Assembly (NCBI GenBank): GCA_018402155.1
Contig: JAGYJG010000001.1
Span: 2,190,501 to 2,254,500 of the forward strand
Direction: 5' to 3'
From: Bacteroidia bacterium
GTDB lineage: Bacteria > Bacteroidota > Bacteroidia > NS11-12g > UBA9320
Length of the DNA stretch: 64,000 bases
Shown here: piece after piece, positions 1-64,000 of the stretch
How the letters are laid out: each line of letters opens with the position of its first letter
How positions within the stretch are numbered: the first letter of the stretch is position 1
The notes under the pieces: model-generated
Database searches by the model: none
What the model saw: the letters and a program-made list of their open reading frames with translations, nothing else
What the model was told of the DNA's origin: nothing
Program-made: the position numbers and the translations under genes

Positions 1-549
1 AAACATAATTACTTTGTTTTTTCTATCGGCCCACATCGGACTAAAGTCGTCTGCACCTTTATCGTTTGCTGGTTTGAATGATTCAACGGTGTAACGAGAT
101 TTTTCTTCTTTCCATTGCAATGCTTGCTCGCAACCTTTAATCATGGTTTCTATGCGCTCGTCTGCTGGTTGTAATTTTTGGTAGAGTTTAAAATTTTTTA
201 TAGCCTCTTCATACTGTCCAAGTTGTTTGTTGGTTTGGGCTATACGGTATAACACCTCGGGGTCTTGAGCGCCGTATTTTTGAGCTCGCTCATACATTTT
301 CAGCGCCTGTTTGGGCTGATGGTTATACTGATAGCTTTGACCACTCCGAAAAGCTGCTGTTTGACGCTCCTCTTTTGGCATGTCAGTCTTTCGTGCTAGC
401 AATTCATACATGTCTGCGGATTCTGCGTAGCGTTTATTGTTCATAGCTTCTCCTGCTTTTTTCATAGTGGGGCCGCCACAGCTTAAAAAAAAGAACACTA
501 TGAATAGACTTGCTATTGTCTTGAATCTATTTGTTGATTTCAAATTCAT
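1..549 (-). CDS. TPR/PD40 outer-membrane lipoprotein, PorE-like (partial, N-terminal part)
   Basis: This gene runs off the left edge; 183 codons are present without a stop. It starts at ATG 549 with a basic N-terminus and a hydrophobic stretch ending in the lipobox FFLSC (Cys24), so it should be a lipoprotein. Residues about 28-150 are helical and TPR-like (a YEEAIKNFKLYQKLQPADERI segment is split across one repeat). The last visible residues, DDFSPMWADRKNKVIMF, look like the first strand pair of a PD40/WD40-like beta-propeller blade. TPR followed by PD40 is the order in PorE-type T9SS and OmpA-family proteins of Bacteroidota, where an OmpA peptidoglycan-binding domain follows; that part is outside the window, so the assignment is inference. 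A TAAATTTG -7 element lies at 593-600. Confidence 0.7.
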   Translation of the reverse strand, partial: MNLKSTNRFKTIASLFIVFFFLSCGGPTMKKAGEAMNNKRYAESADMYELLARKTDMPKEERQTAAFRSGQSYQYNHQPKQALKMYERAQKYGAQDPEVLYRIAQTNKQLGQYEEAIKNFKLYQKLQPADERIETMIKGCEQALQWKEEKSRYTVESFKPANDKGADDFSPMWADRKNKVIMF

Positions 550-611
550 GTTTAAAAATGACGTCAAAAATCTAAAATAATAAGTCCAAAAACAAATTTA
601 TAATGATTTAT

Positions 612-643
612 AAAAAAAAACCACACGCTTCCGTGTGGTTTTT
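612..643 (-). terminator. Rho-independent terminator of glnN
   Basis: A 7-bp GC-containing stem (CCACACG/CGTGTGG, 621-627 and 632-638) with a four-base loop is extended by A/T pairs on both sides. Read on the minus strand it is followed by a run of nine T (plus-strand A 612-620). It sits 22 bases after the glnN stop. Confidence 0.85.
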
Positions 644-665
644 AGAATGTGTTGAGTAAAAAAGA

Positions 666-2825
666 TTACCTAATAAATAGCAATTCTCTATATTTTGGTA
701 ATTGCCACAGTTGGTCATCTACTATATGTTCTAGCTTGTCTACGTGGTAGCGTATATCTTCAAAAGACTCTTTGATATCATGGCAATACGAGAAAGCTTG
801 CTCCTCTGCAGTGTTCATAGAATTGGCTTTCTTACGTGCAGCTACCATAGCGTCTGTCTTCTTTTTAGCGGCGTCTATGTGCGTTGATAGTTCAGCAATT
901 AGCTCTGCTTGAGCGGTGCCTGATTTAAGTCCAGCTTCTTGTATTGATTTTACATTATTGGCCAATCGTGTTAGATAGTCTATAGCAGGAGGCAAGATAT
1001 GTGAGTAAACAAGTTCTCCGAGTACACGTCCTTCTATTTGTATTTTTTTAATGTAGTCTTCTAGCATAATTTCGTAGCGTGCGTGAAGCTCTTCTTTCGT
1101 AAATATACCGTTATCAACGAATGTTTCTTTTGCCTGTTTACTGATGTAAGCTTTCAGTGCTTCCGGCGTGTTTTTTACATTGCTTAGTCCGCGTTTTTTA
1201 GCTTCTTTTGCCCATTCGTCGCTATAATTATTTCCTTCAAAAAGTATGTTTTGAGAAGAAACGAGTACTTTTTTCAATTCGGCTACAATCACCTTTTTTT
1301 GGTCTCCTCCATCTGCTATGCCCTGGTCTACTTGTTTTTTAAAGGCTATCAATTGGTTAGCTACGGCAGAGTTGAGCGCTGTCATAGGCTGAGCGGAGTT
1401 GGTAGAAGAACCTACCGCTCTTAGCTCAAATTTATTTCCTGTAAACGCAAATGGAGACGTTCTATTTCTATCGGTGTTGTCTCGCATTATTTCTGGTATC
1501 TTGTCTATATTTATTGATTTTCTATCATTGTCACTGGCGGTTTCATCTTCTAAAAATGCGTTTAGTACTTCCGTAAGTTGTGACCCAATAAAGGCAGAGA
1601 TGATAGCCGGTGGCGCTTCGTTTGCACCAAGTCTGTGATCGTTAGATGCGGATGCGATACTCGCTCGTATAATGTCTGCATTGTCGTGTAATGCTTTTAT
1701 AGTGTTTATAAAAATGGTAAGAAATAGCAAATTAGAATTTGGATCAGTGCCGGGAGAGAGCAAGTTTACACCTGTGTTGGTAATGAGGGACCAGTTATTA
1801 TGCTTTCCAGACCCATTGATACCTGCAAAAGGTTTTTCGTGAAAAAGCACTCTAAAATGGTGCTTGTGGGCTAGGTCGTCCATCAGATCCATCAGTAGTT
1901 GATTGTGGTCTATAGCAAGATTTACCTCTTCAAACATAGGTGCACATTCGTATTGTCCGGGCGCAACCTCATTGTGTCTTGTTTTTAGGGGAATACCTAG
2001 TTTTGCAGCCTCTATTTCTACCTCGTACATGTAGTTGAATACGCGGTCTGGTATTGAGCCAAAATAGTGGTCATCCATTTGTTGACCTTTAGCTGGTGCG
2101 TGACCAACGAGAGTTCTGCCACACATTACCAAATCTGGACGCGCATTGAATAGAGCTTCGTCTACTAAAAAGTATTCTTGCTCTATACCTAAAGATGCAC
2201 TACATGCGGTTACCTTTTTTAGAAAAAACTTACAAATATCTGTGGTGGCTTTATTTACTAAATTAATAGATTTTAATAATGGAGCCTTGTAGTCAAGCGC
2301 TTCACCATTGTAAGATACAAATATAGTAGGGATGCAAAGTGTTTTTCCGGTAGTATTCTCGTGAATGAATGCTGGTGAAGAAGGATCCCAAGCTGTGTAT
2401 CCGCGTGCCTCAAATGTGTTGCGTAGTCCGCCATTGGGCAAACTAGATGCGTCGGGTTCTTGTTGTACTAGTGCTCCTGCAGAAAATTTTTCTACTGCTT
2501 TTCCGTCTTTGGGTTCCCAAAAAGAGTCATGTTTTTCGGCCGTAGAGCCAGTCAACGGCTGAAACCAGTGTGTATAATGGGTTGCACCTTTGCTGAGTGC
2601 CCATCTTTTCATTCCAGCGGCTACGTGCTCTGCCATTTTTCGGTTGATGGTTTTACCATGGTTTATAGAGTTACTTACTGACTCATAGGCTTCTTTGCTC
2701 AAAAAATCTCGCATTGCAAAATCGTCAAATACATTTGCTTTGTAAAGCTCAGTGAATGATACGTGGTGTTTGGTAGTAAGTTTGGTCTTTCTGTTGGTAG
2801 CGGTTTTAATGGCGTCTGATCTCAT
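666..2825 (-). CDS. glnN: Glutamine synthetase type III
   Basis: The 719-aa product makes glutamine from glutamate, ammonia and ATP in the cytoplasm. Length and motifs fit the GSIII family, which is about 700-730 aa against about 470 for GSI: the glutamate/metal motif GIEQEYFLVD near residue 215, the ATP/glutamate loop NGSGKHNNWSL near 335, NEAPPAIISAFIGSQL near 400, and RTSPFAFTGNKFELRAVGSS near 460. The C-terminal third is helical, as in other GSIII enzymes, and ends in a helix-rich domain with many Lys and Glu. The start is ATG 2825, 20 bases downstream of a TATTTTTG -7 element. It appears monocistronic, with its own promoter and terminator. GSIII is the usual nitrogen-assimilating synthetase in Bacteroidota. 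Confidence 0.95.
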   Translation of the reverse strand: MRSDAIKTATNRKTKLTTKHHVSFTELYKANVFDDFAMRDFLSKEAYESVSNSINHGKTINRKMAEHVAAGMKRWALSKGATHYTHWFQPLTGSTAEKHDSFWEPKDGKAVEKFSAGALVQQEPDASSLPNGGLRNTFEARGYTAWDPSSPAFIHENTTGKTLCIPTIFVSYNGEALDYKAPLLKSINLVNKATTDICKFFLKKVTACSASLGIEQEYFLVDEALFNARPDLVMCGRTLVGHAPAKGQQMDDHYFGSIPDRVFNYMYEVEIEAAKLGIPLKTRHNEVAPGQYECAPMFEEVNLAIDHNQLLMDLMDDLAHKHHFRVLFHEKPFAGINGSGKHNNWSLITNTGVNLLSPGTDPNSNLLFLTIFINTIKALHDNADIIRASIASASNDHRLGANEAPPAIISAFIGSQLTEVLNAFLEDETASDNDRKSINIDKIPEIMRDNTDRNRTSPFAFTGNKFELRAVGSSTNSAQPMTALNSAVANQLIAFKKQVDQGIADGGDQKKVIVAELKKVLVSSQNILFEGNNYSDEWAKEAKKRGLSNVKNTPEALKAYISKQAKETFVDNGIFTKEELHARYEIMLEDYIKKIQIEGRVLGELVYSHILPPAIDYLTRLANNVKSIQEAGLKSGTAQAELIAELSTHIDAAKKKTDAMVAARKKANSMNTAEEQAFSYCHDIKESFEDIRYHVDKLEHIVDDQLWQLPKYRELLFIR

Positions 2826-2845
2826 ATCTTATTACATTTTAGGCA

Positions 2846-2880
2846 CAAAAATATATTTTTGCTCAATATAATCTACAAAA
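2846..2880 (-). promoter_or_regulatory. glnN promoter (Bacteroidota type)
   Basis: On the minus strand a TTTTG -33 element (2876-2880) is followed after 22 bases by TATTTTTG (2846-2853), matching the TTG / TAnnTTTG pattern of the Bacteroidota primary sigma factor. The predicted start of transcription is about 15 bases before the glnN ATG. Confidence 0.55.
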
Positions 2881-3122
2881 CAATGCCATTTTGGTATTAT
2901 TTTTTTAAAAAACAAAGATTTTGACCCAAAACAAGGCTCTTTTATGTAAAAACATAGAATTTTTAAAAAAGAAAGTTTTATGAAATAATCGCTGTTTCAT
3001 GCTTAATAAGTTTGGATGCTGTCTATTATACACAGACAAACTCATTATAATTTTTACACATCTGTAGCCTTATACAAAGTATGTTTTAACTGCTGTATAT
3101 AGACACGCTTAATCAGAAATGA

Positions 3123-4190
3123 TTACAGCCCTCCTTCTTTTAGTTTTTCGGCATTTTCTGCCATTTTTAAGGCGTCTATTATTTCTTGTATATCACCGTT
3201 CATCACCCCATTTAGATTGTATAATGTCAGATTTATTCGGTGGTCTGTTACTCTACCTTGCGGATAATTGTAGGTGCGTATTTTTGCAGATCTATCTCCT
3301 GTGCTTACCATTGTTTTTCGTTTGGCTGCTATATCCCCATTGCGTTTTACAAGTTCTATATCATATAGTTTGGAACGTATCATATCCATGGCGAGTTCTC
3401 TATTGGCTAACTGCGAGCGTGCTTGTTGGCATACTACTACTATACCACTAGGCTTATGAGTGAGCTGTACCTTAGTTTCTACCTTATTTACATTTTGGCC
3501 ACCTGCACCGCCAGAGCGGGAGGTTTGCATATCTATGTCGGCTGGATTTATTACCAGATCTATCTCTTCTACTTCAGGTAGCACAGCTACTGTTGCAGCA
3601 GAGGTGTGCACTCTACCTTGAGTTTCGGTCTCGGGCACACGCTGTACACGATGTACACCTGCTTCAAACTTGAGTGTCCCAAATATTTCTGCGCCTTCTA
3701 CCTTTACCACTATCTCCTTAAAACCGCCAGCTGTCCCTTCTGTTATATCCATTATTTCGTGTTTCCAACCTTGTATATCAAAAAATTTGGTATACATACG
3801 ATACAGGTCTCCTGCAAAAATACTGGCCTCGTCCCCTCCTGCTCCTGCACGTATTTCTACCATAGCGTTTTTATCATCTTCAGGATCTTTGGGTATCAGA
3901 AGCATTTTTATTTCGTCTTCTAGTGGCCCTTTTCGATCGATTAGCTGCTCATATTCTTCTTTAGCCATTTCCTTCATCTCAGGGTCGTTGCTTTCTGCCA
4001 TTTCTTTTGCTTCAGCAAGATTGCTTAGTAAATTTTTTAACTCAAAGTAGTGTTCTACGATTTGCTTCAAATCGCTATATTCCTTATTTAGTTTTGTAAA
4101 TTGCTTCATGTCTGAAGCTATTTCTGGGCTACTAAGCAATATTTCTACCTCTTTAAAACGTGCGTGTATTCCCTCTAATGTTTCGAGCAT
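3123..4190 (-). CDS. prfA: Peptide chain release factor 1 (RF1)
   Basis: This 355-aa protein recognises UAA and UAG in the ribosomal A site and triggers peptide release. The GGQ motif is at 230-232 within [16 protein letters not shown], and the tripeptide at the RF1 PxT codon-recognition position is Pro-Glu-Thr (186-188), not the SPF of RF2. The [13 protein letters not shown] segment near the C-terminus is also typical of RF1. The length is normal. A TACATTTG -7 element lies at 4201-4208, so ATG 4190 is only 10 bases after it and the leader must be very short. The neighbouring gene upstream ends 108 bases away. Confidence 0.96.
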
Positions 4191-4200
4191 AATAAGGGTG

Positions 4201-4208
4201 CAAATGTA
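4201..4208 (-). promoter_or_regulatory. -7 element of prfA
   Basis: TACATTTG on the minus strand is an exact match to TAnnTTTG. It lies 10 bases upstream of the prfA ATG. Confidence 0.5.
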
Positions 4209-4298
4209 GTTTTTTAACTAAGAATATTAGACCGTTTAAGCTTTGGCCAAAAGTATAAAGCTAACTGGCTGCTGGTTTTATGCCCTATACCCTTGAAA

Positions 4299-5096
4299 CT
4301 AATTAGTAATAGAATAGCGAATGAGTAGAGATCCTAGACTGCTATACAGGTAGTTCTGATGAGACACTATAGAGCCGTTCTTTGATGTAACTATATTCAA
4401 TGCCACAGGATTTCTGAGTAGCCTATCATAGGTAAGCAGCTGTTTGTCTTGCTTTAATATAAAACGTGTGCCCAGGCTTAGCGCATCTGTTATGTTTGGG
4501 TAGTAGTACGTAGTGGCAAACGTTGCGTACATATCAAACTGATGTATCCCATTGCTAGTGTCTACGATATAGACGTCATTGTTTTCTTCCCACATTTTGG
4601 TAGGGTAAAAAGTATTGCCAAATATATTATTCAAAAAAGGTGATTCTGCTAATATTTCACCGTTTTTATTTATTTTGAGGAGCTTATATTGAGATAGGTC
4701 TACTAGCCAAATTTGATTGTCAAACGAGCGAGCTACGCACGCCACATTATTAAAATAGTGATCATTTAATCGTATCTCACCGCGTACATTTAGCATATTA
4801 TCATAAAAAACTAGGATGTTTTGGTCTTGATGAAAGACATACAACTCGAAAGCATTGCTGCAGTCTATACTTGTGATGTTTCCGTAAGCTTTTATGTTCA
4901 CATTAGTTATTCTTTTCCCGGTTGCATCGTATTTATAGAGCGTCAGTGAGTTGTCAGCTATGTAGTAGTTTCCTTTAGCATCTATTGCAAAAGCACTGAT
5001 CTCCTGCAAACTTGCCAGCTGCAATGTGTCTTGAGCTTGGCAAAAGTTTAGAGTAAAAACACTAATCGCGATAAGTATGCAGCGTAACATTCCCAT
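4299..5096 (-). CDS. Secreted hypothetical protein, beta-propeller-like
   Basis: I do not recognise this 265-aa protein as a named family. It begins with a signal peptide (LRCILIAISVFTLNFCQAQ, cleavage after QA predicted), so it should be periplasmic or exported. The mature part has repeated short strands with spaced aromatic and Asp/Asn residues (ISAFAIDAKGNYYIADNS, QIWLVDLSQYKLLKINKNG, DVYIVDTSNGIHQFD), which suggests NHL- or Kelch-like propeller blades. The gene overlaps the 3' end of lpxH by 35 bp if it starts at ATG 5096; ATG 5090, two codons in, is also possible. The overlap implies co-transcription and translational coupling with lpxH. Function unknown. Confidence 0.65.
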   Translation of the reverse strand: MGMLRCILIAISVFTLNFCQAQDTLQLASLQEISAFAIDAKGNYYIADNSLTLYKYDATGKRITNVNIKAYGNITSIDCSNAFELYVFHQDQNILVFYDNMLNVRGEIRLNDHYFNNVACVARSFDNQIWLVDLSQYKLLKINKNGEILAESPFLNNIFGNTFYPTKMWEENNDVYIVDTSNGIHQFDMYATFATTYYYPNITDALSLGTRFILKQDKQLLTYDRLLRNPVALNIVTSKNGSIVSHQNYLYSSLGSLLIRYSITN

Positions 5097-5805
5097 TTTC
5101 TAATTTAGCATAGGTATATTTATTGACCCAATCTCCTAGATTTATTAAACGTGCATTTTTTCTGATTGGTACATCCATAGGCTTATGCCTGTGTCCAAAA
5201 ATATAAAAATCCACCTCATTTTTTTGGCAGTGTTGCATAGCAAACTGATACTGATACTCCTGTTCTAGTGCCAAAGGTTTTTCGTCTTTCTGGCTATTTT
5301 TTTTTCGGCTGGTTTTGCTTAGATAGTGTGCTAGACGTATTCCAAAATTGGGGTGCAATCGGTGAAATAACCATGTAGCCCATGTACTTCTAAATACTTT
5401 TCTTACAAACTTATAAATCACTTCTCCTTTCCAAAGAGCATCTCCATGGTGTATAAAAAACTTTTTGTCGTGCAGTGTACCTTTCCATTGTTCATCCACT
5501 ACCTCCATGCCTATTTCATTAGCGAGGTAGTCAAAAGTCCACATATCGTGGTTTCCTTTGAAAAAATAGATTTTAATTCCATGATCACTCATTTCAGCCA
5601 GTTTGCCGAGTAAACGGATATAGTTCTTTGGCACTACTGTTTTGTACTCGTACCAAAAATCAAATACATCACCAAGGAGAAATAGCTGCTCGCAGTTGGG
5701 TGTAATTTCATCAAGCCAGCGCACTATTTTTTTTTCACGAAGAAGCGATGCTTCGTAGCTGGGTGTACCCAAATGAAAATCAGATGCGAAATAAATTATA
5801 CCCAT
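5062..5805 (-). CDS. lpxH: UDP-2,3-diacylglucosamine diphosphatase-like metallophosphoesterase
   Basis: A 247-aa calcineurin-like phosphoesterase that in lipid A synthesis hydrolyses UDP-2,3-diacylglucosamine to lipid X and UMP at the inner membrane. Metal-binding motifs are in order: DFHLG near residue 8, GDVFDFW near 44, GNHDMW near 78, HHGDALW near 114 and FGHRHKP near 204. The start is ATG 5805; an upstream TTG in frame lies inside the -7 element and is unlikely. The promoter TACATTTG at 5815-5822, with TTG 20 bases further up, leaves a leader of only a few bases. The secreted protein gene downstream overlaps it by 35 bp. Confidence 0.88.
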   Translation of the reverse strand: MGIIYFASDFHLGTPSYEASLLREKKIVRWLDEITPNCEQLFLLGDVFDFWYEYKTVVPKNYIRLLGKLAEMSDHGIKIYFFKGNHDMWTFDYLANEIGMEVVDEQWKGTLHDKKFFIHHGDALWKGEVIYKFVRKVFRSTWATWLFHRLHPNFGIRLAHYLSKTSRKKNSQKDEKPLALEQEYQYQFAMQHCQKNEVDFYIFGHRHKPMDVPIRKNARLINLGDWVNKYTYAKLENGNVTLHTYRD

Positions 5806-5814
5806 GCGAAAGCG

Positions 5815-5845
5815 CAAATGTAATGCAATGACTATACCTTAGCAA
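5815..5845 (-). promoter_or_regulatory. lpxH promoter
   Basis: On the minus strand TTG (5843-5845) and TACATTTG (5815-5822) are 20 bases apart. The -7 element ends 9 bases before the ATG, so the transcript should be almost leaderless. Confidence 0.55.
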
Positions 5846-5959
5846 TTGCTTTTGTGTGTCGCTCCATTGCCTAGTCACAAATTTTCGGAAAAAAGGTGCT
5901 AATCATAGCTAAGAAAAAAAACGAAACTTGATTAGTGAGGTATACTAACTTGGTCTTTG

Positions 5960-8350
5960 TTATTTTCCAAACGAAGGAAAATCAGCAGGATTGTATTCAT
6001 TCATCATGCTGTAGATTAGGTCAAACAATTGTTCGGCATTACTTTTAGAAAAGTAGTCGCCATCTGTACTGTAAGCAGGTCTGTGATCCATAGAGGTGAG
6101 AGTACGCGGTGCACTGTCAAGATAGTTATACCCCTTTTGTTCCTCTAGCACTTTTTGCATCATAAAGGCGGTAGCGCCGCCACTCACGTCTTCGTCTAAG
6201 AAAACTACTTTATTGGTTTTCATCAGCGATTCTACGATGGTGTGATTGACATCAAAAGGCAACAAAGACTGAATATCAATTAACTCTACAGAAATACCTT
6301 TTTCTTGTAAAAGTACGCAACCTTCTTGAGCTATTCTAACGCAGCTTCCGTAGGTTACTACGGTTATATCTTCACCATATTGCAGAATTTCTGGAACACC
6401 CAAAGGCACAGTAAATTCTGTTAGATTGGCGGGTAGTTTTTCTTTTAGGCGGTATCCGTTCAAGCACTCTATTACAAGTGCTGGTTCGTCAGACAACATC
6501 AGGGTATTATAAAATCCTGCAGCACGAGTCATGTCTCTTGGCACCAACACGTGCATGCCACGCACAGCGTTTAGTATCATCCCCATAGGTGATCCACTGT
6601 GCCATATACCCTCTAGTCTATGGCCTCTTGTTCTGATAATAAGTGGATACTTTTGGCCTCCTTTTGTGCGGTACTGCACAGTTGCAATATCGTCACTCAT
6701 CATTTGTATGCCATAGAGCAAATAGTCCAAGTACTGTATTTCGGCAATGGGTCTTAGCCCTCTTAGGGCAGCACCTATGGCCTGTCCTATTATGGTATTT
6801 TCCCGTATACCCATATCCATCACTCGGTGGTCTCCATGTTTTTCTTGCAATCCGGCAAATCCTTGGTTTACGTCGCCTATTTTACCTACGTCTTCGCCAA
6901 AGGCTATTACCTCGGGGTGGACACTTAATAAGTGGTCAAATGTTTTGTTGAGTATTTCAAATCCGTTTAATTCTTCTGCATCCTCCGCATATTGTGGTTT
7001 TACCTCTGCAATGTTGCTTGCTCGCAGTGGCGATTCACTGTGTAGGTGGCTGCTGTAGGTATTTTGATACTTAACCAAATAAGCGCTATAAAACGCCCTC
7101 AGTTCATCTGCTGCTGTATTTCCTATGTTGAATCGCAGAACAGAGTGTATTTTTTTTAATATATCTTTTCGTCCGGGATCTATTATAGATTTTAAGCTGC
7201 TTGCAGCTTGTTCATCTATGATGTCTAATAAGGCAACAGCCTCTGCCAGTTCTGTTTTTATTTCAGTACTAAAAGCAGTCCAAGCCGACCGTTTAGCTTC
7301 TTTTACTTCTATGATTGCCTGTTTTTCTAGTGCGTCTAGTTCATCAGCAGTGGATAGATTATTTTCTAGCAACCAGCTGCGCATTTTAGTCACACAATCG
7401 TGTTCTATTTCCCATGCTAGTCGTTTGGGTGATTTATATCGCTCGTGAGATCCCGAAGTAGAATGACCCTGTGGTTGTGTTAGCTCTTTTACATGTATTA
7501 CAACGGGCGTATGCTTAGTTCTACAGTCTTCTGAGGCCTTTTTGTATGCATTAATAAGTGAGGGATAGTCCCATCCATTTACGGTGATTAGTTCTATGCC
7601 TGTACCAAATTTATCTGTTTTAAAGCCTGACAAGATAGCGGTTAAATTTTGTTTGGTGGTTTGATGTTCTGCGTGTACAGATATTCCGTATTCGTCATCC
7701 CAAATACTTACTAAAAGCGGTACTTGCATTACACCGGCTGCGTTTATGCTCTCCCAAAAATGTCCTTCAGATGTGCTAGCGTTTCCTATGGTAGCCCACG
7801 ATATTTCGTTGCCTTGATTAGAAAAGTTAGTGTTTTTATGCAAATCAGGATTACTTTTATACACTTTGGAGGCAAAAGCTAAGCCAAGAGCCCGTGGCAT
7901 TTGGGCAGCTGTCGGAGAAATGTCTGACGAAATATTGATACGATCTGTTTGGGGCAACCAGTTTCCTGCATTGTCGAGCATACGTGTACTAAAATGTCCG
8001 TTCATACTTCTACCGGCACTGCTAGGTTCATGCTCTACACTTGGATGAGCGTATAGCTGAGCAAAGAACTTTTGGACATCGCTAAGACCTAGAGCAAAAA
8101 GTAGTGTTTGGTCTCTGTAATAACCCGCCCTGAAATCACCATTTTTCATAAAGCGAGCCATAGCCACTTGAGCTACTTCTTTTCCATCTCCAAAAATCCC
8201 AAACTTGGCTTTACCGGTTAAAACCTCTTTACGGCCAAGTAGCGAAGTTTGTCTGCTTTTGTATGCCGTGATGTAGTCACTTTTTACTTGCTCTATAAAT
8301 TCTTCTTTAGAAATTGCTGCTACCGTTTGATGTTTCTCGTTTGTTGCCAT
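5960..8350 (-). CDS. 2-oxoacid dehydrogenase E1, fused alpha and beta subunits (thiamine diphosphate enzyme)
   Basis: This 796-aa protein joins an E1 alpha half (about 20-400) to an E1 beta half (about 465-790; AFGEDVGKIGDVNQG, MGIRENTIIGQAIGAALRG, LDYLLYGIQ). E1 decarboxylates a 2-oxoacid and acetylates or acylates the lipoyl domain of E2; the substrate is probably a branched-chain 2-oxoacid, as for similar Bacteroidota fusions, but the sequence does not prove this. In the alpha half the thiamine diphosphate/metal motif, usually GDG or GEG followed after about 27 residues by NN, reads GNA (189-191) and WDD (217-219). ATG 8350 follows a TATCTTTG -7 element by 13 bases. No E2 or E3 gene lies next to it. 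Confidence 0.85.
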   Translation of the reverse strand: MATNEKHQTVAAISKEEFIEQVKSDYITAYKSRQTSLLGRKEVLTGKAKFGIFGDGKEVAQVAMARFMKNGDFRAGYYRDQTLLFALGLSDVQKFFAQLYAHPSVEHEPSSAGRSMNGHFSTRMLDNAGNWLPQTDRINISSDISPTAAQMPRALGLAFASKVYKSNPDLHKNTNFSNQGNEISWATIGNASTSEGHFWESINAAGVMQVPLLVSIWDDEYGISVHAEHQTTKQNLTAILSGFKTDKFGTGIELITVNGWDYPSLINAYKKASEDCRTKHTPVVIHVKELTQPQGHSTSGSHERYKSPKRLAWEIEHDCVTKMRSWLLENNLSTADELDALEKQAIIEVKEAKRSAWTAFSTEIKTELAEAVALLDIIDEQAASSLKSIIDPGRKDILKKIHSVLRFNIGNTAADELRAFYSAYLVKYQNTYSSHLHSESPLRASNIAEVKPQYAEDAEELNGFEILNKTFDHLLSVHPEVIAFGEDVGKIGDVNQGFAGLQEKHGDHRVMDMGIRENTIIGQAIGAALRGLRPIAEIQYLDYLLYGIQMMSDDIATVQYRTKGGQKYPLIIRTRGHRLEGIWHSGSPMGMILNAVRGMHVLVPRDMTRAAGFYNTLMLSDEPALVIECLNGYRLKEKLPANLTEFTVPLGVPEILQYGEDITVVTYGSCVRIAQEGCVLLQEKGISVELIDIQSLLPFDVNHTIVESLMKTNKVVFLDEDVSGGATAFMMQKVLEEQKGYNYLDSAPRTLTSMDHRPAYSTDGDYFSKSNAEQLFDLIYSMMNEYNPADFPSFGK

Positions 8351-8767
8351 ACCTTGAGTGGTGCAAAGATAGAGTTATTCTTTTACTCTATTCAGAGGGT
8401 TTTAAAAAACGAAAATTAGCAGGAGTAAAATAAATAGCACAATGATACACGCTTGAGTTGTGTTTAAGTTTTCACCCTTATAAAGTTTGACACCTTCGTA
8501 ATCCTTTGTAAGGGTTTCGTAAATGAACTTTAAAAAGGTAGATATATTCCACCTTAAATGAAGGGATACCGATACTAGGACATATTTGCTCTTCTATTGT
8601 TTTAACTGTAATCAGTAACAACAATATTGTACGAGACTATTTTTTTGGATCTGTGCCATTAGAGGCTGCGACTCTTTTTCTAAGAGGGTAAGTGTAACCT
8701 ATGTAATAGACAATAGAAAATATTATGTGCATACCAAACGTTCTCTGCGCGTAATTTTGCACAGTAA
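8351..8767. other. Intergenic region between divergent genes
   Basis: This 417-bp stretch separates the E1 gene from the flippase gene. It holds a -7 element for each: TATCTTTG on the minus strand (8364-8371) and TAATTTTG on the plus strand (8752-8759). The middle is AT-rich with a direct repeat TTCGTAA near 8495 and 8516. I see no convincing gene. Confidence 0.5.
8752..8759 (+). promoter_or_regulatory. -7 element of the flippase operon
   Basis: TAATTTTG matches TAnnTTTG and ends 8 bases before the ATG. No clear -33 element was seen at the expected distance. Confidence 0.45.
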
Positions 8768-10201
8768 ATGAGCGTCATTAGAAAATTGGCCAGTGATACG
8801 GCGATATACGGGATACCCAGTATTGTAGGGCGCTCTATAAATTTTCTGCTCATTTTCTTTTTTACAGAATATTTTACACCACAGCTTTTGGCACCTCATG
8901 TAGAGTTTTATGCATATGCTGGATTTTTCTTTGTTGTGCTTCCTCACGGTATGGAGACTGCGTTTTTTAATTTTGCGCGTACCCGAGAAAACTACCAAGA
9001 TGTATTTGCCACTGCTATGGTCTCTTTGCTTGTAGTGGTGTGTGTTTTTGCAGCCCTAATGTTTAGCAATCAGCACGCTATAAGTTTATTTGTGGGTCAT
9101 CCACAGCATGCTTCGTACGTTTTGTGGTTCACCTTGGTGATGGCTATCGACGTACTAAAATCTGTTCCCTATGCTTTGCTACGATATTTGAATAAAGCCA
9201 AAAAGTTTGCAATTGTAAAAAGCACAGGTATAGTAATCAATGTAGCGCTTAACGTTTTTTTCATAGTTTATTATCCTTTTCTAACCCATACACAGCCCGA
9301 TATTGAGTTTATTTTTATTACCAATTTGGCTGCAAGTGGTATTGAATTAGGATTGCTCTCATCCGATATTTTTAAGAATGTAGGAAAAACAAGTATAGCA
9401 TTATGGAAAAAAATGTTCAAGTACTCATGGCCATTAGTTTTGTTGGGATTTGCGGGTATGGTCAATGAAACTTTTGATAGATTGCTAATGCGAAAACTCT
9501 TGCCCTCTGAAACGGTAGATTATGAAATTGGTGTTTATGGAACATTTTATAAACTCAGTATGCTGATGACAATTTTTATTCAAGCCTTTCGCTATGCAGC
9601 AGAGCCGCTATTTTTTTCGGAAGCAAACAAAAGTGACGCAAAAAGTGCGTATGTGAAAATAATGGATTGGTTTGTATATGCTTGTGGCGGCATTTTCTTG
9701 ATCACATCTTTATTCAAAAAAGAAATAGCGGAACTATTGATACAAAAAGCAGAGTATCATCAGCATCCAGACGCATTATTTATTGTACCTATATTGTTGA
9801 TGGCCAACTTACTACTTGGGGTGTTTTTTAATCTTAGCATATGGTACAAACTCAATGATAAAACTAAATTAGGCGCCCTTGTTTCTATTGTAGGTGCAGT
9901 TATTACCGTTATTCTTTTGCTATTTTTTGTACCGCTTTATGGTTTTAAAGCTGCTGCCGTAACTACGCTTGTAGCCTACCTGACTATGACTGTGTTGAGC
10001 TATTTTTTGGGTCAAAAATACTACCCTGTTAAGTATAATATTAGGGTCATTTTTACACTGATAATTGCTAGTATTTTGCTTTATATACTATCAGAATATG
10101 ACGGATTAGTAGGATGGTCAGCTATAATTGTCAATCTTATTTACATCGTTATCTACCTCCTACTTGGCTACAGAATGATGATAAGTACGAGAAAATCCTA
10201 A
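8768..10201 (+). CDS. Oligosaccharide flippase family protein (polysaccharide/lipid-linked sugar exporter)
   Basis: The 477-aa product is a polytopic inner-membrane protein with about 12-14 hydrophobic helices, of the MATE-like/Wzx superfamily that flips undecaprenyl-linked sugars. The N-terminus ([20 protein letters not shown]) and the cytoplasmic loop with [17 protein letters not shown] are typical of Bacteroidota flippases. It starts at ATG 8768, eight bases after TAATTTTG. It opens a run of plus-strand genes (dut, nucleotidyltransferase, TPR, DUF4292), a familiar Bacteroidota order. The cargo is not known; cell-surface polysaccharide or a cell-wall intermediate is the inference. Confidence 0.85.
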
Positions 10202-10212
10202 ATTTGCCCAAC

Positions 10213-10647
10213 GTGTTTGAACTACCCGTCATAAATAAAAGTAATAATCCACTACCGGTGTACCAAACCAAATTGTCTGCTGGATTAGACCTACAAGCTT
10301 ACCTAGAAAAGGATCTTGTGTTGCGACCTATGGAGAGAAAATTGATAGGTACGGGTTTATATATAGCTCTGCCTACTGGATTTGAGGCTATGATACGACC
10401 ACGAAGTGGTTTGGCGTTTAATTTTGGAATTACGGTGATTAATAGCCCAGGTACCATAGATGCAGATTATCGTGGGGAAATAAAGATTGCTTTAATAAAT
10501 CTTTCTCAAGAAGATTTTATTATCAAAAATGGTGATAGAATAGCTCAAATGGTAGTTAATAAATATGAACAAGTGAAATTTCAGCTAACCGAAAATCTAG
10601 ATGAAACCGAGCGTGGATCTGGAGGTTACGGACACACAGGAATTTAA
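10213..10647 (+). CDS. dut: dUTP diphosphatase
   Basis: Trimeric dUTPase hydrolyses dUTP to dUMP and diphosphate, keeping uracil out of DNA and feeding dTMP synthesis. All five motifs are present: AGLDLQAY (1), PRSGLA (2), [11 protein letters not shown] (3), RIAQMVV (4) and the flexible C-terminal [10 protein letters not shown] (5). No ATG lies at the expected start. GTG 10213 gives the usual length of 144 aa beginning [13 protein letters not shown] 10204 would add three residues; ATG 10114 would add a 33-residue tail overlapping the flippase by 88 bp and is unlikely. The gene begins 11 bases after the flippase stop, so the two are probably co-transcribed. Confidence 0.92.
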
Positions 10648-10676
10648 ATATAAATAAACCAAAATATAAGAAATAC

Positions 10677-11681
10677 ATGAATATCATCATACCAATGGCC
10701 GGAATAGGAAGCAGATTGCGTCCACACACACTCACCGTTCCAAAACCATTAGTTCCGGTGGCTGGCAAGCCAATTGTACAGCGGCTGGTAGAAGACATTG
10801 CCAAAGTAGTAAATCAACCGCTAGAGCATATTGCTTTTGTAGTTGGGCCAAATGAGCAGTTTTTTGGCAAAGAGATACAAATGCACTTGCTGGCTGTAGC
10901 TCAGAAACTGGGAGCAAAAGGCTCTATCCACGTACAAAGTGAGGCTTTGGGAACAGCTCACGCTATTTACCAAGCTGAACAAGCGCTTTCTGGCAACGTT
11001 ATCGTTGCGTTTGCAGACACCTTGTTTCGCGCAGATTTTAAATTGGATGCTTCCGCAGACGGCACTATTTGGGTAAAAGAAGTAGAAGATCCTAGGGCTT
11101 TCGGTGTGGTAAAGCTAAACGAAGAGGGTACAATTATTGATTTTGTAGAGAAACCTGAAAATCCAGAGTCTAACTTGGCTATCATCGGTATTTACTATTT
11201 TAAAGATGGTGCAGCACTAAAAAAAGAAATTAAATACCTGCTAGATAACGAAATCAAAGAAAAAGGGGAATATCAACTCACCAATGCCCTAGAAAGTCTA
11301 AAATCTCAAGGATGTAAATTTATACCAGGCAAAGTAGTGGAGTGGTGGGATTGTGGCAATAAAAATGCAACAGTTTATACCAACCAACGTGTACTTGCTA
11401 ATGCAACAGAAAACTTAGTCTCTAAATGCGTAAATAATATCAATTCGGAGATTATAGCGCCTTGTTATATAGCCGAAAATGTAAAACTTATAAATGCTAA
11501 AGTTGGTCCTTACGTAAGCATAGGAGCAGGAACGGTTATAGAAAACAGCACCATAGATAATAGCATTATTCAATCAGATTCGCATATTGAAAACGCCACC
11601 TTGACTAATTCTATGATTGGAAATAAGGCATATTATAATGGTGAAGCCTGCGAAATAAGCATAGGGGACTATAGTGAGTAG
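10677..11681 (+). CDS. Sugar-1-phosphate nucleotidyltransferase with C-terminal left-handed beta-helix
   Basis: This 334-aa protein has the nucleotidyltransferase signature IPMAGIGSRLRPHTLTVPKP at residues 4-23, in which the G-x-G-x-R-L-R-P loop binds the nucleotide and the following Lys the phosphates. The catalytic core reaches about residue 240 (metal Asp in VAFADTLF near 113). The C-terminal 80 residues contain hexapeptide-like repeats (INAKVGPYVSIGAGTVIENSTI) forming a beta-helix, as in dTDP-/UDP-/GDP-sugar pyrophosphorylases. The base and sugar cannot be told from the sequence. It lies 29 bases after dut and 4 bases before the TPR gene, so it is part of the flippase operon and may supply a nucleotide sugar. 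Confidence 0.85.
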   Translation: MNIIIPMAGIGSRLRPHTLTVPKPLVPVAGKPIVQRLVEDIAKVVNQPLEHIAFVVGPNEQFFGKEIQMHLLAVAQKLGAKGSIHVQSEALGTAHAIYQAEQALSGNVIVAFADTLFRADFKLDASADGTIWVKEVEDPRAFGVVKLNEEGTIIDFVEKPENPESNLAIIGIYYFKDGAALKKEIKYLLDNEIKEKGEYQLTNALESLKSQGCKFIPGKVVEWWDCGNKNATVYTNQRVLANATENLVSKCVNNINSEIIAPCYIAENVKLINAKVGPYVSIGAGTVIENSTIDNSIIQSDSHIENATLTNSMIGNKAYYNGEACEISIGDYSE

Positions 11682-11685
11682 CTAG

Positions 11686-13369
11686 TTGAACAGCATCACC
11701 CAAATATCTCTTACGTTTGTCATTCTACTTTCATTGGGTTGTAAAAGTGTACCATTTGTGCGCACGATATCCCAAAGCGACTTAGACTATACCTCCCAAA
11801 AGAAGTTTGAAGACGTTTTTTTCGAGGCCAACAAACAAAAGGTGCTCAAAAACAAGGAGAAAGCTTTAGAGTTGTATACCACTGCTCTTGGCTTATACCC
11901 ACAAAGTCATGCTACTATGTACCAAATTGCCAAGCTCAGTTATCAGTTGGATAAATATATGGAGGCAATGATTATGGCGGAAAAAACAGTAAGAACAGCA
12001 CGTACATACAACCATTGGTACTATGGCTTACTTGCGCAGTACTACAATAAGTTTGGCAAGTATGCTGAAAGTGCTGCTGTTTTTCATAAAATGATAGAAA
12101 ATGAGCCAAATGTGAAAGAGAATTATATAGAATGTGCCAATCAGTATTATAATGCTAAACTGCTGGATGAAGCTATAGAAGTACTCAAAAAAATGCAAAC
12201 TTATTTTGGTGTTGAAAAAGAATCAAGCACTCGTCTAGATTTTGTGTATTCTGCCATGGGAGAAAAAGAAAAAGCTATTTTTGAGATGGAAAAACTAGTA
12301 GAAGCTTTTCCTGATGACGTACAGTACAAAGGCTACCTATCTGAGACCTATATGAAAGGCGGAAGAAATAAAGAAGCAGCTTGCACTTTTAGAAAAGATT
12401 ATAGTACAAGACCCAAGTGTGGGTAAAGCACATTTTGCATTGTTCACCATAAATAGCAATGAAGGGAAACAGAAACAAGCAATGGGATACCTCAAAGAAG
12501 CCCTCAAGTATGATGATCTTAGTTTACAACAAAAAATGCAAGCCATAAGTGGCTATCTTAACGACCTAAAACGTGATACCAGTCTTAAAAATGATTTGTT
12601 GGATTGTGCAAGTATTTTGGAAGTAAATTATGTAAACTATATAGAACCATATGTGCTTAAATCGGATATATATGGTGTGCTAGGTGAATACGAATTAGCC
12701 CGTGTAAATATTCGCAAAGCGTTGAATTTAAAACCTTCTGAGTTTCATCTGTGGAGCAAGCTGCTCGCCTCTAATGCGCGATTAAGTGATGTAGATCAGC
12801 AATTGAAAGATACTAAAGAAGCACTAGAGTTGTTTCCTAATGTAATAGAATTATACGTATCTCAAGCCTATGCGTACATAGAAAAAAAAGAGTACGTAAA
12901 AGGAATAGAAATTGCCGACGAAGGGTTAGAAATTGCACTTCACAGAAAAGACCAAATACTTTTGATGCTTTGCAAAGCGTCAGCTTTTGAAAAGCAAGAA
13001 ATGTACATCGAGTCAGACAATACCTATGAAGAGATTTTAGTACTAAACCCTTATGATGCTGCAGTACTAAACAACTACTCCTATAGCTTGGCAAATAGAA
13101 AAATTCATCTTGATAAAGCTGATAGTTTGATTAATACTGCTATGAAACTAGAGCCTGCAAATCCATTTTTTCTAGATACTAAAGCTTGGGTATTGTATGG
13201 GAAAGGAGACTATGAACAGGCCATTAAAATATTAAATAAGTGTATAGATATAGATCCAAAAGGTGAAGTATACTACCGACATGCCATAGCCTGCTATGAA
13301 GCTCTTGGGAATATAACGATGATAAATATAATGCAACAAAAACTAGATAATCTGAATGATGAAAGGTAG
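11686..13369 (+). pseudogene. TPR-repeat lipoprotein, interrupted by a frameshift
   Basis: Two overlapping frames encode one TPR protein of about 560 aa. The first (11686-12426) begins at TTG 11686 with a lipoprotein signal peptide (LTFVILLSLGC) and carries TPR helices to about residue 228. After MKGGRNKE its frame turns into the non-TPR tail ACTFRKDYSTRPKCG and stops. The +1 frame, open from 12356, reads LALLEKIIVQDPSVGKAHF and continues the same repeat register to 13369. One extra base near 12365-12380 explains this; no slippery heptamer or long homopolymer is present. It may be a true mutation or an assembly error. The gene sits between the nucleotidyltransferase and DUF4292, as in other Bacteroidota. 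Outer-membrane lipoprotein location is inferred. Confidence 0.75.
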
Positions 13370-14090
13370 AATAGCGATAGGCCTTTTGGTTGTGTTAATT
13401 TTATTAAATAGCTGTAAATCAACAAAAAGAAGTGTTTCTTCTGAGGTAAATACTAAAAGTATATCCAGCTACTGGGCTAGTGCTATGGATTTTGAAAACA
13501 TAGAAATACGAGGCAAGGCTGCTTTAACGACCAACGGTAAGACTAATAATGTTTCTATGCACCTGAAAATGAAAAAAGATAGCATTGTTTGGGGAAAATT
13601 TAGCTTGTTTGGTTTTGGAGCCACAGTTCTAATTACCACAGATAGCTTTTATATGGTAGATAACATTAATCAAAGTTACGTAGCTTATGAAAGTAGCTAC
13701 TTGAATAATTATTTGGGATTTAAAGCAGATGTGGGCCAGTTGCAAAACGCACTTCTAGGGAATGCTATTTTTGAAAAGGATCGGTACAAACTGACTACTC
13801 TAAAAAATGGCTTAGTGGCTAACGAAGGAATTGCAACTAATACGCTTGAAATCAATCAAGTATTTCGTACATTGATTTCTAGTGTAGGAACTTCAGACAC
13901 TACACAATCTGCTAGTATACAGTATGATAACTACGAGACATTTGAGCGTTACTTGATGCCAAAAGTGGTAAACATAGCCTTACGCAATGGGACACAAAAT
14001 ATAGAAGCGGTATTAAATTTCCAAAATGTAAACGCAAATCCGAATCTGAGCTTTCCACTTAAAATACCAAAGGGATATAGGCGTAAATAA
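13356..14090 (+). CDS. DUF4292 family lipoprotein
   Basis: A 244-aa lipoprotein with signal peptide and lipobox (LLVVLILLNSC, Cys20). The mature part (EIRGKAALTTNGKTNNVSMHLKMKKD, then SLFGFGATVLITTDSFYMVD) matches the DUF4292 pattern, a LolA/LolB-like fold family of Bacteroidota, although the exact role is unknown. It starts at ATG 13356 (a second ATG follows directly) and overlaps the end of the TPR gene by 14 bp. In relatives the next gene is usually an EnvC-like murein hydrolase activator; here it is replaced by a 3-hydroxyacyl-CoA dehydrogenase after a 94-base gap. Confidence 0.8.
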   Translation: MMKGRIAIGLLVVLILLNSCKSTKRSVSSEVNTKSISSYWASAMDFENIEIRGKAALTTNGKTNNVSMHLKMKKDSIVWGKFSLFGFGATVLITTDSFYMVDNINQSYVAYESSYLNNYLGFKADVGQLQNALLGNAIFEKDRYKLTTLKNGLVANEGIATNTLEINQVFRTLISSVGTSDTTQSASIQYDNYETFERYLMPKVVNIALRNGTQNIEAVLNFQNVNANPNLSFPLKIPKGYRRK

Positions 14091-14184
14091 AGACTAAAGG
14101 ATATACCAGACACGGTAGCCAAAGAGAGATGAATAAGCCCAATAATAATTTTTTTTACCGCATTAAAAGAAGATATTAGCAGCA

Positions 14185-15027
14185 ATGAAAGTAGGTATAG
14201 TAGGAGCAGGAGTAATGGGCCGAGGGATAGCACAAGTCAGCGCTATGGCAGGGCATACCGTAGTCTTGTTTGATATAAAACAAGAAGTACTGCAAGCAGC
14301 AGAAAAAGCTATCAATAATAACTTGAGTAGGGCTATAGAGCTAGGTAAAATGAGTGAGCTTGTGAAAGAAGAAACATTGACACGACTGCAGTACACAAAT
14401 AGTATAGCCGATGTGAAGGTAGACTTGGTTATAGAGGCCATAGTAGAGCGTTTGGATGTAAAAATACGGGTGTTAGCAGATCTTGCAGAACTGAATGGAG
14501 AGCATACTATTTATGCCTCCAACACGTCTTCTATACCCTTAACACAAATTGCGGCTAATTTCGTCTATCCGCAGCAAGTAGTTGGTATTCACTATTTCAA
14601 TCCTGCTCATATTATGAAACTCGTAGAGGTAATAAGCGCAGAGCAGACTGACCCTGCGGTACAGCAGCAGGCTATAGCGTATGTGAAAAGTGTAAATAAG
14701 ACCTGTATAGTGGCTAAAGATGCCCCAGGATTTATTGTAAATAGAGTGGCACGTCATTTTTATGTAGAGGGACTAAAAGTATTAGAAGAAAATGTAGCAT
14801 CTCACGAGGTGATAGATGATTTGATACGAGCTACTGGTTTTAAAATGGGACCGTTTCAGCTGATGGATCTTATTGGAGTAGAGACAAATTTGTCGGTCAC
14901 ACAGTCTATGTACGAGCTTTTTAATTATGACCAAAAATTTAGGCCAAACCGCATACAACAGAAGAAAGTTCAGGCAGGGTACTTCGGTAAAAAGTCAGGC
15001 AAAGGCTTTTATACATACGATTTATGA
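14185..15027 (+). CDS. 3-hydroxyacyl-CoA (3-hydroxybutyryl-CoA) dehydrogenase
   Basis: The 280-aa length matches stand-alone short-chain 3-hydroxyacyl-CoA dehydrogenases (HbdA/PaaH type). The Rossmann motif GIVGAGVMGRGIAQ is at residues 4-17, the catalytic-domain motif ASNTSSIPLTQIA near 112, the HYFNPAHIMKLVEV segment with the catalytic His near 136, and APGFIVNRV near 184. It oxidises (S)-3-hydroxyacyl-CoA with NAD(P)+ in the cytoplasm, in beta-oxidation or butyrate/phenylacetate-type pathways. Its stop overlaps the next gene by ATGA, so the two are coupled. No thiolase or hydratase is nearby. Confidence 0.9.
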   Translation: MKVGIVGAGVMGRGIAQVSAMAGHTVVLFDIKQEVLQAAEKAINNNLSRAIELGKMSELVKEETLTRLQYTNSIADVKVDLVIEAIVERLDVKIRVLADLAELNGEHTIYASNTSSIPLTQIAANFVYPQQVVGIHYFNPAHIMKLVEVISAEQTDPAVQQQAIAYVKSVNKTCIVAKDAPGFIVNRVARHFYVEGLKVLEENVASHEVIDDLIRATGFKMGPFQLMDLIGVETNLSVTQSMYELFNYDQKFRPNRIQQKKVQAGYFGKKSGKGFYTYDL

Positions 15028-15485
15028 ACAAAGTAATTTATAGTGCCATATTTATGCTGGTGGTAGTGTGCCAATCGTGCAAGTCAGACGACCCGTTTAC
15101 AGGCGATTGTTTTATACAAGATGCAGCAGTGAATATAACCATCAATATGGATCTTCCCGAGTATTATAACTTAAGAAATTTAGGGGAGTTTGTATTGTTT
15201 GATAACCAAGGTCACCGTGGGGTTTATGTTATTCACAATTATGATGATTTATATTACGCAATAGAGCGAACTTGCTCGTACCAAAGCGAGACAGATTGTG
15301 CTCGTGTGAGCTTAGATAATACCTTGCTACAGCTCAGGTGTGGCACCTTCCAAGCGGATACATTTAAGTCGTGTTGTGGTTCCGTCTATGATTTTAATAG
15401 CACTTTTATAGGTGGGCCTACACGATGCAATTTAAAAACGTATCGTGTTTCTAAAAATGGCAATTCCCTGTTTATTAGCAATTAA
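15024..15485 (+). CDS. Small hypothetical lipoprotein
   Basis: A 153-aa protein of no family that I recognise. It has a lipoprotein signal (IFMLVVVCQSC, Cys19) followed by KSDDP, and eight or more further Cys residues (CFIQD, RTCSYQSETDCAR, LRCGT, KSCCG, TRCNL). The spacing, including a CC pair and a glycine-rich stretch, recalls Rieske-like or disulfide-rich lipoproteins of Bacteroidota, but the Rieske CxH...CxxH pattern is absent. It overlaps the dehydrogenase stop by 4 bp. Confidence 0.65.
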   Translation: MNKVIYSAIFMLVVVCQSCKSDDPFTGDCFIQDAAVNITINMDLPEYYNLRNLGEFVLFDNQGHRGVYVIHNYDDLYYAIERTCSYQSETDCARVSLDNTLLQLRCGTFQADTFKSCCGSVYDFNSTFIGGPTRCNLKTYRVSKNGNSLFISN

Positions 15486-15687
15486 AGGCACAGTGCTTTT
15501 ATAACGGAAGGAAGTTTGGCACGTTGAAGATATTTTTATTGTGCTACAGAATTTCTGAAGTATTTTTTGATTTAAAATACATAAACTATGTTCAAAATTA
15601 CCTAATAAAGGAATATTGGGCTTTACTAGGCGCTTTACTTTGAGGTTATCACTTTAGCAATTCATAATTTACAGTATACTCAGGCTT

Positions 15688-17442
15688 TTATTGTTTAATT
15701 ATTTTGGAATATGTATTGCCTAATCTAGAGGTTACGTGAATTACATATACTCCAGGTGTCCAGTCACTCACATCTAAATACTGTGTATCTATATCTTGAT
15801 TTTCCTTATGTACCAGAGACAAGCCATTCGGGTCAGTAATCTCAATGGAGTAAAGCCCAGTTGTATTGATACGCATAGTTATTTCTTGGTTAAATGGATT
15901 AGGATAAACTATTATTTCAGGGGCATTTGCTTTTGAAGTAAAATGCACAGGTTTTACACCTATATATTCATTTGTGCCGTCGTAATCTACTTGGCGAATT
16001 CTGTAGTATACCGTTTGCTGGCTTTTTGCAATGGTTTTGTCTATGAAACTATAGTTAGTAATTTGGTTTGTGGTTCCATTGCCTGCTACTTTACCTATCG
16101 GTTTCCAGTTTATGGCGTCATAACTACGCTCTACATCAAAATAATGATTATTCAATTCACTTGCAGTTTGCCAATTTAGTTGTGCTTGGTGATTTTCTAT
16201 GGCTTTGGCATTAAAGAAAACAAGCTCTACAGGTAAGGCGCTTGAAGCATATAATTCATAGGCACCCATACATGGCGTAGTACCTCTTGTAGCACCTGTG
16301 ATATCTGTAGTAGGTATCCCAGTTCCTGAAGTACCTGAAGCGGACGCTGGGGAGGACGAATTTGTGAGTGTAAGCCCATCATCACTTGACATCCATAGTG
16401 CATCAGCTCCTGCTAGTGTTGTGCTTGTACTGGTGGTTGAGGCATTATAAAAATTCGGATTACCTGAATAAACTAGATTAGAACTAGTTGTAATATTGCG
16501 AGTAGTGTGACCGGTATAGTGTGAGCTAGCAAACTGCATCAAGGAATAAGTGATGGAGAAATTGGCGGTTGTGTTTTGACGATATATATCCGCTCCTTGA
16601 CTACCAGTATTCCCAAAGAAAATAGTATTTTTGACTGTGGCTGTAGAAGAGGTATTTATGTATATTGCACCTCCTCTGGGCCCAGCGTTATTGTTGTAAA
16701 ATGTAATAAAAGTCAGTTCAGGATGTGAAGATACAGATGCGTGAAGGCCTCCGCCGTAAACTGCACTGTTTTTCCAAAAAACAACATTCGTTATTTTAGG
16801 TGACGAACTTTCGGTGCATAATATACCACCACCACCACTTGTATTAGAATTATTTTGAATAACTAAATTATTCAGAATAGGACTAGATTCCCAAAGGTAA
16901 ATCCCAGCACCGTTGTTTGCATTGACAGTAGCAGAACCGAATGAAAATGTATTAGTAGTTGCTGTAGTAGCATATCCATCTTGAATTGTAAGACCGTCAA
17001 TAATAGTACTATTTGTTAAATCAGCGCATATTAATACGTGGTTGCAGTTGTCTGTATTTACACCTGCGGTGCCGACATCTCCACTTAATACAACAGGAAA
17101 GGCAGCAGCATTACGATTGGACCATATTGGAGTTCCGGAATTTTGAAATCCACCATAAATTTCAATATTTTTGTTCAAGTAGAACGATCGATATGCAGGT
17201 GTGGTTCCCGCTGAATTGGTAGTAGGATCCAGTGTCGGGTAATATGTACCTTGAGCTATCCATATCTCATCTCCGGCAGAGGATGCATTAATCGCTTCTT
17301 GTAAATCTGCTTTGGCAGTAGCCCATGAGGTGCCAGCTGAGGAATTACTTCCAGTTGTTTTTACATACCAAATTGCTGCATTGATGTCAATGGATGCTAC
17401 TAATAAAAAAGCTATTAACCCTGTTAAATAAATTTTTTTCAT
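15688..17442 (-). CDS. Secreted right-handed beta-helix protein with T9SS C-terminal sorting domain
   Basis: This 584-aa protein starts at ATG 17442 (MKKIYLTGLIAFLLVASI signal peptide); an in-frame TTG seven codons upstream is less likely. Residues about 25-75 (WYVKTTGSNSSAGTSWATAK, EIWIAQGTYYP) are the usual opening of parallel beta-helix/Pmp-like surface proteins. A Ser/Thr/Asn-rich helix domain with repeated G-G-G-I and NT-IFFGN turns follows to about 390. A fibronectin-like linker (LPVELVFFNAKAIENHQAQL) leads to a type A sorting domain of about 80 residues: VYPNPFNQEITM, then GVYVIHV and a basic end. It is expected on the cell surface or released by T9SS. Ligand or enzyme activity is unknown; no catalytic residues of lyases were identified. 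Confidence 0.8.
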   Translation of the reverse strand: MKKIYLTGLIAFLLVASIDINAAIWYVKTTGSNSSAGTSWATAKADLQEAINASSAGDEIWIAQGTYYPTLDPTTNSAGTTPAYRSFYLNKNIEIYGGFQNSGTPIWSNRNAAAFPVVLSGDVGTAGVNTDNCNHVLICADLTNSTIIDGLTIQDGYATTATTNTFSFGSATVNANNGAGIYLWESSPILNNLVIQNNSNTSGGGGILCTESSSPKITNVVFWKNSAVYGGGLHASVSSHPELTFITFYNNNAGPRGGAIYINTSSTATVKNTIFFGNTGSQGADIYRQNTTANFSITYSLMQFASSHYTGHTTRNITTSSNLVYSGNPNFYNASTTSTSTTLAGADALWMSSDDGLTLTNSSSPASASGTSGTGIPTTDITGATRGTTPCMGAYELYASSALPVELVFFNAKAIENHQAQLNWQTASELNNHYFDVERSYDAINWKPIGKVAGNGTTNQITNYSFIDKTIAKSQQTVYYRIRQVDYDGTNEYIGVKPVHFTSKANAPEIIVYPNPFNQEITMRINTTGLYSIEITDPNGLSLVHKENQDIDTQYLDVSDWTPGVYVIHVTSRLGNTYSKIIKQ

Positions 17443-17494
17443 TGATTTTAGATTTGAAAACAAAACTCTCAGAAAGCCATTAAAATAGTGTAAT

Positions 17495-17524
17495 ATATAG
17501 TGGAAACAATAGTTTACACTATAT
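17495..17524. promoter_or_regulatory. Inverted repeat, possible operator
   Basis: Perfect 8-bp arms ATATAGTG (17495-17502) and CACTATAT (17517-17524) are separated by 14 bases. A related half site ATAGTG lies just upstream (about 17485). It is 53 bp upstream of the T9SS gene and in the same intergenic space as a putative DNA-binding membrane protein. Binding is inference. Confidence 0.35.
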
Positions 17525-17684
17525 TCTGCTGGTTTTACTTATCTGTATAATCCAAGGAAGTACATCGTAAATACACTGTGAAATAGTAACAAATAGCAAA
17601 GTTCTAGCATAGGCTAAAAGTCAGTCTGAACTATGCTAATTAACCAATTAAGCCCCTTTGAATTGCGTACTTTTTAAAATGAAA

Positions 17685-17718
17685 TTGTAATGTATTTATA
17701 TTTTTCGTGTTAATTTTG
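17685..17718 (+). promoter_or_regulatory. Promoter of the seven-helix protein gene
   Basis: TTG (17685-17687), 23 bases, TAATTTTG (17711-17718). The position favours ATG 17758 over GTG 17707 as the start, because GTG 17707 lies upstream of the -7 element. Confidence 0.5.
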
Positions 17719-17757
17719 AAAGTCATAAATACTATTTACTATTTTTTATCACCATCA

Positions 17758-18837
17758 ATGACTGCACCTTTAGTTCATACACTCTCTATTATTATAGGCG
17801 CTTTGCAGCTTTTGGTTGTGGTAATCTTATTATTATTTTATAGGACAAATAAGAACGTAAATGTCTTTTTGATTTTTATAGTAATTTATGCTGTAATTAA
17901 GTCTTTTTACATCAGATTTAACACTAGCGAAACAGAAATGTATTTCAATACTAACGGGATTGGGTTTAGTTTGCTAACTTTCTTTGCAGTGGCATCTAGC
18001 TATTTGTACTTAAAGAAAATAGTGAATAATGAAAAAATGCCTAATCGAAAAGATTTAGTTCATTTTGTATTTCCTGTTTTGTGGACTACCCTGGTTTATT
18101 TGCAATCATTTTTTGGTTTAATTCAAGAAAAAATTTGGGTTATAGTACGTAATGTTAATGTTTCGATTTATGTAGTGTTGTATGCCATAGCTTCTATGCT
18201 AGTTCTAAAAGATTTTTATAGAAACCGCAATAAAAACGCATATAGCACAGTGCATTACAGTGCTATAAAAAATTGGGTCTTTATATTTTTTATTTGTATG
18301 ATCTTAATTAATTTCCGGGCCCTGCTTCATTTTTGTTTTGATTTCGATAGCATTGGTGGATTAACTTCACAGTTTTCCGCTATAATGAAAACGATATTTT
18401 GGTTAGTGATTTTGTTCATAGTTCTCACAACACCAGAAATTCTTTTTGGGTATGAAAAATTGAGAAAGTCTATTTCTAATGACCCTGAGAAGATAAGTGG
18501 TAATCAAATTATGAAAAGGGGCACGGAATACTATTTAAATAATAAATCAATGGACTCTTATTTTAAGGGTAAATCTTTAGAATGCCTAGTATTTTTATTA
18601 GACAACAACAAACAATTCATTCAACTTAGTGAATTAGATGGTCTTTTTGATTCGGAGTTTCACACTACTTTACCAACGATAAAAAAACGAAGAGATCTAT
18701 GTCTTAAGGAGATTCAGCAGGTATTATCTACAAGATTAGACGTTCCTGTGGATTCCACGATTGTCAAATCTTCTGATGATAGTGATAAACGGATCAAAAT
18801 GATTAAAATTAATCCGGAATTACTTAGTTTTGGGTGA
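17758..18837 (+). CDS. Seven-helix membrane protein with possible C-terminal winged-helix domain
   Basis: I do not recognise the family. The 359-aa protein has seven hydrophobic segments in residues 1-245 (for example LSIIIGALQLLVVVILLLFY and ICMILINFRALLHFCF), then a cytoplasmic tail of about 110 residues. The tail (LECLVFLLDNNKQFIQLSEL, then TTLPTIKKRRDLCLKEIQQ and a basic strand DKRIKMIKIN) has the look of a winged-helix DNA-binding fold with a basic recognition helix. The layout parallels the 7TM-AraC transmembrane regulators of Bacteroidota, but the tail is not AraC. The start is ATG 17758, chosen from the promoter position. It diverges from the T9SS protein gene, which it may regulate. 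Confidence 0.6.
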   Translation: MTAPLVHTLSIIIGALQLLVVVILLLFYRTNKNVNVFLIFIVIYAVIKSFYIRFNTSETEMYFNTNGIGFSLLTFFAVASSYLYLKKIVNNEKMPNRKDLVHFVFPVLWTTLVYLQSFFGLIQEKIWVIVRNVNVSIYVVLYAIASMLVLKDFYRNRNKNAYSTVHYSAIKNWVFIFFICMILINFRALLHFCFDFDSIGGLTSQFSAIMKTIFWLVILFIVLTTPEILFGYEKLRKSISNDPEKISGNQIMKRGTEYYLNNKSMDSYFKGKSLECLVFLLDNNKQFIQLSELDGLFDSEFHTTLPTIKKRRDLCLKEIQQVLSTRLDVPVDSTIVKSSDDSDKRIKMIKINPELLSFG

Positions 18838-18983
18838 GACACTAAATGCCTTATTAAACTTGTAAAATTTGAATCCAGCTAGATATTTCTGATTATTTTG
18901 TTAGTCAGCAAGCATAAAATTAAGGGCATAATATAGATATGCTTCATTTTATCCAATTAACTACTATTGGCGTACATCTTAAA

Positions 18984-20993
18984 TCAGGCTATAACACTCC
19001 CTTCAGCGGTTTTGTCTGTTGGATTTACAAATGTCAATTGCCCAGTGGCATCTTCTGCAAGTAGTATCATCCCGCTACTTTCTATGCCTTTTAGTTTGCG
19101 TGGTGCAAGATTTGCCAAATAGGTGACTTGTTTACCTATAATATCTTCTGGCTTAAAGTGTTCGGCAATTCCACTTACTACAGTGCGGGTTTCTAAACCT
19201 ATGTTTAGAGTTATATGTAGCAAGCGGTCTGCTTTCTTTACCTTTTCTGCCGCTACAATTGTAGCTACACGAATGTCTAGTTTTACAAAATCGTCAAAGC
19301 TTATTTCTGGTTTAAGTGGTGCTATAGGCATATTTTTTGGTTCTGCTTCATCTATTAATTCATTACTTTTTCCCTTTTTGAGCTTCTGTACTTGTTCGGC
19401 TATGATTTCGTCTTCTATTTTTTGAAACAGTAAAACTGGATCACCTAATACGTGACCTACTTGTATGTCTACATCATAGCTGTCTATCCTCAAAAGTTTA
19501 CGTATTTTGGTAGATGTTTCTGGTAAAAATATCTGTGCGTATTTACCAAGTTTTTTCACTTGGTCTAAACACGTGTAAAGACAATCGGCTATTTTTTGGG
19601 CATTGGCTTCATCTTTTATAAGTTTCCATGGTTCGGTATCTTGTAGGTATTTATTTCCGTTTCTGGCTATTTCCATATAGAACTCTAGTCCTTGGCGTTG
19701 GTTAAAAATTGAAAGAGCTTCTTCTAGTTTAGTGCTTACATCTGGGATGGAAGCACTAAGAGCACCTTGTGGCACTTTACCTCCATAATATTTATGGGTA
19801 AGTACTATAACCCTATTTATAAAATTTCCTAAAATGGCTACTAACTCATTATTGACCTTCGCTTGATAGTCTGCCCACGTGAAATCTGAGTCTTTTGTTT
19901 CCGGTAATATGCTCGTAAGTGCGTATCGTAGCTCATCTGTCTTATTCGGAAAATCTTGGATATACTCATGCAGCCAAATGGCGTGGTCTCTACTGGTTGA
20001 AATTTTATCTCCTTCTAGGTTTAAAAATTCGTTTGCAGGCACGTGCGTAGGCAAATTGAAACCACCGTGTGCGTGCAGCATAGCGGGGAAAATAATAGTG
20101 TGAAAAACAATGTTGTCTTTGCCCAAAAAATGCGTCATTTCAGTATCAGCGTCCATCCACCATTTTTGCCAATCGTCTCCTGCTGCTTCTTTAGTAGCGG
20201 TAATATAGCCTATGGGTGCGTCAAACCATACATACATTACCTTTCCTTCTGCATCTGTTAAAGGAACGGGCACACCCCAATCTAAGTCTCTGGTCATTGC
20301 TCGAGGTTTTAAACCTTCTTTCAACCAACTATTGCATTGACCATACACACTAGATTTCCATTTTGATTTCATAGATGCTACCCAATCGTTTAAAAATTCA
20401 GTTTGCATCTTATCTAAAGGCAAATACCAGTTTTTTGTCTCTTTACGTATAGGTGTATTTCCTGTGAGTGCAGATTTTGGAGAGACGAGTTCCGTAGGAC
20501 TACTTGTCCTCCCACATTTTTCGCATTGATCTCCATAGGCATTTTCATAAGCACAGTTTGGGCAGGTTCCCACTATATATCGGTCTGCTAAAAATTGCTT
20601 GGCTTCTTCATCGTAAAACTGCTCAGTTACTTCTTCTACAAAAACGCCTTTGTCATACAAGGTTTTGAAAAAATCTTGTGCCGTTTGGTGGTGTAGTTTG
20701 TGTGTAGTTCTACTAAAAGTATCAAAATGGATTCCGAAATCTTTGAGCCCTTTAGCTATGATGATATGATTCTCATCTACTACCTGTTGAGGTGTTTTTC
20801 CTTCATTTTTTGCCTTTAGCGTGATAGGCACCCCGTGCTCATCAGTGCCACAAACAAAAAGCACTTCTTTTCCTTGCATTCGTAAGAATCTGTTGTGAAT
20901 ATCTGAAGGTAAGAAGCAGCCAGCAATGTGTCCTATATGAACAGGGCCGTTAGCGTAGGGAAGCGCACAAGTGATAAGATGTCTTTTTGCCAT
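18984..20993 (-). CDS. metG: Methionyl-tRNA synthetase
   Basis: The 669-aa enzyme charges tRNA-Met and initiator tRNA. The HIGH-type motif is in YANGPVHIGHIAG (residues 11-23), the zinc knuckle in CPNC...CEKCG near 140-160, and the KMSKS loop reads KISTS near 335. An anticodon-binding helical domain follows, and the C-terminal 110 residues form an EMAPII-like tRNA-binding OB domain (FDDFVKLDIRVATIVAAEKV), as in long MetRS forms. ATG 20993 lies six bases after TACCTTTG (21000-21007); a TTG three codons upstream lies within that element and is rejected. The transcript is probably leaderless. Confidence 0.97.
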   Translation of the reverse strand: MAKRHLITCALPYANGPVHIGHIAGCFLPSDIHNRFLRMQGKEVLFVCGTDEHGVPITLKAKNEGKTPQQVVDENHIIIAKGLKDFGIHFDTFSRTTHKLHHQTAQDFFKTLYDKGVFVEEVTEQFYDEEAKQFLADRYIVGTCPNCAYENAYGDQCEKCGRTSSPTELVSPKSALTGNTPIRKETKNWYLPLDKMQTEFLNDWVASMKSKWKSSVYGQCNSWLKEGLKPRAMTRDLDWGVPVPLTDAEGKVMYVWFDAPIGYITATKEAAGDDWQKWWMDADTEMTHFLGKDNIVFHTIIFPAMLHAHGGFNLPTHVPANEFLNLEGDKISTSRDHAIWLHEYIQDFPNKTDELRYALTSILPETKDSDFTWADYQAKVNNELVAILGNFINRVIVLTHKYYGGKVPQGALSASIPDVSTKLEEALSIFNQRQGLEFYMEIARNGNKYLQDTEPWKLIKDEANAQKIADCLYTCLDQVKKLGKYAQIFLPETSTKIRKLLRIDSYDVDIQVGHVLGDPVLLFQKIEDEIIAEQVQKLKKGKSNELIDEAEPKNMPIAPLKPEISFDDFVKLDIRVATIVAAEKVKKADRLLHITLNIGLETRTVVSGIAEHFKPEDIIGKQVTYLANLAPRKLKGIESSGMILLAEDATGQLTFVNPTDKTAEGSVIA

Positions 20994-20999
20994 AAACGG

Positions 21000-21007
21000 C
21001 AAAGGTA
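21000..21007 (-). promoter_or_regulatory. -7 element of metG
   Basis: TACCTTTG on the minus strand ends 6 bases before the metG ATG, so transcription should start at or next to the start codon. Confidence 0.5.
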
Positions 21008-21024
21008 AGCTAAGGCAAATAACT

Positions 21025-21936
21025 TTATGCTTTAGTATGTCTATTTTGCATACGCATCAAAATGGGGTGCAGAACAACAGAAAATAAGATTATTCCGGTT
21101 CCTATATAAAAATCTATGTTGAGATCTGCATCTTCGTTCAATAGCCAAATCGCCAATATGATGCCATAAACCGGCTCTAAGTTTATACTAAGATTGGAAA
21201 TGAAGGCAGATATTTCTTTGAGGGCATTCAAGGATAATGCAAAAGCCAAACTTGTACATACTAATCCAAGGAGAATGAGCCACAACCAATCTGCACCTGT
21301 AGGAAACCACTGCGGCTGGGGAAAAACCCATTGGAGTAACGGATAACAGACAGAAATAAAGATAAAGCCAGCAGCGAGCTCTATGGTGCTAACCGAAAGT
21401 GTACTTTGACCAGTGATATATTTCTTGTTTAATGTACTAAAAAGTGCGGCAAAAAAAGCTGAAACAAGTCCAATAATAATTGCCCAAAAGTATGCATCTC
21501 CGACTCCACTTAGGAAATAGATGCCTACCATTACCAAAAGCCCAAGAAATAACTCTACCCATTGAAATTTGGATTTGGTGATGAGGGGTTCTAAAATAGA
21601 CGTGAAAAGTGAGGCAGTTGCCAAGCAAGCAAGTGTTACAGAAGCGCTATTACCTGCTTTTATACTGCCATAAAAGGAGAGCCAATGGAGTGCCACGAGC
21701 ACACCAATACCAGAAAATAGGATAACATTTTTTCGTTTTATTTGAAGAATCCCTTTCACTACTCCAGGAATAAAAACAAGTCCCAAAATGGCTATCCACA
21801 AGCGGTTCCAAACCAATGCGGTCTGTTCTAGGGTTATTAGTTTGCCTAGAATAGCGGTAAATCCAAAGAGAAAAACCGCTAAATGTAGCTGGATGTATGC
21901 TTTTTGTCTGTTACTACGCGGTGCCAATATGGCCAC
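21025..21936 (-). CDS. EamA/DMT family transporter
   Basis: This 303-aa protein has ten hydrophobic helices in two EamA halves (HLAVFLFGFTAILGKLI near 17; AIIIGLVSAFFAALFSTLNK near 150), the architecture of 10-TM drug/metabolite exporters in the inner membrane. The substrate is unknown. There is no in-frame ATG; GTG 21936 (MAILAPRSN) is the likely start. The gene lies 31 bases upstream of the metG start on the same strand, but metG has its own -7 element between them. Confidence 0.85.
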   Translation of the reverse strand: MAILAPRSNRQKAYIQLHLAVFLFGFTAILGKLITLEQTALVWNRLWIAILGLVFIPGVVKGILQIKRKNVILFSGIGVLVALHWLSFYGSIKAGNSASVTLACLATASLFTSILEPLITKSKFQWVELFLGLLVMVGIYFLSGVGDAYFWAIIIGLVSAFFAALFSTLNKKYITGQSTLSVSTIELAAGFIFISVCYPLLQWVFPQPQWFPTGADWLWLILLGLVCTSLAFALSLNALKEISAFISNLSINLEPVYGIILAIWLLNEDADLNIDFYIGTGIILFSVVLHPILMRMQNRHTKA

Positions 21937-22125
21937 AATAGTACTTTAAAAAAATAATCGAAATGAAAAATTTTAATCAATTCTAACCCTACTGAAAGGG
22001 ATAGTTGTAGTAAAAAAAATGAGCACAGGTTTTGCATCTTGCGGACACGGACTTACTGATTTGAGAATAATGATTGGATATGCTTTTAAAGGAGGTTTTA
22101 AACTAAAAAAAGGAATATTCTTAGC

Positions 22126-22287
22126 ATGTTTTTAGGTTTAGTTTATGTGCTTAGTATTGTAGACTTTCTGTCTGTAGCTATTTCAGCCTATGCGCTTATA
22201 TTTATTTTCGAGTACAAGCGAATAAATTGTGAGATAGAAAGATATAGAAAAGTATCAAAAATTGAAGAAGCGGAAGTAATTTCGTGA
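22126..22287 (+). CDS. Possible small membrane protein (53 aa)
   Basis: A short frame begins ATG 22126 and ends TGA 22287, six bases before the HAD hydrolase ATG. The product has one long hydrophobic segment (VLSIVDFLSVAISAYALIFI, residues 8-27) followed by a charged tail EYKRINCEIERYRK, the layout of a single-pass small membrane protein. It overlaps the end of an even shorter frame (22019-22135, 38 aa) by 10 bp. No homologue is known to me. Position and composition favour a real gene coupled to the HAD gene, but no promoter motif supports it. Confidence 0.35.
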   Translation: MFLGLVYVLSIVDFLSVAISAYALIFIFEYKRINCEIERYRKVSKIEEAEVIS

Positions 22288-22292
22288 CTCTT

Positions 22293-22721
22293 ATGGCAGA
22301 CAAGCATAAATTGAACGAGATTTTTGATAAAGAGGGTAAGTTAATAAGCCCTCAGTTGGCAACTGATGTAAAGAATTATCTTATCGATATAGATGGCACC
22401 ATTACCGAGGATGTGCCTAATGAGCAACCAGAGCGAATGGCTAGCTGCGAGCCTTTTGCAGATGCACTGGAAACGCTTAATCGGTGGTACGACCAAGGGC
22501 ATATAATTACTTTTTTTACGTCTCGCACTTTAGAGCATAAAGATGTAACTGATTCATGGCTCAAAAAGCATGGTTTTAAGCACCACGGTGTGCTTTATGG
22601 CAAGCCTAGGGGTGGCAACTACCACTGGATAGACAATCACATAGTGCGTGCTACAAAGTATAAAGGTAAATTTACAGACTTGGTAATGCAAACTAAAAAG
22701 GTAGAGTTATTTGAGGATTAG
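22293..22721 (+). CDS. HAD-superfamily phosphatase-like protein
   Basis: The 142-aa product carries HAD motif I as DIDGTITED (residues 29-37 from ATG 22293), motif II as FFTSRT near 75, and the acidic motif as WIDNH near 113, with Lys in GKPRGGNYHW. It is a compact HAD without a cap. Such Bacteroidota proteins have sometimes been labelled phosphoheptose isomerase, which the sequence does not support. The substrate is unknown. ATG 22293 is preferred to GTG 22284, which overlaps the upstream short frame. Confidence 0.75.
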   Translation: MADKHKLNEIFDKEGKLISPQLATDVKNYLIDIDGTITEDVPNEQPERMASCEPFADALETLNRWYDQGHIITFFTSRTLEHKDVTDSWLKKHGFKHHGVLYGKPRGGNYHWIDNHIVRATKYKGKFTDLVMQTKKVELFED

Positions 22722-22977
22722 CAAGCTAAGATTATAGCTTAAAATATTTTGGGATTTATTACGTCGAGCAAAGTTTTTCTGTCATAGTTTGCTTGCTGTT
22801 ACTACCTTTATTTTTGTTGAAATCTGCGCAGTGTGGTTGGTTTTATGAAAGAGTATGTTTGGGTATCACATGAAAAATAGCATCTCACTTCTCAAAAGCA
22901 CTAGTTAACACTTTTACATTTTAGAGTTATCGCTACTTCTACGAGGTATAAATTTTTGGTTTTAACTCTATTGGTCT

Positions 22978-23508
22978 TTACTTCTTTACGCGGAGCATTA
23001 GGGTTATATTCACTTCGTCTCCCAGTATAAAACTGCTTTCACCTACGCTAAAATCTAGTCTATTTAGTTTTAGTGATCCTTTAAATGTGCCAGTTTTTCC
23101 CTGGTTTTCAAACGTAAATGGAACTGATACATTTTTTGTTATGCCTTTTATGGTAACATCAAATTGGCCAATATATCCTGTGCTTGTTTTAGCTAGAGTA
23201 GTAGAACTCATTTCAATTTTTGGGTATGTGGCTACATCTAAATAGTCCGCTTTTTTGAGGTGTTCGTCCCGTTTGCTTATCCCAGTATTTATGGTAGCAG
23301 CTTTTACAGATGCAAAAATGCTGGAGTTGACCAAGTTATCCTCATCAAATTTGATTGAGGCAGCTATTCCGGAAAATTTACCATCTACTGTAATTCCTGC
23401 ATTTTTGATATGGAAAACGACAGTACCCGTAGTAGGATACCAGCTATTAGAAGCTATGGCAACGATAGTTAAAAGTGAGAGTACTACTAGTGTATTGACT
23501 TTTTTCAT
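22978..23508 (-). CDS. YceI family periplasmic protein
   Basis: A 176-aa protein starting at ATG 23508 (MKKVNTLVVLSLLTIVAIA signal peptide). The mature chain (STAVFHIKNAGI-type opening at TGTVVFHIKNAGITVDGKF, then RDEHLKKADYLDVATYPKI, and FDVTIKGITKNVSVPFTF) follows the YceI lipocalin-like pattern, a fold that binds polyisoprenoids or other amphiphiles in the periplasm. Length is normal. An in-frame TTG 17 codons upstream would bury the signal peptide and is rejected. It stands alone. Confidence 0.88.
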   Translation of the reverse strand: MKKVNTLVVLSLLTIVAIASNSWYPTTGTVVFHIKNAGITVDGKFSGIAASIKFDEDNLVNSSIFASVKAATINTGISKRDEHLKKADYLDVATYPKIEMSSTTLAKTSTGYIGQFDVTIKGITKNVSVPFTFENQGKTGTFKGSLKLNRLDFSVGESSFILGDEVNITLMLRVKK

Positions 23509-23908
23509 GTATTGTTTTGTTATTTTCAACACCTTGTGCTGAATACTTAACAGCTCCATAAGGTATTTGTTGTGAAACTAATCATTGTTTGAAGCGTAAT
23601 TTTTTATTCGTTACAGGTCAATAATAGAAAATAAGAGAAACCAAAATTCAGGTACATTTTCAATAATAATTCGGCAACAGTTTATGGTTTATCATTATTA
23701 GTCTTAAAATCAGTAGTCAATAGGTGACAAACTTAAGGTTCTTGTTTAGTTTGTGCTATTAAACGGCACAAAGATAATTGGATAGAAATTCATTGCTTTT
23801 TTTTAATAATATGCCAAAACTGTTTATACTAAAATCAATGGTGATTTATAAAAAAGTAAGTGCTAGTAAGTGAAAATAATACATTTATTTTTTAATGTTC
23901 GTTTTAGA
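23509..23908. other. Intergenic region
   Basis: About 400 AT-rich bases between the YceI gene and the 3' end of the polyketide cluster. I see no gene, tRNA or clear terminator in it. Confidence 0.5.
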
Positions 23909-25021
23909 TTAACGAATAAGTTTCGTGTCTCTCACAAAGGCTTTACCTTGCATATCGTTTATTACTTTTTTTTGTAGAGGAGAAAATGTTTGAAGAGCTT
24001 TTAGGACCATATGATGAAGCGTAGGGTTGAGCATAATAGTATTAAGCAGATTGGCTTTGTTTACTCTTCTCCCAAAATGTCTATCCCATTGTACGTTATA
24101 TTTTTCTGCTAGAGTATTAAAATGGGTCTCACTGAGTATAAGTTGTGATAATAGTAAAGCGCTGCGTGCTGCTATACTCATGCCATTGCCGCTAAGTGGG
24201 CTTATACTTCCAGCAGCGTCGCCTACAAATAACATTTCGTTGGTATGCACTTCTTGCTTGTTAAATTTAATATTGCTTATAACTAGCGGTTTTTCCCACA
24301 CAAAATCAGCACGTTCAAATACGTTTGCTAATCTTTTGTTTTTGAATAGTATGTTCTCTTCTAGATGCTTTATCGTGTTTTCGTGTTTATTTAATTTTTG
24401 GGAATTTGCCAAATAGCATAGACAATACAAATCATTTTCTATTTTACTCATGCCGCAGTAGCCACCGTCAAAAGAATGAAGCGAAACAAAATCAGAGTTA
24501 AAATCTCCTTTAATGTGGTATTTTACACCGATATAATTGTGATTATTATGGGTTTTGGGCCTCGTTAAGTAGTTAGGTGCGTATTTTCCGTGTGCACCAA
24601 TTATCAATGCAGCGGTAAAATTTCCGGCAGAACTTTTTATAGTCCCGTTCTCTACCTTGGTTACTTTTGTTTCTGGCACAAAATGCACACCAGATCGTTT
24701 CATTTGCTCGCTTAGTTCATAGTCTAAGGTGTATCTACTCAGCCCAAAGCCACCCATTTTTAGAGGCGCCACCAGCTCTCTACCTTTTTGTGATGTCAGT
24801 TCAAGGTGTTTTATAATTGGAAGATCCCAGTCATCTAGAGGTAACCCGATGGATTTAAAAAAATGGTATGACTCTAATGAAAGAAATTCACCGCATACTT
24901 TATGTTCGGGGTAGGCATTTTTTTCTATTACCACGACAGATTTGCCGGCATCTGCTAGTAAAATTGCCAGACAACTGCCTGCTATTCCTGCGCCAATTAT
25001 TCCTATATCATATTTATCCAT
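23909..25021 (-). CDS. FAD-dependent oxidoreductase of the type III PKS cluster (geranylgeranyl-reductase-like)
   Basis: This 370-aa flavoprotein has the dinucleotide motif IGAGIAGSCLAILLADAGKS at residues 8-27, the KVCGEFLS segment near 42 typical of geranylgeranyl reductase/halogenase-like flavoproteins, and the second FAD motif LFVGDAAGSISPLSGNGM near 273. In Streptomyces griseus a flavoprotein hydroxylase (SrsC) acts with a type III PKS and methyltransferase (SrsA, SrsB) to oxidise alkylresorcinols to quinones; the same trio here suggests ring hydroxylation, while prenyl-chain reduction is the alternative. It starts at ATG 25021, overlapping the methyltransferase stop by 8 bp, and is last in the operon. 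Confidence 0.85.
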   Translation of the reverse strand: MDKYDIGIIGAGIAGSCLAILLADAGKSVVVIEKNAYPEHKVCGEFLSLESYHFFKSIGLPLDDWDLPIIKHLELTSQKGRELVAPLKMGGFGLSRYTLDYELSEQMKRSGVHFVPETKVTKVENGTIKSSAGNFTAALIIGAHGKYAPNYLTRPKTHNNHNYIGVKYHIKGDFNSDFVSLHSFDGGYCGMSKIENDLYCLCYLANSQKLNKHENTIKHLEENILFKNKRLANVFERADFVWEKPLVISNIKFNKQEVHTNEMLFVGDAAGSISPLSGNGMSIAARSALLLSQLILSETHFNTLAEKYNVQWDRHFGRRVNKANLLNTIMLNPTLHHMVLKALQTFSPLQKKVINDMQGKAFVRDTKLIR

Positions 25022-25688
25022 ACACTATTACTAGGTGGCGAAACGCCCATTTCCATTTTATAGAAAAGTGTTTTGCACCAGCTTCTTTTAGGTAATTTTC
25101 CCACTCCCTTTTTTTAAATCCACGTAGTACACTCAGTGGAGCATCATTTTTTACCAAGTAAGATTTAGAGAATAATACTGTCAGCAATTTGATGGCATAG
25201 TATGCTACAATATTTCGTTCCAAATCATTGATTATAAGAACAATATTTCTTTTTATGGCAAACTGAATAAGAGAAATAATCTGCTGCTCCGAGAGATGAT
25301 GAGTAAATAAGCATGCATGCAAGTAGTCTATATGGTCTAGGTGCTTATGTATATTTTGGTAGTCATCTTGAATGAAGGTAAGCGAGGATCTTAAATGAGA
25401 CCGGGCGTAGTCCACACAATCAGGTTTTAAGTCTACCCCATATAGGTCTATATCTATTCCTTTTTTTTCTGCCCATTGCCTAAAAACTTCTAGCATGTCT
25501 CCACCTCCTGAGCCTATGTCTACGAGAGTTTTGCCCTTCAAATCTAGTTTTGAAAGAGCGTACGTAGAAATAGCGTAACCGCCAAGTAGTCTATTTATGG
25601 CGTGTAGTTCCTTTAAGTTTAGAAGCAAATCCTTAGTCGCTATTTCGCCATCAAGCAACTCTTTGGTATTGACTCTATTTTTAAACAT
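25014..25688 (-). CDS. SAM-dependent methyltransferase of the type III PKS cluster
   Basis: A 224-aa class I methyltransferase. Motif I for S-adenosylmethionine is LVDIGSGGGDMLEVF near residue 55, an acidic residue at the end of strand 2 lies in YGVDLKPD near 83, and a strand-4 motif follows in YLHACLFTHHL. It is similar to methyltransferases found beside type III PKS genes in Bacteroidota; an O-methylation of the polyketide ring is the likely role by analogy to SrsB/BpsB. It overlaps the PKS 3' end by 49 bp and the flavoprotein start by 8 bp, indicating strict co-expression. Confidence 0.85.
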   Translation of the reverse strand: MFKNRVNTKELLDGEIATKDLLLNLKELHAINRLLGGYAISTYALSKLDLKGKTLVDIGSGGGDMLEVFRQWAEKKGIDIDLYGVDLKPDCVDYARSHLRSSLTFIQDDYQNIHKHLDHIDYLHACLFTHHLSEQQIISLIQFAIKRNIVLIINDLERNIVAYYAIKLLTVLFSKSYLVKNDAPLSVLRGFKKREWENYLKEAGAKHFSIKWKWAFRHLVIVYG

Positions 25689-26701
25689 GAGAGAGTAGCG
25701 CAGATTCTAAAGGTGAGACCAGGGCCAAAAGCACAAGCTATAATCTCTTTTTTGTTAGACGGCTTATTTTTTAATATTTCTGCTAAAACAAATAAGATAG
25801 TAGCAGAAGACATATTCCCATTTTCCAAAAGAATTTTGCGCGATGCAGCTACCTCCATTTCAGGTATACCTGTAGTGGCTTTTATTCCATCAATTATTTG
25901 TTTTCCACCAGGATGTATGGCCCATCCTACTTGCTGTGGAGGTCTATTAAAAAGGTTTTTATCTTTCAATGATTTACAAATGGTTTTGGGAACCTCACCA
26001 GATAGCGTCATTAAAAATCCAGAAGGAGCTATTTTCCAGCTCATTTCATTTTTGGACGCAGGCAAAAGTCTTGATTCAAAGTCTAATAGTTGATAAGCAG
26101 CATTATTTGACTCGGAGGTGACTATGGCAGACGCAGCACCATCAGCAAATAGGGAGTTAGATAACAGATAATCATCTATAAATTGGTGCTGAAAATGTAA
26201 AGTGCATAGCTCAACCGAAACTAGTAAGACTACTCTATTTGGTGAAGTACAAATATCTTTTGCTATGCGCAAAGCTGTGAGTGCGGCATAACATCCCATA
26301 AATGTGACATTGTATCGTCGAATGCCCAAAGGAAGGCCAAGGCTTTGTATTAAGTCTATTTCTACTCCAGGAGCTTGCATTCCTGTGCAGCTTACAAAGA
26401 TAATATCAGTAATTTTTTCGCGATGTTGTTCATAGGATGGGTTGTTTTCTACAGCTTTTTTGCCTAGATCTAGGGCATATTCGTGGTAGAGTGCGAGCTT
26501 TTCTTGTAGAGAATAAGAAAGTAGTTTTTTTATATTGGGTTCTACACAGTGTCGCTTATTTATGGCGCTACGGGCAGTTATAAATTTAATTTTTCGTTGA
26601 ATGTCAGTATCTTCAGTCATAGAAGCATAAATTAACGCAAATGCTTCTTGAGTAAGTGATTGTTTAGGGTTGGCTGTGCCTATGTGTTGAATGTAGCTCA
26701 A
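25640..26701 (-). CDS. Type III polyketide synthase (chalcone/alkylresorcinol synthase family)
   Basis: The 353-aa enzyme condenses an acyl-CoA starter with malonyl-CoA units. The catalytic triad is intact: Cys137 in FMGCYAAL, His263 in GWAIHPGG and Asn296 in ENGNMSSAT (numbered from TTG 26701). The opening SYIQHIGTANPKQ is typical. There is no usable ATG; TTG 26701 starts 5 bases after the UbiA stop, and TTG 26716 would overlap it. The gene is second in a four-gene unit with UbiA upstream and methyltransferase and flavoprotein downstream. Product class (resorcinol, pyrone or quinone) cannot be read from sequence alone. Confidence 0.9.
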   Translation of the reverse strand: MSYIQHIGTANPKQSLTQEAFALIYASMTEDTDIQRKIKFITARSAINKRHCVEPNIKKLLSYSLQEKLALYHEYALDLGKKAVENNPSYEQHREKITDIIFVSCTGMQAPGVEIDLIQSLGLPLGIRRYNVTFMGCYAALTALRIAKDICTSPNRVVLLVSVELCTLHFQHQFIDDYLLSNSLFADGAASAIVTSESNNAAYQLLDFESRLLPASKNEMSWKIAPSGFLMTLSGEVPKTICKSLKDKNLFNRPPQQVGWAIHPGGKQIIDGIKATTGIPEMEVAASRKILLENGNMSSATILFVLAEILKNKPSNKKEIIACAFGPGLTFRICATLSCLKIESIPKSCLMAK

Positions 26702-26705
26702 AGTG

Positions 26706-27575
26706 TTAAGATACAACCAAATAGAGGAAAAATAGATTTAAACAAATAGCCGCTAATACGTTCATTTGCATGGTTTGCTTATAATTGGCATTGGCTGTGT
26801 TTTTCCAAACCCTGCTAGCCCAGTATGCAAAGTAAGCGACAATAGGTAGCTGTGCTATCATAAATAGGTAAAATGAATGAAGGTTGTTTTCCTTAAAATG
26901 ATAAAAATAAAAAATAGATGCCACGGTAAACATTGTGCCTGCAAAAATAAAGGTGCCTTTATATCCGAGTTTAAAACTAAGTGTAGTGACACCATCGGCG
27001 AGGTCACTCTTATGCTGGTATATTTGCGTGAGTGGATAAATTGCTCCTATCTGAAAAGAGCACGCGAGAATGGCGGAAAAAGATGGCTGAAATGGAACAT
27101 TATTAGCAGTACACCACAGTGTAGTGAGATAATATACCGTTCCTCCCTGAAAAATAAAAATAATAAGAAAGCCAAGAATAGGATATTTTTTTAAGCGAAT
27201 AGGCCTGTAACTATACAGTCGGGATGCACCTATATATAGTATAATAGGTATAGTTGCCGTTGGTTGAAAAAATATAAAAGATGTCAATATTGCGATGGTA
27301 TCCATCGCATTAGCTAGCCACATCATTTTACTATTTTTTGGGGGTGGAATTTTAAGGCCGCCAACGCTTCCTTGGTCAATATCATAGTAGCTATTAAAAA
27401 CATTACTTGCGGGGTATACCAACAGGTGCAAAATAATAAAGGTAACAATAGCACCAGAAACAGAGGTTTCCACTATTTGAGATAGTGCAAATAAGTAAAT
27501 GGGTAAAAGCAGTAAAGAGAAATGTAATCTCAAGTGTTTCAAAGCATTTATCCATTCTTGCTGATGTTGTTTCAT
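26706..27575 (-). CDS. UbiA-family prenyltransferase of the type III PKS cluster
   Basis: This 289-aa membrane protein has eight to nine hydrophobic helices. The first Asp-rich motif is ASNVFNSYYDIDQGSVGG (residues 56-73) and the second is HKSDLADGVTTLSFKLG near 193, both of which bind magnesium diphosphate in UbiA enzymes. Members transfer a prenyl chain to an aromatic or similar acceptor. It is first in the operon and its stop lies 5 bases before the PKS start, so the polyketide ring is the likely acceptor; this is inference. The gap upstream (27576-27671) shows no clear -7 element. Confidence 0.88.
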   Translation of the reverse strand: MKQHQQEWINALKHLRLHFSLLLLPIYLFALSQIVETSVSGAIVTFIILHLLVYPASNVFNSYYDIDQGSVGGLKIPPPKNSKMMWLANAMDTIAILTSFIFFQPTATIPIILYIGASRLYSYRPIRLKKYPILGFLIIFIFQGGTVYYLTTLWCTANNVPFQPSFSAILACSFQIGAIYPLTQIYQHKSDLADGVTTLSFKLGYKGTFIFAGTMFTVASIFYFYHFKENNLHSFYLFMIAQLPIVAYFAYWASRVWKNTANANYKQTMQMNVLAAICLNLFFLYLVVS

Positions 27576-27671
27576 TTAGTAAAAAACTATTTTGCGAGTA
27601 GATATTTTATTCGTGGTGAGTTTGGGTGACCATATTGGTAGCTAAGTAAAAGCTCAAACTGATGTAGGCAT

Positions 27672-27705
27672 AAAAAAAATCCTTAACGCAGTGCGATAAG
27701 GATTT
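27672..27705 (-). terminator. Rho-independent terminator of the DUF4468 gene
   Basis: Read on the minus strand a 13-bp stem with one mismatch (arms 27697-27705 plus inner CGC/GCG, and 27677-27685) encloses a three-base loop and is followed by eight or nine T. It separates the DUF4468 gene from the polyketide cluster. Confidence 0.8.
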
Positions 27706-27728
27706 GACAACTTTCCTTGAATCGTGGG

Positions 27729-28589
27729 CTACCAATCATCATCGTCTATAAATGGTGTTGCTGCACAAGTGGCCTTCAAACCTTCTATTAATTTATTGAC
27801 TTGTGTATTGCAAGCTATTAGAATCTGGTCATTTCCCCGTATGTTTTTCTTAGCATTTAAGTAGTATTCCATGTATGTTACATCTGCTTCTTTCTTTCCA
27901 GCGTAACTTGGTTGCACGTGAACAAAATTCTCAAACTTATATCTGTAGCGTTCATCCTTAAAACGAAGCTCCATATCAAATTCTAAGGTTCCTGCATCAC
28001 TTGTTTGATACATATTTAATTGTACTTTAAGTGGCATAGTAACGTATGCTCTTATAGTATAACCTTCTTTTCCTTCGGTGTCTTCACCAGCGGCATCTAT
28101 CATTTGTTTTGCCTCACGCTTACCAAATTCTTTTTGCATCCAGTTGATGGCTCGAGCATATAAAGAATCATAAACAGAGTAGTCGTTGCCCCCCAGGTCT
28201 AAAAATCTATCGGGTACGATGACCTCTACAATCTCAACGTAGGTAATAAGTTGGGATGCACTATCGTATGGCATTCCTGTAAATCTTTCATAGGGTCTTG
28301 CAACTGCATTTGGTCTAGCACTGCGTACATAGTCAGATCCAGCGCTGCCGTAGTCATATCCGCCAGCATCATCTCCCCAGCCATCGTCATCTCCCCAAGA
28401 ATCATTACTTGTAGTGTCTACAAAATCTGCAGCTACTCCACCAGAACCTTGATCATATTGGTAGTCGCCGTCTGTTCCTTGTTCTTCGTCTGCACTGCCC
28501 CACCCGTCTCCGGTGTCATCCCAAGTTTGTGCATCAACTTTCCATCCGAAAGCGCTAATAACTGCTAGTGTTATAAATATTTTTTTCAT
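27729..28589 (-). CDS. Secreted DUF4468-like protein with Asp/Gly/Trp-rich linker
   Basis: A 286-aa protein starting at ATG 28589 (KKIFITLAVISAFGWKVDAQ signal peptide). Residues about 20-90 are low complexity, rich in Asp, Gly, Trp and Tyr (for example SWGDDDGWGDDAGGYDYG), and very acidic. From about 115 the chain (YVEIVEVIVPDR, DSLYARAINWM, then RFKDERYRYKFENF) follows the DUF4468 pattern, a TBP-like fold of unknown function common in Bacteroidota. It has its own terminator and diverges from the aminopeptidase gene. Confidence 0.7.
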   Translation of the reverse strand: MKKIFITLAVISAFGWKVDAQTWDDTGDGWGSADEEQGTDGDYQYDQGSGGVAADFVDTTSNDSWGDDDGWGDDAGGYDYGSAGSDYVRSARPNAVARPYERFTGMPYDSASQLITYVEIVEVIVPDRFLDLGGNDYSVYDSLYARAINWMQKEFGKREAKQMIDAAGEDTEGKEGYTIRAYVTMPLKVQLNMYQTSDAGTLEFDMELRFKDERYRYKFENFVHVQPSYAGKKEADVTYMEYYLNAKKNIRGNDQILIACNTQVNKLIEGLKATCAATPFIDDDDW

Positions 28590-28757
28590 GTATATAAGTA
28601 TCCTCTTCCTTGGTCTAAAAATAGACATGCTGAGTAGAAAGGATTCAACGAAAGTAATAGTTTTTTTATTATCAACAAGTTGAATAAATGGGTTTGAATA
28701 TAAAATATGACACTTCTTTTGTGAAGATGCCTAGCTCCGTGATTACTTTGCAGTATT

Positions 28758-30644
28758 ATGGTGAAAAATAATTTAGCATTACAATTTAGCATAAATATAG
28801 CAGTATTTTACCTATTTTGTTTGGCAGTAGGATGTACCCCTGAGACTTCTAATTTTGATCAAGACGGGGCGCTAGCAGCTAATGACCCACATTCTTATGC
28901 AAACATTGATGAAGTTGTTGTAGACCACATTTCGCTTCATTTTGAGGTTGATTTTGACGCCAAAGTCTTGCGCGGAACTGCACGATTAGATATAATTCAA
29001 CTATCACATACGACACAACTCATTTTGGATACAAAAATGCTTCAAGTGAGTGATATTTTTTTGGACAATGGTGATCGCGTAAAATTTTCTTTTGGAAAAG
29101 AAAATAGGGTATTTGGTACACCTCTACTAATACCAATCTTACCTACAACCAAAAGTGTAACTGTACATTATACAACTAGCCCAATGTCAGAGGCGCTGCA
29201 GTGGTTGGATGCTAGCCAGACGCTAGGGAAAGAGTATCCCTTTTTGTTTAGCCAATCACAAGCAATTCTTGCCCGTACTTGGGTTCCTTGTCAGGACAGT
29301 CCAGGGGTAAAATTTACCTATGATGCAACAATACAGACTAAACCCAACCTTTTGGCGCTTATGAGTGCGAAAAATGGCACACAAAAAAATGCAGATGGTC
29401 TCTATACGTTCAAAATGAAACAACCTATAAGTTCTTATTTGCTCGCACTTGTGGTGGGTGATCTCTCTTTTTCGTCTACAGGACGAAATAGTGGTGTGTA
29501 TGCCGAACCGGCCATGCTTGATAAAGCCATGTGGGAACTCACCAGTATGCAGTCAATGATAGACAGTGCAGAGGTGCTCTACGGACCGTATGCGTGGGAA
29601 CAATATGATGTAGTAGTTCTACCACCAAGTTTTCCTTTTGGAGGCATGGAAAACCCGAGACTTACCTTCGCTACGCCCACAATTATAGCAGGGGATAGAA
29701 GTTTGGTATCACTAATAGCCCACGAGCTAGCTCATAGTTGGAGTGGCAACTTAGTAACGAATGAAACATGGAACGACTTTTGGCTAAACGAGGGTTTTAC
29801 TGTTTACTTTGAACAGCGCATAATGGAAAAACTATTTGGTAAGGAATATGAAGAAATGCTCACTAAGCTGGGTATGGGCGATTTGAAAACTACACTGGCA
29901 GAACTCAAGTCTGACGGAAAAGAAGATGATACGCATCTTTACCTAAACCTTGCAGGAAGAGACCCAGATGATGGCCTTACAGATGTAGCGTATGAAAAAG
30001 GAAGGTTTTTTCTGCAAACGATTGAGGCTTTGGTCGGTAGACAAAGGTTTGATGCCTTTTTAAAAAAGTATTTTAATGACAATAAATTTAAAACAATGAG
30101 TACAAAAAGATTTATCCTTTATCTCAATGATAATCTGCTGACTCAAGATGAACAGGTGCAAATCCAGGTAAACAAATGGATTTATGGTCCAGGATTACCG
30201 AATAATGCCCCCAATCCGCATTCTATAGAGTTAGATAGGGTAGAAGGTGTGATTGCTAAATATGATAACAATAGAATAACGGCTAAATCGATAGATACTA
30301 CTGGCTATTCTACGCATCATTTTTTATACTTTTTACGCGGGTTAAAAAATTTAAACGCAACAAGAATGAAGGAGCTGGATGAAGCCTTTGGTTTTACACA
30401 AACTGGAAATAGTGAAATAGCCTGCGATTGGTTTAAACACGCTATAAAACAAGAATACAAGGAAGCTTTTCCTGCTATGAAAGTTTTTTTGACTTCCGTG
30501 GGAAGACGCAAATTTCTGACACCATTATATAGTGGACTAGCTGAAACTCCTGAAAACTTGAAATGGGCTAGAGAGGTATATGCTGAAGCTAGACCTACGT
30601 ATCATTTTGTTGCCTATAATGCTGTAGACAAAATATTAGAATGA
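28758..30644 (+). CDS. M1 family metallo-aminopeptidase, lipoprotein
   Basis: The 628-aa protein has a lipoprotein signal (VFYLFCLAVGC, Cys26). The exopeptidase motif GGMENP is at 295-300 and the zinc site HELAH at 322-326 with Glu345 18 residues on, which is the M1 HEXXH-x18-E arrangement. The C-terminal helical domain with a Trp-Ala-Arg segment near the end resembles leukotriene A4 hydrolase-type aminopeptidases. It should remove N-terminal residues from peptides in the periplasm or at the outer membrane. ATG 28758 follows TACTTTG (28744-28750) by seven bases. Monocistronic. Confidence 0.93.
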   Translation: MVKNNLALQFSINIAVFYLFCLAVGCTPETSNFDQDGALAANDPHSYANIDEVVVDHISLHFEVDFDAKVLRGTARLDIIQLSHTTQLILDTKMLQVSDIFLDNGDRVKFSFGKENRVFGTPLLIPILPTTKSVTVHYTTSPMSEALQWLDASQTLGKEYPFLFSQSQAILARTWVPCQDSPGVKFTYDATIQTKPNLLALMSAKNGTQKNADGLYTFKMKQPISSYLLALVVGDLSFSSTGRNSGVYAEPAMLDKAMWELTSMQSMIDSAEVLYGPYAWEQYDVVVLPPSFPFGGMENPRLTFATPTIIAGDRSLVSLIAHELAHSWSGNLVTNETWNDFWLNEGFTVYFEQRIMEKLFGKEYEEMLTKLGMGDLKTTLAELKSDGKEDDTHLYLNLAGRDPDDGLTDVAYEKGRFFLQTIEALVGRQRFDAFLKKYFNDNKFKTMSTKRFILYLNDNLLTQDEQVQIQVNKWIYGPGLPNNAPNPHSIELDRVEGVIAKYDNNRITAKSIDTTGYSTHHFLYFLRGLKNLNATRMKELDEAFGFTQTGNSEIACDWFKHAIKQEYKEAFPAMKVFLTSVGRRKFLTPLYSGLAETPENLKWAREVYAEARPTYHFVAYNAVDKILE

Positions 30645-30936
30645 CAGTAGGTGTTGGGTTACCGCAGTCTTCCTGATTTTGACAAACGAATAGTAAAGTC
30701 TCTTTTATTACTAGTTTATTCATATACTATTCTTCCTTATCTTATTATAAATGAGCATATTCTCAAAAAATTTTAGCTTATGATATGACAGTATTTATTG
30801 TATCCCAGAGAATAATCGCGGTGGTAGGACTATTAAAAACCACATAATAGGAAAGCAAGACCTTAGGTTAGTATCATTGGCTTGGTATTAAGTATGGCAA
30901 TAAATTATAAAATGTTTTTAAAGGGTATCTTTTTTA
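30645..30936. other. Intergenic region before tRNA-Ile2
   Basis: An AT-rich stretch of about 290 bases after the aminopeptidase stop. No gene or strong hairpin is seen. Confidence 0.5.
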
Positions 30937-30966
30937 TTGCTAAATTGAATAAGCTAGCTATTTTTG
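30937..30966 (+). promoter_or_regulatory. tRNA promoter
   Basis: TTG (30937-30939), 19 bases, TATTTTTG (30959-30966). Transcription should start near 30972, about 27 bases before the tRNA. Confidence 0.6.
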
Positions 30967-30998
30967 CACTCCTTTTATATAAAGAGGAGAATCTAACC

Positions 30999-31072
30999 GG
31001 GCCTATAGCTCAGCTGGTTAGAGCACCTGACTCATAATCAGGTGGTCCCTGGTTCGAGTCCAGGTGGGCCCA
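30999..31072 (+). tRNA. tRNA-Ile2 (anticodon CAT, lysidine-type)
   Basis: A 74-nt cloverleaf with a seven-base acceptor stem, D arm GCTC/GAGC, anticodon stem CCTGA/TCAGG, loop CTCATAA and T arm CCTGG/CCAGG. The anticodon is CAT (31033-31035). The acceptor pairs C4-G69 and C5-G68 and the loop context match the tRNA-Ile2 whose C34 is converted to lysidine by TilS, and differ from E. coli elongator tRNA-Met. Elongator Met remains an alternative. CCA is not encoded. Confidence 0.85.
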
Positions 31073-31085
31073 CATATTTATAATC

Positions 31086-31114
31086 AAAGAGCTGCAGTAA
31101 TGCAGCTCTTTTTG
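31086..31114 (+). terminator. Rho-independent terminator of the tRNA
   Basis: An 11-bp stem (AAAGAGCTGCA / TGCAGCTCTTT) with loop GTAA is followed by T-rich sequence, 13 bases after the tRNA. Confidence 0.85.
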
Positions 31115-31437
31115 TTTTATCCCGTTTTGCTGCAGGTTCTAACGTTCTATGGTAGAGTAAAATCCTATTAATAGCTTGTGTAATGAGCGAATCTGATGAT
31201 TGATACATAAAATGTGTAAATTTTTAAAAACGGTCAAATATGTCAATTCATATGAAATTACCCATGGGTTTTCTACTTTCTATAAGGATATTATAAATGG
31301 ACTTTATTGATTATTTGTAAGTGTTTAAATATTGCAAAGAATAGGTTTCTTGAGGTGTTTGTATATTTTTATAGGTCACACCACCTCATAAGGAGATACA
31401 TATTTTTTTAAGTTTCTTAGCTACCTTCGTACATTCG
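31115..31437. other. Intergenic region
   Basis: About 320 AT-rich bases without a gene. Its end holds TACCTTCG (31422-31429), a variant -7 element eight bases before the TPR gene. Confidence 0.5.
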
Positions 31438-33267
31438 ATGAGATTTTTATTCGTATTCTTAGTTACCATAGCCAATATGGTTTGCTATGCTCAAAATATA
31501 GACGAAAAATTAGCGTCTCAGTTTTTTGAAAACGGTGAGTATGAAAAAGCTGGAAGCTTATACAAAAAGCTGTACAAACAAAATATAAACTCAGTTTATA
31601 TATATGAAAATTACCTTAGGACACTGCTTGTTTTAAAAGACGAAAAAGAAGCGGTCAGACTGGTAGAAAAACAAATAAAGAAAAATACAACCCAGTTAAA
31701 CTACCAAGTAGATTTGGGCTATGTTTACCTGCAATTTGACCAAAAAGAAACAGCTGAAAAGTATTTTGATAAGCTAATACGCTCGTATGACGATGACCGG
31801 GGAAGTGTTACTTTCCTTGCACAAAGTTTTGACCGCAGAGGACTTACAGATTATCGCATATTGACCTTAGAACAAGGTGCAAAAAAACAAGGCATTTTGG
31901 TGTTTTTTGAGGAATTAATCGCTGCATATAGGTATACAAATAAGACTAAAGACCTCATAGACCTTACACTAGAAGCGCTGAAGCTTGACGGGCAGCTACT
32001 GGGTGATGCCACCCGAATGCTCGATCCTGTTTTTGAGAAAGAAGAAGATGCTTTATATCTACAAAACAGAGCATTGTACTATACACAGAAAAATCCAAGT
32101 AATCAGGTCTTTGAAGAGCTATTATTGGACATTTTTTTGCAACAAAAGAAGTATAAAGCGGCATTGAGACAGGTTGTTTCGCTAGACAAGCGCAACCAAG
32201 AAAAAGGAGGTCGTGTCTTGCAATTAGCAGATTTGTGCGTCAATAACCGAGCATACATTGAGGCAATAGAAGCATATACCTATGTTATAAACCTAGGTCA
32301 AAATGAAATGAGATTCAATCAAGGTCAAAACGGACTCATCAATGCTTTATATCTTAAAACGACCAGTTCTATTGCCCCAAGCAAGGAAGAAGTAACGAGC
32401 CTTATTTACAAGATAAATGACTACATAAGTAGCCAGGGTACCACTCGTACTACAGCATATAGTCAATTCAGACTTGCGGAATTGCATATTTTTTATAATG
32501 ATAATATACCTGTGGGTATTTCCATTTTAGAGGAAATAATACGCACGCCAAATCTCAGAATAAGTTTTGTGGCAGAATGCAAATTGCTGCTTGGTGACGC
32601 TTACCTTATGACAAACAATATCTGGGATGCAAAACTTATGTATGGTCAAGTAGATAAGCAGTTTAAAGAAGATGCTTTGGGCCAATTGGCGAAATTCAAA
32701 AATGCAAAATTAAGCTATTTTACGGGTGACTTTGATTGGGCAAAAGACCAACTAGATATACTAAAAACTGCTACCTCTCAACTTATAAGCAACAATGCCA
32801 TAGAACTAAGCCTATTGATACAAGATAATACCGGTCTAGATACCACAGACGAAGCTATGCAAGAATATGCAGCAGCAGAGTTTTTTCTGTATCAAAATAA
32901 GATAGCTCAATGTACAGAAATACTAAATATGCTGCCTTTTAAGTATCCAAATCACACTCTCAATGATGAAATATTGTACCTAAAAGCACGCGTGCAAGAA
33001 AAATTAGAAAACTACGAGGTTGCTATAAAACTATACACTACGTTGTATGAAAAATATAGCGAAGATATACTTGCAGACAATGCACTGTTCCGTGCAGCTA
33101 ATCTTACTCTTTTTTTGAGTGGCAACGAAGAAAAGGCTCAAGCCTTGTTTGAAAAATTGGTGCTAAATTATAATTCGAGCTTGTTTGTGGTAGATGCACG
33201 CAAACTTTATTTTGCACTAAAAGAGGGCAAAACAAAAGAAGAGCTTTTTTCGGATTTTAGTTTTTGA
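31438..33267 (+). CDS. Secreted TPR-repeat protein
   Basis: A 609-aa protein with a signal peptide (RFLFVFLVTIANMVCYAQ) followed almost wholly by TPR-like helix pairs, for example ENGEYEKAGSLYKKLYKQ near 32, QKETAEKYFDKLIRSY near 102, and ENYEVAIKLYTTLYEKYSED near 525. It lacks a lipobox and is expected in the periplasm, where it probably serves as a scaffold. No enzymatic domain is visible. ATG 31438 lies eight bases after TACCTTCG. It stands between the tRNA and dinB with a gap of almost 300 bases on each side. Function unknown. Confidence 0.75.
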   Translation: MRFLFVFLVTIANMVCYAQNIDEKLASQFFENGEYEKAGSLYKKLYKQNINSVYIYENYLRTLLVLKDEKEAVRLVEKQIKKNTTQLNYQVDLGYVYLQFDQKETAEKYFDKLIRSYDDDRGSVTFLAQSFDRRGLTDYRILTLEQGAKKQGILVFFEELIAAYRYTNKTKDLIDLTLEALKLDGQLLGDATRMLDPVFEKEEDALYLQNRALYYTQKNPSNQVFEELLLDIFLQQKKYKAALRQVVSLDKRNQEKGGRVLQLADLCVNNRAYIEAIEAYTYVINLGQNEMRFNQGQNGLINALYLKTTSSIAPSKEEVTSLIYKINDYISSQGTTRTTAYSQFRLAELHIFYNDNIPVGISILEEIIRTPNLRISFVAECKLLLGDAYLMTNNIWDAKLMYGQVDKQFKEDALGQLAKFKNAKLSYFTGDFDWAKDQLDILKTATSQLISNNAIELSLLIQDNTGLDTTDEAMQEYAAAEFFLYQNKIAQCTEILNMLPFKYPNHTLNDEILYLKARVQEKLENYEVAIKLYTTLYEKYSEDILADNALFRAANLTLFLSGNEEKAQALFEKLVLNYNSSLFVVDARKLYFALKEGKTKEELFSDFSF

Positions 33268-33562
33268 AAGGTACTATAATAGATTTCTCCGAACATTGTT
33301 TTTATTTAAGAACATGTGGGCATAGAAACTTGTACTTAGTTTGAAGCATAGTGAGGCATTTTTAAATAATAACGTTTGCTACTTATTGGTCTTCGTACGG
33401 TCGTATAATAGAACGTGTGTCTTATGCGAAAAAGTAAATTTGGTTTAGATGCGATGTTGTCGTTTTAAGTACAGTTATAAAAAAAGAAAAACTCTTATCC
33501 ACATTATTTTGTGTTGACTTGCTTTTTAGGTAAAATTATAGTCTAAAAAAAAGATAAATATT

Positions 33563-34774
33563 TTGCCAAAAAGTATAGTTCACATGGATTTAGATACGTT
33601 CTATGTATCAGTAGAGCGGCTTATAGACAGTAGGCTAGTAGGAAAACCTGTGCTACTAGGAGGTGTAGGAGATAGAGGTGTGGTGGCTAGCTGCAGTTAT
33701 GAAGCCCGCACTTTTGGGGTATATAGTGGTATGAGTATGAAAATGGCGCGTCAGCTCTGTCCGCAGGGCATTGTAGTAAAAGGAAACGCGGGCACATATT
33801 CTAACTATTCTAAAACCGTGACGGAAATTATTCGGAAAAAAGCGCCTGTAGTAGAAAAAAGCAGTATAGACGAGTTTTATATAGATTTGACAGGAATGGA
33901 CAAATTTTTTGGGTGCTATAAACTAGCGAGCGAACTCCGCACCCAAATAACCAAAGAGACAGGACTGCCCATTTCTTTTGGCATGTCTACAAACAAAACA
34001 GTAAGCAAAGTCGCTACAGGAGAGGCCAAGCCAGACAATCAAATGAAGATAGATTTTGGGAATGAAAAAACATTTCTCGCTCCGCTGGCGGTAAAAAAAA
34101 TACCTATGATTGGTAAAAAAACCGCTTTTATGCTCAACCGTATGGGGGTACAAAAAATACACACCCTACAAGAAATGCCGATGGAACTGTTGGAAAAAGC
34201 ATTTGGTAAAAACGGGAAAATAATGTGGCAAAAAGCCAATGGAATAGACCATAGCCCAATTATTCCTTACCACGAGAAAAAAAGCATAAGTACAGAGCGT
34301 ACTTTTATGCAAGACACTATAGATACCCGCAAACTCTTGGATTTTATAATTGCTATGGTAGAGCAATTGGCCTATGAACTACGGTATAGCCACAAGGTGT
34401 GTTCTACGATAAGTATCAAACTTAGATACGCTGATTTTCAGACGGTAAGCAAACAAAAGAGTATACCTTACACTGCTGTAGACCATACGCTTATAGCACA
34501 TGCTAAAGAGCTTTTCGGTGCATTATATAACCGCCGTGTACGCATACGGCTGGTAGGTATACGGCTGAGTGACCTAGCGGGAGGCGGCCACCAAATAGAT
34601 CTTTTTGCGGATGATGACAAAACTATAAACCTCTACAAGGCTATGGATGCTATGAAAACTCGCTACGGGGTAAATGCTGTACGACGCAGCGTAGCTATGG
34701 AAGTCAATGGTCTTGGTCGAGAAAACCCTTTTAGTGGTGAGCCCAATGTAGTTCCTGCCCACAGAAACGCCTAA
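33563..34774 (+). CDS. dinB: DNA polymerase IV, Y family
   Basis: This 403-aa translesion polymerase has the palm motif MDLDTFYVSVERL at residues 8-20 with the first catalytic Asp, and SIDEFYIDLTGM near 105 with the Asp-Glu pair. The helix-hairpin-helix and little-finger regions follow (KTAFMLNRMGVQKIHTL near 190), and the C-terminus holds a possible sliding-clamp peptide (QIDLF near 349). The length is normal. TTG 33563 gives the usual start MPKSIVHMDLD; ATG 33584 would remove seven residues. It lies 22 bases upstream of a second DnaE-type polymerase, so the two form a mutagenic repair unit. Confidence 0.9.
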   Translation: MPKSIVHMDLDTFYVSVERLIDSRLVGKPVLLGGVGDRGVVASCSYEARTFGVYSGMSMKMARQLCPQGIVVKGNAGTYSNYSKTVTEIIRKKAPVVEKSSIDEFYIDLTGMDKFFGCYKLASELRTQITKETGLPISFGMSTNKTVSKVATGEAKPDNQMKIDFGNEKTFLAPLAVKKIPMIGKKTAFMLNRMGVQKIHTLQEMPMELLEKAFGKNGKIMWQKANGIDHSPIIPYHEKKSISTERTFMQDTIDTRKLLDFIIAMVEQLAYELRYSHKVCSTISIKLRYADFQTVSKQKSIPYTAVDHTLIAHAKELFGALYNRRVRIRLVGIRLSDLAGGGHQIDLFADDDKTINLYKAMDAMKTRYGVNAVRRSVAMEVNGLGRENPFSGEPNVVPAHRNA

Positions 34775-34796
34775 TTTTAAAATAGTTACCTCAACT

Positions 34797-37700
34797 ATGT
34801 ATCTTAATTGTCATACCTATTATTCATTTAAATATGGCACTATGTCGCCCAAACAATTGGCAGATACACTAGGAGCTACTTGCCAACAAACAGCAACAAA
34901 CGGCTTCCATGGGATTTCCTTTAACTCAACAACATACAGCGTGCCCTCGTCTTATAAAAATACTCCCACAGTACTATTTGCTCTTACAGATATAAATAGT
35001 ACCTCGGGCTGCTTGTACCACGCTGCAGAGTGTCAAGAGAGAGGTTGGCCTGTAGTTATAGGAGTAGATTTTAGAACAAAAAATCGACAAGATTTTATTG
35101 CAATAGCAAAAAATAATGCTGGTTTTCAGACAATCAATCAGTACTTGTCTGACCGGTTAGCAAGTAGACCTGTGGCTATGGCACAAATAAAAAACGCATA
35201 TATAATTTACCCATACAAAAATGTACCAGATAGACCCCTTCGTGAAAATGAATACATTGGGGTAAACCATACCGAATTATTTAATTTTGGTAAAGAGATC
35301 GCTGCTCAGCAGGGCTACATTAAAAATAAATGTGTTGCCCTTAACACCGTCACATTTCGTAACAAACGGGATTACAATGCTCACCGCCTATTAAGAGCTA
35401 TAGATAAAAACTTACTACTCAGCAAATTACCTATCGAAGAGCAAGGAGAAAGATATAATACCACATATGCCGCGGCAGATCTCACTGATTTGTACGCTGG
35501 CTACACGTATTTGTTAGACAATGCACAGCAACTGCTAGAAGGCTGTAGCCTGCACTTCGATTTTAATAATAAAACTAAACTAGCCAACCAAAAAACCTAT
35601 ACACAGACCGCACAACAAGACTACAAACTACTAGAGCAACTCACCAAAGAAGGACTTTCCTACCGTTACGGAAACGCGGTTTCGTCAGAAATAAAAGAAC
35701 GGGTAAGCAAAGAGTTACGCGTGATACAGCAATGTAATTTTGTGCCCTACTTCCTTATAAATCAAAATATAGTAAGCTATGCACGCCGTCAAGGCTATTT
35801 TTATGTAGGTAGAGGTAGTGGAGCGAATAGTTTAGTAGCCTATCTGCTCCGTATTACCAATGTAGACCCCATAGAGTTGGACCTATACTTTGAGCGTTTT
35901 ATAAACTCAAGTCGAAAATCTCCACCCGATTTTGATATAGATTTCAGCTGGCGAGACCGGGAAGACGTGACTCGCTATATTTTTGACACTTTTCCGCATG
36001 TTGCTCTGCTTGGTAGTTTTGTCACTTTTCAGGCTCGATCGGTGATACGCGAAATAGGCAAGGTTCTCGGACTACCCGCCTGCGAAATAAAAACTATACA
36101 ACGCACCACCAACCTCGCAGAGTTAGACCAATTGGGTAGGATTTGCGTACAGTATAGCAGGTATATTCATGGTTTTCCAAACCACCTGAGCATACACAGT
36201 AGCGGAATTGTTATTACCCAAAAACCCATACAATATTACGGTGCTACTAGCCTACTTAGCAAGGGATTTCCTGTAGCTCATTTTGATATGCACATAGCCG
36301 AAGATGCAGGCATATACAAATATGACATATTGGGACAACGTGGTCTGGCAAAAATAAAAGATGCGGTATCTATTATTAAGCAAAATCAACCCAATGCACC
36401 AGCCTTTGACATAGACGATATAGCCCGATTTAAGAAAGATGAAAAAATAAAAGACTTGCTGCGTAGAGGTGACGCTATTGGGTGTTTTTATGTGGAAAGT
36501 CCTGCTATGCGTGCACTTATGAGAAAGCTGCAAGTAGATGACTACCGTAGCCTAGTGGCGGCAAGTTCTATCATAAGACCAGGTGTGAGCAATAGCGGTA
36601 TGATGGCAGAATACATAAAACGACACCGAAATCCAGAGGAACGAAAAAAAACACATCCCATACTTGGCAAAATTTTGCACGATACCTACGGTGTGATGGT
36701 GTACCAAGAAGATGTGCTAAAAGTAGCACACTATTTTGCGGGACTTACCTTAGAAGAATCTGATGTGCTACGACGCGGAATGAGTTGGAAGTATCGCAAC
36801 CGCAGCGAGTTTAAAACAGTCGAAAAACTCTTTTTTAATAACTGTAAGAAAAAAGGATATCCCGATAAATTAAGTTACGAAGTTTGGACCCAAATAGAAA
36901 GTTTTGCCAACTATGCTTTCGCCAAAGGACACTCAGCTAGCTACGCCGTAGAGAGCTATCAGAGCTTATTCTTAAAGGCGTATTACCCATTAGAATATAT
37001 GGTGGCTACAATCAATAATTTTGGTGGGTTTTATAGCACGGAGCAGTACATACAAGAGGCTAGGTCAAAGGGTGCAAAGGTTGAAATGCCCTGTATTAAT
37101 ACTAGTCTTTTTGAAACGACGCTACGCGGCATTACCATTTACTTGGGCTTTCAGCATGTGGCAGAATTAGAAACTACAGTGGTGGATAAATTGCTTGCCA
37201 GCCGCCAAATACGCGGAGGTTTTCAAAGCGTGGAAGATTTTATACAGCGAGTAGGGCCTAGCTTGGAACAAACGGTCATACTTATTCGTGTGAGTGCGTT
37301 TCGTTTCACACAAAAAACAAAACATTGGTTACTATGGACGGCTCACTTTCTGTTAGTGGCGCGACACCCTAAGCACCTTATGAGCATCGGGCTACAAAGC
37401 CTTTTTGCACAAGAGCAACAAACAAAAAAAATAAGTATACCAACGCTAGATACTGTCCCTTACGAAGACGTTATGGATGAGCTAGAGTATTTGGGTTTTG
37501 CATTGTGTTCACCTTTTGATTTGATAGATGAAAATGAGCGCACTAAAACGAGTACTGTGAGCTCAGAGTTCGGTATAAATGTAAATAAAATTATCACCAT
37601 AATTGGTTATTTGGTGCATATCAAACGTACCAAAACTAAGAGCCGAGTGGAGCAAGAGATGTTTTTTGGAACATTTATGGATGCTGATGGTCAGTTATTT

Positions 37701-37856
37701 GATAGTGTTCATTTTCCCTTAGCAGCACGTCAATATCCGTTTAAAGGAAAAGGAATGTATTTTCTAAGAGGTAAAATATCTGAGGATTTTGGACATCTTA
37801 CACTTGAAACAACCTATATGGCTAAATTACCGTATGCTAAACTAGCCGGGGGATGA
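34797..37856 (+). CDS. DNA polymerase III alpha-like error-prone polymerase (DnaE2/ImuC-like)
   Basis: The 1019-aa protein is a C-family polymerase of the short type. The palm has SRKSPPDFDIDFSWRDRED near 375 with the catalytic Asp pair in DFDIDF and a third acid further on; the fingers and tau-type segments follow (MVYQEDVLKVAHYFAGLT near 640, FANYAFAKGHSASYAVESYQ near 700), then HhH and OB-fold (IITIIGYLVHIKRTKTKS near 925). The N-terminal PHP domain is degenerate (LNCHTYYSFKYG instead of HxHS) and has about 25 extra residues before FALTDINSTSG. With dinB just upstream it resembles the ImuB-DnaE2 mutasome, although the partner here is a DinB. The essential DnaE must lie elsewhere. Confidence 0.88.
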   Translation: MYLNCHTYYSFKYGTMSPKQLADTLGATCQQTATNGFHGISFNSTTYSVPSSYKNTPTVLFALTDINSTSGCLYHAAECQERGWPVVIGVDFRTKNRQDFIAIAKNNAGFQTINQYLSDRLASRPVAMAQIKNAYIIYPYKNVPDRPLRENEYIGVNHTELFNFGKEIAAQQGYIKNKCVALNTVTFRNKRDYNAHRLLRAIDKNLLLSKLPIEEQGERYNTTYAAADLTDLYAGYTYLLDNAQQLLEGCSLHFDFNNKTKLANQKTYTQTAQQDYKLLEQLTKEGLSYRYGNAVSSEIKERVSKELRVIQQCNFVPYFLINQNIVSYARRQGYFYVGRGSGANSLVAYLLRITNVDPIELDLYFERFINSSRKSPPDFDIDFSWRDREDVTRYIFDTFPHVALLGSFVTFQARSVIREIGKVLGLPACEIKTIQRTTNLAELDQLGRICVQYSRYIHGFPNHLSIHSSGIVITQKPIQYYGATSLLSKGFPVAHFDMHIAEDAGIYKYDILGQRGLAKIKDAVSIIKQNQPNAPAFDIDDIARFKKDEKIKDLLRRGDAIGCFYVESPAMRALMRKLQVDDYRSLVAASSIIRPGVSNSGMMAEYIKRHRNPEERKKTHPILGKILHDTYGVMVYQEDVLKVAHYFAGLTLEESDVLRRGMSWKYRNRSEFKTVEKLFFNNCKKKGYPDKLSYEVWTQIESFANYAFAKGHSASYAVESYQSLFLKAYYPLEYMVATINNFGGFYSTEQYIQEARSKGAKVEMPCINTSLFETTLRGITIYLGFQHVAELETTVVDKLLASRQIRGGFQSVEDFIQRVGPSLEQTVILIRVSAFRFTQKTKHWLLWTAHFLLVARHPKHLMSIGLQSLFAQEQQTKKISIPTLDTVPYEDVMDELEYLGFALCSPFDLIDENERTKTSTVSSEFGINVNKIITIIGYLVHIKRTKTKSRVEQEMFFGTFMDADGQLFDSVHFPLAARQYPFKGKGMYFLRGKISEDFGHLTLETTYMAKLPYAKLAGG

Positions 37857-37906
37857 GAGGTAAACTTGGATTATATGTTTAAGAACACGCACTAATCAAA
37901 AACCAC

Positions 37907-37914
37907 TACCTTTG
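37907..37914 (+). promoter_or_regulatory. -7 element of era
   Basis: TACCTTTG ends six bases before ATG 37921, predicting a leaderless mRNA. Confidence 0.5.
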
Positions 37915-37920
37915 TATTCT

Positions 37921-38802
37921 ATGTTTAAATCAGCATTTGTTACTATACTAGGACTGCCTAATGCAGGAAAATCTACATTTCTCAATGCAGCCTTGGGAGA
38001 AGATCTAGTAATAACTAATCCAAAAGCTCAAACTACACGCCACCGAATAAAAGGAATACTAAATGCATCAGAATATCAGTTGGTATTTAGTGATACCCCA
38101 GGTATTATAGAGGAATCTGCCTACCGATTGCAGGAGGCAATGATGGGTGCAGTTAATGAATCGTTGGAGGATGCGGATATAGTTTTACTCATTTTAGATG
38201 GACAATTTCCAAAAGTAGAACTTTTCGAAGCATATAGAAACCGCATAAATTGTCCACTTGTGGTGGTTATGAATAAAGTAGACCTAGTAGCAGACCAAGA
38301 GCAACTGCAAGCAGACATACTGAAGGTAAAAGAATATCTCAAAACCGAGTACGCTTTTGCAGCTAGTGCTAAAGAGGGATTTAATATAGATGGGATTATA
38401 AAGACTTTGGTAGAATTAGCACCAGAGCATCCCCCTTTTTATGACACTGAAAGTATAAGTGATGAAAATGTACGCTTTTTGGTAAGCGAAATGATACGTG
38501 AGCAAATTCTTACACAGTTTAAGAAAGAGATACCATACAGTGTAGAGGTAGTGGTGACGGAGTACCACGAAAAAGAAAAGCTAGACGAAATTTATGCGAC
38601 AATACATGTAGAACGAGACTCCCAAAAAGGAATACTTCTTGGAAAAAGTGGCAGTGCTATTAAAAATTTGGGGATAGCCTCTCGAAAGCGTATAGAAGAA
38701 TTTATTAAGAAGAAAATATTTTTATCTCTTACAGTAAAGGTGAAAAAAGATTGGCGCAGTGATGAGCAGCAGCTTAAATATTTTGGGTATTTAAAGAAAT
38801 AA
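37921..38802 (+). CDS. era: GTPase Era
   Basis: The 293-aa GTPase binds 16S rRNA near its 3' end and assists 30S assembly. G1 is GLPNAGKST (residues 11-19), G3 is DTPG near 57, and G4 is NKVD near 120; the C-terminal KH domain with GKSGSAIKNLG near 240 binds RNA. The G1 Gly-Leu-Pro replaces the more usual GRPN. ATG 37921 is preferred to TTG 37912, which forms part of the -7 element. It is followed after 158 bases by der. Confidence 0.95.
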   Translation: MFKSAFVTILGLPNAGKSTFLNAALGEDLVITNPKAQTTRHRIKGILNASEYQLVFSDTPGIIEESAYRLQEAMMGAVNESLEDADIVLLILDGQFPKVELFEAYRNRINCPLVVVMNKVDLVADQEQLQADILKVKEYLKTEYAFAASAKEGFNIDGIIKTLVELAPEHPPFYDTESISDENVRFLVSEMIREQILTQFKKEIPYSVEVVVTEYHEKEKLDEIYATIHVERDSQKGILLGKSGSAIKNLGIASRKRIEEFIKKKIFLSLTVKVKKDWRSDEQQLKYFGYLKK

Positions 38803-38831
38803 GCTTGATAGCGAGTATTGATTTTTAGGCC

Positions 38832-38839
38832 TACCTTTG
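38832..38839 (+). promoter_or_regulatory. -7 element of der
   Basis: TACCTTTG lies 121 bases upstream of the der ATG, giving one of the few long leaders (about 115 bases) in the window. Confidence 0.4.
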
Positions 38840-38960
38840 CCGTGAAACAAATAAAGGCAGATATCTCTTTTCTTTTACCCGTAGAGAGTTTTCGCACTTC
38901 ACACAATAAAGGCTGCGGATAGCAGAAACAAATTACTGAAAAACAAACATTCAAAGAACA

Positions 38961-40265
38961 ATGGCAGGAATAGTAGCGATAGTTGGCAGACCCAATGTAG
39001 GTAAATCAACTCTTTTTAATAGACTAATAGGTGAGCGAAAAGCCATAGTAGACGACGTCAGCGGGGTTACAAGAGATAGACATTATGGCAAAAGTGATTG
39101 GATAGGAAAAGAATTTACAGTAATAGACACCGGAGGATATGTAAAGGGCAGTACAGATATTTTTGAGACACATATTCGAGAACAAGTGGAGCTAGCTATT
39201 GCAGAAGCAGATGTATTACTATTTATGGTAGATGCGGTGTTAGATCCAAGTGATCTAGACATTGCGTTTCATAGTATAGTGCGGAAAAGCAAAAAGCCAT
39301 ACTTGGTAGTAGCAAATAAAGCTGATAATGACGAGCGAATGTTTATGGCTAATTCCTACTATAGTATGGGTGTAGAAATGATTTATCCCATATCATCACT
39401 CACTGGTAGTGGAACAGGAGAGTTGCTAGACGAACTTGTTGCCCACTTGCCTGAAGGTGAGTTGGATTTAGATGACGACATACCAAAAATTGCATTTGTG
39501 GGCAGGCCAAATGCAGGAAAATCCACGTTTTGCAACACCTTGCTAGGCGAAGAAAGAAATATAGTAACAGATATACCTGGCACCACACGAGATACACTTT
39601 TTGTGCGCTATAAAGCATTTAATAATGACTTGTACTTAGTGGATACTGCTGGAGTTCGCAAGAAAAGTAAAGTGAGTGAAGACATTGAGTTTTATTCCGT
39701 TATGCGAAGCATTAGAGCAATAGAAAATGTAGACGTCGTAGCTCTAGTGGTGGATGCAACCCGAGGACTAGAAGCCCAAGATATGAACCTTTTTGGCCTA
39801 GCACAAAAAAATGGTAAAGGAGTAGTTATTATAATTAATAAATGGGACCTGATAGAAAAGGATACCCATACAGCTAAAGATTACGAAGCGCTGGTAAAAG
39901 AAAAAATAGCTCCTTTTACAGATGTTCCTGTTCTCTTTGTATCTGCACTTACTAAACAGCGTGTTCTCAAAGCATTGGAGACAATAATGGAAGTGCACAC
40001 AGCAATGAAAACTAAGCTAACAACTTCTAAATTGAATGAGTTCTTTTTACCAATAATTGAACGTCAACCACCGCCATCGCTAAAAGGTAAGTACATTAAA
40101 ATAAAATATGTTACGCAGCTACCTACCCAATGCCCAAGCTTTGCATTTTTTTGCAACTTACCACAATACATAGGGGATAGCTACAAGCGATTTTTGGAAA
40201 ACAAACTTAGAGCTCATTATAATTTTAGTGGCATACCTGTCAGGATTTATTTTAGGAAAAAATAA
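38961..40265 (+). CDS. der: GTPase Der (EngA), double G domain
   Basis: A 434-aa ribosome-assembly GTPase with two tandem G domains: GRPNVGKSTLFN at 8-19, DTGGY near 56 and NKAD near 119 in the first; GRPNAGKSTFCN near 181, DTAG near 228 and NKWD near 294 in the second. A KH-like domain completes it (FNLPQYIGDSYKRFLENKLR-like segment near 400), with the C-terminal RIYFRKK. It acts in 50S maturation. Length and architecture are normal. Confidence 0.96.
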   Translation: MAGIVAIVGRPNVGKSTLFNRLIGERKAIVDDVSGVTRDRHYGKSDWIGKEFTVIDTGGYVKGSTDIFETHIREQVELAIAEADVLLFMVDAVLDPSDLDIAFHSIVRKSKKPYLVVANKADNDERMFMANSYYSMGVEMIYPISSLTGSGTGELLDELVAHLPEGELDLDDDIPKIAFVGRPNAGKSTFCNTLLGEERNIVTDIPGTTRDTLFVRYKAFNNDLYLVDTAGVRKKSKVSEDIEFYSVMRSIRAIENVDVVALVVDATRGLEAQDMNLFGLAQKNGKGVVIIINKWDLIEKDTHTAKDYEALVKEKIAPFTDVPVLFVSALTKQRVLKALETIMEVHTAMKTKLTTSKLNEFFLPIIERQPPPSLKGKYIKIKYVTQLPTQCPSFAFFCNLPQYIGDSYKRFLENKLRAHYNFSGIPVRIYFRKK

Positions 40266-40269
40266 AATA

Positions 40270-40299
40270 TTGATTTTGTCCAATTAATTGCTAATTTCG
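40270..40299 (+). promoter_or_regulatory. Promoter of the small acidic lipoprotein
   Basis: TTG (40270-40272), 19 bases, TAATTTCG (40292-40299), 36 bases before the ATG. Confidence 0.5.
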
Positions 40300-40335
40300 C
40301 ACCAATAAATATTTAACAACTAAAAATTACGTAAA

Positions 40336-40533
40336 ATGAAAAAAATTATCGCTCTATTCGCTATTGTTTCTGTTTTTGGATTTGTTGCTTGCAATAATGC
40401 TGCAGAGACTCAAGAAGCTACTGAAGAAAATGTAGAAAATGCAGACAGCCTTTTAGAAGAAGCTACTGAAACAGTTGACAGCACTGCTACTATTCAAGAA
40501 GAGGTAAGTGACACTGCTATCTCAGCAGAATAA
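40336..40533 (+). CDS. Small acidic lipoprotein (65 aa)
   Basis: The product has a lipoprotein signal (LFAIVSVFGFVAC, Cys19) and then only about 46 residues, dominated by Glu, Thr, Ala, Asp and Ser (EEATETVDSTATIQEEV) with no Arg or Lys. It is predicted to be an unstructured, strongly negative tail anchored in a membrane. A good promoter and a strong terminator flank it, and codon use is simple, so it may be highly expressed. No function is known. Confidence 0.7.
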   Translation: MKKIIALFAIVSVFGFVACNNAAETQEATEENVENADSLLEEATETVDSTATIQEEVSDTAISAE

Positions 40534-40567
40534 GTTATTTATAATTCTACTTTAACTTAAAAAATCT

Positions 40568-40598
40568 AAAAAGTCGCTCTTTGAGTGACTTTTTTTTT
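40568..40598 (+). terminator. Rho-independent terminator of the small lipoprotein
   Basis: A 12-bp stem (AAAAAGTCGCTC / GAGTGACTTTTT, one G-T pair) with loop TTT is followed by more T. Confidence 0.85.
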
Positions 40599-40802
40599 GT
40601 CTAAGCTTAATATTTTCAAACCTATTTTATTTTCTAACGTGCTTTACATGAGAATAGAGACTTAATAAATAATAGGCACGGAGGTGACGCCTATTCATAA
40701 CTTATGACAATGACAATCACAATACTATACGCTCTTGTATTCATTTACTGCAGGTACCTAAAAAAACCTGTATAGAAGACCCAATAAGTTTGAAAGTCTA
40801 GA

Positions 40803-42047
40803 CTAAATTATATCTAATTCAAAAACCGATATTTCTGGTAAAAAACCAACTCTACCTGGATAACCGAGATATCCAAATCCTCTATTGACATATAGATATT
40901 GCCCATTTTCTTCGTATAAATCTGCCCATTCCGGATACTGATATTGTACAGGGCTCCATCTATAGTACTTGCTATCTATGCCAAACTGCATACCATGAGT
41001 ATGCCCTGAAAATGTGGCATCGATACTTGGATACTTTGTTAAAATTTCAGCTCGCCAATGACTTGGGTCGTGGGAGAGGAGCAGTTTGTTTTCAATGTGA
41101 GCAGTACCTTCATACGCCTCACTCAAATTTCCGTATTTTGGAAATCTTCGGTGTGCACTCCAGTTTTCTACACCCAAAATGGCAATATTTTGTCCATCTT
41201 TCTCTATAATGCGATGCTCATTGATGAGGAGATTCCACCCCATATCTTCGTGGTGCTTTTTAAGTTGTATTAGATTTTCGGCTTTAGTAGTTCCATTTTT
41301 GTCTGGCCATCGGTGATAATCTCCATAGTCATGATTTCCCAATATTGAATAAACGCCGTACGGAGCTTTTAGGGTGGCAAACATATCTTTGAAGTCGTCA
41401 AACTCGCTAGCTGTGTTATTGACTAAATCTCCTGTAAAAAATATAGCGTCTGGTTTTTGATCAAGTATCATTTGAATACCGCGTTGAACACCCTCTCTGC
41501 TCCAAAAACTACCAGCATGTACATCAGAGATTTGCACTATTTTAAATCCACGAAATGCGTTAGGAAGATTTTTGAGTTTGAGTTTTCTTTGGATTAATGT
41601 ATAGTTGTGTGCTCCGTTTGCTATACCAAAAATAAGAGTCCCAAAAATTGTTCCGGCAAGCAGTGCTCCTGTAGTCACAATAAATTGAGATCTAGATATG
41701 TCGGTATTTTTTGGAGTTCCTATGGCTTGTTGTTTTCCAAATTTAGCCAAACGAATGACGTCGTCTATGAATATAAATGCAAACCAAATAAACTTGGCAA
41801 TATACAAGCCAAACAATAAACTAGATGACCACATCATAAGTTTGCTTTTACTGGGGTAAGCAGACCACATTAGGACGCCAAAGACAATCAAAAGCAAGAC
41901 AATAGGGATGGCCCAGTATAACACGTACAATAGCACTGATTGGCCCGGTAACCATCTGCGTACTAATAACTTGTACCCTTGAAAAACATAAAAGTCAAGG
42001 GCAAATACTACCAATATAAAGAAGACAATGGAAATTAATCGTAACAT
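40803..42047 (-). CDS. Membrane-anchored metallophosphoesterase (YkuE-like)
   Basis: This 414-aa protein has four hydrophobic helices in the first 145 residues, then a calcineurin-like domain: QISDVHAGSFW near 175, FFTGDLVNNTASEFDD near 202, LGNHDYGDY near 238, LLSHDPSHW near 325 and FSGHTHGMQFG near 345, which provide the dinuclear metal ligands. Such proteins are cell-envelope phosphodiesterases of unclear substrate. ATG 42047 lies in the divergent region shared with marR (112 bases). Confidence 0.87.
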   Translation of the reverse strand: MLRLISIVFFILVVFALDFYVFQGYKLLVRRWLPGQSVLLYVLYWAIPIVLLLIVFGVLMWSAYPSKSKLMMWSSSLLFGLYIAKFIWFAFIFIDDVIRLAKFGKQQAIGTPKNTDISRSQFIVTTGALLAGTIFGTLIFGIANGAHNYTLIQRKLKLKNLPNAFRGFKIVQISDVHAGSFWSREGVQRGIQMILDQKPDAIFFTGDLVNNTASEFDDFKDMFATLKAPYGVYSILGNHDYGDYHRWPDKNGTTKAENLIQLKKHHEDMGWNLLINEHRIIEKDGQNIAILGVENWSAHRRFPKYGNLSEAYEGTAHIENKLLLSHDPSHWRAEILTKYPSIDATFSGHTHGMQFGIDSKYYRWSPVQYQYPEWADLYEENGQYLYVNRGFGYLGYPGRVGFLPEISVFELDII

Positions 42048-42159
42048 TTTAGCTCTGGTGAGATAACACGTGCATTGGTCATTAGTTTTTTAAAATGAGG
42101 TAAAATAAATTGTTTGATTGCCAGATAAATTGAGCACATTCGTAAAGTAGGGTTTAGAT

Positions 42160-42612
42160 ATGGGGGTAAAAGAAAAGATAAAACAATCAAAGTTTGCTGA
42201 TAACCGAGAAAAAGCTGTGGTGAATATAACATATACACAGAGTTATCTCTCTGGGTGTTTTAATAGCGTCTTGAAGGATCACAAAATATCTATGCAGCAG
42301 TTTAACGTTTTACGGATATTAAAAGGACAGCATTTCAATCCCGTATCTGTACTTGAAATTTCGTCGCGTATGCTTGACAAAATGTCTAATGCTTCTAGAC
42401 TAATCGATAAGCTGTGTGCAAAGGAATTAGTGATTAAAAAAACATCTGAGGGGGATAGGCGTCAAGTAGATATCACGCTTACTTCGAAGGGAATCTTAAA
42501 ACTAGATGAGCTGAATATGCTAGTTCGAGGTGTTTTACAGGAGCACAATAATTTGAGCGAAGTGGAGTATGACCACCTTAATAAATTACTAGATAAATTT
42601 AGAAACGACTGA
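42160..42612 (+). CDS. MarR family transcriptional regulator
   Basis: A 150-aa winged-helix protein: VLEISSRMLDKMSNASRLID (residues 65-84) covers the recognition helix, followed by the wing EGDRRQVDITLTSKG (about 100-114), whose D-R-R is the family's hallmark. Helices at both ends provide the dimer interface. No ligand-binding clue is present. It is divergent from the phosphoesterase gene, which it may control, and convergent with the DUF4249 gene 13 bases away. Confidence 0.88.
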   Translation: MGVKEKIKQSKFADNREKAVVNITYTQSYLSGCFNSVLKDHKISMQQFNVLRILKGQHFNPVSVLEISSRMLDKMSNASRLIDKLCAKELVIKKTSEGDRRQVDITLTSKGILKLDELNMLVRGVLQEHNNLSEVEYDHLNKLLDKFRND

Positions 42613-42625
42613 ATGAAAAATCATA

Positions 42626-43471
42626 TCATTCGATAATTTCTAGTCTTTCGGTTTCTTTGTGTGCCACAGAGAAGTAGCCTAATGCACCTCTACTAAGGTT
42701 GTTATTTGGGTTTGCTGGCGGCGGATCAAACGGTGTGCCACTGCGATTTTGCTGCGCAATTAAGTCACTCAAGAAGCTATAATATAGTTCTGATACTGCA
42801 AATTGCTCTACTACAATGATATCACCATTCTTTACATCGAAAGTGATGGGACGTGGTTGCTTATCATTTGCTATTTCTCCCAAAATATCATCTACATTGA
42901 ATTTGGAATTTAATAAAGTTACTGAGCCAAAAGCATCGTCATCTAAGGTTGTGGAGCTTAGTGTATCGTTTTTGTACGCTTTAAAAACGTAGAAATTTTT
43001 TCTCGTGCTATCGGGTTGACCTTGAATAAACACATAATTTCCAGAGGGAAATGAGCGGTCGTTTGGTGGCAAGAAAAAGAACATCAATGTGTCAATAGGG
43101 TTGGCATTCTGAAGCTGTTCTATTGCTTGGTATGTTTCTCCTTGGTACAAGACATTTAGCTGGTAAGAACGTCCCACAACACATTGGTGGCTGTCCATAG
43201 ATACATAGAGACCCGTATCGGAATGGTTTAAGAAAACAGTATCTCCGCCTATCTCTGAAATATAAACTGAGGCTGTAGAAATGAAAGCCGCACTATCTTG
43301 ATCGAAATAAGGTTGACTAGAAGAAAGTTTAACCTTCCACAGATCTTTAACATTGTAAATTTGACTTTCTATGACTAGGCGTGGAGCTTCGGAAGGGATT
43401 TCTATTTCCACTATTTTTTCGCACGCACTGAACGCAATAGCAGTCAAAAAGATAAGTAATTTATTTTTCAT
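42626..43471 (-). CDS. DUF4249 lipoprotein, partner of the TonB-dependent receptor
   Basis: A 281-aa lipoprotein starting at ATG 43471 (LLIFLTAIAFSAC, lipobox Cys17). The opening EKIVEIEIPSEAPRLVIES and the strand-rich body match DUF4249, found in Bacteroidota outer-membrane lipoproteins encoded beside TonB-dependent receptors. It probably forms a surface lid or binding protein for the receptor. It lies 13 bases downstream of the receptor gene and must be in the same transcript. An in-frame TTG eight codons upstream is rejected since it weakens the signal peptide. Confidence 0.85.
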   Translation of the reverse strand: MKNKLLIFLTAIAFSACEKIVEIEIPSEAPRLVIESQIYNVKDLWKVKLSSSQPYFDQDSAAFISTASVYISEIGGDTVFLNHSDTGLYVSMDSHQCVVGRSYQLNVLYQGETYQAIEQLQNANPIDTLMFFFLPPNDRSFPSGNYVFIQGQPDSTRKNFYVFKAYKNDTLSSTTLDDDAFGSVTLLNSKFNVDDILGEIANDKQPRPITFDVKNGDIIVVEQFAVSELYYSFLSDLIAQQNRSGTPFDPPPANPNNNLSRGALGYFSVAHKETERLEIIE

Positions 43472-43484
43472 ATGGTATCTATAT

Positions 43485-45860
43485 TTAAAATTCAAAGTTC
43501 CAAGTTATGGCAGGTATTATTTTGAAGAGAGTGGTTTGAAAGGCAGCGGTATTTCCTACAGTGGCATCTGGATTTTTCACCAGATCAGTGTCCCTGATTG
43601 TTCTGAAGTAGATGGCATAAGGATTTTCTCGGTTGTATAGATTGTAAACAGAAAAATTCCAATTACTATTGAATCGCTTGTCTGGTTTATCTTTGCTTTG
43701 TAGTGTTACACCTATGTCTGCTCTGTGGTAGGCGGGTAGTCTGAAATTATTTCGTTCTTGGTCATTGTAATTTGTTTGCCACTCATCGTCGTAATAGTAC
43801 TTACTAACGGGCGTGGTAAGTGGTTGTCCACTAGCAAATACAAATGAGGCTGTAGCAAGTAGTCGTTTACTAAATTTTTGGGTAAAGACAAGAGAGAGGT
43901 TGTGCCTTCTGTCAAATCCTGCTACGTAGGGATTGTTGCCACTTATGCCGTCTATTTGTCTCATAGTTTTTGCCCAAGTATAGGATATAAACCCAGATGA
44001 TGCTCCCTCTGTTTTGGCCACATAAAACTCTGCCCCATAGGCCCAGCCGTTTCCAGTAAGAAGCTCGCCATCAAGATTTTCATTAAATGCTAAGTTTGCA
44101 TTATCTCTATAGTCTACCTGATTATTCATCCATTTGTAATATACTTCAGCAGACGTCTCTAAACCTATGTCAAAGTTTTTGAATAAACCTATGGCAACCT
44201 GGTCTGCACGTTGGGGTTTCACATTGCGGCTCGCGCTAAACCATTGGTCTGTAGGAAATGAAGACGCCGTATTTGTTGCCTGTTGAATGTACTGAAAAGT
44301 TCGATTGTACGAAGCTTTTATTGCCACGTTTGTGGTTAGGTTATAGCTGGCAGAAGCTCTTGGCTCCAAGCCGACATAAGTATTGTAAATTTCGCCATCT
44401 GCAAACGAATCTTTCACAGTGAGTGCTGATATGGGCTCATTAGTTTCAGCGTTTTTAGTATAGGTGTATTCTGAGCCACCAATGTTGCTAAATGAAGATA
44501 CTCGCAGGCCATACCTAAAGTTTAGACGTGGACTGTGTTTGTACTCTTGGTCTACATACCACCCAGTTTCTAACGCTTTTCGTTTCTCTATTTGCGTTTC
44601 TTCAAACAGTATGGAAGATGCTTCATTATTTGGAGAAAATAATCCAGGATTGAATCTGTGATAAATCACCTGACCTCCAAAGTTTAGAGTACTCTTGGTA
44701 TTAACATAATTGGTCCAATCTGACTTTATGTAAATATCATTGATTGCCTGATCCAACCCGAAACTTGCATTTTCAGCAAAATTAATATCCACACCGTAGT
44801 TAAAATCACTGTAAACCAATGAAGTATTGACAAACATTTTTTCGTTTACTAGGTGGTTCCAGCGTAAAGTCGCCGTTGCATTTCCCCAGTTTATTGCAAA
44901 TAGCTCATTTAGGCCTAAAACATCTCGACCAAAATAACCACTTACATAAAGTCTATCTTTATCGCTTAGTTCATAGTTTGCTTTTAGATTGAGATCATAA
45001 AAATAGAGCTTACTCTCTCTTACAGTTTCATCCGGTGCCAAAGGAAGAAATACATCAGCATAACTCCTACGGCCTGCTACCATAAAACTAGATTTATCCT
45101 TTACTATAGGCCCCTCCAAGGTGAGCCGGCTTGAAATGGTTCCTATGCCGCCAATAGCAGCAAATTTCTTGGCATTACCGTCCCGCATCTTAATATCAAC
45201 TATAGAGGCAAGTCTTCCTCCGTATTTTGCTGGTATTCCGCCTTTATATACCTCTAAATCTTTTACGGCATCACCATTAAATACACTGAAAAACCCCAAA
45301 AGATGCGAGGCATTATAAACCGTAGCTTCATCTAGTAATATCAAATTTTGATCCTGTGAACCTCCTCGCACATTGAAGCCTGAATTTCCCTCTCCAGCAG
45401 ATTGTATTCCAGGTAGAAGCGTTATGGTCTTCAAAATATCTACTTCCCCAAAGATAACCGGAATTTCTTTGATCTTGGAAGTTTCCATTTTTACTACGCT
45501 TATCTTCTTGTTTTCTACCTTTTTTTCCAAAGCCTTAGCGCTCACTACTGCCGTTCCTAGTTGATTCGCTTTTTCGCCTAATTCTACATTGATTGTTTTA
45601 TTCCGGTCCAATATTACTGTTTTTACAACATCATCGTAGCCCAAGTATTTGTATGTTACCTTATAAGTTCCTGCCGTCGTAGAAATAGAATAAAATCCAT
45701 ATTCATTGGTCACTGCTCCACCTCCACTTTCTATAAGTATGGCAGCACCTAAAAGAGTTTCACCATTTGCAGCATCTTTTACACGGCCGCTTATAGTGTA
45801 TTGCTGAGCAAAAAGTGTTATAGATAGCATACTTGCAAGTATGATAGGTAGAAGTCTCAT
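43485..45860 (-). CDS. TonB-dependent outer-membrane receptor
   Basis: The 791-aa protein has a signal peptide (LLPIILASMLSITLFAQ), a carboxypeptidase-regulatory-like domain (YTISGRVKDAANGETLLGA, residues 21-100), a plug domain (about 120-230, with GFNVRGGSQDQNLILLDE), and a 22-strand-type barrel ending NFEF with the terminal Phe used by the BAM complex. It takes up an unidentified ligand with energy from TonB-ExbBD. It is not SusC-like: it is short for that and is paired with DUF4249, not SusD. ATG 45860 follows TACGTTTG (45884-45891) by 23 bases. Confidence 0.92.
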   Translation of the reverse strand: MRLLPIILASMLSITLFAQQYTISGRVKDAANGETLLGAAILIESGGGAVTNEYGFYSISTTAGTYKVTYKYLGYDDVVKTVILDRNKTINVELGEKANQLGTAVVSAKALEKKVENKKISVVKMETSKIKEIPVIFGEVDILKTITLLPGIQSAGEGNSGFNVRGGSQDQNLILLDEATVYNASHLLGFFSVFNGDAVKDLEVYKGGIPAKYGGRLASIVDIKMRDGNAKKFAAIGGIGTISSRLTLEGPIVKDKSSFMVAGRRSYADVFLPLAPDETVRESKLYFYDLNLKANYELSDKDRLYVSGYFGRDVLGLNELFAINWGNATATLRWNHLVNEKMFVNTSLVYSDFNYGVDINFAENASFGLDQAINDIYIKSDWTNYVNTKSTLNFGGQVIYHRFNPGLFSPNNEASSILFEETQIEKRKALETGWYVDQEYKHSPRLNFRYGLRVSSFSNIGGSEYTYTKNAETNEPISALTVKDSFADGEIYNTYVGLEPRASASYNLTTNVAIKASYNRTFQYIQQATNTASSFPTDQWFSASRNVKPQRADQVAIGLFKNFDIGLETSAEVYYKWMNNQVDYRDNANLAFNENLDGELLTGNGWAYGAEFYVAKTEGASSGFISYTWAKTMRQIDGISGNNPYVAGFDRRHNLSLVFTQKFSKRLLATASFVFASGQPLTTPVSKYYYDDEWQTNYNDQERNNFRLPAYHRADIGVTLQSKDKPDKRFNSNWNFSVYNLYNRENPYAIYFRTIRDTDLVKNPDATVGNTAAFQTTLFKIIPAITWNFEF

Positions 45861-45883
45861 GAATTGTTTTTTTATTTAGAGAG

Positions 45884-45891
45884 CAAACGTA
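45884..45891 (-). promoter_or_regulatory. -7 element of the TonB receptor operon
   Basis: TACGTTTG on the minus strand matches TAnnTTTG, 23 bases upstream of the ATG. Confidence 0.45.
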
Positions 45892-46000
45892 AATAACAAA
45901 AGAAATGTTCTGTTATAACTATCGTTACTATCATTAATATATAAGATAAAATGACGATACGTAGACTAAGTTAATAAAATGACATATTTGCACTAGTATA

Positions 46001-46966
46001 ATGCTTGTTTATATACTTTTCATAATCGGTTTTATTTTACTTATCAAAGGAGCAGATTGGTTGGTAGTAGGCTCGTCGTCCATTGCTAAAAAATACAACG
46101 TGTCTGACCTAGTTATTGGGCTTACCATAGTGAGTATGGGAACTAGTATGCCCGAACTCGTTGTAAATATATTAGCGAGCGTATCTGGCTCAGCTGACAT
46201 AGCCTTAGGCAATGTAGTGGGCTCCAACATTACCAATATTTTACTTATTTTGGGAGTGGCAGCGGTTATTTACCCCCTTACCATTAAGAACAGTACGATT
46301 ATCTCTGAAATCCCCTTTTCTATTATCGCCCTACTTTTGGTTGCTTTTGCTGCCAATGCATCGCTGTACAATACGAATAATACATTGCTAATTAGCAGAG
46401 GGGATGGCGCAGTATTATTGCTATTTTTTGCTCTTTTTATGGCCTATATTATAAAACTCACTCGTGAGGGGAGAGCTGAGTTACTAGAAGATGCACCCAG
46501 CGAAGTGTTGCCATTAAGTAAGTCGATTTTCTTTGTCATTCTGGGCATTATAGGTTTATTTTTGGGTGGAAAGTGGGTGGTTGACGGCGCTGTGCTCATC
46601 GCTCACCAGTTTGGTATGTCGCAAAAACTAATAGGGCTCACTGTGATAGCTGTAGGTACATCACTGCCAGAGTTGGTCACCTCCGCTATGGCGGCCTACC
46701 GAAAAAACACAGATATAGCCGTAGCCAATGTCATAGGGTCCAATATTTTTAATTTGTTATGGGTTTTAGGTATAAGTGTGCTTATTAAACCTATGCCGTT
46801 TGACGTGGCCATCAATACTGACTTTGTGGTGCTACTTTTAGCTACTTGCCTCATTATTTTCAGTCTTATGACAGGAAAAACTAAGAACAAAATTGGTAAG
46901 CCAACGGGCATATTTTTTCTCCTTTGCTATGTGGCCTACACTGTTTTTTTAGTATGGAGAGGATAA
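46001..46966 (+). CDS. Calcium/sodium antiporter (CaCA family, YrbG-like)
   Basis: A 321-aa inner-membrane protein with ten or eleven helices and the two inverted alpha repeats of the CaCA family: MGTSMPELVVNILASVSGSA with ALGNVVGSNITN (about 44-80), and VGTSLPELVTSAMAAYRKNT with ANVIGSNIFN (about 215-250). The acidic residues that bind the cation (Glu in MPELV and LPELV) are present. It exchanges Ca2+ or another cation for Na+ or H+. ATG 46001 is near a CATATTTG element. It stands alone. Confidence 0.92.
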   Translation: MLVYILFIIGFILLIKGADWLVVGSSSIAKKYNVSDLVIGLTIVSMGTSMPELVVNILASVSGSADIALGNVVGSNITNILLILGVAAVIYPLTIKNSTIISEIPFSIIALLLVAFAANASLYNTNNTLLISRGDGAVLLLFFALFMAYIIKLTREGRAELLEDAPSEVLPLSKSIFFVILGIIGLFLGGKWVVDGAVLIAHQFGMSQKLIGLTVIAVGTSLPELVTSAMAAYRKNTDIAVANVIGSNIFNLLWVLGISVLIKPMPFDVAINTDFVVLLLATCLIIFSLMTGKTKNKIGKPTGIFFLLCYVAYTVFLVWRG

Positions 46967-47087
46967 GATAGGTCGTATTTGCCAATCGACACAGGGCTGT
47001 AGAACATTTTTTGGCCAAAAGCCATTCTTGGTTACAGATATGGCAGAAAAAATACTTCAAATGTTAGATGCTAAAACCTAGAATTTT

Positions 47088-47153
47088 AGCTTAAGAGACC
47101 TAGAAACAGGCGTTTATTTTTTAATAACGGAACAAGGAGCAGTAAAGCTATAA
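47088..47153 (+). other. Possible remnant of a T9SS sorting domain
   Basis: An open stretch encodes SLRDLETGVYFLITEQGAVK then Leu and stop, which resembles the end of a T9SS type A sorting domain (L-x-D-L-x-x-G-V-Y-F). A TAG stops the frame six codons upstream and no YPNP motif precedes it. It overlaps the 3' end of the M28 peptidase gene on the other strand. It may be chance. Confidence 0.2.
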
Positions 47154-48116
47154 ATCCATAACTACCTTAAAAACGGTCTCGCCTACCGCTTTTAGTGTGT
47201 TTTTGTCTATAGACTTCATGTTGTCGCTATGGCGATGCCAAAATTCACCAAACCCTGTGCCCGTGGGTTCGTAGTGTATGATGTCTAATGTTGGTATTCC
47301 TAGTATTTGATTGATGAATACATGGTCATCTAAGATTTCACCACCTTCATAATTGACAAAATAGGCTCCATGACCCAGGGTGGCTGCGGTATTCCATACC
47401 TTTTTTACATAAGGTTGTGCGTAGCGCCATGAGTAGGCCTCTATGGCAAATATAGCATCTTTGGGTCCTACCATATCTAGTAGTATGCCAAAGCGTGCTA
47501 CGTAGTTTGGTTTGTGAGGTGTTTTAGACCAATATTGCGAGCCTAAGCACCAGCTAGTTGCTCCACCCTCTCGGTCGCCCATGTCTTCTGCATCAAAAAA
47601 TATAATATCTACGCCAGCATCTGGCCTTTGAGCTTGTAATTGGCGTGCTATCTCTAAGAGCACGCCTACGCCACTAGCGCCGTCGTTGGCGCCATCGGCA
47701 GGTTCTGTTGGTCTGTCTAAATCTTGATCAGCTTGTGGGCGGGTATCCCAATGGGCGCAGAGTAGTACTCGCTTTGTTTGTTCAGAATTTATAGTGCCTA
47801 CGATATTCTTTATTGCCACGTTTGTTCCTCGTCCTGTTGGCATAGTTCCATACTGAGTAAACGCAGTATCGCAAAACATGGCAAGTTTATTTTGTAAATA
47901 GACGGCTGCCTTGGCATGGGCAATAGTGCCGGGTACTCGCGGTCCAAAATCTACTTGTTGTTGCACATAAAAGTAGGCACTATCTTCATCGAATTTTACT
48001 GTAAAATTGGGTTTTTCAGTTGTAGTTTTTTTATCGTTAGATTTAGGTTGGTCTTTACAGCTGCTTGCACCTAATATACATATGCCAAAGGCCAAAATGT
48101 TAAGTCTTATTTTCAT
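47148..48116 (-). CDS. M28 family metallopeptidase lipoprotein (glutaminyl cyclase-like)
   Basis: A 322-aa lipoprotein ([14 protein letters not shown], Cys20). The zinc-site motifs are [11 protein letters not shown] near 117, [17 protein letters not shown] near 140 and FFDAEDMGD near 173, with late motifs [20 protein letters not shown] near 270 and the final FWHRHSDN. This order fits M28 peptidases and the glutaminyl-peptide cyclotransferase branch; peptidase or cyclase activity cannot be separated here. Its ATG overlaps the cysS stop by 4 bp (ATGA), so it is co-translated. Confidence 0.88.
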
Positions 48117-49588
48117 TGCTTTATTTTGAACGTGCTTCCTTCTTTACCATCCATTATATCTATACCGGCTTGTATTAGTCCTTCGCGTATTTTGTCTGCT
48201 GTTGTCCAATCTTTGTTTTCTTTAGCTGTTTTTCGTATATCTAGCACCATATTCATTACTCCGTTTAAGACTTCATTGTTTGTTGTTTTTTCTTGGGTTA
48301 GTCCCAAAATATCGAATGTAAAAAAAGTGAAGGTCTCTTGCAACAGTGTTTTGTCTTCAGCTGATAAACACATATTTTTAGCATCTATTTCATTAATCCA
48401 TTTGGCGGCTTCAAAAAGCGTAGCAATCACCTGTGGGGTTGCTATATCATTGTTCATATGGACAAAGAGTTTCTCGCGCCATTTTTTAAAGTCTACATCG
48501 CTACTTATAGAGGTAGTCAAGTTTGCTATTTTTGCTGCAGCGTTCATAAGGCGATGGTATCCTTTTTCGGCTGCTTGTAGTGCTTCATTGCTAAAGTCTA
48601 AGGTGCTTCGGTAGTGTGCTTGGAGCAAGAAAAAGCGCAAAGTCATAGGGCTGTATGCCTGCTCAAGCAAGTCGTGGTTTCCAGTGAAAAGTTCTTCTAT
48701 TAAAACACCATTGTTTAAGCTTTTAGCCATTTTTTGACCATTGATCGTTATCATATTGTTATGCATCCAGTAGCGTGGTGTGCTGCATCCACAAGACGTG
48801 CTTTGTGCTATTTCGCTTTCGTGATGCGGAAATAGTAGATCTATACCGCCAGCGTGAATATCAAACATTTTACCTAAATACTTTTCGCTCATCGCTGAAC
48901 ATTCAATATGCCACCCCGGAAAACCTTCACTCCATGGACTCTTCCATTTCATAATATGCTCTGATGTCGCTTTTTTCCAAAGCGCAAAATCATTAGGGTT
49001 TTTCTTTTCTTCTTGGCCTTCTAAAGTTCTTCGCTCTTGGCCTGCTCCAGCTAGTAGGTCCTCTATTTTTCTACCACTTAATTTTCCGTAATCCCCAGAT
49101 TTGGCATATTTCAACACATCAAAATAGACAGAGCCGTTGCTTTCGTAAGCCAGGTCATTTGCCATAATTTCCGCTATCATCTCGATCTGTTCAGGAATAT
49201 GGCCACTTGCTCTTGGCTCTATACTGGGTGGTAGTACGTTCATTTGTAAAAGTACTTTGTGATATGCATTGGTGTACCTTTGCGCTACTTCCATAGGCTC
49301 TATGTGGTTCGCCTTGGCTATTTTGCCTATTTTATCCTCACCCTCGTCAGCATCATTTAGTAGATGTCCTACATCTGTAATGTTGCGTACATAGCGCACC
49401 TTATAGCGCAAGTGAGTAAGGTATCTAAATAGTACATCCATCATAATTGCACCACGGCTATGACCTAAGTGAGGGTCGCCATACACAGTTGGTCCACACA
49501 GATACATACCCACAAATGGTGGATTTATAGGTTCGAACTCTTCGGTTTGCTTTGATAATGTGTTATATATATGAAGTCTAGAAGACAT
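48113..49588 (-). CDS. cysS: Cysteinyl-tRNA synthetase
   Basis: The 491-aa enzyme activates Cys and charges tRNA-Cys. Zinc ligand Cys31 is in [11 protein letters not shown], the HIGH motif is HLGH in GDPHLGHSR near 37, zinc ligands continue in HIECSAM near 228 and [11 protein letters not shown] near 250, and the KMSKS loop is KMAKSLNN near 285. The C-terminal anticodon-binding helices are complete. ATG 49588 lies four bases after TATATTTG (49593-49600), so the mRNA is probably leaderless. It leads a two-gene unit with the M28 peptidase. Confidence 0.97.
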
Positions 49589-49592
49589 AGCG

Positions 49593-49600
49593 CAAATATA
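49593..49600 (-). promoter_or_regulatory. -7 element of cysS
   Basis: TATATTTG on the minus strand ends four bases before the cysS ATG. Confidence 0.5.
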
Positions 49601-49678
49601 GGGCTCATTTTTAGGTAAAAACGAAAGAATCCAATTCCTAATGCTCGATGTTTTTTTTTGGTTAAGAAGTTCGAGATT

Positions 49679-50269
49679 CTAATTTTTTGATTGCTTATTG
49701 GGATAAAACGAAACTTTTTTTGCCCACTCTCCTCTTTGCCCTTTTGATTCAATACTTTCAAGCGATCGGGTACCCACGTAAAATAACCCCAAGCATCTTT
49801 CAGATTCTGACAAATGCAGAAATGCAGCAAAATCTGAATCCAACGCGTAGGCCGGCGTACTCCAGTAGCCACCATATTTTAGTGTTTTAGTGAGGTAAAG
49901 CCACATATTTTGTACGGCCATTGCAGTAGCGGCTATTTCTTCAAATTCTGGTATTAGATTATTTCGCTGCATGCAAATGACTATAATGTGGCTTACTTGC
50001 TTTTTACGCTCTTCCAGCTTTTCTATTTTTGTGTGGTTAAAAAGTGCAGCGGGTGTTTGTACCACATAGCTGTTTTTGCAATGGTCTAAAAGCCTGTCTT
50101 TGTCCTCTTCTGCAAATACCTTAAATCGCCATGGCTCTGTATTGAGATGGGTAGGTGCCCAGTTGGCCATCTCTAACATTTTTTCTAAAACTTCTATTGG
50201 CACTTTTTCCCCACTCATTTGCTTTGGGTATAAAGACCTTCTTCGGCGTATACTTTCTTCTAATGTCAT
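49679..50269 (-). CDS. Nitroreductase family protein
   Basis: A 196-aa FMN-dependent oxidoreductase. The N-terminal RRRRSLYPKQMSGEKVP with NWAPTHLNTEPWRFKVF (about 33-49) is the family's flavin-phosphate site; AATAMAVQNMWLYLTKTLKYGGYWST (split, about 115-140) and GLFYVGTRS near 166 complete the fold. It resembles the short YdjA/TdsD-type reductases. Substrate unknown. ATG 50269 lies 10 bases after TAAATTTG (50280-50287) and shares a 74-base divergent region with sod. Confidence 0.88.
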   Translation of the reverse strand: MTLEESIRRRRSLYPKQMSGEKVPIEVLEKMLEMANWAPTHLNTEPWRFKVFAEEDKDRLLDHCKNSYVVQTPAALFNHTKIEKLEERKKQVSHIIVICMQRNNLIPEFEEIAATAMAVQNMWLYLTKTLKYGGYWSTPAYALDSDFAAFLHLSESERCLGLFYVGTRSLESIESKGQRGEWAKKVSFYPNKQSKN

Positions 50270-50279
50270 TATTGATAAA

Positions 50280-50315
50280 CAAATTTACGTTTTCGTTGTA
50301 GTATATGTACCTTTG
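50280..50315. promoter_or_regulatory. Divergent -7 elements of nitroreductase and sod
   Basis: TAAATTTG on the minus strand (50280-50287) serves the nitroreductase and TACCTTTG on the plus strand (50308-50315) serves sod. The -33 region of each must overlap the other promoter. Confidence 0.45.
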
Positions 50316-50343
50316 AACAGTAATAATTAAATAAGAAAAAATT

Positions 50344-50949
50344 ATGTCATTTGAATTACCACAACTACCTTATGCATACGATGCACTAGAACCACACATA
50401 GACGCACGTACTATGGAAATACACCACACCAAGCACCACAATGGGTACACCACAAATCTAAATAATGCTTTGGCAGGCTCAGATCTTGCGAGTAAAAACA
50501 TAGAAGATTTACTTCAAAATTTGGATATGAATAATAACGCGGTGAGAAACAATGGAGGTGGGTACTTTAACCACAATCAGTTTTGGACGGCAATGAGTCC
50601 AAATGGAGGCGGAGAACCTAGTGGAGATTTAGGTGCTGCTATAAACAATGCTTTCGGAAGCTTCGAAGATTTTAAGTCACAATTTAGTGCTGCAGCTGGC
50701 ACCCGTTTTGGATCAGGTTGGGCTTGGCTTTGTGTAAAAGACGGAAAGTTGGAAGTGTGTTCTTCTGCTAACCAAGACAATCCACTAATGCCAGGAATTG
50801 GTTGCGGAGGCGTGCCTATTTTAGGACTTGATGTGTGGGAACATGCCTACTATCTTAATTACCAAAATAGAAGACCAGACTATGTTTCGGCCTTCTTTAA
50901 CGTAATAAATTGGGACGAAATAGCTAGTAGGTACGCTGCTGCTTTGTAG
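50344..50949 (+). CDS. sodA: Superoxide dismutase, Mn/Fe family (probably Mn)
   Basis: The 201-aa protein dismutates superoxide. Metal ligands are His27 (MEIHHTKHH), His77 (YFNHNQFW), Asp163 and His167 (LDVWEHAYY). A Gly-rich GGGYFNH in place of the Fe-type Gln-x-x-NH, and Gln144 in ANQDNPL, indicate the Mn-type second sphere, though cambialism is common in Bacteroidota. No signal peptide, so cytoplasmic. ATG 50344 lies 28 bases after TACCTTTG. A strong terminator follows. Confidence 0.95.
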
Positions 50950-50971
50950 CACTTAGCTAGACAGAAAAAAC

Positions 50972-51008
50972 AATGCCTCACACATTCGTGTGAGGCATTT
51001 TGTTTTTG
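50972..51008 (+). terminator. Rho-independent terminator of sod
   Basis: A perfect 12-bp stem AATGCCTCACAC / GTGTGAGGCATT (50972-50983, 50988-50999) with loop ATTC is followed by TTTGTTTTT. Confidence 0.88.
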
Positions 51009-51031
51009 TAAGCTTTGGAGATTTACTTTTG
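50999..51031 (+). promoter_or_regulatory. Promoter of the SPOR protein gene
   Basis: TTTG (50999-51002), 21 bases, TACTTTTG (51024-51031). The -33 element lies in the T-run of the sod terminator, and the -7 element ends four bases before ATG 51036. Confidence 0.55.
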
Positions 51032-51035
51032 CACT

Positions 51036-51599
51036 ATGAATTTTTTGAAATGGTTAGCATATTTCGTTGCAGTTTTTGCTTTTATTTGGTTTGTTTTTTT
51101 TAGGCCAGTGGGAGACAAAATGACTACAACAAGTGAAACAACAAGGGATACTTCTCCAAAGCCTGAAGAGAAAAATTCTGAAATAGAAGACTTCGCAGAT
51201 TTAGAAATATACGACAGCGATACAGTAATCATAATCGATTCGCAAACAAATATTGCTGAAAATGAGGGAGAACTTGAAAGCGATGCTTATGATATACAAC
51301 AAACCCCTATTCTAGAAGAAACTACCACAACAAATGAAACCCCAATTGATGTGGTATCATCAAATAGAGTAAATCTAGATGAGAATTATTTAATAGTAGT
51401 GGGAAGTTTTAAGGTTATGAACAATGCAAAAAACCTGCTTAAAACATTTGAAGAAATGGATTTCGGAGGAAAAATAACTAAAATAAATGGACTGCATCGC
51501 GTAGTCATTGCCTCTAGTAACAATGAAGTAGTAGCAAGACAAACCCTCAAAGAATTTACAAAAAACTACCAAAAACCAGCATTTGTATTGAAACAGTAG
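51036..51599 (+). CDS. SPOR domain protein, single membrane helix
   Basis: A 187-aa protein with an N-terminal membrane anchor (FLKWLAYFVAVFAFIWFVFF, residues 3-22), an acidic Glu/Thr/Asp-rich linker (about 25-120), and a C-terminal SPOR domain (YLIVVGSFKVMNNAKNLLKT, about 121 to the end) which binds denuded peptidoglycan at the septum in other bacteria. A role in division or wall remodelling is inferred. ATG 51036 is preferred to an in-frame TTG at 51015, which lies before the -7 element. The mRNA is predicted leaderless. Confidence 0.83.
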   Translation: MNFLKWLAYFVAVFAFIWFVFFRPVGDKMTTTSETTRDTSPKPEEKNSEIEDFADLEIYDSDTVIIIDSQTNIAENEGELESDAYDIQQTPILEETTTTNETPIDVVSSNRVNLDENYLIVVGSFKVMNNAKNLLKTFEEMDFGGKITKINGLHRVVIASSNNEVVARQTLKEFTKNYQKPAFVLKQ

Positions 51600-51723
51600 T
51601 ACTTTACTTGCTACGTTTGTTAAGCACTATTTCCTATGAAAAAATTTAGACTTAGTCCAGCTGTAGTTAAAATTGAATACTAGTGATTTTTTTTGTAAAA
51701 AAGAATAAGTAATGGTTACGATA

Positions 51724-52991
51724 CTAGTTAATGATTTCAAAACCGCAGTAAGGTCTTAGCACCTCAGGTACAATTATACCCTCTGGTGTTTGAAAGTTTT
51801 CTAAAATACTAGCTACAATGCGCGGTAGAGCTAAAGCACTACCATTTAGAGTATGTACATAGGCATTATTACCCGCACTAGTTTTATAACGTAGCTTTAG
51901 TCTATTGGCCTGAAAGCTTTCGAAATTAGAAACAGAACTTACTTCCAACCAACGTTCTTGTGCAGCACTCCAAACCTCCATATCGTAGGTCATAGCACTT
52001 GCGAACCCAGTATCTCCGCCGCACAATAAAAGCACTCGGTATTGTAAACCTAGTTCTTTTAAAAGGCTTTGAACGTACGTACTCATTTCTTCTAATTTAC
52101 TATACGAGTTAGTAGGATTGGCTATTTGTACAATTTCTACTTTATCAAATTGGTGAAGACGATTTAGGCCTCTTACGTCCTTGCCATAGCTTCCTGCCTC
52201 ACGGCGAAAACAGGGAGAATGTCCGCAGTTTTTGATAGGCAATTCTTCCTCTTTTACTAAAACATCTCTGTAAATATTTGTTATAGGTACTTCACCCGTA
52301 GGTATAGCGTAAAGATTGTCTACTTCCAGGTGATACATTTGGCCTTCTTTGTCGGGCAATTGACCAGTTCCTATACCACTAGCTTCGTTTACTAGTATAG
52401 GAGGTTGTATTTCTTCAAATCCAGCATCACGCCCTTTATCTAAAAACCAATTGATAAGTGCGCGTTGTAGACGAGCTCCTTTGCCCCTGTAAACCGGAAA
52501 CCCAGCTCCAGTTATCTTCACTCCTAGTTCAAAATCTATTAAATTGTATTTTTCGCAAAGTTCCCAATGGGGCAGTTTTTGGGTAAGATTGGGTTTCTCT
52601 CCGTACTCTAAAACAATGATATTGTCTGCCTCACTTTTGCCAGCAGGCACTGCACTTCCTGGAGCGTTTGGTATCTGATATAAAACCTTCTGAAGTTCAG
52701 TTTCTATTGATTTTAAACTATCATTTAAGGTTGTACTTTTTCTTTAAGTTCGATTGTTACAGCTTTTAGTTCATTTACTTCTTCGGTTTTCTTTTGTGCG
52801 AAAAGTTGGCCTATCTCCTTACTAATCTTATTGCTTTCTGCCAAAATACCATCTAATTCGGTCTGGGTAGCCTTTCTTAGGTCGTCCAACGATAGTGCTT
52901 TATTTACCAAAACAGTAAAATCAACCCCTCTTTTCGCTAAACGGGCAATGATGCCTTCTTTATCTGCCCGTATATCTTGTAATAATAGCAT
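51724..52991 (-). CDS. serS: Seryl-tRNA synthetase, split by a one-base frameshift
   Basis: Together the two frames encode a normal SerRS of about 423 aa. The N-terminal coiled-coil arm (ATG 52991; LLLQDIRADKEGIIARL, ATQTELDGILAESNK) ends early at ELKEKVQP and a stop at 52725. The neighbouring frame resumes with LNDSLKSIETELQKVLYQIP and continues through motif 2 (FRREAGSYGKDVRGLNRLHQ) and motif 3 (NGSALALPRIVASILENFQT) to 51724. Adding one A to the A5 run (plus-strand T 52737-52741) restores EKSTTLNDSL, so a deletion in a homopolymer is the simplest cause. The gene should be essential. An AACCTTTG element lies 17 bases before the ATG. Confidence 0.9.
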
Positions 52992-53295
52992 AGTGTCTGT
53001 GTTGGGTACAAAGGTTGTCTTTTTTAGCAAATGATAATGCTCTTATGCATCGAAAAAATTAGCGTATCAATAGTAATTGGAAAGAGTTAGGACCTGCCAT
53101 TTGTCATTATATGTCTCTTGATTTATTTATAAACTAAAATACAAGTCCTTTTTTTCTGGGAATTCTAAATACTTTCAAGTCTTTCAGCAAAACAGAGCAG
53201 TTAAAAATTAGGACATATACCGATGTTTACCAGTTGGGATTAACTTCACAAATTATGAGAGTTAAGCACTACAATTTGCAATGGTCAATCTATGA
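52992..53295. other. Intergenic region
   Basis: About 300 bases, AT-rich, between serS and the acyl-CoA dehydrogenase gene. Nothing beyond the serS promoter region was identified. Confidence 0.5.
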
Positions 53296-54438
53296 TTAAT
53301 CTCGTAGAATACTGCGAGCAATAACAATTCTCTGCACTTCACTAGTCCCCTCGTATATTTGAGTGATTTTAGCATCCCGCATCATGCGCTCCACGTGGTA
53401 TTCTTTCACAAATCCGTAGCCTCCGTGTATCTGCACTGCTTCGGTAGCAACCCACATAGCAGTTTCTGAAGCATACAACTTTGCCATACTCGCAGCTTGT
53501 AAAAAATCTTCTCCAGCATCTTTCATCGCAGCAGCTTTTAGACAGAAAAGACGCGATGCCTCTATGCGAGTGGCCATATCGGCAAGTTTGAACTGAATGG
53601 CTTGATGATTCATAATCTCTGTGCCGAATGCTTTTCGTTCTTTGGCGTATTGCAGACTTCTTTCGTAAGCACCACTAGCAATACCGAGTGCTTGTGCAGC
53701 TATACCAATACGTCCGCCACTAAGAACTTTCATGGCAAATTTGAACCCAAAACCATCTTCGCCAAGTCTATTTTCTTTGGGCACTTTTACATCTTGAAAC
53801 ATAAGTGAATGTGTGTCGCTTCCTCGAATTCCCAATTTGTCTTCTTTTTTACCAACAATAAAACCCTCCATATCTGAGGTTACTATTAAACAGTTGATCC
53901 CTTTGTGGCCTTTCTCAATATCAGTTTGTGCCATAACGAGAAATGTACTGCCAGATTTTCCATTTGTAATCCAATTTTTTGTTCCATTAAGTAGGTAGTG
54001 GTCACCCATGTCTATGGCTGTTGTTTTTTGGCTAGTTGCATCACTCCCTGCCTCTGGTTCGCTCAGGCAAAAACCACCGTGTATTGTTCCACTAGCAAGC
54101 GGTCGGAGGTATTTTTCTTTTTGTGTGTCAGACCCATATTTCTCTAAACCCCAGCAAACTAACGAGTTGTTGACGCTCATCACAACACTTGCACTAGCAT
54201 CTATTTTTGATATTTCCTCTATTGCTAAGACGTAGCTAATGGTGTCCATACCGCTGCCACCCCATTTTGGATCTACCATCATTCCAAGCATTCCTAGTTC
54301 TCCTAATTTTTTTATTTGTTCTGTCGGAAAACGTTGCTCGTTATCTCTGTCAATTACTCCAGGTAGCAATTCTGTTTCTGCAAAATCCTTTGCAGCTTGC
54401 TGTATCATTAAATGCTCTTCAGAAAGTTGAAAATTCAT
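53296..54438 (-). CDS. Acyl-CoA dehydrogenase
   Basis: A 380-aa flavoprotein that introduces a 2,3-double bond in acyl-CoA and passes electrons to ETF. The family signatures are GGFCLSEPEAGSDATS near 122, WITNGKSGSTFLVMAQ near 157, GGRIGIAAQALGIASGAYE near 242 and QIHGGYGFVKEYHVERMMRD near 340, with the catalytic Glu in the IYEGTSEVQRIVIAR segment near 362. Its length is that of short/branched-chain acyl-CoA dehydrogenases; chain length preference is not clear. ATG 54438 follows TACATTTG (54459-54466) by 20 bases. It stands alone. Confidence 0.94.
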   Translation of the reverse strand: MNFQLSEEHLMIQQAAKDFAETELLPGVIDRDNEQRFPTEQIKKLGELGMLGMMVDPKWGGSGMDTISYVLAIEEISKIDASASVVMSVNNSLVCWGLEKYGSDTQKEKYLRPLASGTIHGGFCLSEPEAGSDATSQKTTAIDMGDHYLLNGTKNWITNGKSGSTFLVMAQTDIEKGHKGINCLIVTSDMEGFIVGKKEDKLGIRGSDTHSLMFQDVKVPKENRLGEDGFGFKFAMKVLSGGRIGIAAQALGIASGAYERSLQYAKERKAFGTEIMNHQAIQFKLADMATRIEASRLFCLKAAAMKDAGEDFLQAASMAKLYASETAMWVATEAVQIHGGYGFVKEYHVERMMRDAKITQIYEGTSEVQRIVIARSILRD

Positions 54439-54902
54439 GCTTTTTTATAATGTTGATACAAATGTAACAGATTACTATGCTAAATGACAATGCAAAATAA
54501 GCCATTCGCCTTGTTTAGAATGGTCTTAAAATATGCGAGTATTAATGGTAATGTGTAGCTAAACCATGGCAACCTGCAATGTCGAGTACTTCAACCTAGA
54601 AAGCTGAGAAGTATTATACAGGCACTACATGGACTACATCGTATGCTTTTTTGAAACCGAAAACTCCTATAACACAATCATATCATTTTATTCATAAACA
54701 GCTGATTAAAAGTATTTTACACAAAATTTGGTGCGTATTTTTCTATATAGATACATAATTCTAATAAATTACAACGTTAGGTAGGAGTAGCAGCTACTCA
54801 TTTTTTTATGGAATAACGTTGATAACATCTGAATTACTTTTTTATTTATTTTTTGACTAAAAGCCCACAGTTTGGGGGTTTTGGTGCTATTTTGCGCTAG
54901 TT
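54439..54902. other. Intergenic region upstream of HU
   Basis: 464 bases. It holds the dehydrogenase -7 element (54459-54466, minus), a terminator-like hairpin (54785-54807) and a TATTTTG element (54888-54894) eight bases before the HU ATG. No protein gene is seen; a small RNA ending at the hairpin is possible. Confidence 0.45.
54785..54807 (+). terminator. Terminator-like hairpin
   Basis: GAGTAG / CTACTC with loop CAG, followed by A and seven T. The stem is only 6 bp and no gene ends just upstream on this strand. Confidence 0.35.
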
Positions 54903-55202
54903 ATGAACAAAACAGATTTAATAAATGCTATCAGCCAACACGCTGGTATGACAAAAGAGAGTGCTAAAGCAGCTTTGGAAGCGACTATAGGTTCTATTCA
55001 AGGCGCAGTAGAAAAAGGAGACAAAGTATCAATTCCAGGATTTGCAACTTGGTCTGCTACTTACCGTCCTGCTAGAGAAGGTAGAAATCCTTCCACCGGC
55101 AAAACTATCAAAATTGAAGATAGAGTGGCTGTGAAATTTAAAGCAGGAAAAACATTTGCTGATGCAGTAAACAATGCTGCTCTAAAGAAGCAAATGAAGT
55201 AA
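54903..55202 (+). CDS. HU family DNA-binding protein
   Basis: A 99-aa nucleoid protein. The helical dimerisation part (NKTDLINAISQHAGMTKESA) is followed by the beta arms with REGRNPSTGKTIKI (about 58-71), in which Asn-Pro inserts into the minor groove. It bends and compacts DNA. A strong terminator follows and the leader is about eight bases. The gene stands alone, as many HU genes do. Confidence 0.95.
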   Translation: MNKTDLINAISQHAGMTKESAKAALEATIGSIQGAVEKGDKVSIPGFATWSATYRPAREGRNPSTGKTIKIEDRVAVKFKAGKTFADAVNNAALKKQMK

Positions 55203-55232
55203 TTACTTAAAAACATTTTATGTTTTAAACTA

Positions 55233-55263
55233 AAAAAAAGTCCTGTTTTGCAGGACTTTTTTT
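55233..55263 (+). terminator. Rho-independent terminator of HU
   Basis: A 13-bp stem AAAAAAAGTCCTG / CAGGACTTTTTTT with loop TTTTG; the A-run and T-run make it potentially active in both directions. Confidence 0.85.
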
Positions 55264-55410
55264 AATTTATTTCTATATCTGTTCAAACAGTTTTTGTCAA
55301 ATCTGACTCAAATATCACATACACGAGCTGTAGAATAATTACGCATGTATTTTTACTGCACGGTTTTAAAATTACAATTGAGTACCAAACTGGTTGATTC
55401 CCGCTCTGGG

Positions 55411-55441
55411 TTGCACAAGCGTTGACATACACTTACTTTTG
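55411..55441 (+). promoter_or_regulatory. Promoter of the LD-carboxypeptidase gene
   Basis: TTG (55411-55413), 20 bases, TACTTTTG (55434-55441), four bases before ATG 55446. The arrangement is almost identical to that of the SPOR gene. Confidence 0.55.
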
Positions 55442-55445
55442 TTCT

Positions 55446-56336
55446 ATGTATCTCAAAAAAGGTGACAGCATTGCTTTAGTTAGTCCAGCGAGGGCGATAT
55501 CACAGGAGTTAGTAATGCCTGCTATTCTTTTTTTTGAAGAGTATGGACTGGACGTAAAAGTAGGTAAACATGCGTATAACATCAATCACCAGATGGCAGG
55601 TACTGAAGCTGAGAAAGTTGAAGATATACAACAGTTTATATGCGACCCAGAAGTAAGAGCTATAGTAAGCACTCGCGGAGGCTATGGATGTGTTAAGATA
55701 ATAGATCAACTCGATTTTGGTCCTCTTGCAAAGCAAAATAAGTGGTTCGTAGGGTACAGTGACATTACGGTTTTTCATTCTCATATACATCAAAATTTTG
55801 GCACCCCAACCCTTCACGCGACTATGCCAGTAAATATTTCTGCTATGCCTAGTCTCATAGAAAACGAAACTAATAAATCACTTATAGCAGCACTCATGGG
55901 TCAAGATCTCGTTTATGATTTACCAAATCATCCGTTGAATGTACCTGGAGATGCAAAGGGTGTTTTAGTGGGAGGAAATCTTAGCGTTTTGTGCAGCTTA
56001 TGCGGGTCAACCTCTGATATCGATACTCAAGGGAAGATTCTTTTTTTGGAAGATGTGGATGAGTATCTTTACCACATAGATCGAATGATGATGAATCTGA
56101 AACGTGCCGGAAAGTTAAAGTCGTTAGCCGCAATGGTTATAGGGGGTATGACCGATATGAGAGATAATAATATACCATTTGGTCAATCTGCAAGTGAAAT
56201 CATATTGCAACATACACAAGAGTTTGGCTACCCTATCTATTTTGATTTGCAAGCTGGCCATTGTCAACCAAATGTAGCGCTTCGTTTTGGATTACAGGCC
56301 GAAATAAAGAATAATCAGCTACTTTTGCTAGCTTAA
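55446..56336 (+). CDS. LD-carboxypeptidase, S66 family
   Basis: A 296-aa serine peptidase that trims the terminal D-Ala from L,D-bonds in muropeptide tetrapeptides during wall recycling. The nucleophile Ser is in VGYSDITVF near 99, preceded by STRGGYGCVKII; the catalytic Glu is in LFLEDVDEYLYHIDRM near 204 and the His in LQAGHCQPN near 273. No signal peptide is seen, fitting a cytoplasmic enzyme. ATG 55446 is preferred to TTG 55422, which precedes the -7 element. gtrA follows after 11 bases. Confidence 0.92.
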   Translation: MYLKKGDSIALVSPARAISQELVMPAILFFEEYGLDVKVGKHAYNINHQMAGTEAEKVEDIQQFICDPEVRAIVSTRGGYGCVKIIDQLDFGPLAKQNKWFVGYSDITVFHSHIHQNFGTPTLHATMPVNISAMPSLIENETNKSLIAALMGQDLVYDLPNHPLNVPGDAKGVLVGGNLSVLCSLCGSTSDIDTQGKILFLEDVDEYLYHIDRMMMNLKRAGKLKSLAAMVIGGMTDMRDNNIPFGQSASEIILQHTQEFGYPIYFDLQAGHCQPNVALRFGLQAEIKNNQLLLLA

Positions 56337-56347
56337 ATTTTCGATTT

Positions 56348-56800
56348 ATGGCAATTTATCAAGCGAGCAAGCAACTTACAAAGTTTATTATCTCCGGTGT
56401 TTTCGCTGTAGGTGTAGACTTTTTGGCTTACTTTGCTCTTTCGCAGTTTTTGGATCCAAGTAGTAGCAAAGCAATTAGCTTTTGTTTTGGTATGGTAGTT
56501 ACCTACAATATGAACAAATTTTGGACTTGGAAACAGCCTGAAAAAAATAATAAAAGGTTACTTCTTTTCAGTTTCTTATATACTATCGCACTGCTTGTAA
56601 ACGTATCCATGAATAATATAATGCTTAATTTACTTCCAAATTACACATTACACATCGGATTAAATACAGATGCGCAAGAGTTACTCAATTCGCTTGTAAT
56701 AGGGTTAGATAAATTACTCGCATTCTTAATTGCTACAGTGGCAAGTGTATTAATTACGTTTATTGGCCAAAAATATTGGCTTTTTAAGGATAGGAACTAA
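56348..56800 (+). CDS. GtrA family membrane protein
   Basis: A 150-aa protein with four membrane helices in the GtrA pattern (FIISGVFAVGVDFLAYFAL near 12-30; FGMVVTYNMNKFWTWK near 48-63; two more after 77). GtrA-like proteins are thought to flip undecaprenyl-linked sugars for glycosylation of surface polymers. It is in one unit with the LD-carboxypeptidase gene. Its last four bases overlap the end of the opposite-strand gene that follows. Confidence 0.87.
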   Translation: MAIYQASKQLTKFIISGVFAVGVDFLAYFALSQFLDPSSSKAISFCFGMVVTYNMNKFWTWKQPEKNNKRLLLFSFLYTIALLVNVSMNNIMLNLLPNYTLHIGLNTDAQELLNSLVIGLDKLLAFLIATVASVLITFIGQKYWLFKDRN

Positions 56801-57234
56801 TAGTTTGGACGTTTTAAAATGGTTTGGGCGATAATAGCATCCCTTAATTTAAAATGAATAGGGTCGTGTGCTTCTTCCTCTAGCTTTACTTTTAGGGTTT
56901 CTAGCTTAGCGACTTTTTCTTTTGTATAATGAGTGGGTGTGGGAACTTCTACATTCTTATTTTGTATCGATTGTAAATCATATTGTCGTTCGCGTTTACG
57001 CTCTTCATGCAATTCTTCATAGGTTAAATCCTTTGGTAAAGGTGGAGTAGTTTTTGTTTTATCTCCAACCAATTCTTGTAGAATATCTTTTAATGAAGGT
57101 GTTGTTTGCTCAGAATTATTTCTTTTATTAGTTTTTGGAGTGCTATTCCGTTTTTGTTCCTTTTTTTTGCTCTCACCAAAAAATTTGTAAATAACGTACA
57201 AAGCTAAAGGTATAAATTTTAATAAATCTTCCAT
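56797..57234 (-). CDS. Hypothetical protein with one N-terminal membrane helix
   Basis: A 145-aa protein of no function known to me. An N-terminal hydrophobic segment (LLKFIPLALYVIYKFFG, residues 4-20) is followed by a basic, flexible stretch and charged helices (LTYEELHEERKRERQYD), ending HFKLRDAIIAQTILKRPNY. This layout is seen in a Bacteroidota-specific hypothetical family whose C-terminus is HF-x-LR-x-A-x-I-x-x-x-I-L-x-RP. It is convergent with gtrA (4-bp overlap) and divergent from folK with only 26 bases between the start codons. TACCTTCG (57244-57251) is its likely -7 element, nine bases before the ATG. Confidence 0.7.
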   Translation of the reverse strand: MEDLLKFIPLALYVIYKFFGESKKKEQKRNSTPKTNKRNNSEQTTPSLKDILQELVGDKTKTTPPLPKDLTYEELHEERKRERQYDLQSIQNKNVEVPTPTHYTKEKVAKLETLKVKLEEEAHDPIHFKLRDAIIAQTILKRPNY

Positions 57235-57260
57235 TGAGAGAAACGAAGGTAATCAAAAAA

Positions 57261-57734
57261 ATGCTAGTATTGAGTCTTGGTTCTAATTTAGGGAATCGCT
57301 ATGCATATTTGCAGCAAGCTATTTCAGCAATTGGTAAAACTTTCCAGACTAAAATAAATGTTTCGAAATTTTACGTTACACCACCTTGGGGCGAAACACA
57401 GCAAGCACAATTTATAAATATTGCAGTACTCTTAAAAACTGATCTTGATCCTGCCCAATGCCTGCTAGAGTTGCAATCGATAGAAAGTAAACTTGGGAGA
57501 ATCAAAACCTACAAATGGGGCCCTCGTGTTATTGATATTGACATTCTTTTTTATGGGGAAGAAAGTATAGTGATTGAAGACCTATATCTTCCTCACCCAA
57601 GAGCACATGAGCGTGCATTTGTACTCGCTCCTGTTTGCGATCTTATTCCAAATTTTGTGCACCCAACGAAAAAAATGACGATGCTTAGTTTGTTGAACTC
57701 TATAGAAAACAATACGAAAATATTCGAAATATGA
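57261..57734 (+). CDS. folK: 2-amino-4-hydroxy-6-hydroxymethyldihydropteridine diphosphokinase
   Basis: This 157-aa enzyme transfers diphosphate from ATP to 6-hydroxymethyl-7,8-dihydropterin in folate synthesis. The signature LSLGSNLGNRYAYLQQAI (residues 4-21), the pterin loop YVTPPWGETQQAQFIN (about 45-60) and the metal/ATP motif WGPRVIDIDILFYG (about 91-104) with DLYLPHPRAHERAFVL are all present. ATG 57261 is preferred to TTG 57234. Its stop overlaps the WbqC gene start by ATGA. Confidence 0.93.
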   Translation: MLVLSLGSNLGNRYAYLQQAISAIGKTFQTKINVSKFYVTPPWGETQQAQFINIAVLLKTDLDPAQCLLELQSIESKLGRIKTYKWGPRVIDIDILFYGEESIVIEDLYLPHPRAHERAFVLAPVCDLIPNFVHPTKKMTMLSLLNSIENNTKIFEI

Positions 57735-58288
57735 AACTTGTATGTGTTGGTAATATTGCCTTTTGGAGTACTTTTTTATTAGACAAAAATCCTGTATTGT
57801 ACCTTAACCATACATTTCAAAAGCAATGTGAATTGTCTCAATATGAAATAGTAACGGCAAATGGCAGGCTGAAAATGAGTGTACCTACAATAAAGGAAAC
57901 ACGAAAAGGTGCCTATAGTCAAGTAAAAATAGACTATACGAGCAAATGGCAGGTAGAGCAATGGCGTAGTATAGAAAATGCATACCGAAAATCACCTTTT
58001 TTTCTTTATTACGAGCGCAAAATAGGTGAGGTATTTAGGTCAGATCACACTACGCTTTTGCAGTTTAATCTCGCACTCTTTAGAATTCTTTGCAATTGTT
58101 TGAAAGTAAAAGAATTTCCAATACTCAACACAACCGTCCCGTGTTGTTTTGCTAAAACACTTTTTGTTCAAAATGAGCCTTACCCTCAAGTATTTGATAA
58201 TACAATGAAATTTGAGGAGAATTTAAGTATTTTGGATTTGATATTTAATCTTGGCCCAGAGGCTAAAGATTATTTAGTATCGCTATAA
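57731..58288 (+). CDS. WbqC family protein
   Basis: A 185-aa protein following the WbqC pattern: a short N-terminal strand, then [20 protein letters not shown] (about 33-52), [16 protein letters not shown] (about 78-93), and a hydrophobic C-terminal half. WbqC proteins occur in O-antigen and other glycan loci, but their activity is uncertain; some are proposed to be transferases. It is translationally coupled to folK and overlaps accA tail-to-tail by 19 bp. Confidence 0.8.
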
Positions 58289-59229
58289 GATCCCATATTG
58301 CTAAACTTTCGTATTCGCTGGTTCACCAGTTTTTTGGTGCTCAACTCGGTTAGCTCCTTTAGGTGTTTTTTAAGTTCTACTTTCATAGTTTTATACATAC
58401 ACTCCGGGTCGTTATGTGCTCCACCAAGAGGCTCTGGTATAATTCCATCTATTAACTTATTGGCTAACATTTTATCTGAAGTTAGGCTGAGTACGTCAGC
58501 AGCTTCCTCTTTATGATCCCAATTTCTCCATAAAATACTAGAACAGCTCTCAGGAGAAATAACAGAATACCAAGTATTTTCGAGCATTAGTACCCGATCG
58601 CCTACGCCTATGCCCAATGCCCCGCCACTAGCACCTTCTCCAATTACAACACAGATAATAGGTACCTTTAAAGTAGCCATCACCATAAGATTTTTAGCTA
58701 TCGCTTCTCCTTGGCCTCGTTCTTCAGCTTCTAGGCCTGGGAATGCTCCCGGGGTATCTATTAAACAAATGACCGGTAAATTAAATTTCTCTGCCATTTG
58801 CATAAATCGCATGGCTTTTCTATATCCTTCTGGATTTGGCATCCCAAAGTTTCGATATTGGCGCTCTTTGGTAGTACGACCTTTTTGTTGGCCTATAATC
58901 ACAACATTGATATTGTCTATGGTAGCTAATCCACCCACCATTGCTTTATCATCTCCGAAATTTCTATCGCCATGCAGTTCAACAAAGTTTTTTGAAATCG
59001 CTTGGATATAGTCTAAGGTATAAGGCCTATCTGGGTGGCGAGAAATCTGTACCTTTTGCCATCCTGAAAGGTCGTTGTAGAGCGTTTTCTTTTCGGTGTG
59101 CAATTTTTTTGCCAATTGAGTTATGGTATCGCTCATATCTACTTTTCCTTTGGCGTGTGTTATCTTGGCTTTCTCCAATTGCTCAATTAGCTCTTCAAGT
59201 GGTTTTTCAAAATCTAATAATGTGGCCAT
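58270..59229 (-). CDS. accA: Acetyl-CoA carboxylase, carboxyltransferase alpha subunit
   Basis: The 319-aa subunit, with AccD, transfers carboxyl from biotin to acetyl-CoA to give malonyl-CoA, the first step of fatty-acid synthesis and the extender for the type III PKS upstream in the window. Motifs are [19 protein letters not shown] near 82, [18 protein letters not shown] near 132, [20 protein letters not shown] (about 158-177) and [19 protein letters not shown] (about 197-215). ATG 59229 follows TACTTTTG (59254-59261) by 24 bases; TTG nine codons upstream lies within that element. It overlaps the wbqC gene end by 19 bp. Confidence 0.96.
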
Positions 59230-59253
59230 AAAATGTGGTTTTATTACGAAAGG

Positions 59254-59261
59254 CAAAAGTA
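59254..59261 (-). promoter_or_regulatory. -7 element of accA
   Basis: TACTTTTG on the minus strand, 24 bases before the accA ATG. Confidence 0.45.
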
Positions 59262-59445
59262 TAAATCTAATTGGAATGCACTCACTTTCTTTTGCAGACC
59301 ATTTTATGAAACTGACGCTTTTGCTGAATGTTGTATTTAATTTTAAGTTTTGCCGGTATCCGTCTATCTGTGAATGGACTTATATTTATTGCTTAGCATC
59401 TAAAAGCATCGAATATTTTATAGAATTTTGAGGGGTGTAAAAAAT

Positions 59446-59473
59446 AAAAAAAGTCCCGCCGTTAAGCGAGACT
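59446..59473 (-). terminator. Rho-independent terminator of tRNA-Asp
   Basis: On the minus strand AGTCTCGC and GCGGGACT (one G-T pair) form an 8-bp stem with a 6-base loop, followed by TTTTTTTATTTT. Confidence 0.8.
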
Positions 59474-59477
59474 TCAG

Positions 59478-59551
59478 CGGTCTGGACGGGACTCGAACCC
59501 GCGACCCCCTGCGTGACAGGCAGGTATTCTAACCAACTGAACTACCAGACC
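59478..59551 (-). tRNA. tRNA-Asp (anticodon GTC)
   Basis: A 74-nt cloverleaf with acceptor stem GGTCTGG/CCAGACC, discriminator G73 (an Asp identity base), anticodon stem CCTGC/GCAGG with loop CTGTCAC (anticodon GTC), and T arm CGGGTTCGAGTCCCG. CCA is not encoded. Promoter and terminator flank it. Confidence 0.95.
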
Positions 59552-59565
59552 TTTTTTAAGGTGTG

Positions 59566-59595
59566 CAAATATAATCTCTGATTGCTATCTACAAA
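59566..59595 (-). promoter_or_regulatory. tRNA-Asp promoter
   Basis: On the minus strand TTTG (59592-59595), 18 bases, TATATTTG (59566-59573). Its spacing matches the tRNA-Ile2 promoter (19 bases). Confidence 0.6.
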
Positions 59596-59785
59596 TTCTT
59601 TTTTTACTTTTTTTTAAGGAGTCTGTAAAGTTCGATATTTAATGATACATTCTCTAAATGTACACGACATCAACCAATGATTCTCTCTGCTACCTAGTTA
59701 GGATGTGATTTATGCATTTACATAATCACATTAAATTGGAAAGCATCATTACAATTGACCCAAATTGTTATCTAAATTTTTGAGT

Positions 59786-60358
59786 TTATTTAAGACAGCT
59801 TACTCTACCTTCTTTTAGAAAATAAACATCTCCTGCTTCCGGACATTTGGCTATTCCTTTGGCATCAAATTGAAGTTTATGCCCGTGTTTACTAATCCAC
59901 CCAATTTGTTTACCAGGATTTCCTACCACTAGAGCATACGGCAGCACCTCCTTGGTTATGACTGCACCAGCTCCAATAAAACAATATTCACCTAAGTCAT
60001 TGCCACAAACGATAGTTGCATTAGCCCCTATAGTTGCGCCCTTCTTTACTGTGGTCTTTAGGTATTTATCTCTCCTATTTATGGCACTTCTTGGATTTAT
60101 TACATTGGTAAATACCATACTAGGACCCAAAAAAACATCATCCTCACAAATAACACCGGTGTAAATACTGACGTTATTTTGTACTTTTACATTATTTCCT
60201 AAAATAACCTCCGGACTGATTACTACATTTTGACCTACATTGCATTTTTCTCCCATTATACTGCTTGACATAATATGGCTAAAATGCCAAATTTTAGTGC
60301 CATCGCCAATGACGCACCCATCGTCTATAACTGCTGTTTCGTGTGCAAAATAAGCCAT
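59786..60358 (-). CDS. Left-handed beta-helix N-acetyltransferase (WlbB/WbpD-like)
   Basis: A 190-aa acyltransferase built of hexapeptide repeats (AVIDDGCVIGDGTKIWHFSH, then KCNVGQNVVISPEVILGNNV). The segment with FTNVINPRSAINRR near 82-95 and VKKGATIGANATIVCG near 103 is typical of enzymes that acetylate the 3-amino group of UDP-2-acetamido-3-amino-glucuronate in surface-sugar pathways. The FSH His near 27 is the likely acceptor base. Substrate is inferred from family resemblance. It lies seven bases after the UDP-xylose synthase-like gene and is last in the three-gene operon. Confidence 0.82.
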   Translation of the reverse strand: MAYFAHETAVIDDGCVIGDGTKIWHFSHIMSSSIMGEKCNVGQNVVISPEVILGNNVKVQNNVSIYTGVICEDDVFLGPSMVFTNVINPRSAINRRDKYLKTTVKKGATIGANATIVCGNDLGEYCFIGAGAVITKEVLPYALVVGNPGKQIGWISKHGHKLQFDAKGIAKCPEAGDVYFLKEGRVSCLK

Positions 60359-60365
60359 AACTTAA

Positions 60366-61340
60366 TTATTTGAAATCCTTAGGATGTGCATACTTGTAAA
60401 GGTACTCTTTTGGGAGGTTTTTAAAATATTCGTACGTTATTTTCAAGCCATCAGCCCGGTCAATAGTAGGCTCCCAGTTTAATAGTTTTTTAGCTCGAGT
60501 TATATCAGGTTTTCTTTGCTTTGGATCGTCCTTTGGCAGATTTTTAAAGACTATTTTTTGGTCAGTACCTGTGAGTGTAATGATTTCTTTGGCAAAATCT
60601 AAGATGCTTATTTCATCTGGGTTCCCTATATTCAAAGGTTGCGAATAGTCACTGTGCAGAAGCCTATATATACCCTCCACTAAGTCTGCCACGTAACAAA
60701 AACTTCTGGTTTGACTTCCATCACCAAAAATTGTAATATCTTCTCCACGTAGTGCCTGCCCTATAAATGCAGGTAGTGCACGACCATCATTGAGCCTCAT
60801 ACGAGGTCCGTAGGTGTTAAATATACGTACTATCCTAGTCTCTACTCCATGAAAAGTATGGTAGGCCATTGTCATTGCTTCTTGAAATCTCTTTGCTTCG
60901 TCATATACGCCCCTTGGCCCAACAGGATTTACATTACCCCAATAATCTTCATTTTGTGGATGAACCATAGGATCACCATAAACCTCACTCGTACTAGCTA
61001 TCAGCATTCGTGCTCCTTTTGCTAATGCTAATCCGAGGCAATTGTGTGTTCCTAAACTTCCAACTTTTAAGGTTGGTATTGGTATTTTAAGATAATCTAT
61101 TGGACTAGCTGGTGAAGCAAAATGCAATATGTAATCCAGATCTCCAGGAATATGAATATATTTAGAAACATCATGATGATAAAAATGAAAGTTCTCTAAT
61201 GGCATAAGGTGTTCAATGTTTTTTAGGTCACCAGTGATCAGATTATCCATCGCTATCACTTCATAGTTTTCTTGTATGAATCTATCACACAGATGAGAAC
61301 CCAAAAAGCCAGCCCCTCCAGTTATTAGTATTTTTTTCAT
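60366..61340 (-). CDS. UDP-glucuronate decarboxylase (UDP-xylose synthase)
   Basis: The 324-aa extended short-chain dehydrogenase has the NAD motif [15 protein letters not shown] (residues 6-20), [19 protein letters not shown] near 76, the Ser/Thr and Glu of STSEVYGDP near 116 and the YDEAK Tyr-Lys pair near 146, followed by [16 protein letters not shown], all typical of UXS. It converts UDP-glucuronate, made by the Ugd encoded upstream, to UDP-xylose. dTDP-glucose dehydratase is less likely given the SPASP motif. It starts 9 bases after ugd. Confidence 0.9.
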
Positions 61341-61349
61341 TCGGTGTGT

Positions 61350-62666
61350 TTAGTTAGAGCCAATGCAGAAATAACCGTACCCCAGTTCGTTCATTTCCGC
61401 TCTGTCGTAAATGTTCCTACCATCAAATACAAGTTTATTCTTTAAACGCGAACCTACCGCATTCCAATCTGGTAATTTAAATTCCGACCATTCTGTAACC
61501 AAAAGTAGTGCATCTGCACCATTTAGCGCATCATATGGCTCTTCTGAATACGCTATTTTATCTCCAATCATGTGTTTTGTTTCAGGCATACTGACTGGGT
61601 CATATGCCACTATATTGCCGCCAGCTTTGACTATTTTATCTATAAGAACTAGTGATGGTGCTTCACGCATGTCATCTGTATTTGGTTTGAAAGATAGACC
61701 CCACATAGCAAATGTTTTGCCAGTCAAATCAGCACCTAAATGATCGGTGAGCTTATTAAATAACACCGATTTTTGAGCCTCATTTACATCTTCTACGGCC
61801 TCCAATATACGCATTCGGTAGTTGTTTTGAGCTCCTGTTTTTATAAGTGCTTTAACATCTTTTGGAAAACAACTACCACCGTAGCCAATTCCTGCATATA
61901 TAAATCGTGAGCCAATTCGTGGATCACTACCGATTCCTTTTCGCACAGCGTTGACATCTGCACCCATTATTTCACACAAGTTTGCAATGTCATTCATAAA
62001 GGAAATTCGTGTTGCTAACATTGCATTTGCAGCATATTTTGTCATTTCAGCGCTAGGTATATCCATAAATACAAGAGGATGACCGTTCATTATAAATGGC
62101 TTGTACAGTTTTCCCATGGTGTCTTTTGCCTTTTCAGTATCTACACCTACTACTATTCTGTCTGGTTTCATAAAATCATCTATAGCGGCACCTTCTTTCA
62201 AAAATTCAGGATTGCTAGCTATATCAAAACCAATATTTACACCCCTTTTATCTAACTCTGCTTGCACAGCACTACGTACCTTCTCTGCTGTGCCCACTGG
62301 TACAGTACTTTTAGTTACCACTACACCATAGTTATTCATGTGTTTACCTATTTGTGAAGCGACTTTAAGTACATATTGTAAATCTGCACTACCATCTTCT
62401 CCTGGGGGTGTTCCCACTGCAATAAAAGCAACATCTGCACCTTTTATGCTACTAGGCAAATCCGTGCTAAAGTGAAGTTTTCCTTTTTTGTAATTACGGC
62501 TTACCATAGGTTCTAAGCCTGGTTCATAAATGGGCATTATACCATTCCTTAAACCCTCAATTTTCTTACTGTCTACGTCAATACAAGTAACGTCTGTCCC
62601 TACTTCTGCCAAACAAGTTCCGGTAACTAAACCAACATATCCCGTTCCGATTACTGCTATTTTCAT
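61350..62666 (-). CDS. ugd: UDP-glucose 6-dehydrogenase
   Basis: The 438-aa enzyme oxidises UDP-glucose to UDP-glucuronate with two NAD+. The N-terminal Rossmann motif is IGTGYVGLVTGTCLAEVG (6-23), the catalytic Cys266 is in GYGGSCFPKDVKAL, and the central GSDPRIGSRFIYAG and WGLSFKPNTDDMREAPS near 330 complete the signature. ATG 62666 follows TATCTTTG (62689-62696) by 22 bases. It leads the ugd, UDP-xylose synthase, acetyltransferase unit. Confidence 0.95.
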   Translation of the reverse strand: MKIAVIGTGYVGLVTGTCLAEVGTDVTCIDVDSKKIEGLRNGIMPIYEPGLEPMVSRNYKKGKLHFSTDLPSSIKGADVAFIAVGTPPGEDGSADLQYVLKVASQIGKHMNNYGVVVTKSTVPVGTAEKVRSAVQAELDKRGVNIGFDIASNPEFLKEGAAIDDFMKPDRIVVGVDTEKAKDTMGKLYKPFIMNGHPLVFMDIPSAEMTKYAANAMLATRISFMNDIANLCEIMGADVNAVRKGIGSDPRIGSRFIYAGIGYGGSCFPKDVKALIKTGAQNNYRMRILEAVEDVNEAQKSVLFNKLTDHLGADLTGKTFAMWGLSFKPNTDDMREAPSLVLIDKIVKAGGNIVAYDPVSMPETKHMIGDKIAYSEEPYDALNGADALLLVTEWSEFKLPDWNAVGSRLKNKLVFDGRNIYDRAEMNELGYGYFCIGSN

Positions 62667-62688
62667 TTACTTTATTTTCTAAAGTGAG

Positions 62689-62696
62689 CAAAGATA
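62689..62696 (-). promoter_or_regulatory. -7 element of the ugd operon
   Basis: TATCTTTG on the minus strand, 22 bases upstream of the ugd ATG. Confidence 0.45.
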
Positions 62697-62797
62697 TTCA
62701 AGGATTTGTTTAGACCTCGTTTTTTTTGAAGAACTCAAACGAAATTCCTTTAGAATTTAAGTAGAGTATTACTAATTAATGTGTTATTTTGCACAGT

Positions 62798-63550
62798 ATG
62801 AATAAGTATTTTCTGATTTATTTAACACTACTTTTAAAGATAAGTGTTATGGCACAGTCAGACATGAAAACAGAGCAAGGCTTTCTCTTTGTACCCCATG
62901 TAGCTTTTAATTCTCCTGGTGCCGAACTCAAAGAAAGGTTTGGTAATTTTACATCCCTTGGTTTAGCAGTTGATTATAAGTTGAAGAGTAACTTGGTCAT
63001 TGGATTAGACTATGATTGGTTTTTTAGTGACAATGTTAAAGACAATGGAATCTTTAGTAATATCGGTGGGCCTAGCGGAAACATTATTGATGAAAATGGA
63101 GACTTTGCAGTAATCCAGCTCAATATGAAAGGTAACTATGCTACAGTAAATGTTGGGTATCTACTAAATCTTTCAAAAAAGGAACCAAACTCCGGATTGT
63201 TACTCTCGGTGGGGGTTGGAGCGATGCAGCACCGCATAGACATAATATCATCGCAAGTAACTATACCTCAACTTAATGATGAATATGAGTATGGGTATGA
63301 TCAATTAACCTATGGCTTCGCTACAAAACAATATATTGGATATCAGCACCTTACTGAAAAAAATAAATATCAATTTAGGATTGGAGTTGAATATAATCAA
63401 GGTTTTTTACAAGGTAGGAGAACTTGGGATTATAACGCCAATATTTCAGGACTTTCTAAACAATTTGCAACAACTGCAGTATTGAAATTCGGATTGGTGG
63501 TGCCAGTTTTTACTAAGAAAGCCAAAGACGAAGAGTTCTTTATAGACTAG
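62798..63550 (+). CDS. Predicted outer-membrane beta-barrel protein
   Basis: A 250-aa protein starting at ATG 62798 with a signal peptide (NKYFLIYLTLLLKISVMAQ). The mature part has alternating amphipathic strands separated by Gly-rich turns (SLGLAVDYKLKSNLVIGLDY, YGFATKQYIGYQHLTEKN, FATTAVLKFGLVVPVFTKK), as in 8- to 10-strand OmpW/OprF-like barrels of Bacteroidota. No motif gives a function. It is only four bases from the waaA start, so the two are probably co-transcribed. TTG 62789, three codons upstream, is part of a TATTTTG element and is rejected. Confidence 0.7.
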   Translation: MNKYFLIYLTLLLKISVMAQSDMKTEQGFLFVPHVAFNSPGAELKERFGNFTSLGLAVDYKLKSNLVIGLDYDWFFSDNVKDNGIFSNIGGPSGNIIDENGDFAVIQLNMKGNYATVNVGYLLNLSKKEPNSGLLLSVGVGAMQHRIDIISSQVTIPQLNDEYEYGYDQLTYGFATKQYIGYQHLTEKNKYQFRIGVEYNQGFLQGRRTWDYNANISGLSKQFATTAVLKFGLVVPVFTKKAKDEEFFID

Positions 63551-63554
63551 TCCA

Positions 63555-64000
63555 GTGTTTCGCTTAGCCTACATAACCGCTGCACGCTTAGCTAAACTGT
63601 TTCTGCCTTTAGCTGGCCAGATTAATGAAAAAGTTAATTTTTTTGTAAACCAACGAAAAAATGCAAAAGGCTTATCTCCTAAAGCGAGAAAATACTGGAT
63701 ACATTGTGCTTCACTAGGAGAGTATGAAATGGCTATACCCCTCATAGAAAATATTTTACTTAAACACACTAAAAAAGAAATCTTAATTACTTTTTTTTCT
63801 CCTAGCGGTTATACCCAAGCTATAAAAGGTGCATTTTCTGATCTCATAATGTACATACCTCTAGACGATTTGGCGCTAGTAAAACAGTTTTATAACCAAT
63901 ACAAACCTCAAATAGCCATTTTTATTCGCTATGATTTATGGTACAATTTTATTTTTGAGGGACAAAAAAGAGATGTTAAATTTTATCTTATTAATGCCCG
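63555..64000 (+). CDS. waaA: 3-deoxy-D-manno-octulosonic acid (Kdo) transferase (partial)
   Basis: The gene runs off the right edge; 148 codons are visible. GTG 63555 is the only plausible start (stop 63543-63545 upstream). The N-terminus has a hydrophobic anchor (LAKLFLPLAGQ), then IHCASLGEYEMAIPLIENI with the catalytic Glu, and LITFFSPSGYT, the hallmark of the KdtA N-terminal Rossmann domain. It transfers Kdo from CMP-Kdo to lipid IVA at the inner membrane, downstream of the LpxH step encoded at 5 kb. Confidence 0.9.
   Translation, partial: MFRLAYITAARLAKLFLPLAGQINEKVNFFVNQRKNAKGLSPKARKYWIHCASLGEYEMAIPLIENILLKHTKKEILITFFSPSGYTQAIKGAFSDLIMYIPLDDLALVKQFYNQYKPQIAIFIRYDLWYNFIFEGQKRDVKFYLINA

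Follow-up and report, generated by a model that had tools for sequence, protein, structure and literature searches.

Promoter-like −7 elements a few nucleotides upstream of start codons point to leaderless and near-leaderless mRNAs in a member of the Bacteroidia

Bacteroidota largely do without Shine-Dalgarno pairing, and base preferences upstream of the start codon are used instead (PMC6847099). Leaderless mRNAs have been invoked for this phylum in one survey; according to the transcript starts mapped in three species, they are rare. In Flavobacterium johnsoniae 13% of the leaders are 10 nt or shorter, with a mean of 33 nt (PMC6847099), in F. psychrophilum 5.5% of the transcripts are described as leaderless with a median leader of 24 nt, and in Bacteroides thetaiotaomicron 3.7% of the leaders are shorter than 10 nt with a median of 32 nt. 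According to the published material considered, these three species of the same phylum share with the genome described here both the −7 element (TAHHTTTG/TAnnTTTG) and the presence of leaderless or near-leaderless mRNAs. The survey (PMC5397173), which deals with genes lacking a Shine-Dalgarno site, describes base biases in four Bacteroidetes species and suggests leaderless mRNA and/or contacts with S1 as explanations, so that the leaderless idea for Bacteroidetes in general is not new. The same survey warns that the biases are not simply attributable to leaderless promoters and states, citing others, that the leaderless fraction of Bacteroidetes is generally high. It is concerned with general base biases, whereas the present analysis considers TAHHTTTG at an exact spacing, genome by genome.

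Leaderless mRNA has also been linked with Flavobacteriia that lack CCUCC (PMC10783764). In the leaderless genes of Actinobacteria and Deinococcus-Thermus, too, a leaderless mRNA is predicted by a promoter box close to the gene, some 10-12 nt ahead of the start codon, but this box is of the sigma-70 type TANNNT (PMC3160421). In that study E. coli promoter data served as reference and a substantial number of Bacteroidetes genes were filed as atypical. The survey may not have recognised TAHHTTTG, and its reliance on the E. coli reference is perhaps the reason why leaderless-rich Bacteroidota lineages were not singled out. Within the part of the non-subscription literature covered (leaderless mRNA in combination with Bacteroidota, Flavobacteri or TAnnTTTG), no report of a Bacteroidota lineage dominated by leaderless genes was found.

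The window analysed here is a stretch of 64,000 nt from a Bacteroidia genome of 2.49 Mb in 10 contigs, which is probably marine, judging from the isolate names of the nearest era relatives (uncultured Bacteroidetes bins). The original prediction was that TAnnTTTG or TAnnTTCG ends 4-10 nt upstream of the start codon of eleven named genes and that many genes are leaderless, with leaders of 0-5 nt. All eleven elements were found (Table 1). The pattern TAnnTTYG at 4-10 nt was present in 12 of the 51 genes of the window compared to 0.32 in shuffled sequences, and the exact element TAHHTTTG at these distances in 9 of the 51 compared to 0.16. The arrangement is clear in the housekeeping genes era, metG, and cysS. 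Pfam searches support the family assignment of nine of the eleven named genes; prfA (release factor) and lpxH (phosphoesterase) bear the specific names given in the original prediction, with Pfam backing the families, and the flippase and the hypothetical gene at 57234 gave no Pfam match. The element's own TTG had also been held responsible for overcalled N-termini, and it is indeed the first in-frame NTG of era, metG, and lpxH, as well as of accA (58270-59229). For gene prediction in the phylum, TAHHTTTG could serve as a hint to the start site, and the TTG of the element should not be called as a start.

Table 1. Elements of the −7 type upstream of genes in the window. Spacing is the number of nucleotides between the last G of the element and the start codon.
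Feature	Position	Strand	Sequence	Remark
era, −7 element	37907..37914	+	TACCTTTG	6 nt upstream of ATG 37921
era, GTPase with KH domain	37921..38802	+		start pinned by GLPNAGKS (residue 11); no further Met before residue 74
cysS (48113-49588), −7 element	49593..49600	-	TATATTTG	4 nt upstream of ATG
SPOR-domain gene (51036-51599), −7 element	51024..51031	+	TACTTTTG	4 nt upstream of ATG
LD-carboxypeptidase (55446-56336), −7 element	55434..55441	+	TACTTTTG	4 nt upstream of ATG
metG (18984-20993), −7 element	21000..21007	-	TACCTTTG	6 nt upstream of ATG
Flippase, name from the original prediction (8768-10201), −7 element	8752..8759	+	TAATTTTG	8 nt upstream of ATG
TPR gene (31438-33267), two −7-like elements	31422..31437	+	TACCTTCG TACATTCG	8 and 0 nt upstream; the second directly adjoins the ATG
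lpxH-like phosphoesterase (5062-5805), −7 element	5815..5822	-	TACATTTG	9 nt upstream of ATG
prfA (3123-4190), −7 element	4201..4208	-	TACATTTG	10 nt upstream of ATG
Nitroreductase (49679-50269), −7 element	50280..50287	-	TAAATTTG	10 nt upstream of ATG
Hypothetical gene (56797-57234), −7-like element	57244..57251	-	TACCTTCG	9 nt upstream of ATG
Gene 22293-22721, absent from the original list, −7-like element	22277..22284	+	TAATTTCG	8 nt

Very probably these elements belong to ordinary promoters of the Bacteroidota primary sigma factor (−7 TAHHTTTG) which lie so near the gene that the RNA would start on or just before the ATG. Support at the DNA level comes from the element itself, the limit on its spacing, the preference for ATG, the restriction to genes that can start a transcript and the conservation at several genes; the transcript ends and the mode of ribosome initiation are predicted. 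With a primary-sigma (sigma-ABfr) promoter in this position, RNA polymerase would start at the A of the ATG or slightly ahead of it. A spacing of 4-6 nt would then result in a leaderless mRNA (0-2 nt) and a spacing of 7-10 nt in a leader of about 3-6 nt, and the ribosome would begin at the 5'-terminal AUG without upstream contact. A 5'-terminal AUG can bind 70S ribosomes, or 30S subunits together with initiator tRNA. In many candidate promoters described for F. johnsoniae, 4 or 5 nt separate the start site from TAHHTTTG (PMC6847099). The predicted leaders of 0-5 nt were retained in part, as five of the eleven genes are expected to have leaders of 0-2 nt; the other six are better described as near-leaderless because the published distance of 4-5 nt from element to start site leaves leaders of about 3-6 nt.

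Gene starts were collected from 400 kb (about 16%) of the genome plus the window, together 464 kb of which 7.5 kb consists of N, and were set to the leftmost ATG. The exact element TAHHTTTG was found at 4-10 nt in 29 of 328 genes compared to 1.43 in shuffled sequences (60 shuffles, maximum 6), and at 0-3 nt in none of the 328 genes. The histogram of spacings (327 genes) is empty at 0-3 nt, contains 7, 3, 5, 3, 3, 4, and 4 genes at 4 to 10 nt, respectively, and trails out to about 30 nt. Genomes of the same genus (287 genes) likewise gave no gene at 0-3 nt and 13, 6, and 2 genes at 4, 5, and 6 nt. When the window's genome and its genus are taken together, 21 of the 33 TAHHTTTG-N4-ATG matches end in an ATG that is the leftmost one in a called gene, and none of the 32 matches at spacings 1-3 from an ATG is a gene start. 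Start codons at spacings 4-6 in open reading frames of at least 100 codons were ATG in 37 cases, GTG in 6 and TTG in 3. Given the distance of 4-5 nt in F. johnsoniae, the abrupt onset at 4 nt agrees with a transcript starting on the A of the ATG. The first bases after the element tend to be C or T, and no clear rule for the initiator base was found in the bases following the element.

Matches to the pattern were also counted in the entire genome. Spacing 4 was found 60 times, compared to 24 times for spacing 1, which was chosen as a control because it has the same codon phase as spacing 4, and 29 times for the reversed pattern. With spacing 2 (TAHHTTTG-NN-ATG) as the control there was no whole-genome excess (60 vs. 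57). This weakest of the controls was set aside as biased, since TTT-GNN-ATG would keep the codon phase, and spacing 1 and the reversed pattern were used besides. None of the 18 sampled spacing-2 matches in the window's genome and its genus is a called gene start, and ten matches sampled from the former looked coding-like by eye.

An unlikely but serious alternative is that most leaders are short but real (at least 3 nt), with a start site closer to the element than was supposed, so that few mRNAs would truly begin with a 5'-AUG. This would suit the six of the eleven listed genes with spacings of 8-10 nt, the broad range of spacings in the window's genome, from 4 to about 30 nt, and the spacing of 3 nt found in four genes of G116 and three genes of G076, two genomes from other lineages of the class (see below). 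However, a nearer start site would permit spacings of 0-2 nt, and these are absent from all four samples (own genome, same genus, G116, and G076), in each of which 4 nt is the commonest single spacing.

Much less probable is that the motif acts in translation, as a Kozak-like or S1-type signal on the mRNA which happens to resemble the −7 element, and that the transcripts start further upstream. The upstream base preferences reported for a phylum without Shine-Dalgarno sites (PMC6847099) and the fixed distance of the motif from many starts are in agreement with such a signal, but it would be expected in operon-internal genes as well. When genes with a co-directional neighbour ending less than 25 nt upstream were classified as operon-internal-looking, the element at 3-6 nt was absent from all 86 such genes of the window's genome, compared to 15 of the 236 others that carry it. 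With the genus included, the numbers are 3 of 166 compared to 31 of 444. The contrast is weaker in G116 because six of its 75 operon-internal-looking genes have the element, which is a point in favour of a translation signal. Judged from gene layout, the genes bearing the element would be the first in their transcript. Further points against a translation signal are the distribution of spacings, which sets in abruptly at 4 nt and trails off towards about 30 nt, and the scarcity of G at the third and fourth positions of the element in the window's genome and its genus (4 elements at 3-6 nt with and 34 without G; background 17 and 31). The mapped F. johnsoniae promoters also avoid G at these two positions of the −7 element (PMC6847099). 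This scarcity was not seen in G116 (7 with and 29 without G; background 0 and 7). A −33 element (TTTG/TTG) was not evident, with TTG in the expected window of 11 of 36 leaderless compared to 25 of 74 leadered promoters; the −33 element is described as weak in F. johnsoniae too (PMC6847099). Taken together, the edge at 4 nt, the preference for ATG, the absence from operon-internal-looking genes and the conservation described below favour a promoter over a translation signal, as far as can be judged from DNA.

Conservation of the element was analyzed in relatives. In era it is present at 4-6 nt in all ten same-genus genomes, the window's genome included, in which the start region was available in the reading direction; this count omits an eleventh same-genus genome (G017) and several order-level loci, which were available in the opposite direction. 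The spacings in era are 6, 5, 5, and 5 nt, plus 4 nt in combination with GTG. The latter was found in G011 and G007 (L075, L043), where GTG follows TACTTTTG or TACCTTTG, suggesting that GTG may be acceptable as a leaderless start. The era genes from beyond the genus mostly lack the exact element, with near matches in G023 (CATCTTTG, 4 nt before TTG) and G020 (GACCTTTG, 6 nt before ATG). The spacing of 4 nt in cysS is kept in G006 and G011 (4/4/4), and the order-level cysS genes (L099, L124) have no element. The SPOR gene keeps 4 nt in G006 at a protein identity of 35%, and its homologue in G011 has no element. For metG, the spacing of 6 nt is kept in G023, which belongs to another genus. The larger spacings are also found in relatives: 8/7/7 for the flippase (7 nt in G011 with TAGATTTG and 7 nt in G023 with TACTTTTG), 10/9 for prfA (9 nt in G020), and 10/10 for the nitroreductase (10 nt in G006). 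The TPR gene is variable, with 8 nt in the window and the nearest elements at 16, 7, and 9 nt in relatives. No homologue of lpxH, of the LD-carboxypeptidase, or of the hypothetical gene at 57234 was present in the loci of relatives that were compared.

A start further downstream is impossible for era, for metG (HIGH at residue 19, next Met at 39) and for lpxH (DFH near residue 9, next Met at 72). We take GLPNAGKS of era to be the G1 motif, HIGH to be the conserved motif of metG, and DFH to be the metal motif of lpxH. A further Met within 30 residues is present in six of the eleven genes, namely at residue 14 (TPR gene), 18 (nitroreductase), 24 (LD-carboxypeptidase), 28 (prfA and cysS), and 29 (SPOR gene). 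As the leftmost ATG was used, these six genes could accommodate a later start. It is nevertheless hardly credible that start codons were misassigned and that later Met codons behind promoters with ordinary leaders are the true starts: the motifs of era, metG, and lpxH forbid it, genus- or family-level homologues of cysS, era, metG, prfA, the nitroreductase, and the SPOR gene align from residue 1, and misassignment would not produce an edge at 4 nt.

The fraction of genes with a promoter this close was estimated from the DNA sequence with an EM mixture model using a softened −7 matrix, in which promoters are recognised within 102 nt. This analysis placed a putative promoter at 3-6 nt in 7.8% of the genes of the window's genome (bootstrap 5.1-11.6%), or about 1 in 13, with 0.6% for internal in-frame ATGs as control. 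Of all recognised promoters in this genome, 16% (10-21%) are at 3-6 nt and 44% (bootstrap 33-50%) at 3-14 nt, corresponding to leaders no longer than about 10 nt. The values at 3-14 nt and 3-6 nt are 29% (15-39%) and 11% (2-19%) for a pool of G078, G042, G084, and G047, and 20% (9-28%) and 14% (3-21%) for G229/208. In this same pipeline, the window's genome is thus not clearly set apart from the pool or from G229/208 at strict spacings. G047 was pooled by its gene-start sample and not by its whole-genome ratio (25 vs. 3 at spacing 1). The shares mapped in the three species mentioned above (3.7-13%) are lower than the DNA-based 44%, but methods differ and the gap is indicative only. Strictly leaderless genes look like a minority, about 8% of the genes of this genome. 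Of the prediction that many genes are leaderless, the promoter-like character of the elements was borne out by the same four lines of evidence that favour a promoter, but the word leaderless goes too far for the list as a whole.

To determine how common the arrangement is, TAHHTTTG-N4-ATG was counted in 197 genomes drawn from the class, together with the spacing-1, reversed and spacing-2 patterns. The N4 pattern was commoner than spacing 1 in 191 of the 197 genomes (z > 3 in 125); it outnumbered its reverse in 190 genomes and spacing 2 in 186. When the genomes are ordered by the excess per Mb relative to the reversed pattern, the window's genome comes 67th of 197 and is ordinary for its class. 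These counts suggest that the arrangement is widespread at a low level, with a few lineages in which it is prominent. Two small orders are outliers. In f39, three genomes of one genus (at least 85% completeness) have 234-317 matches compared to 47-53 for the reversed pattern, with 317 vs. 90 at spacing 1 in G076. In f43, eight genomes of one genus (at least 85% completeness) each have 105-190 matches compared to 3-14 reversed, with 190 vs. 7 at spacing 1 in G116. Among 77 genomes of the window's own order, the genus g131 stands out (129 vs. 9, 93 vs. 10, and 109 vs. 8 reversed). The leaderless arrangement is known and ordinary for the class, and looks far commoner in f39 and f43.

For f39 and f43, gene starts were taken from one sampled genome each, the other genomes being represented by pattern counts. 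In 240 kb of G116 (a single contig of 2.27 Mb, 55% GC), the exact element is present at 3-6 nt in 30 of 174 genes, with 2 matches at 11-19 nt and 8 at 20-29 nt. In 156 kb of G076 it is present at 3-6 nt in 21 of 104 genes. The EM model indicated that about 29% of the genes look leaderless in both genomes, corresponding to 59% of the recognised promoters in G116 and 36% in G076. In other genomes the exact element was found at 4-6 nt in 8 of 92 genes (G055), 5 of 64 (G229/208), 3 of 49 (G085), 2 of 53 (G057), 1 of 56 (G078), 0 of 38 (G042), 0 of 46 (G084), 0 of 26 (G047), 7 of 112 (G039/37), 4 of 100 (G023), 4 of 131 (G026), 2 of 124 (G027), and 1 of 91 (G020/21/19). G085 and G057 had been picked as rich by pattern count, and their small gene-start samples do not clearly confirm this richness. 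Thermophily was considered as a driver and rejected, as the IVYWREL proxy is high in G116 (f43, about 62 °C) and not in G076 (f39, about 22 °C).

With respect to the ribosome, bS21 is present in all 24 genomes searched. Of 23 genomes, four yielded a 16S rRNA, among them the leaderless-rich G244 but no member of the window's genus, f39, or f43; the anti-Shine-Dalgarno sequence CACCTCCTTT is intact in all four. Loss of the anti-Shine-Dalgarno sequence or of bS21 in leaderless-rich lineages is thus unsupported, with 16S cases that include G244 and none from f39 or f43. A search of the window's genome found no 16S; one of its sampled loci (L030, 10001-17500) contains a run of 7.5 kb of N, which may be a masked rRNA operon. 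It seems probable that leaderless initiation is graded in Bacteroidota, being low in most lineages and a principal mode in at least two distinct orders of the class (f43 and f39), whose ribosomes may be adapted to routine 5'-AUG starts. This would provide a testable series from leadered to leaderless under one promoter code.

Some further features of start regions were observed. On contig 1 of G116 (L130, 14498-15862), two divergent genes are separated by 38 bp, and −7 elements are located 3 and 4 nt before their ATGs; these are therefore two apparently leaderless promoters back to back. In G076 (L125-L129, L172-L176), a T just before the ATG was found in 15 of 20 leadered genes and in 64% of 66 others, compared to 41% and 33% in the window's genus, suggesting that this T is a lineage-specific start context. 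Upstream of the sodium/calcium exchanger gene at 46001 (45983-46000 of the window), the −7 element is represented by the TA-to-CA variant CATATTTG, with a spacing of 10 nt from the ATG; in two other members of the genus the spacing is 7 and 10 nt.
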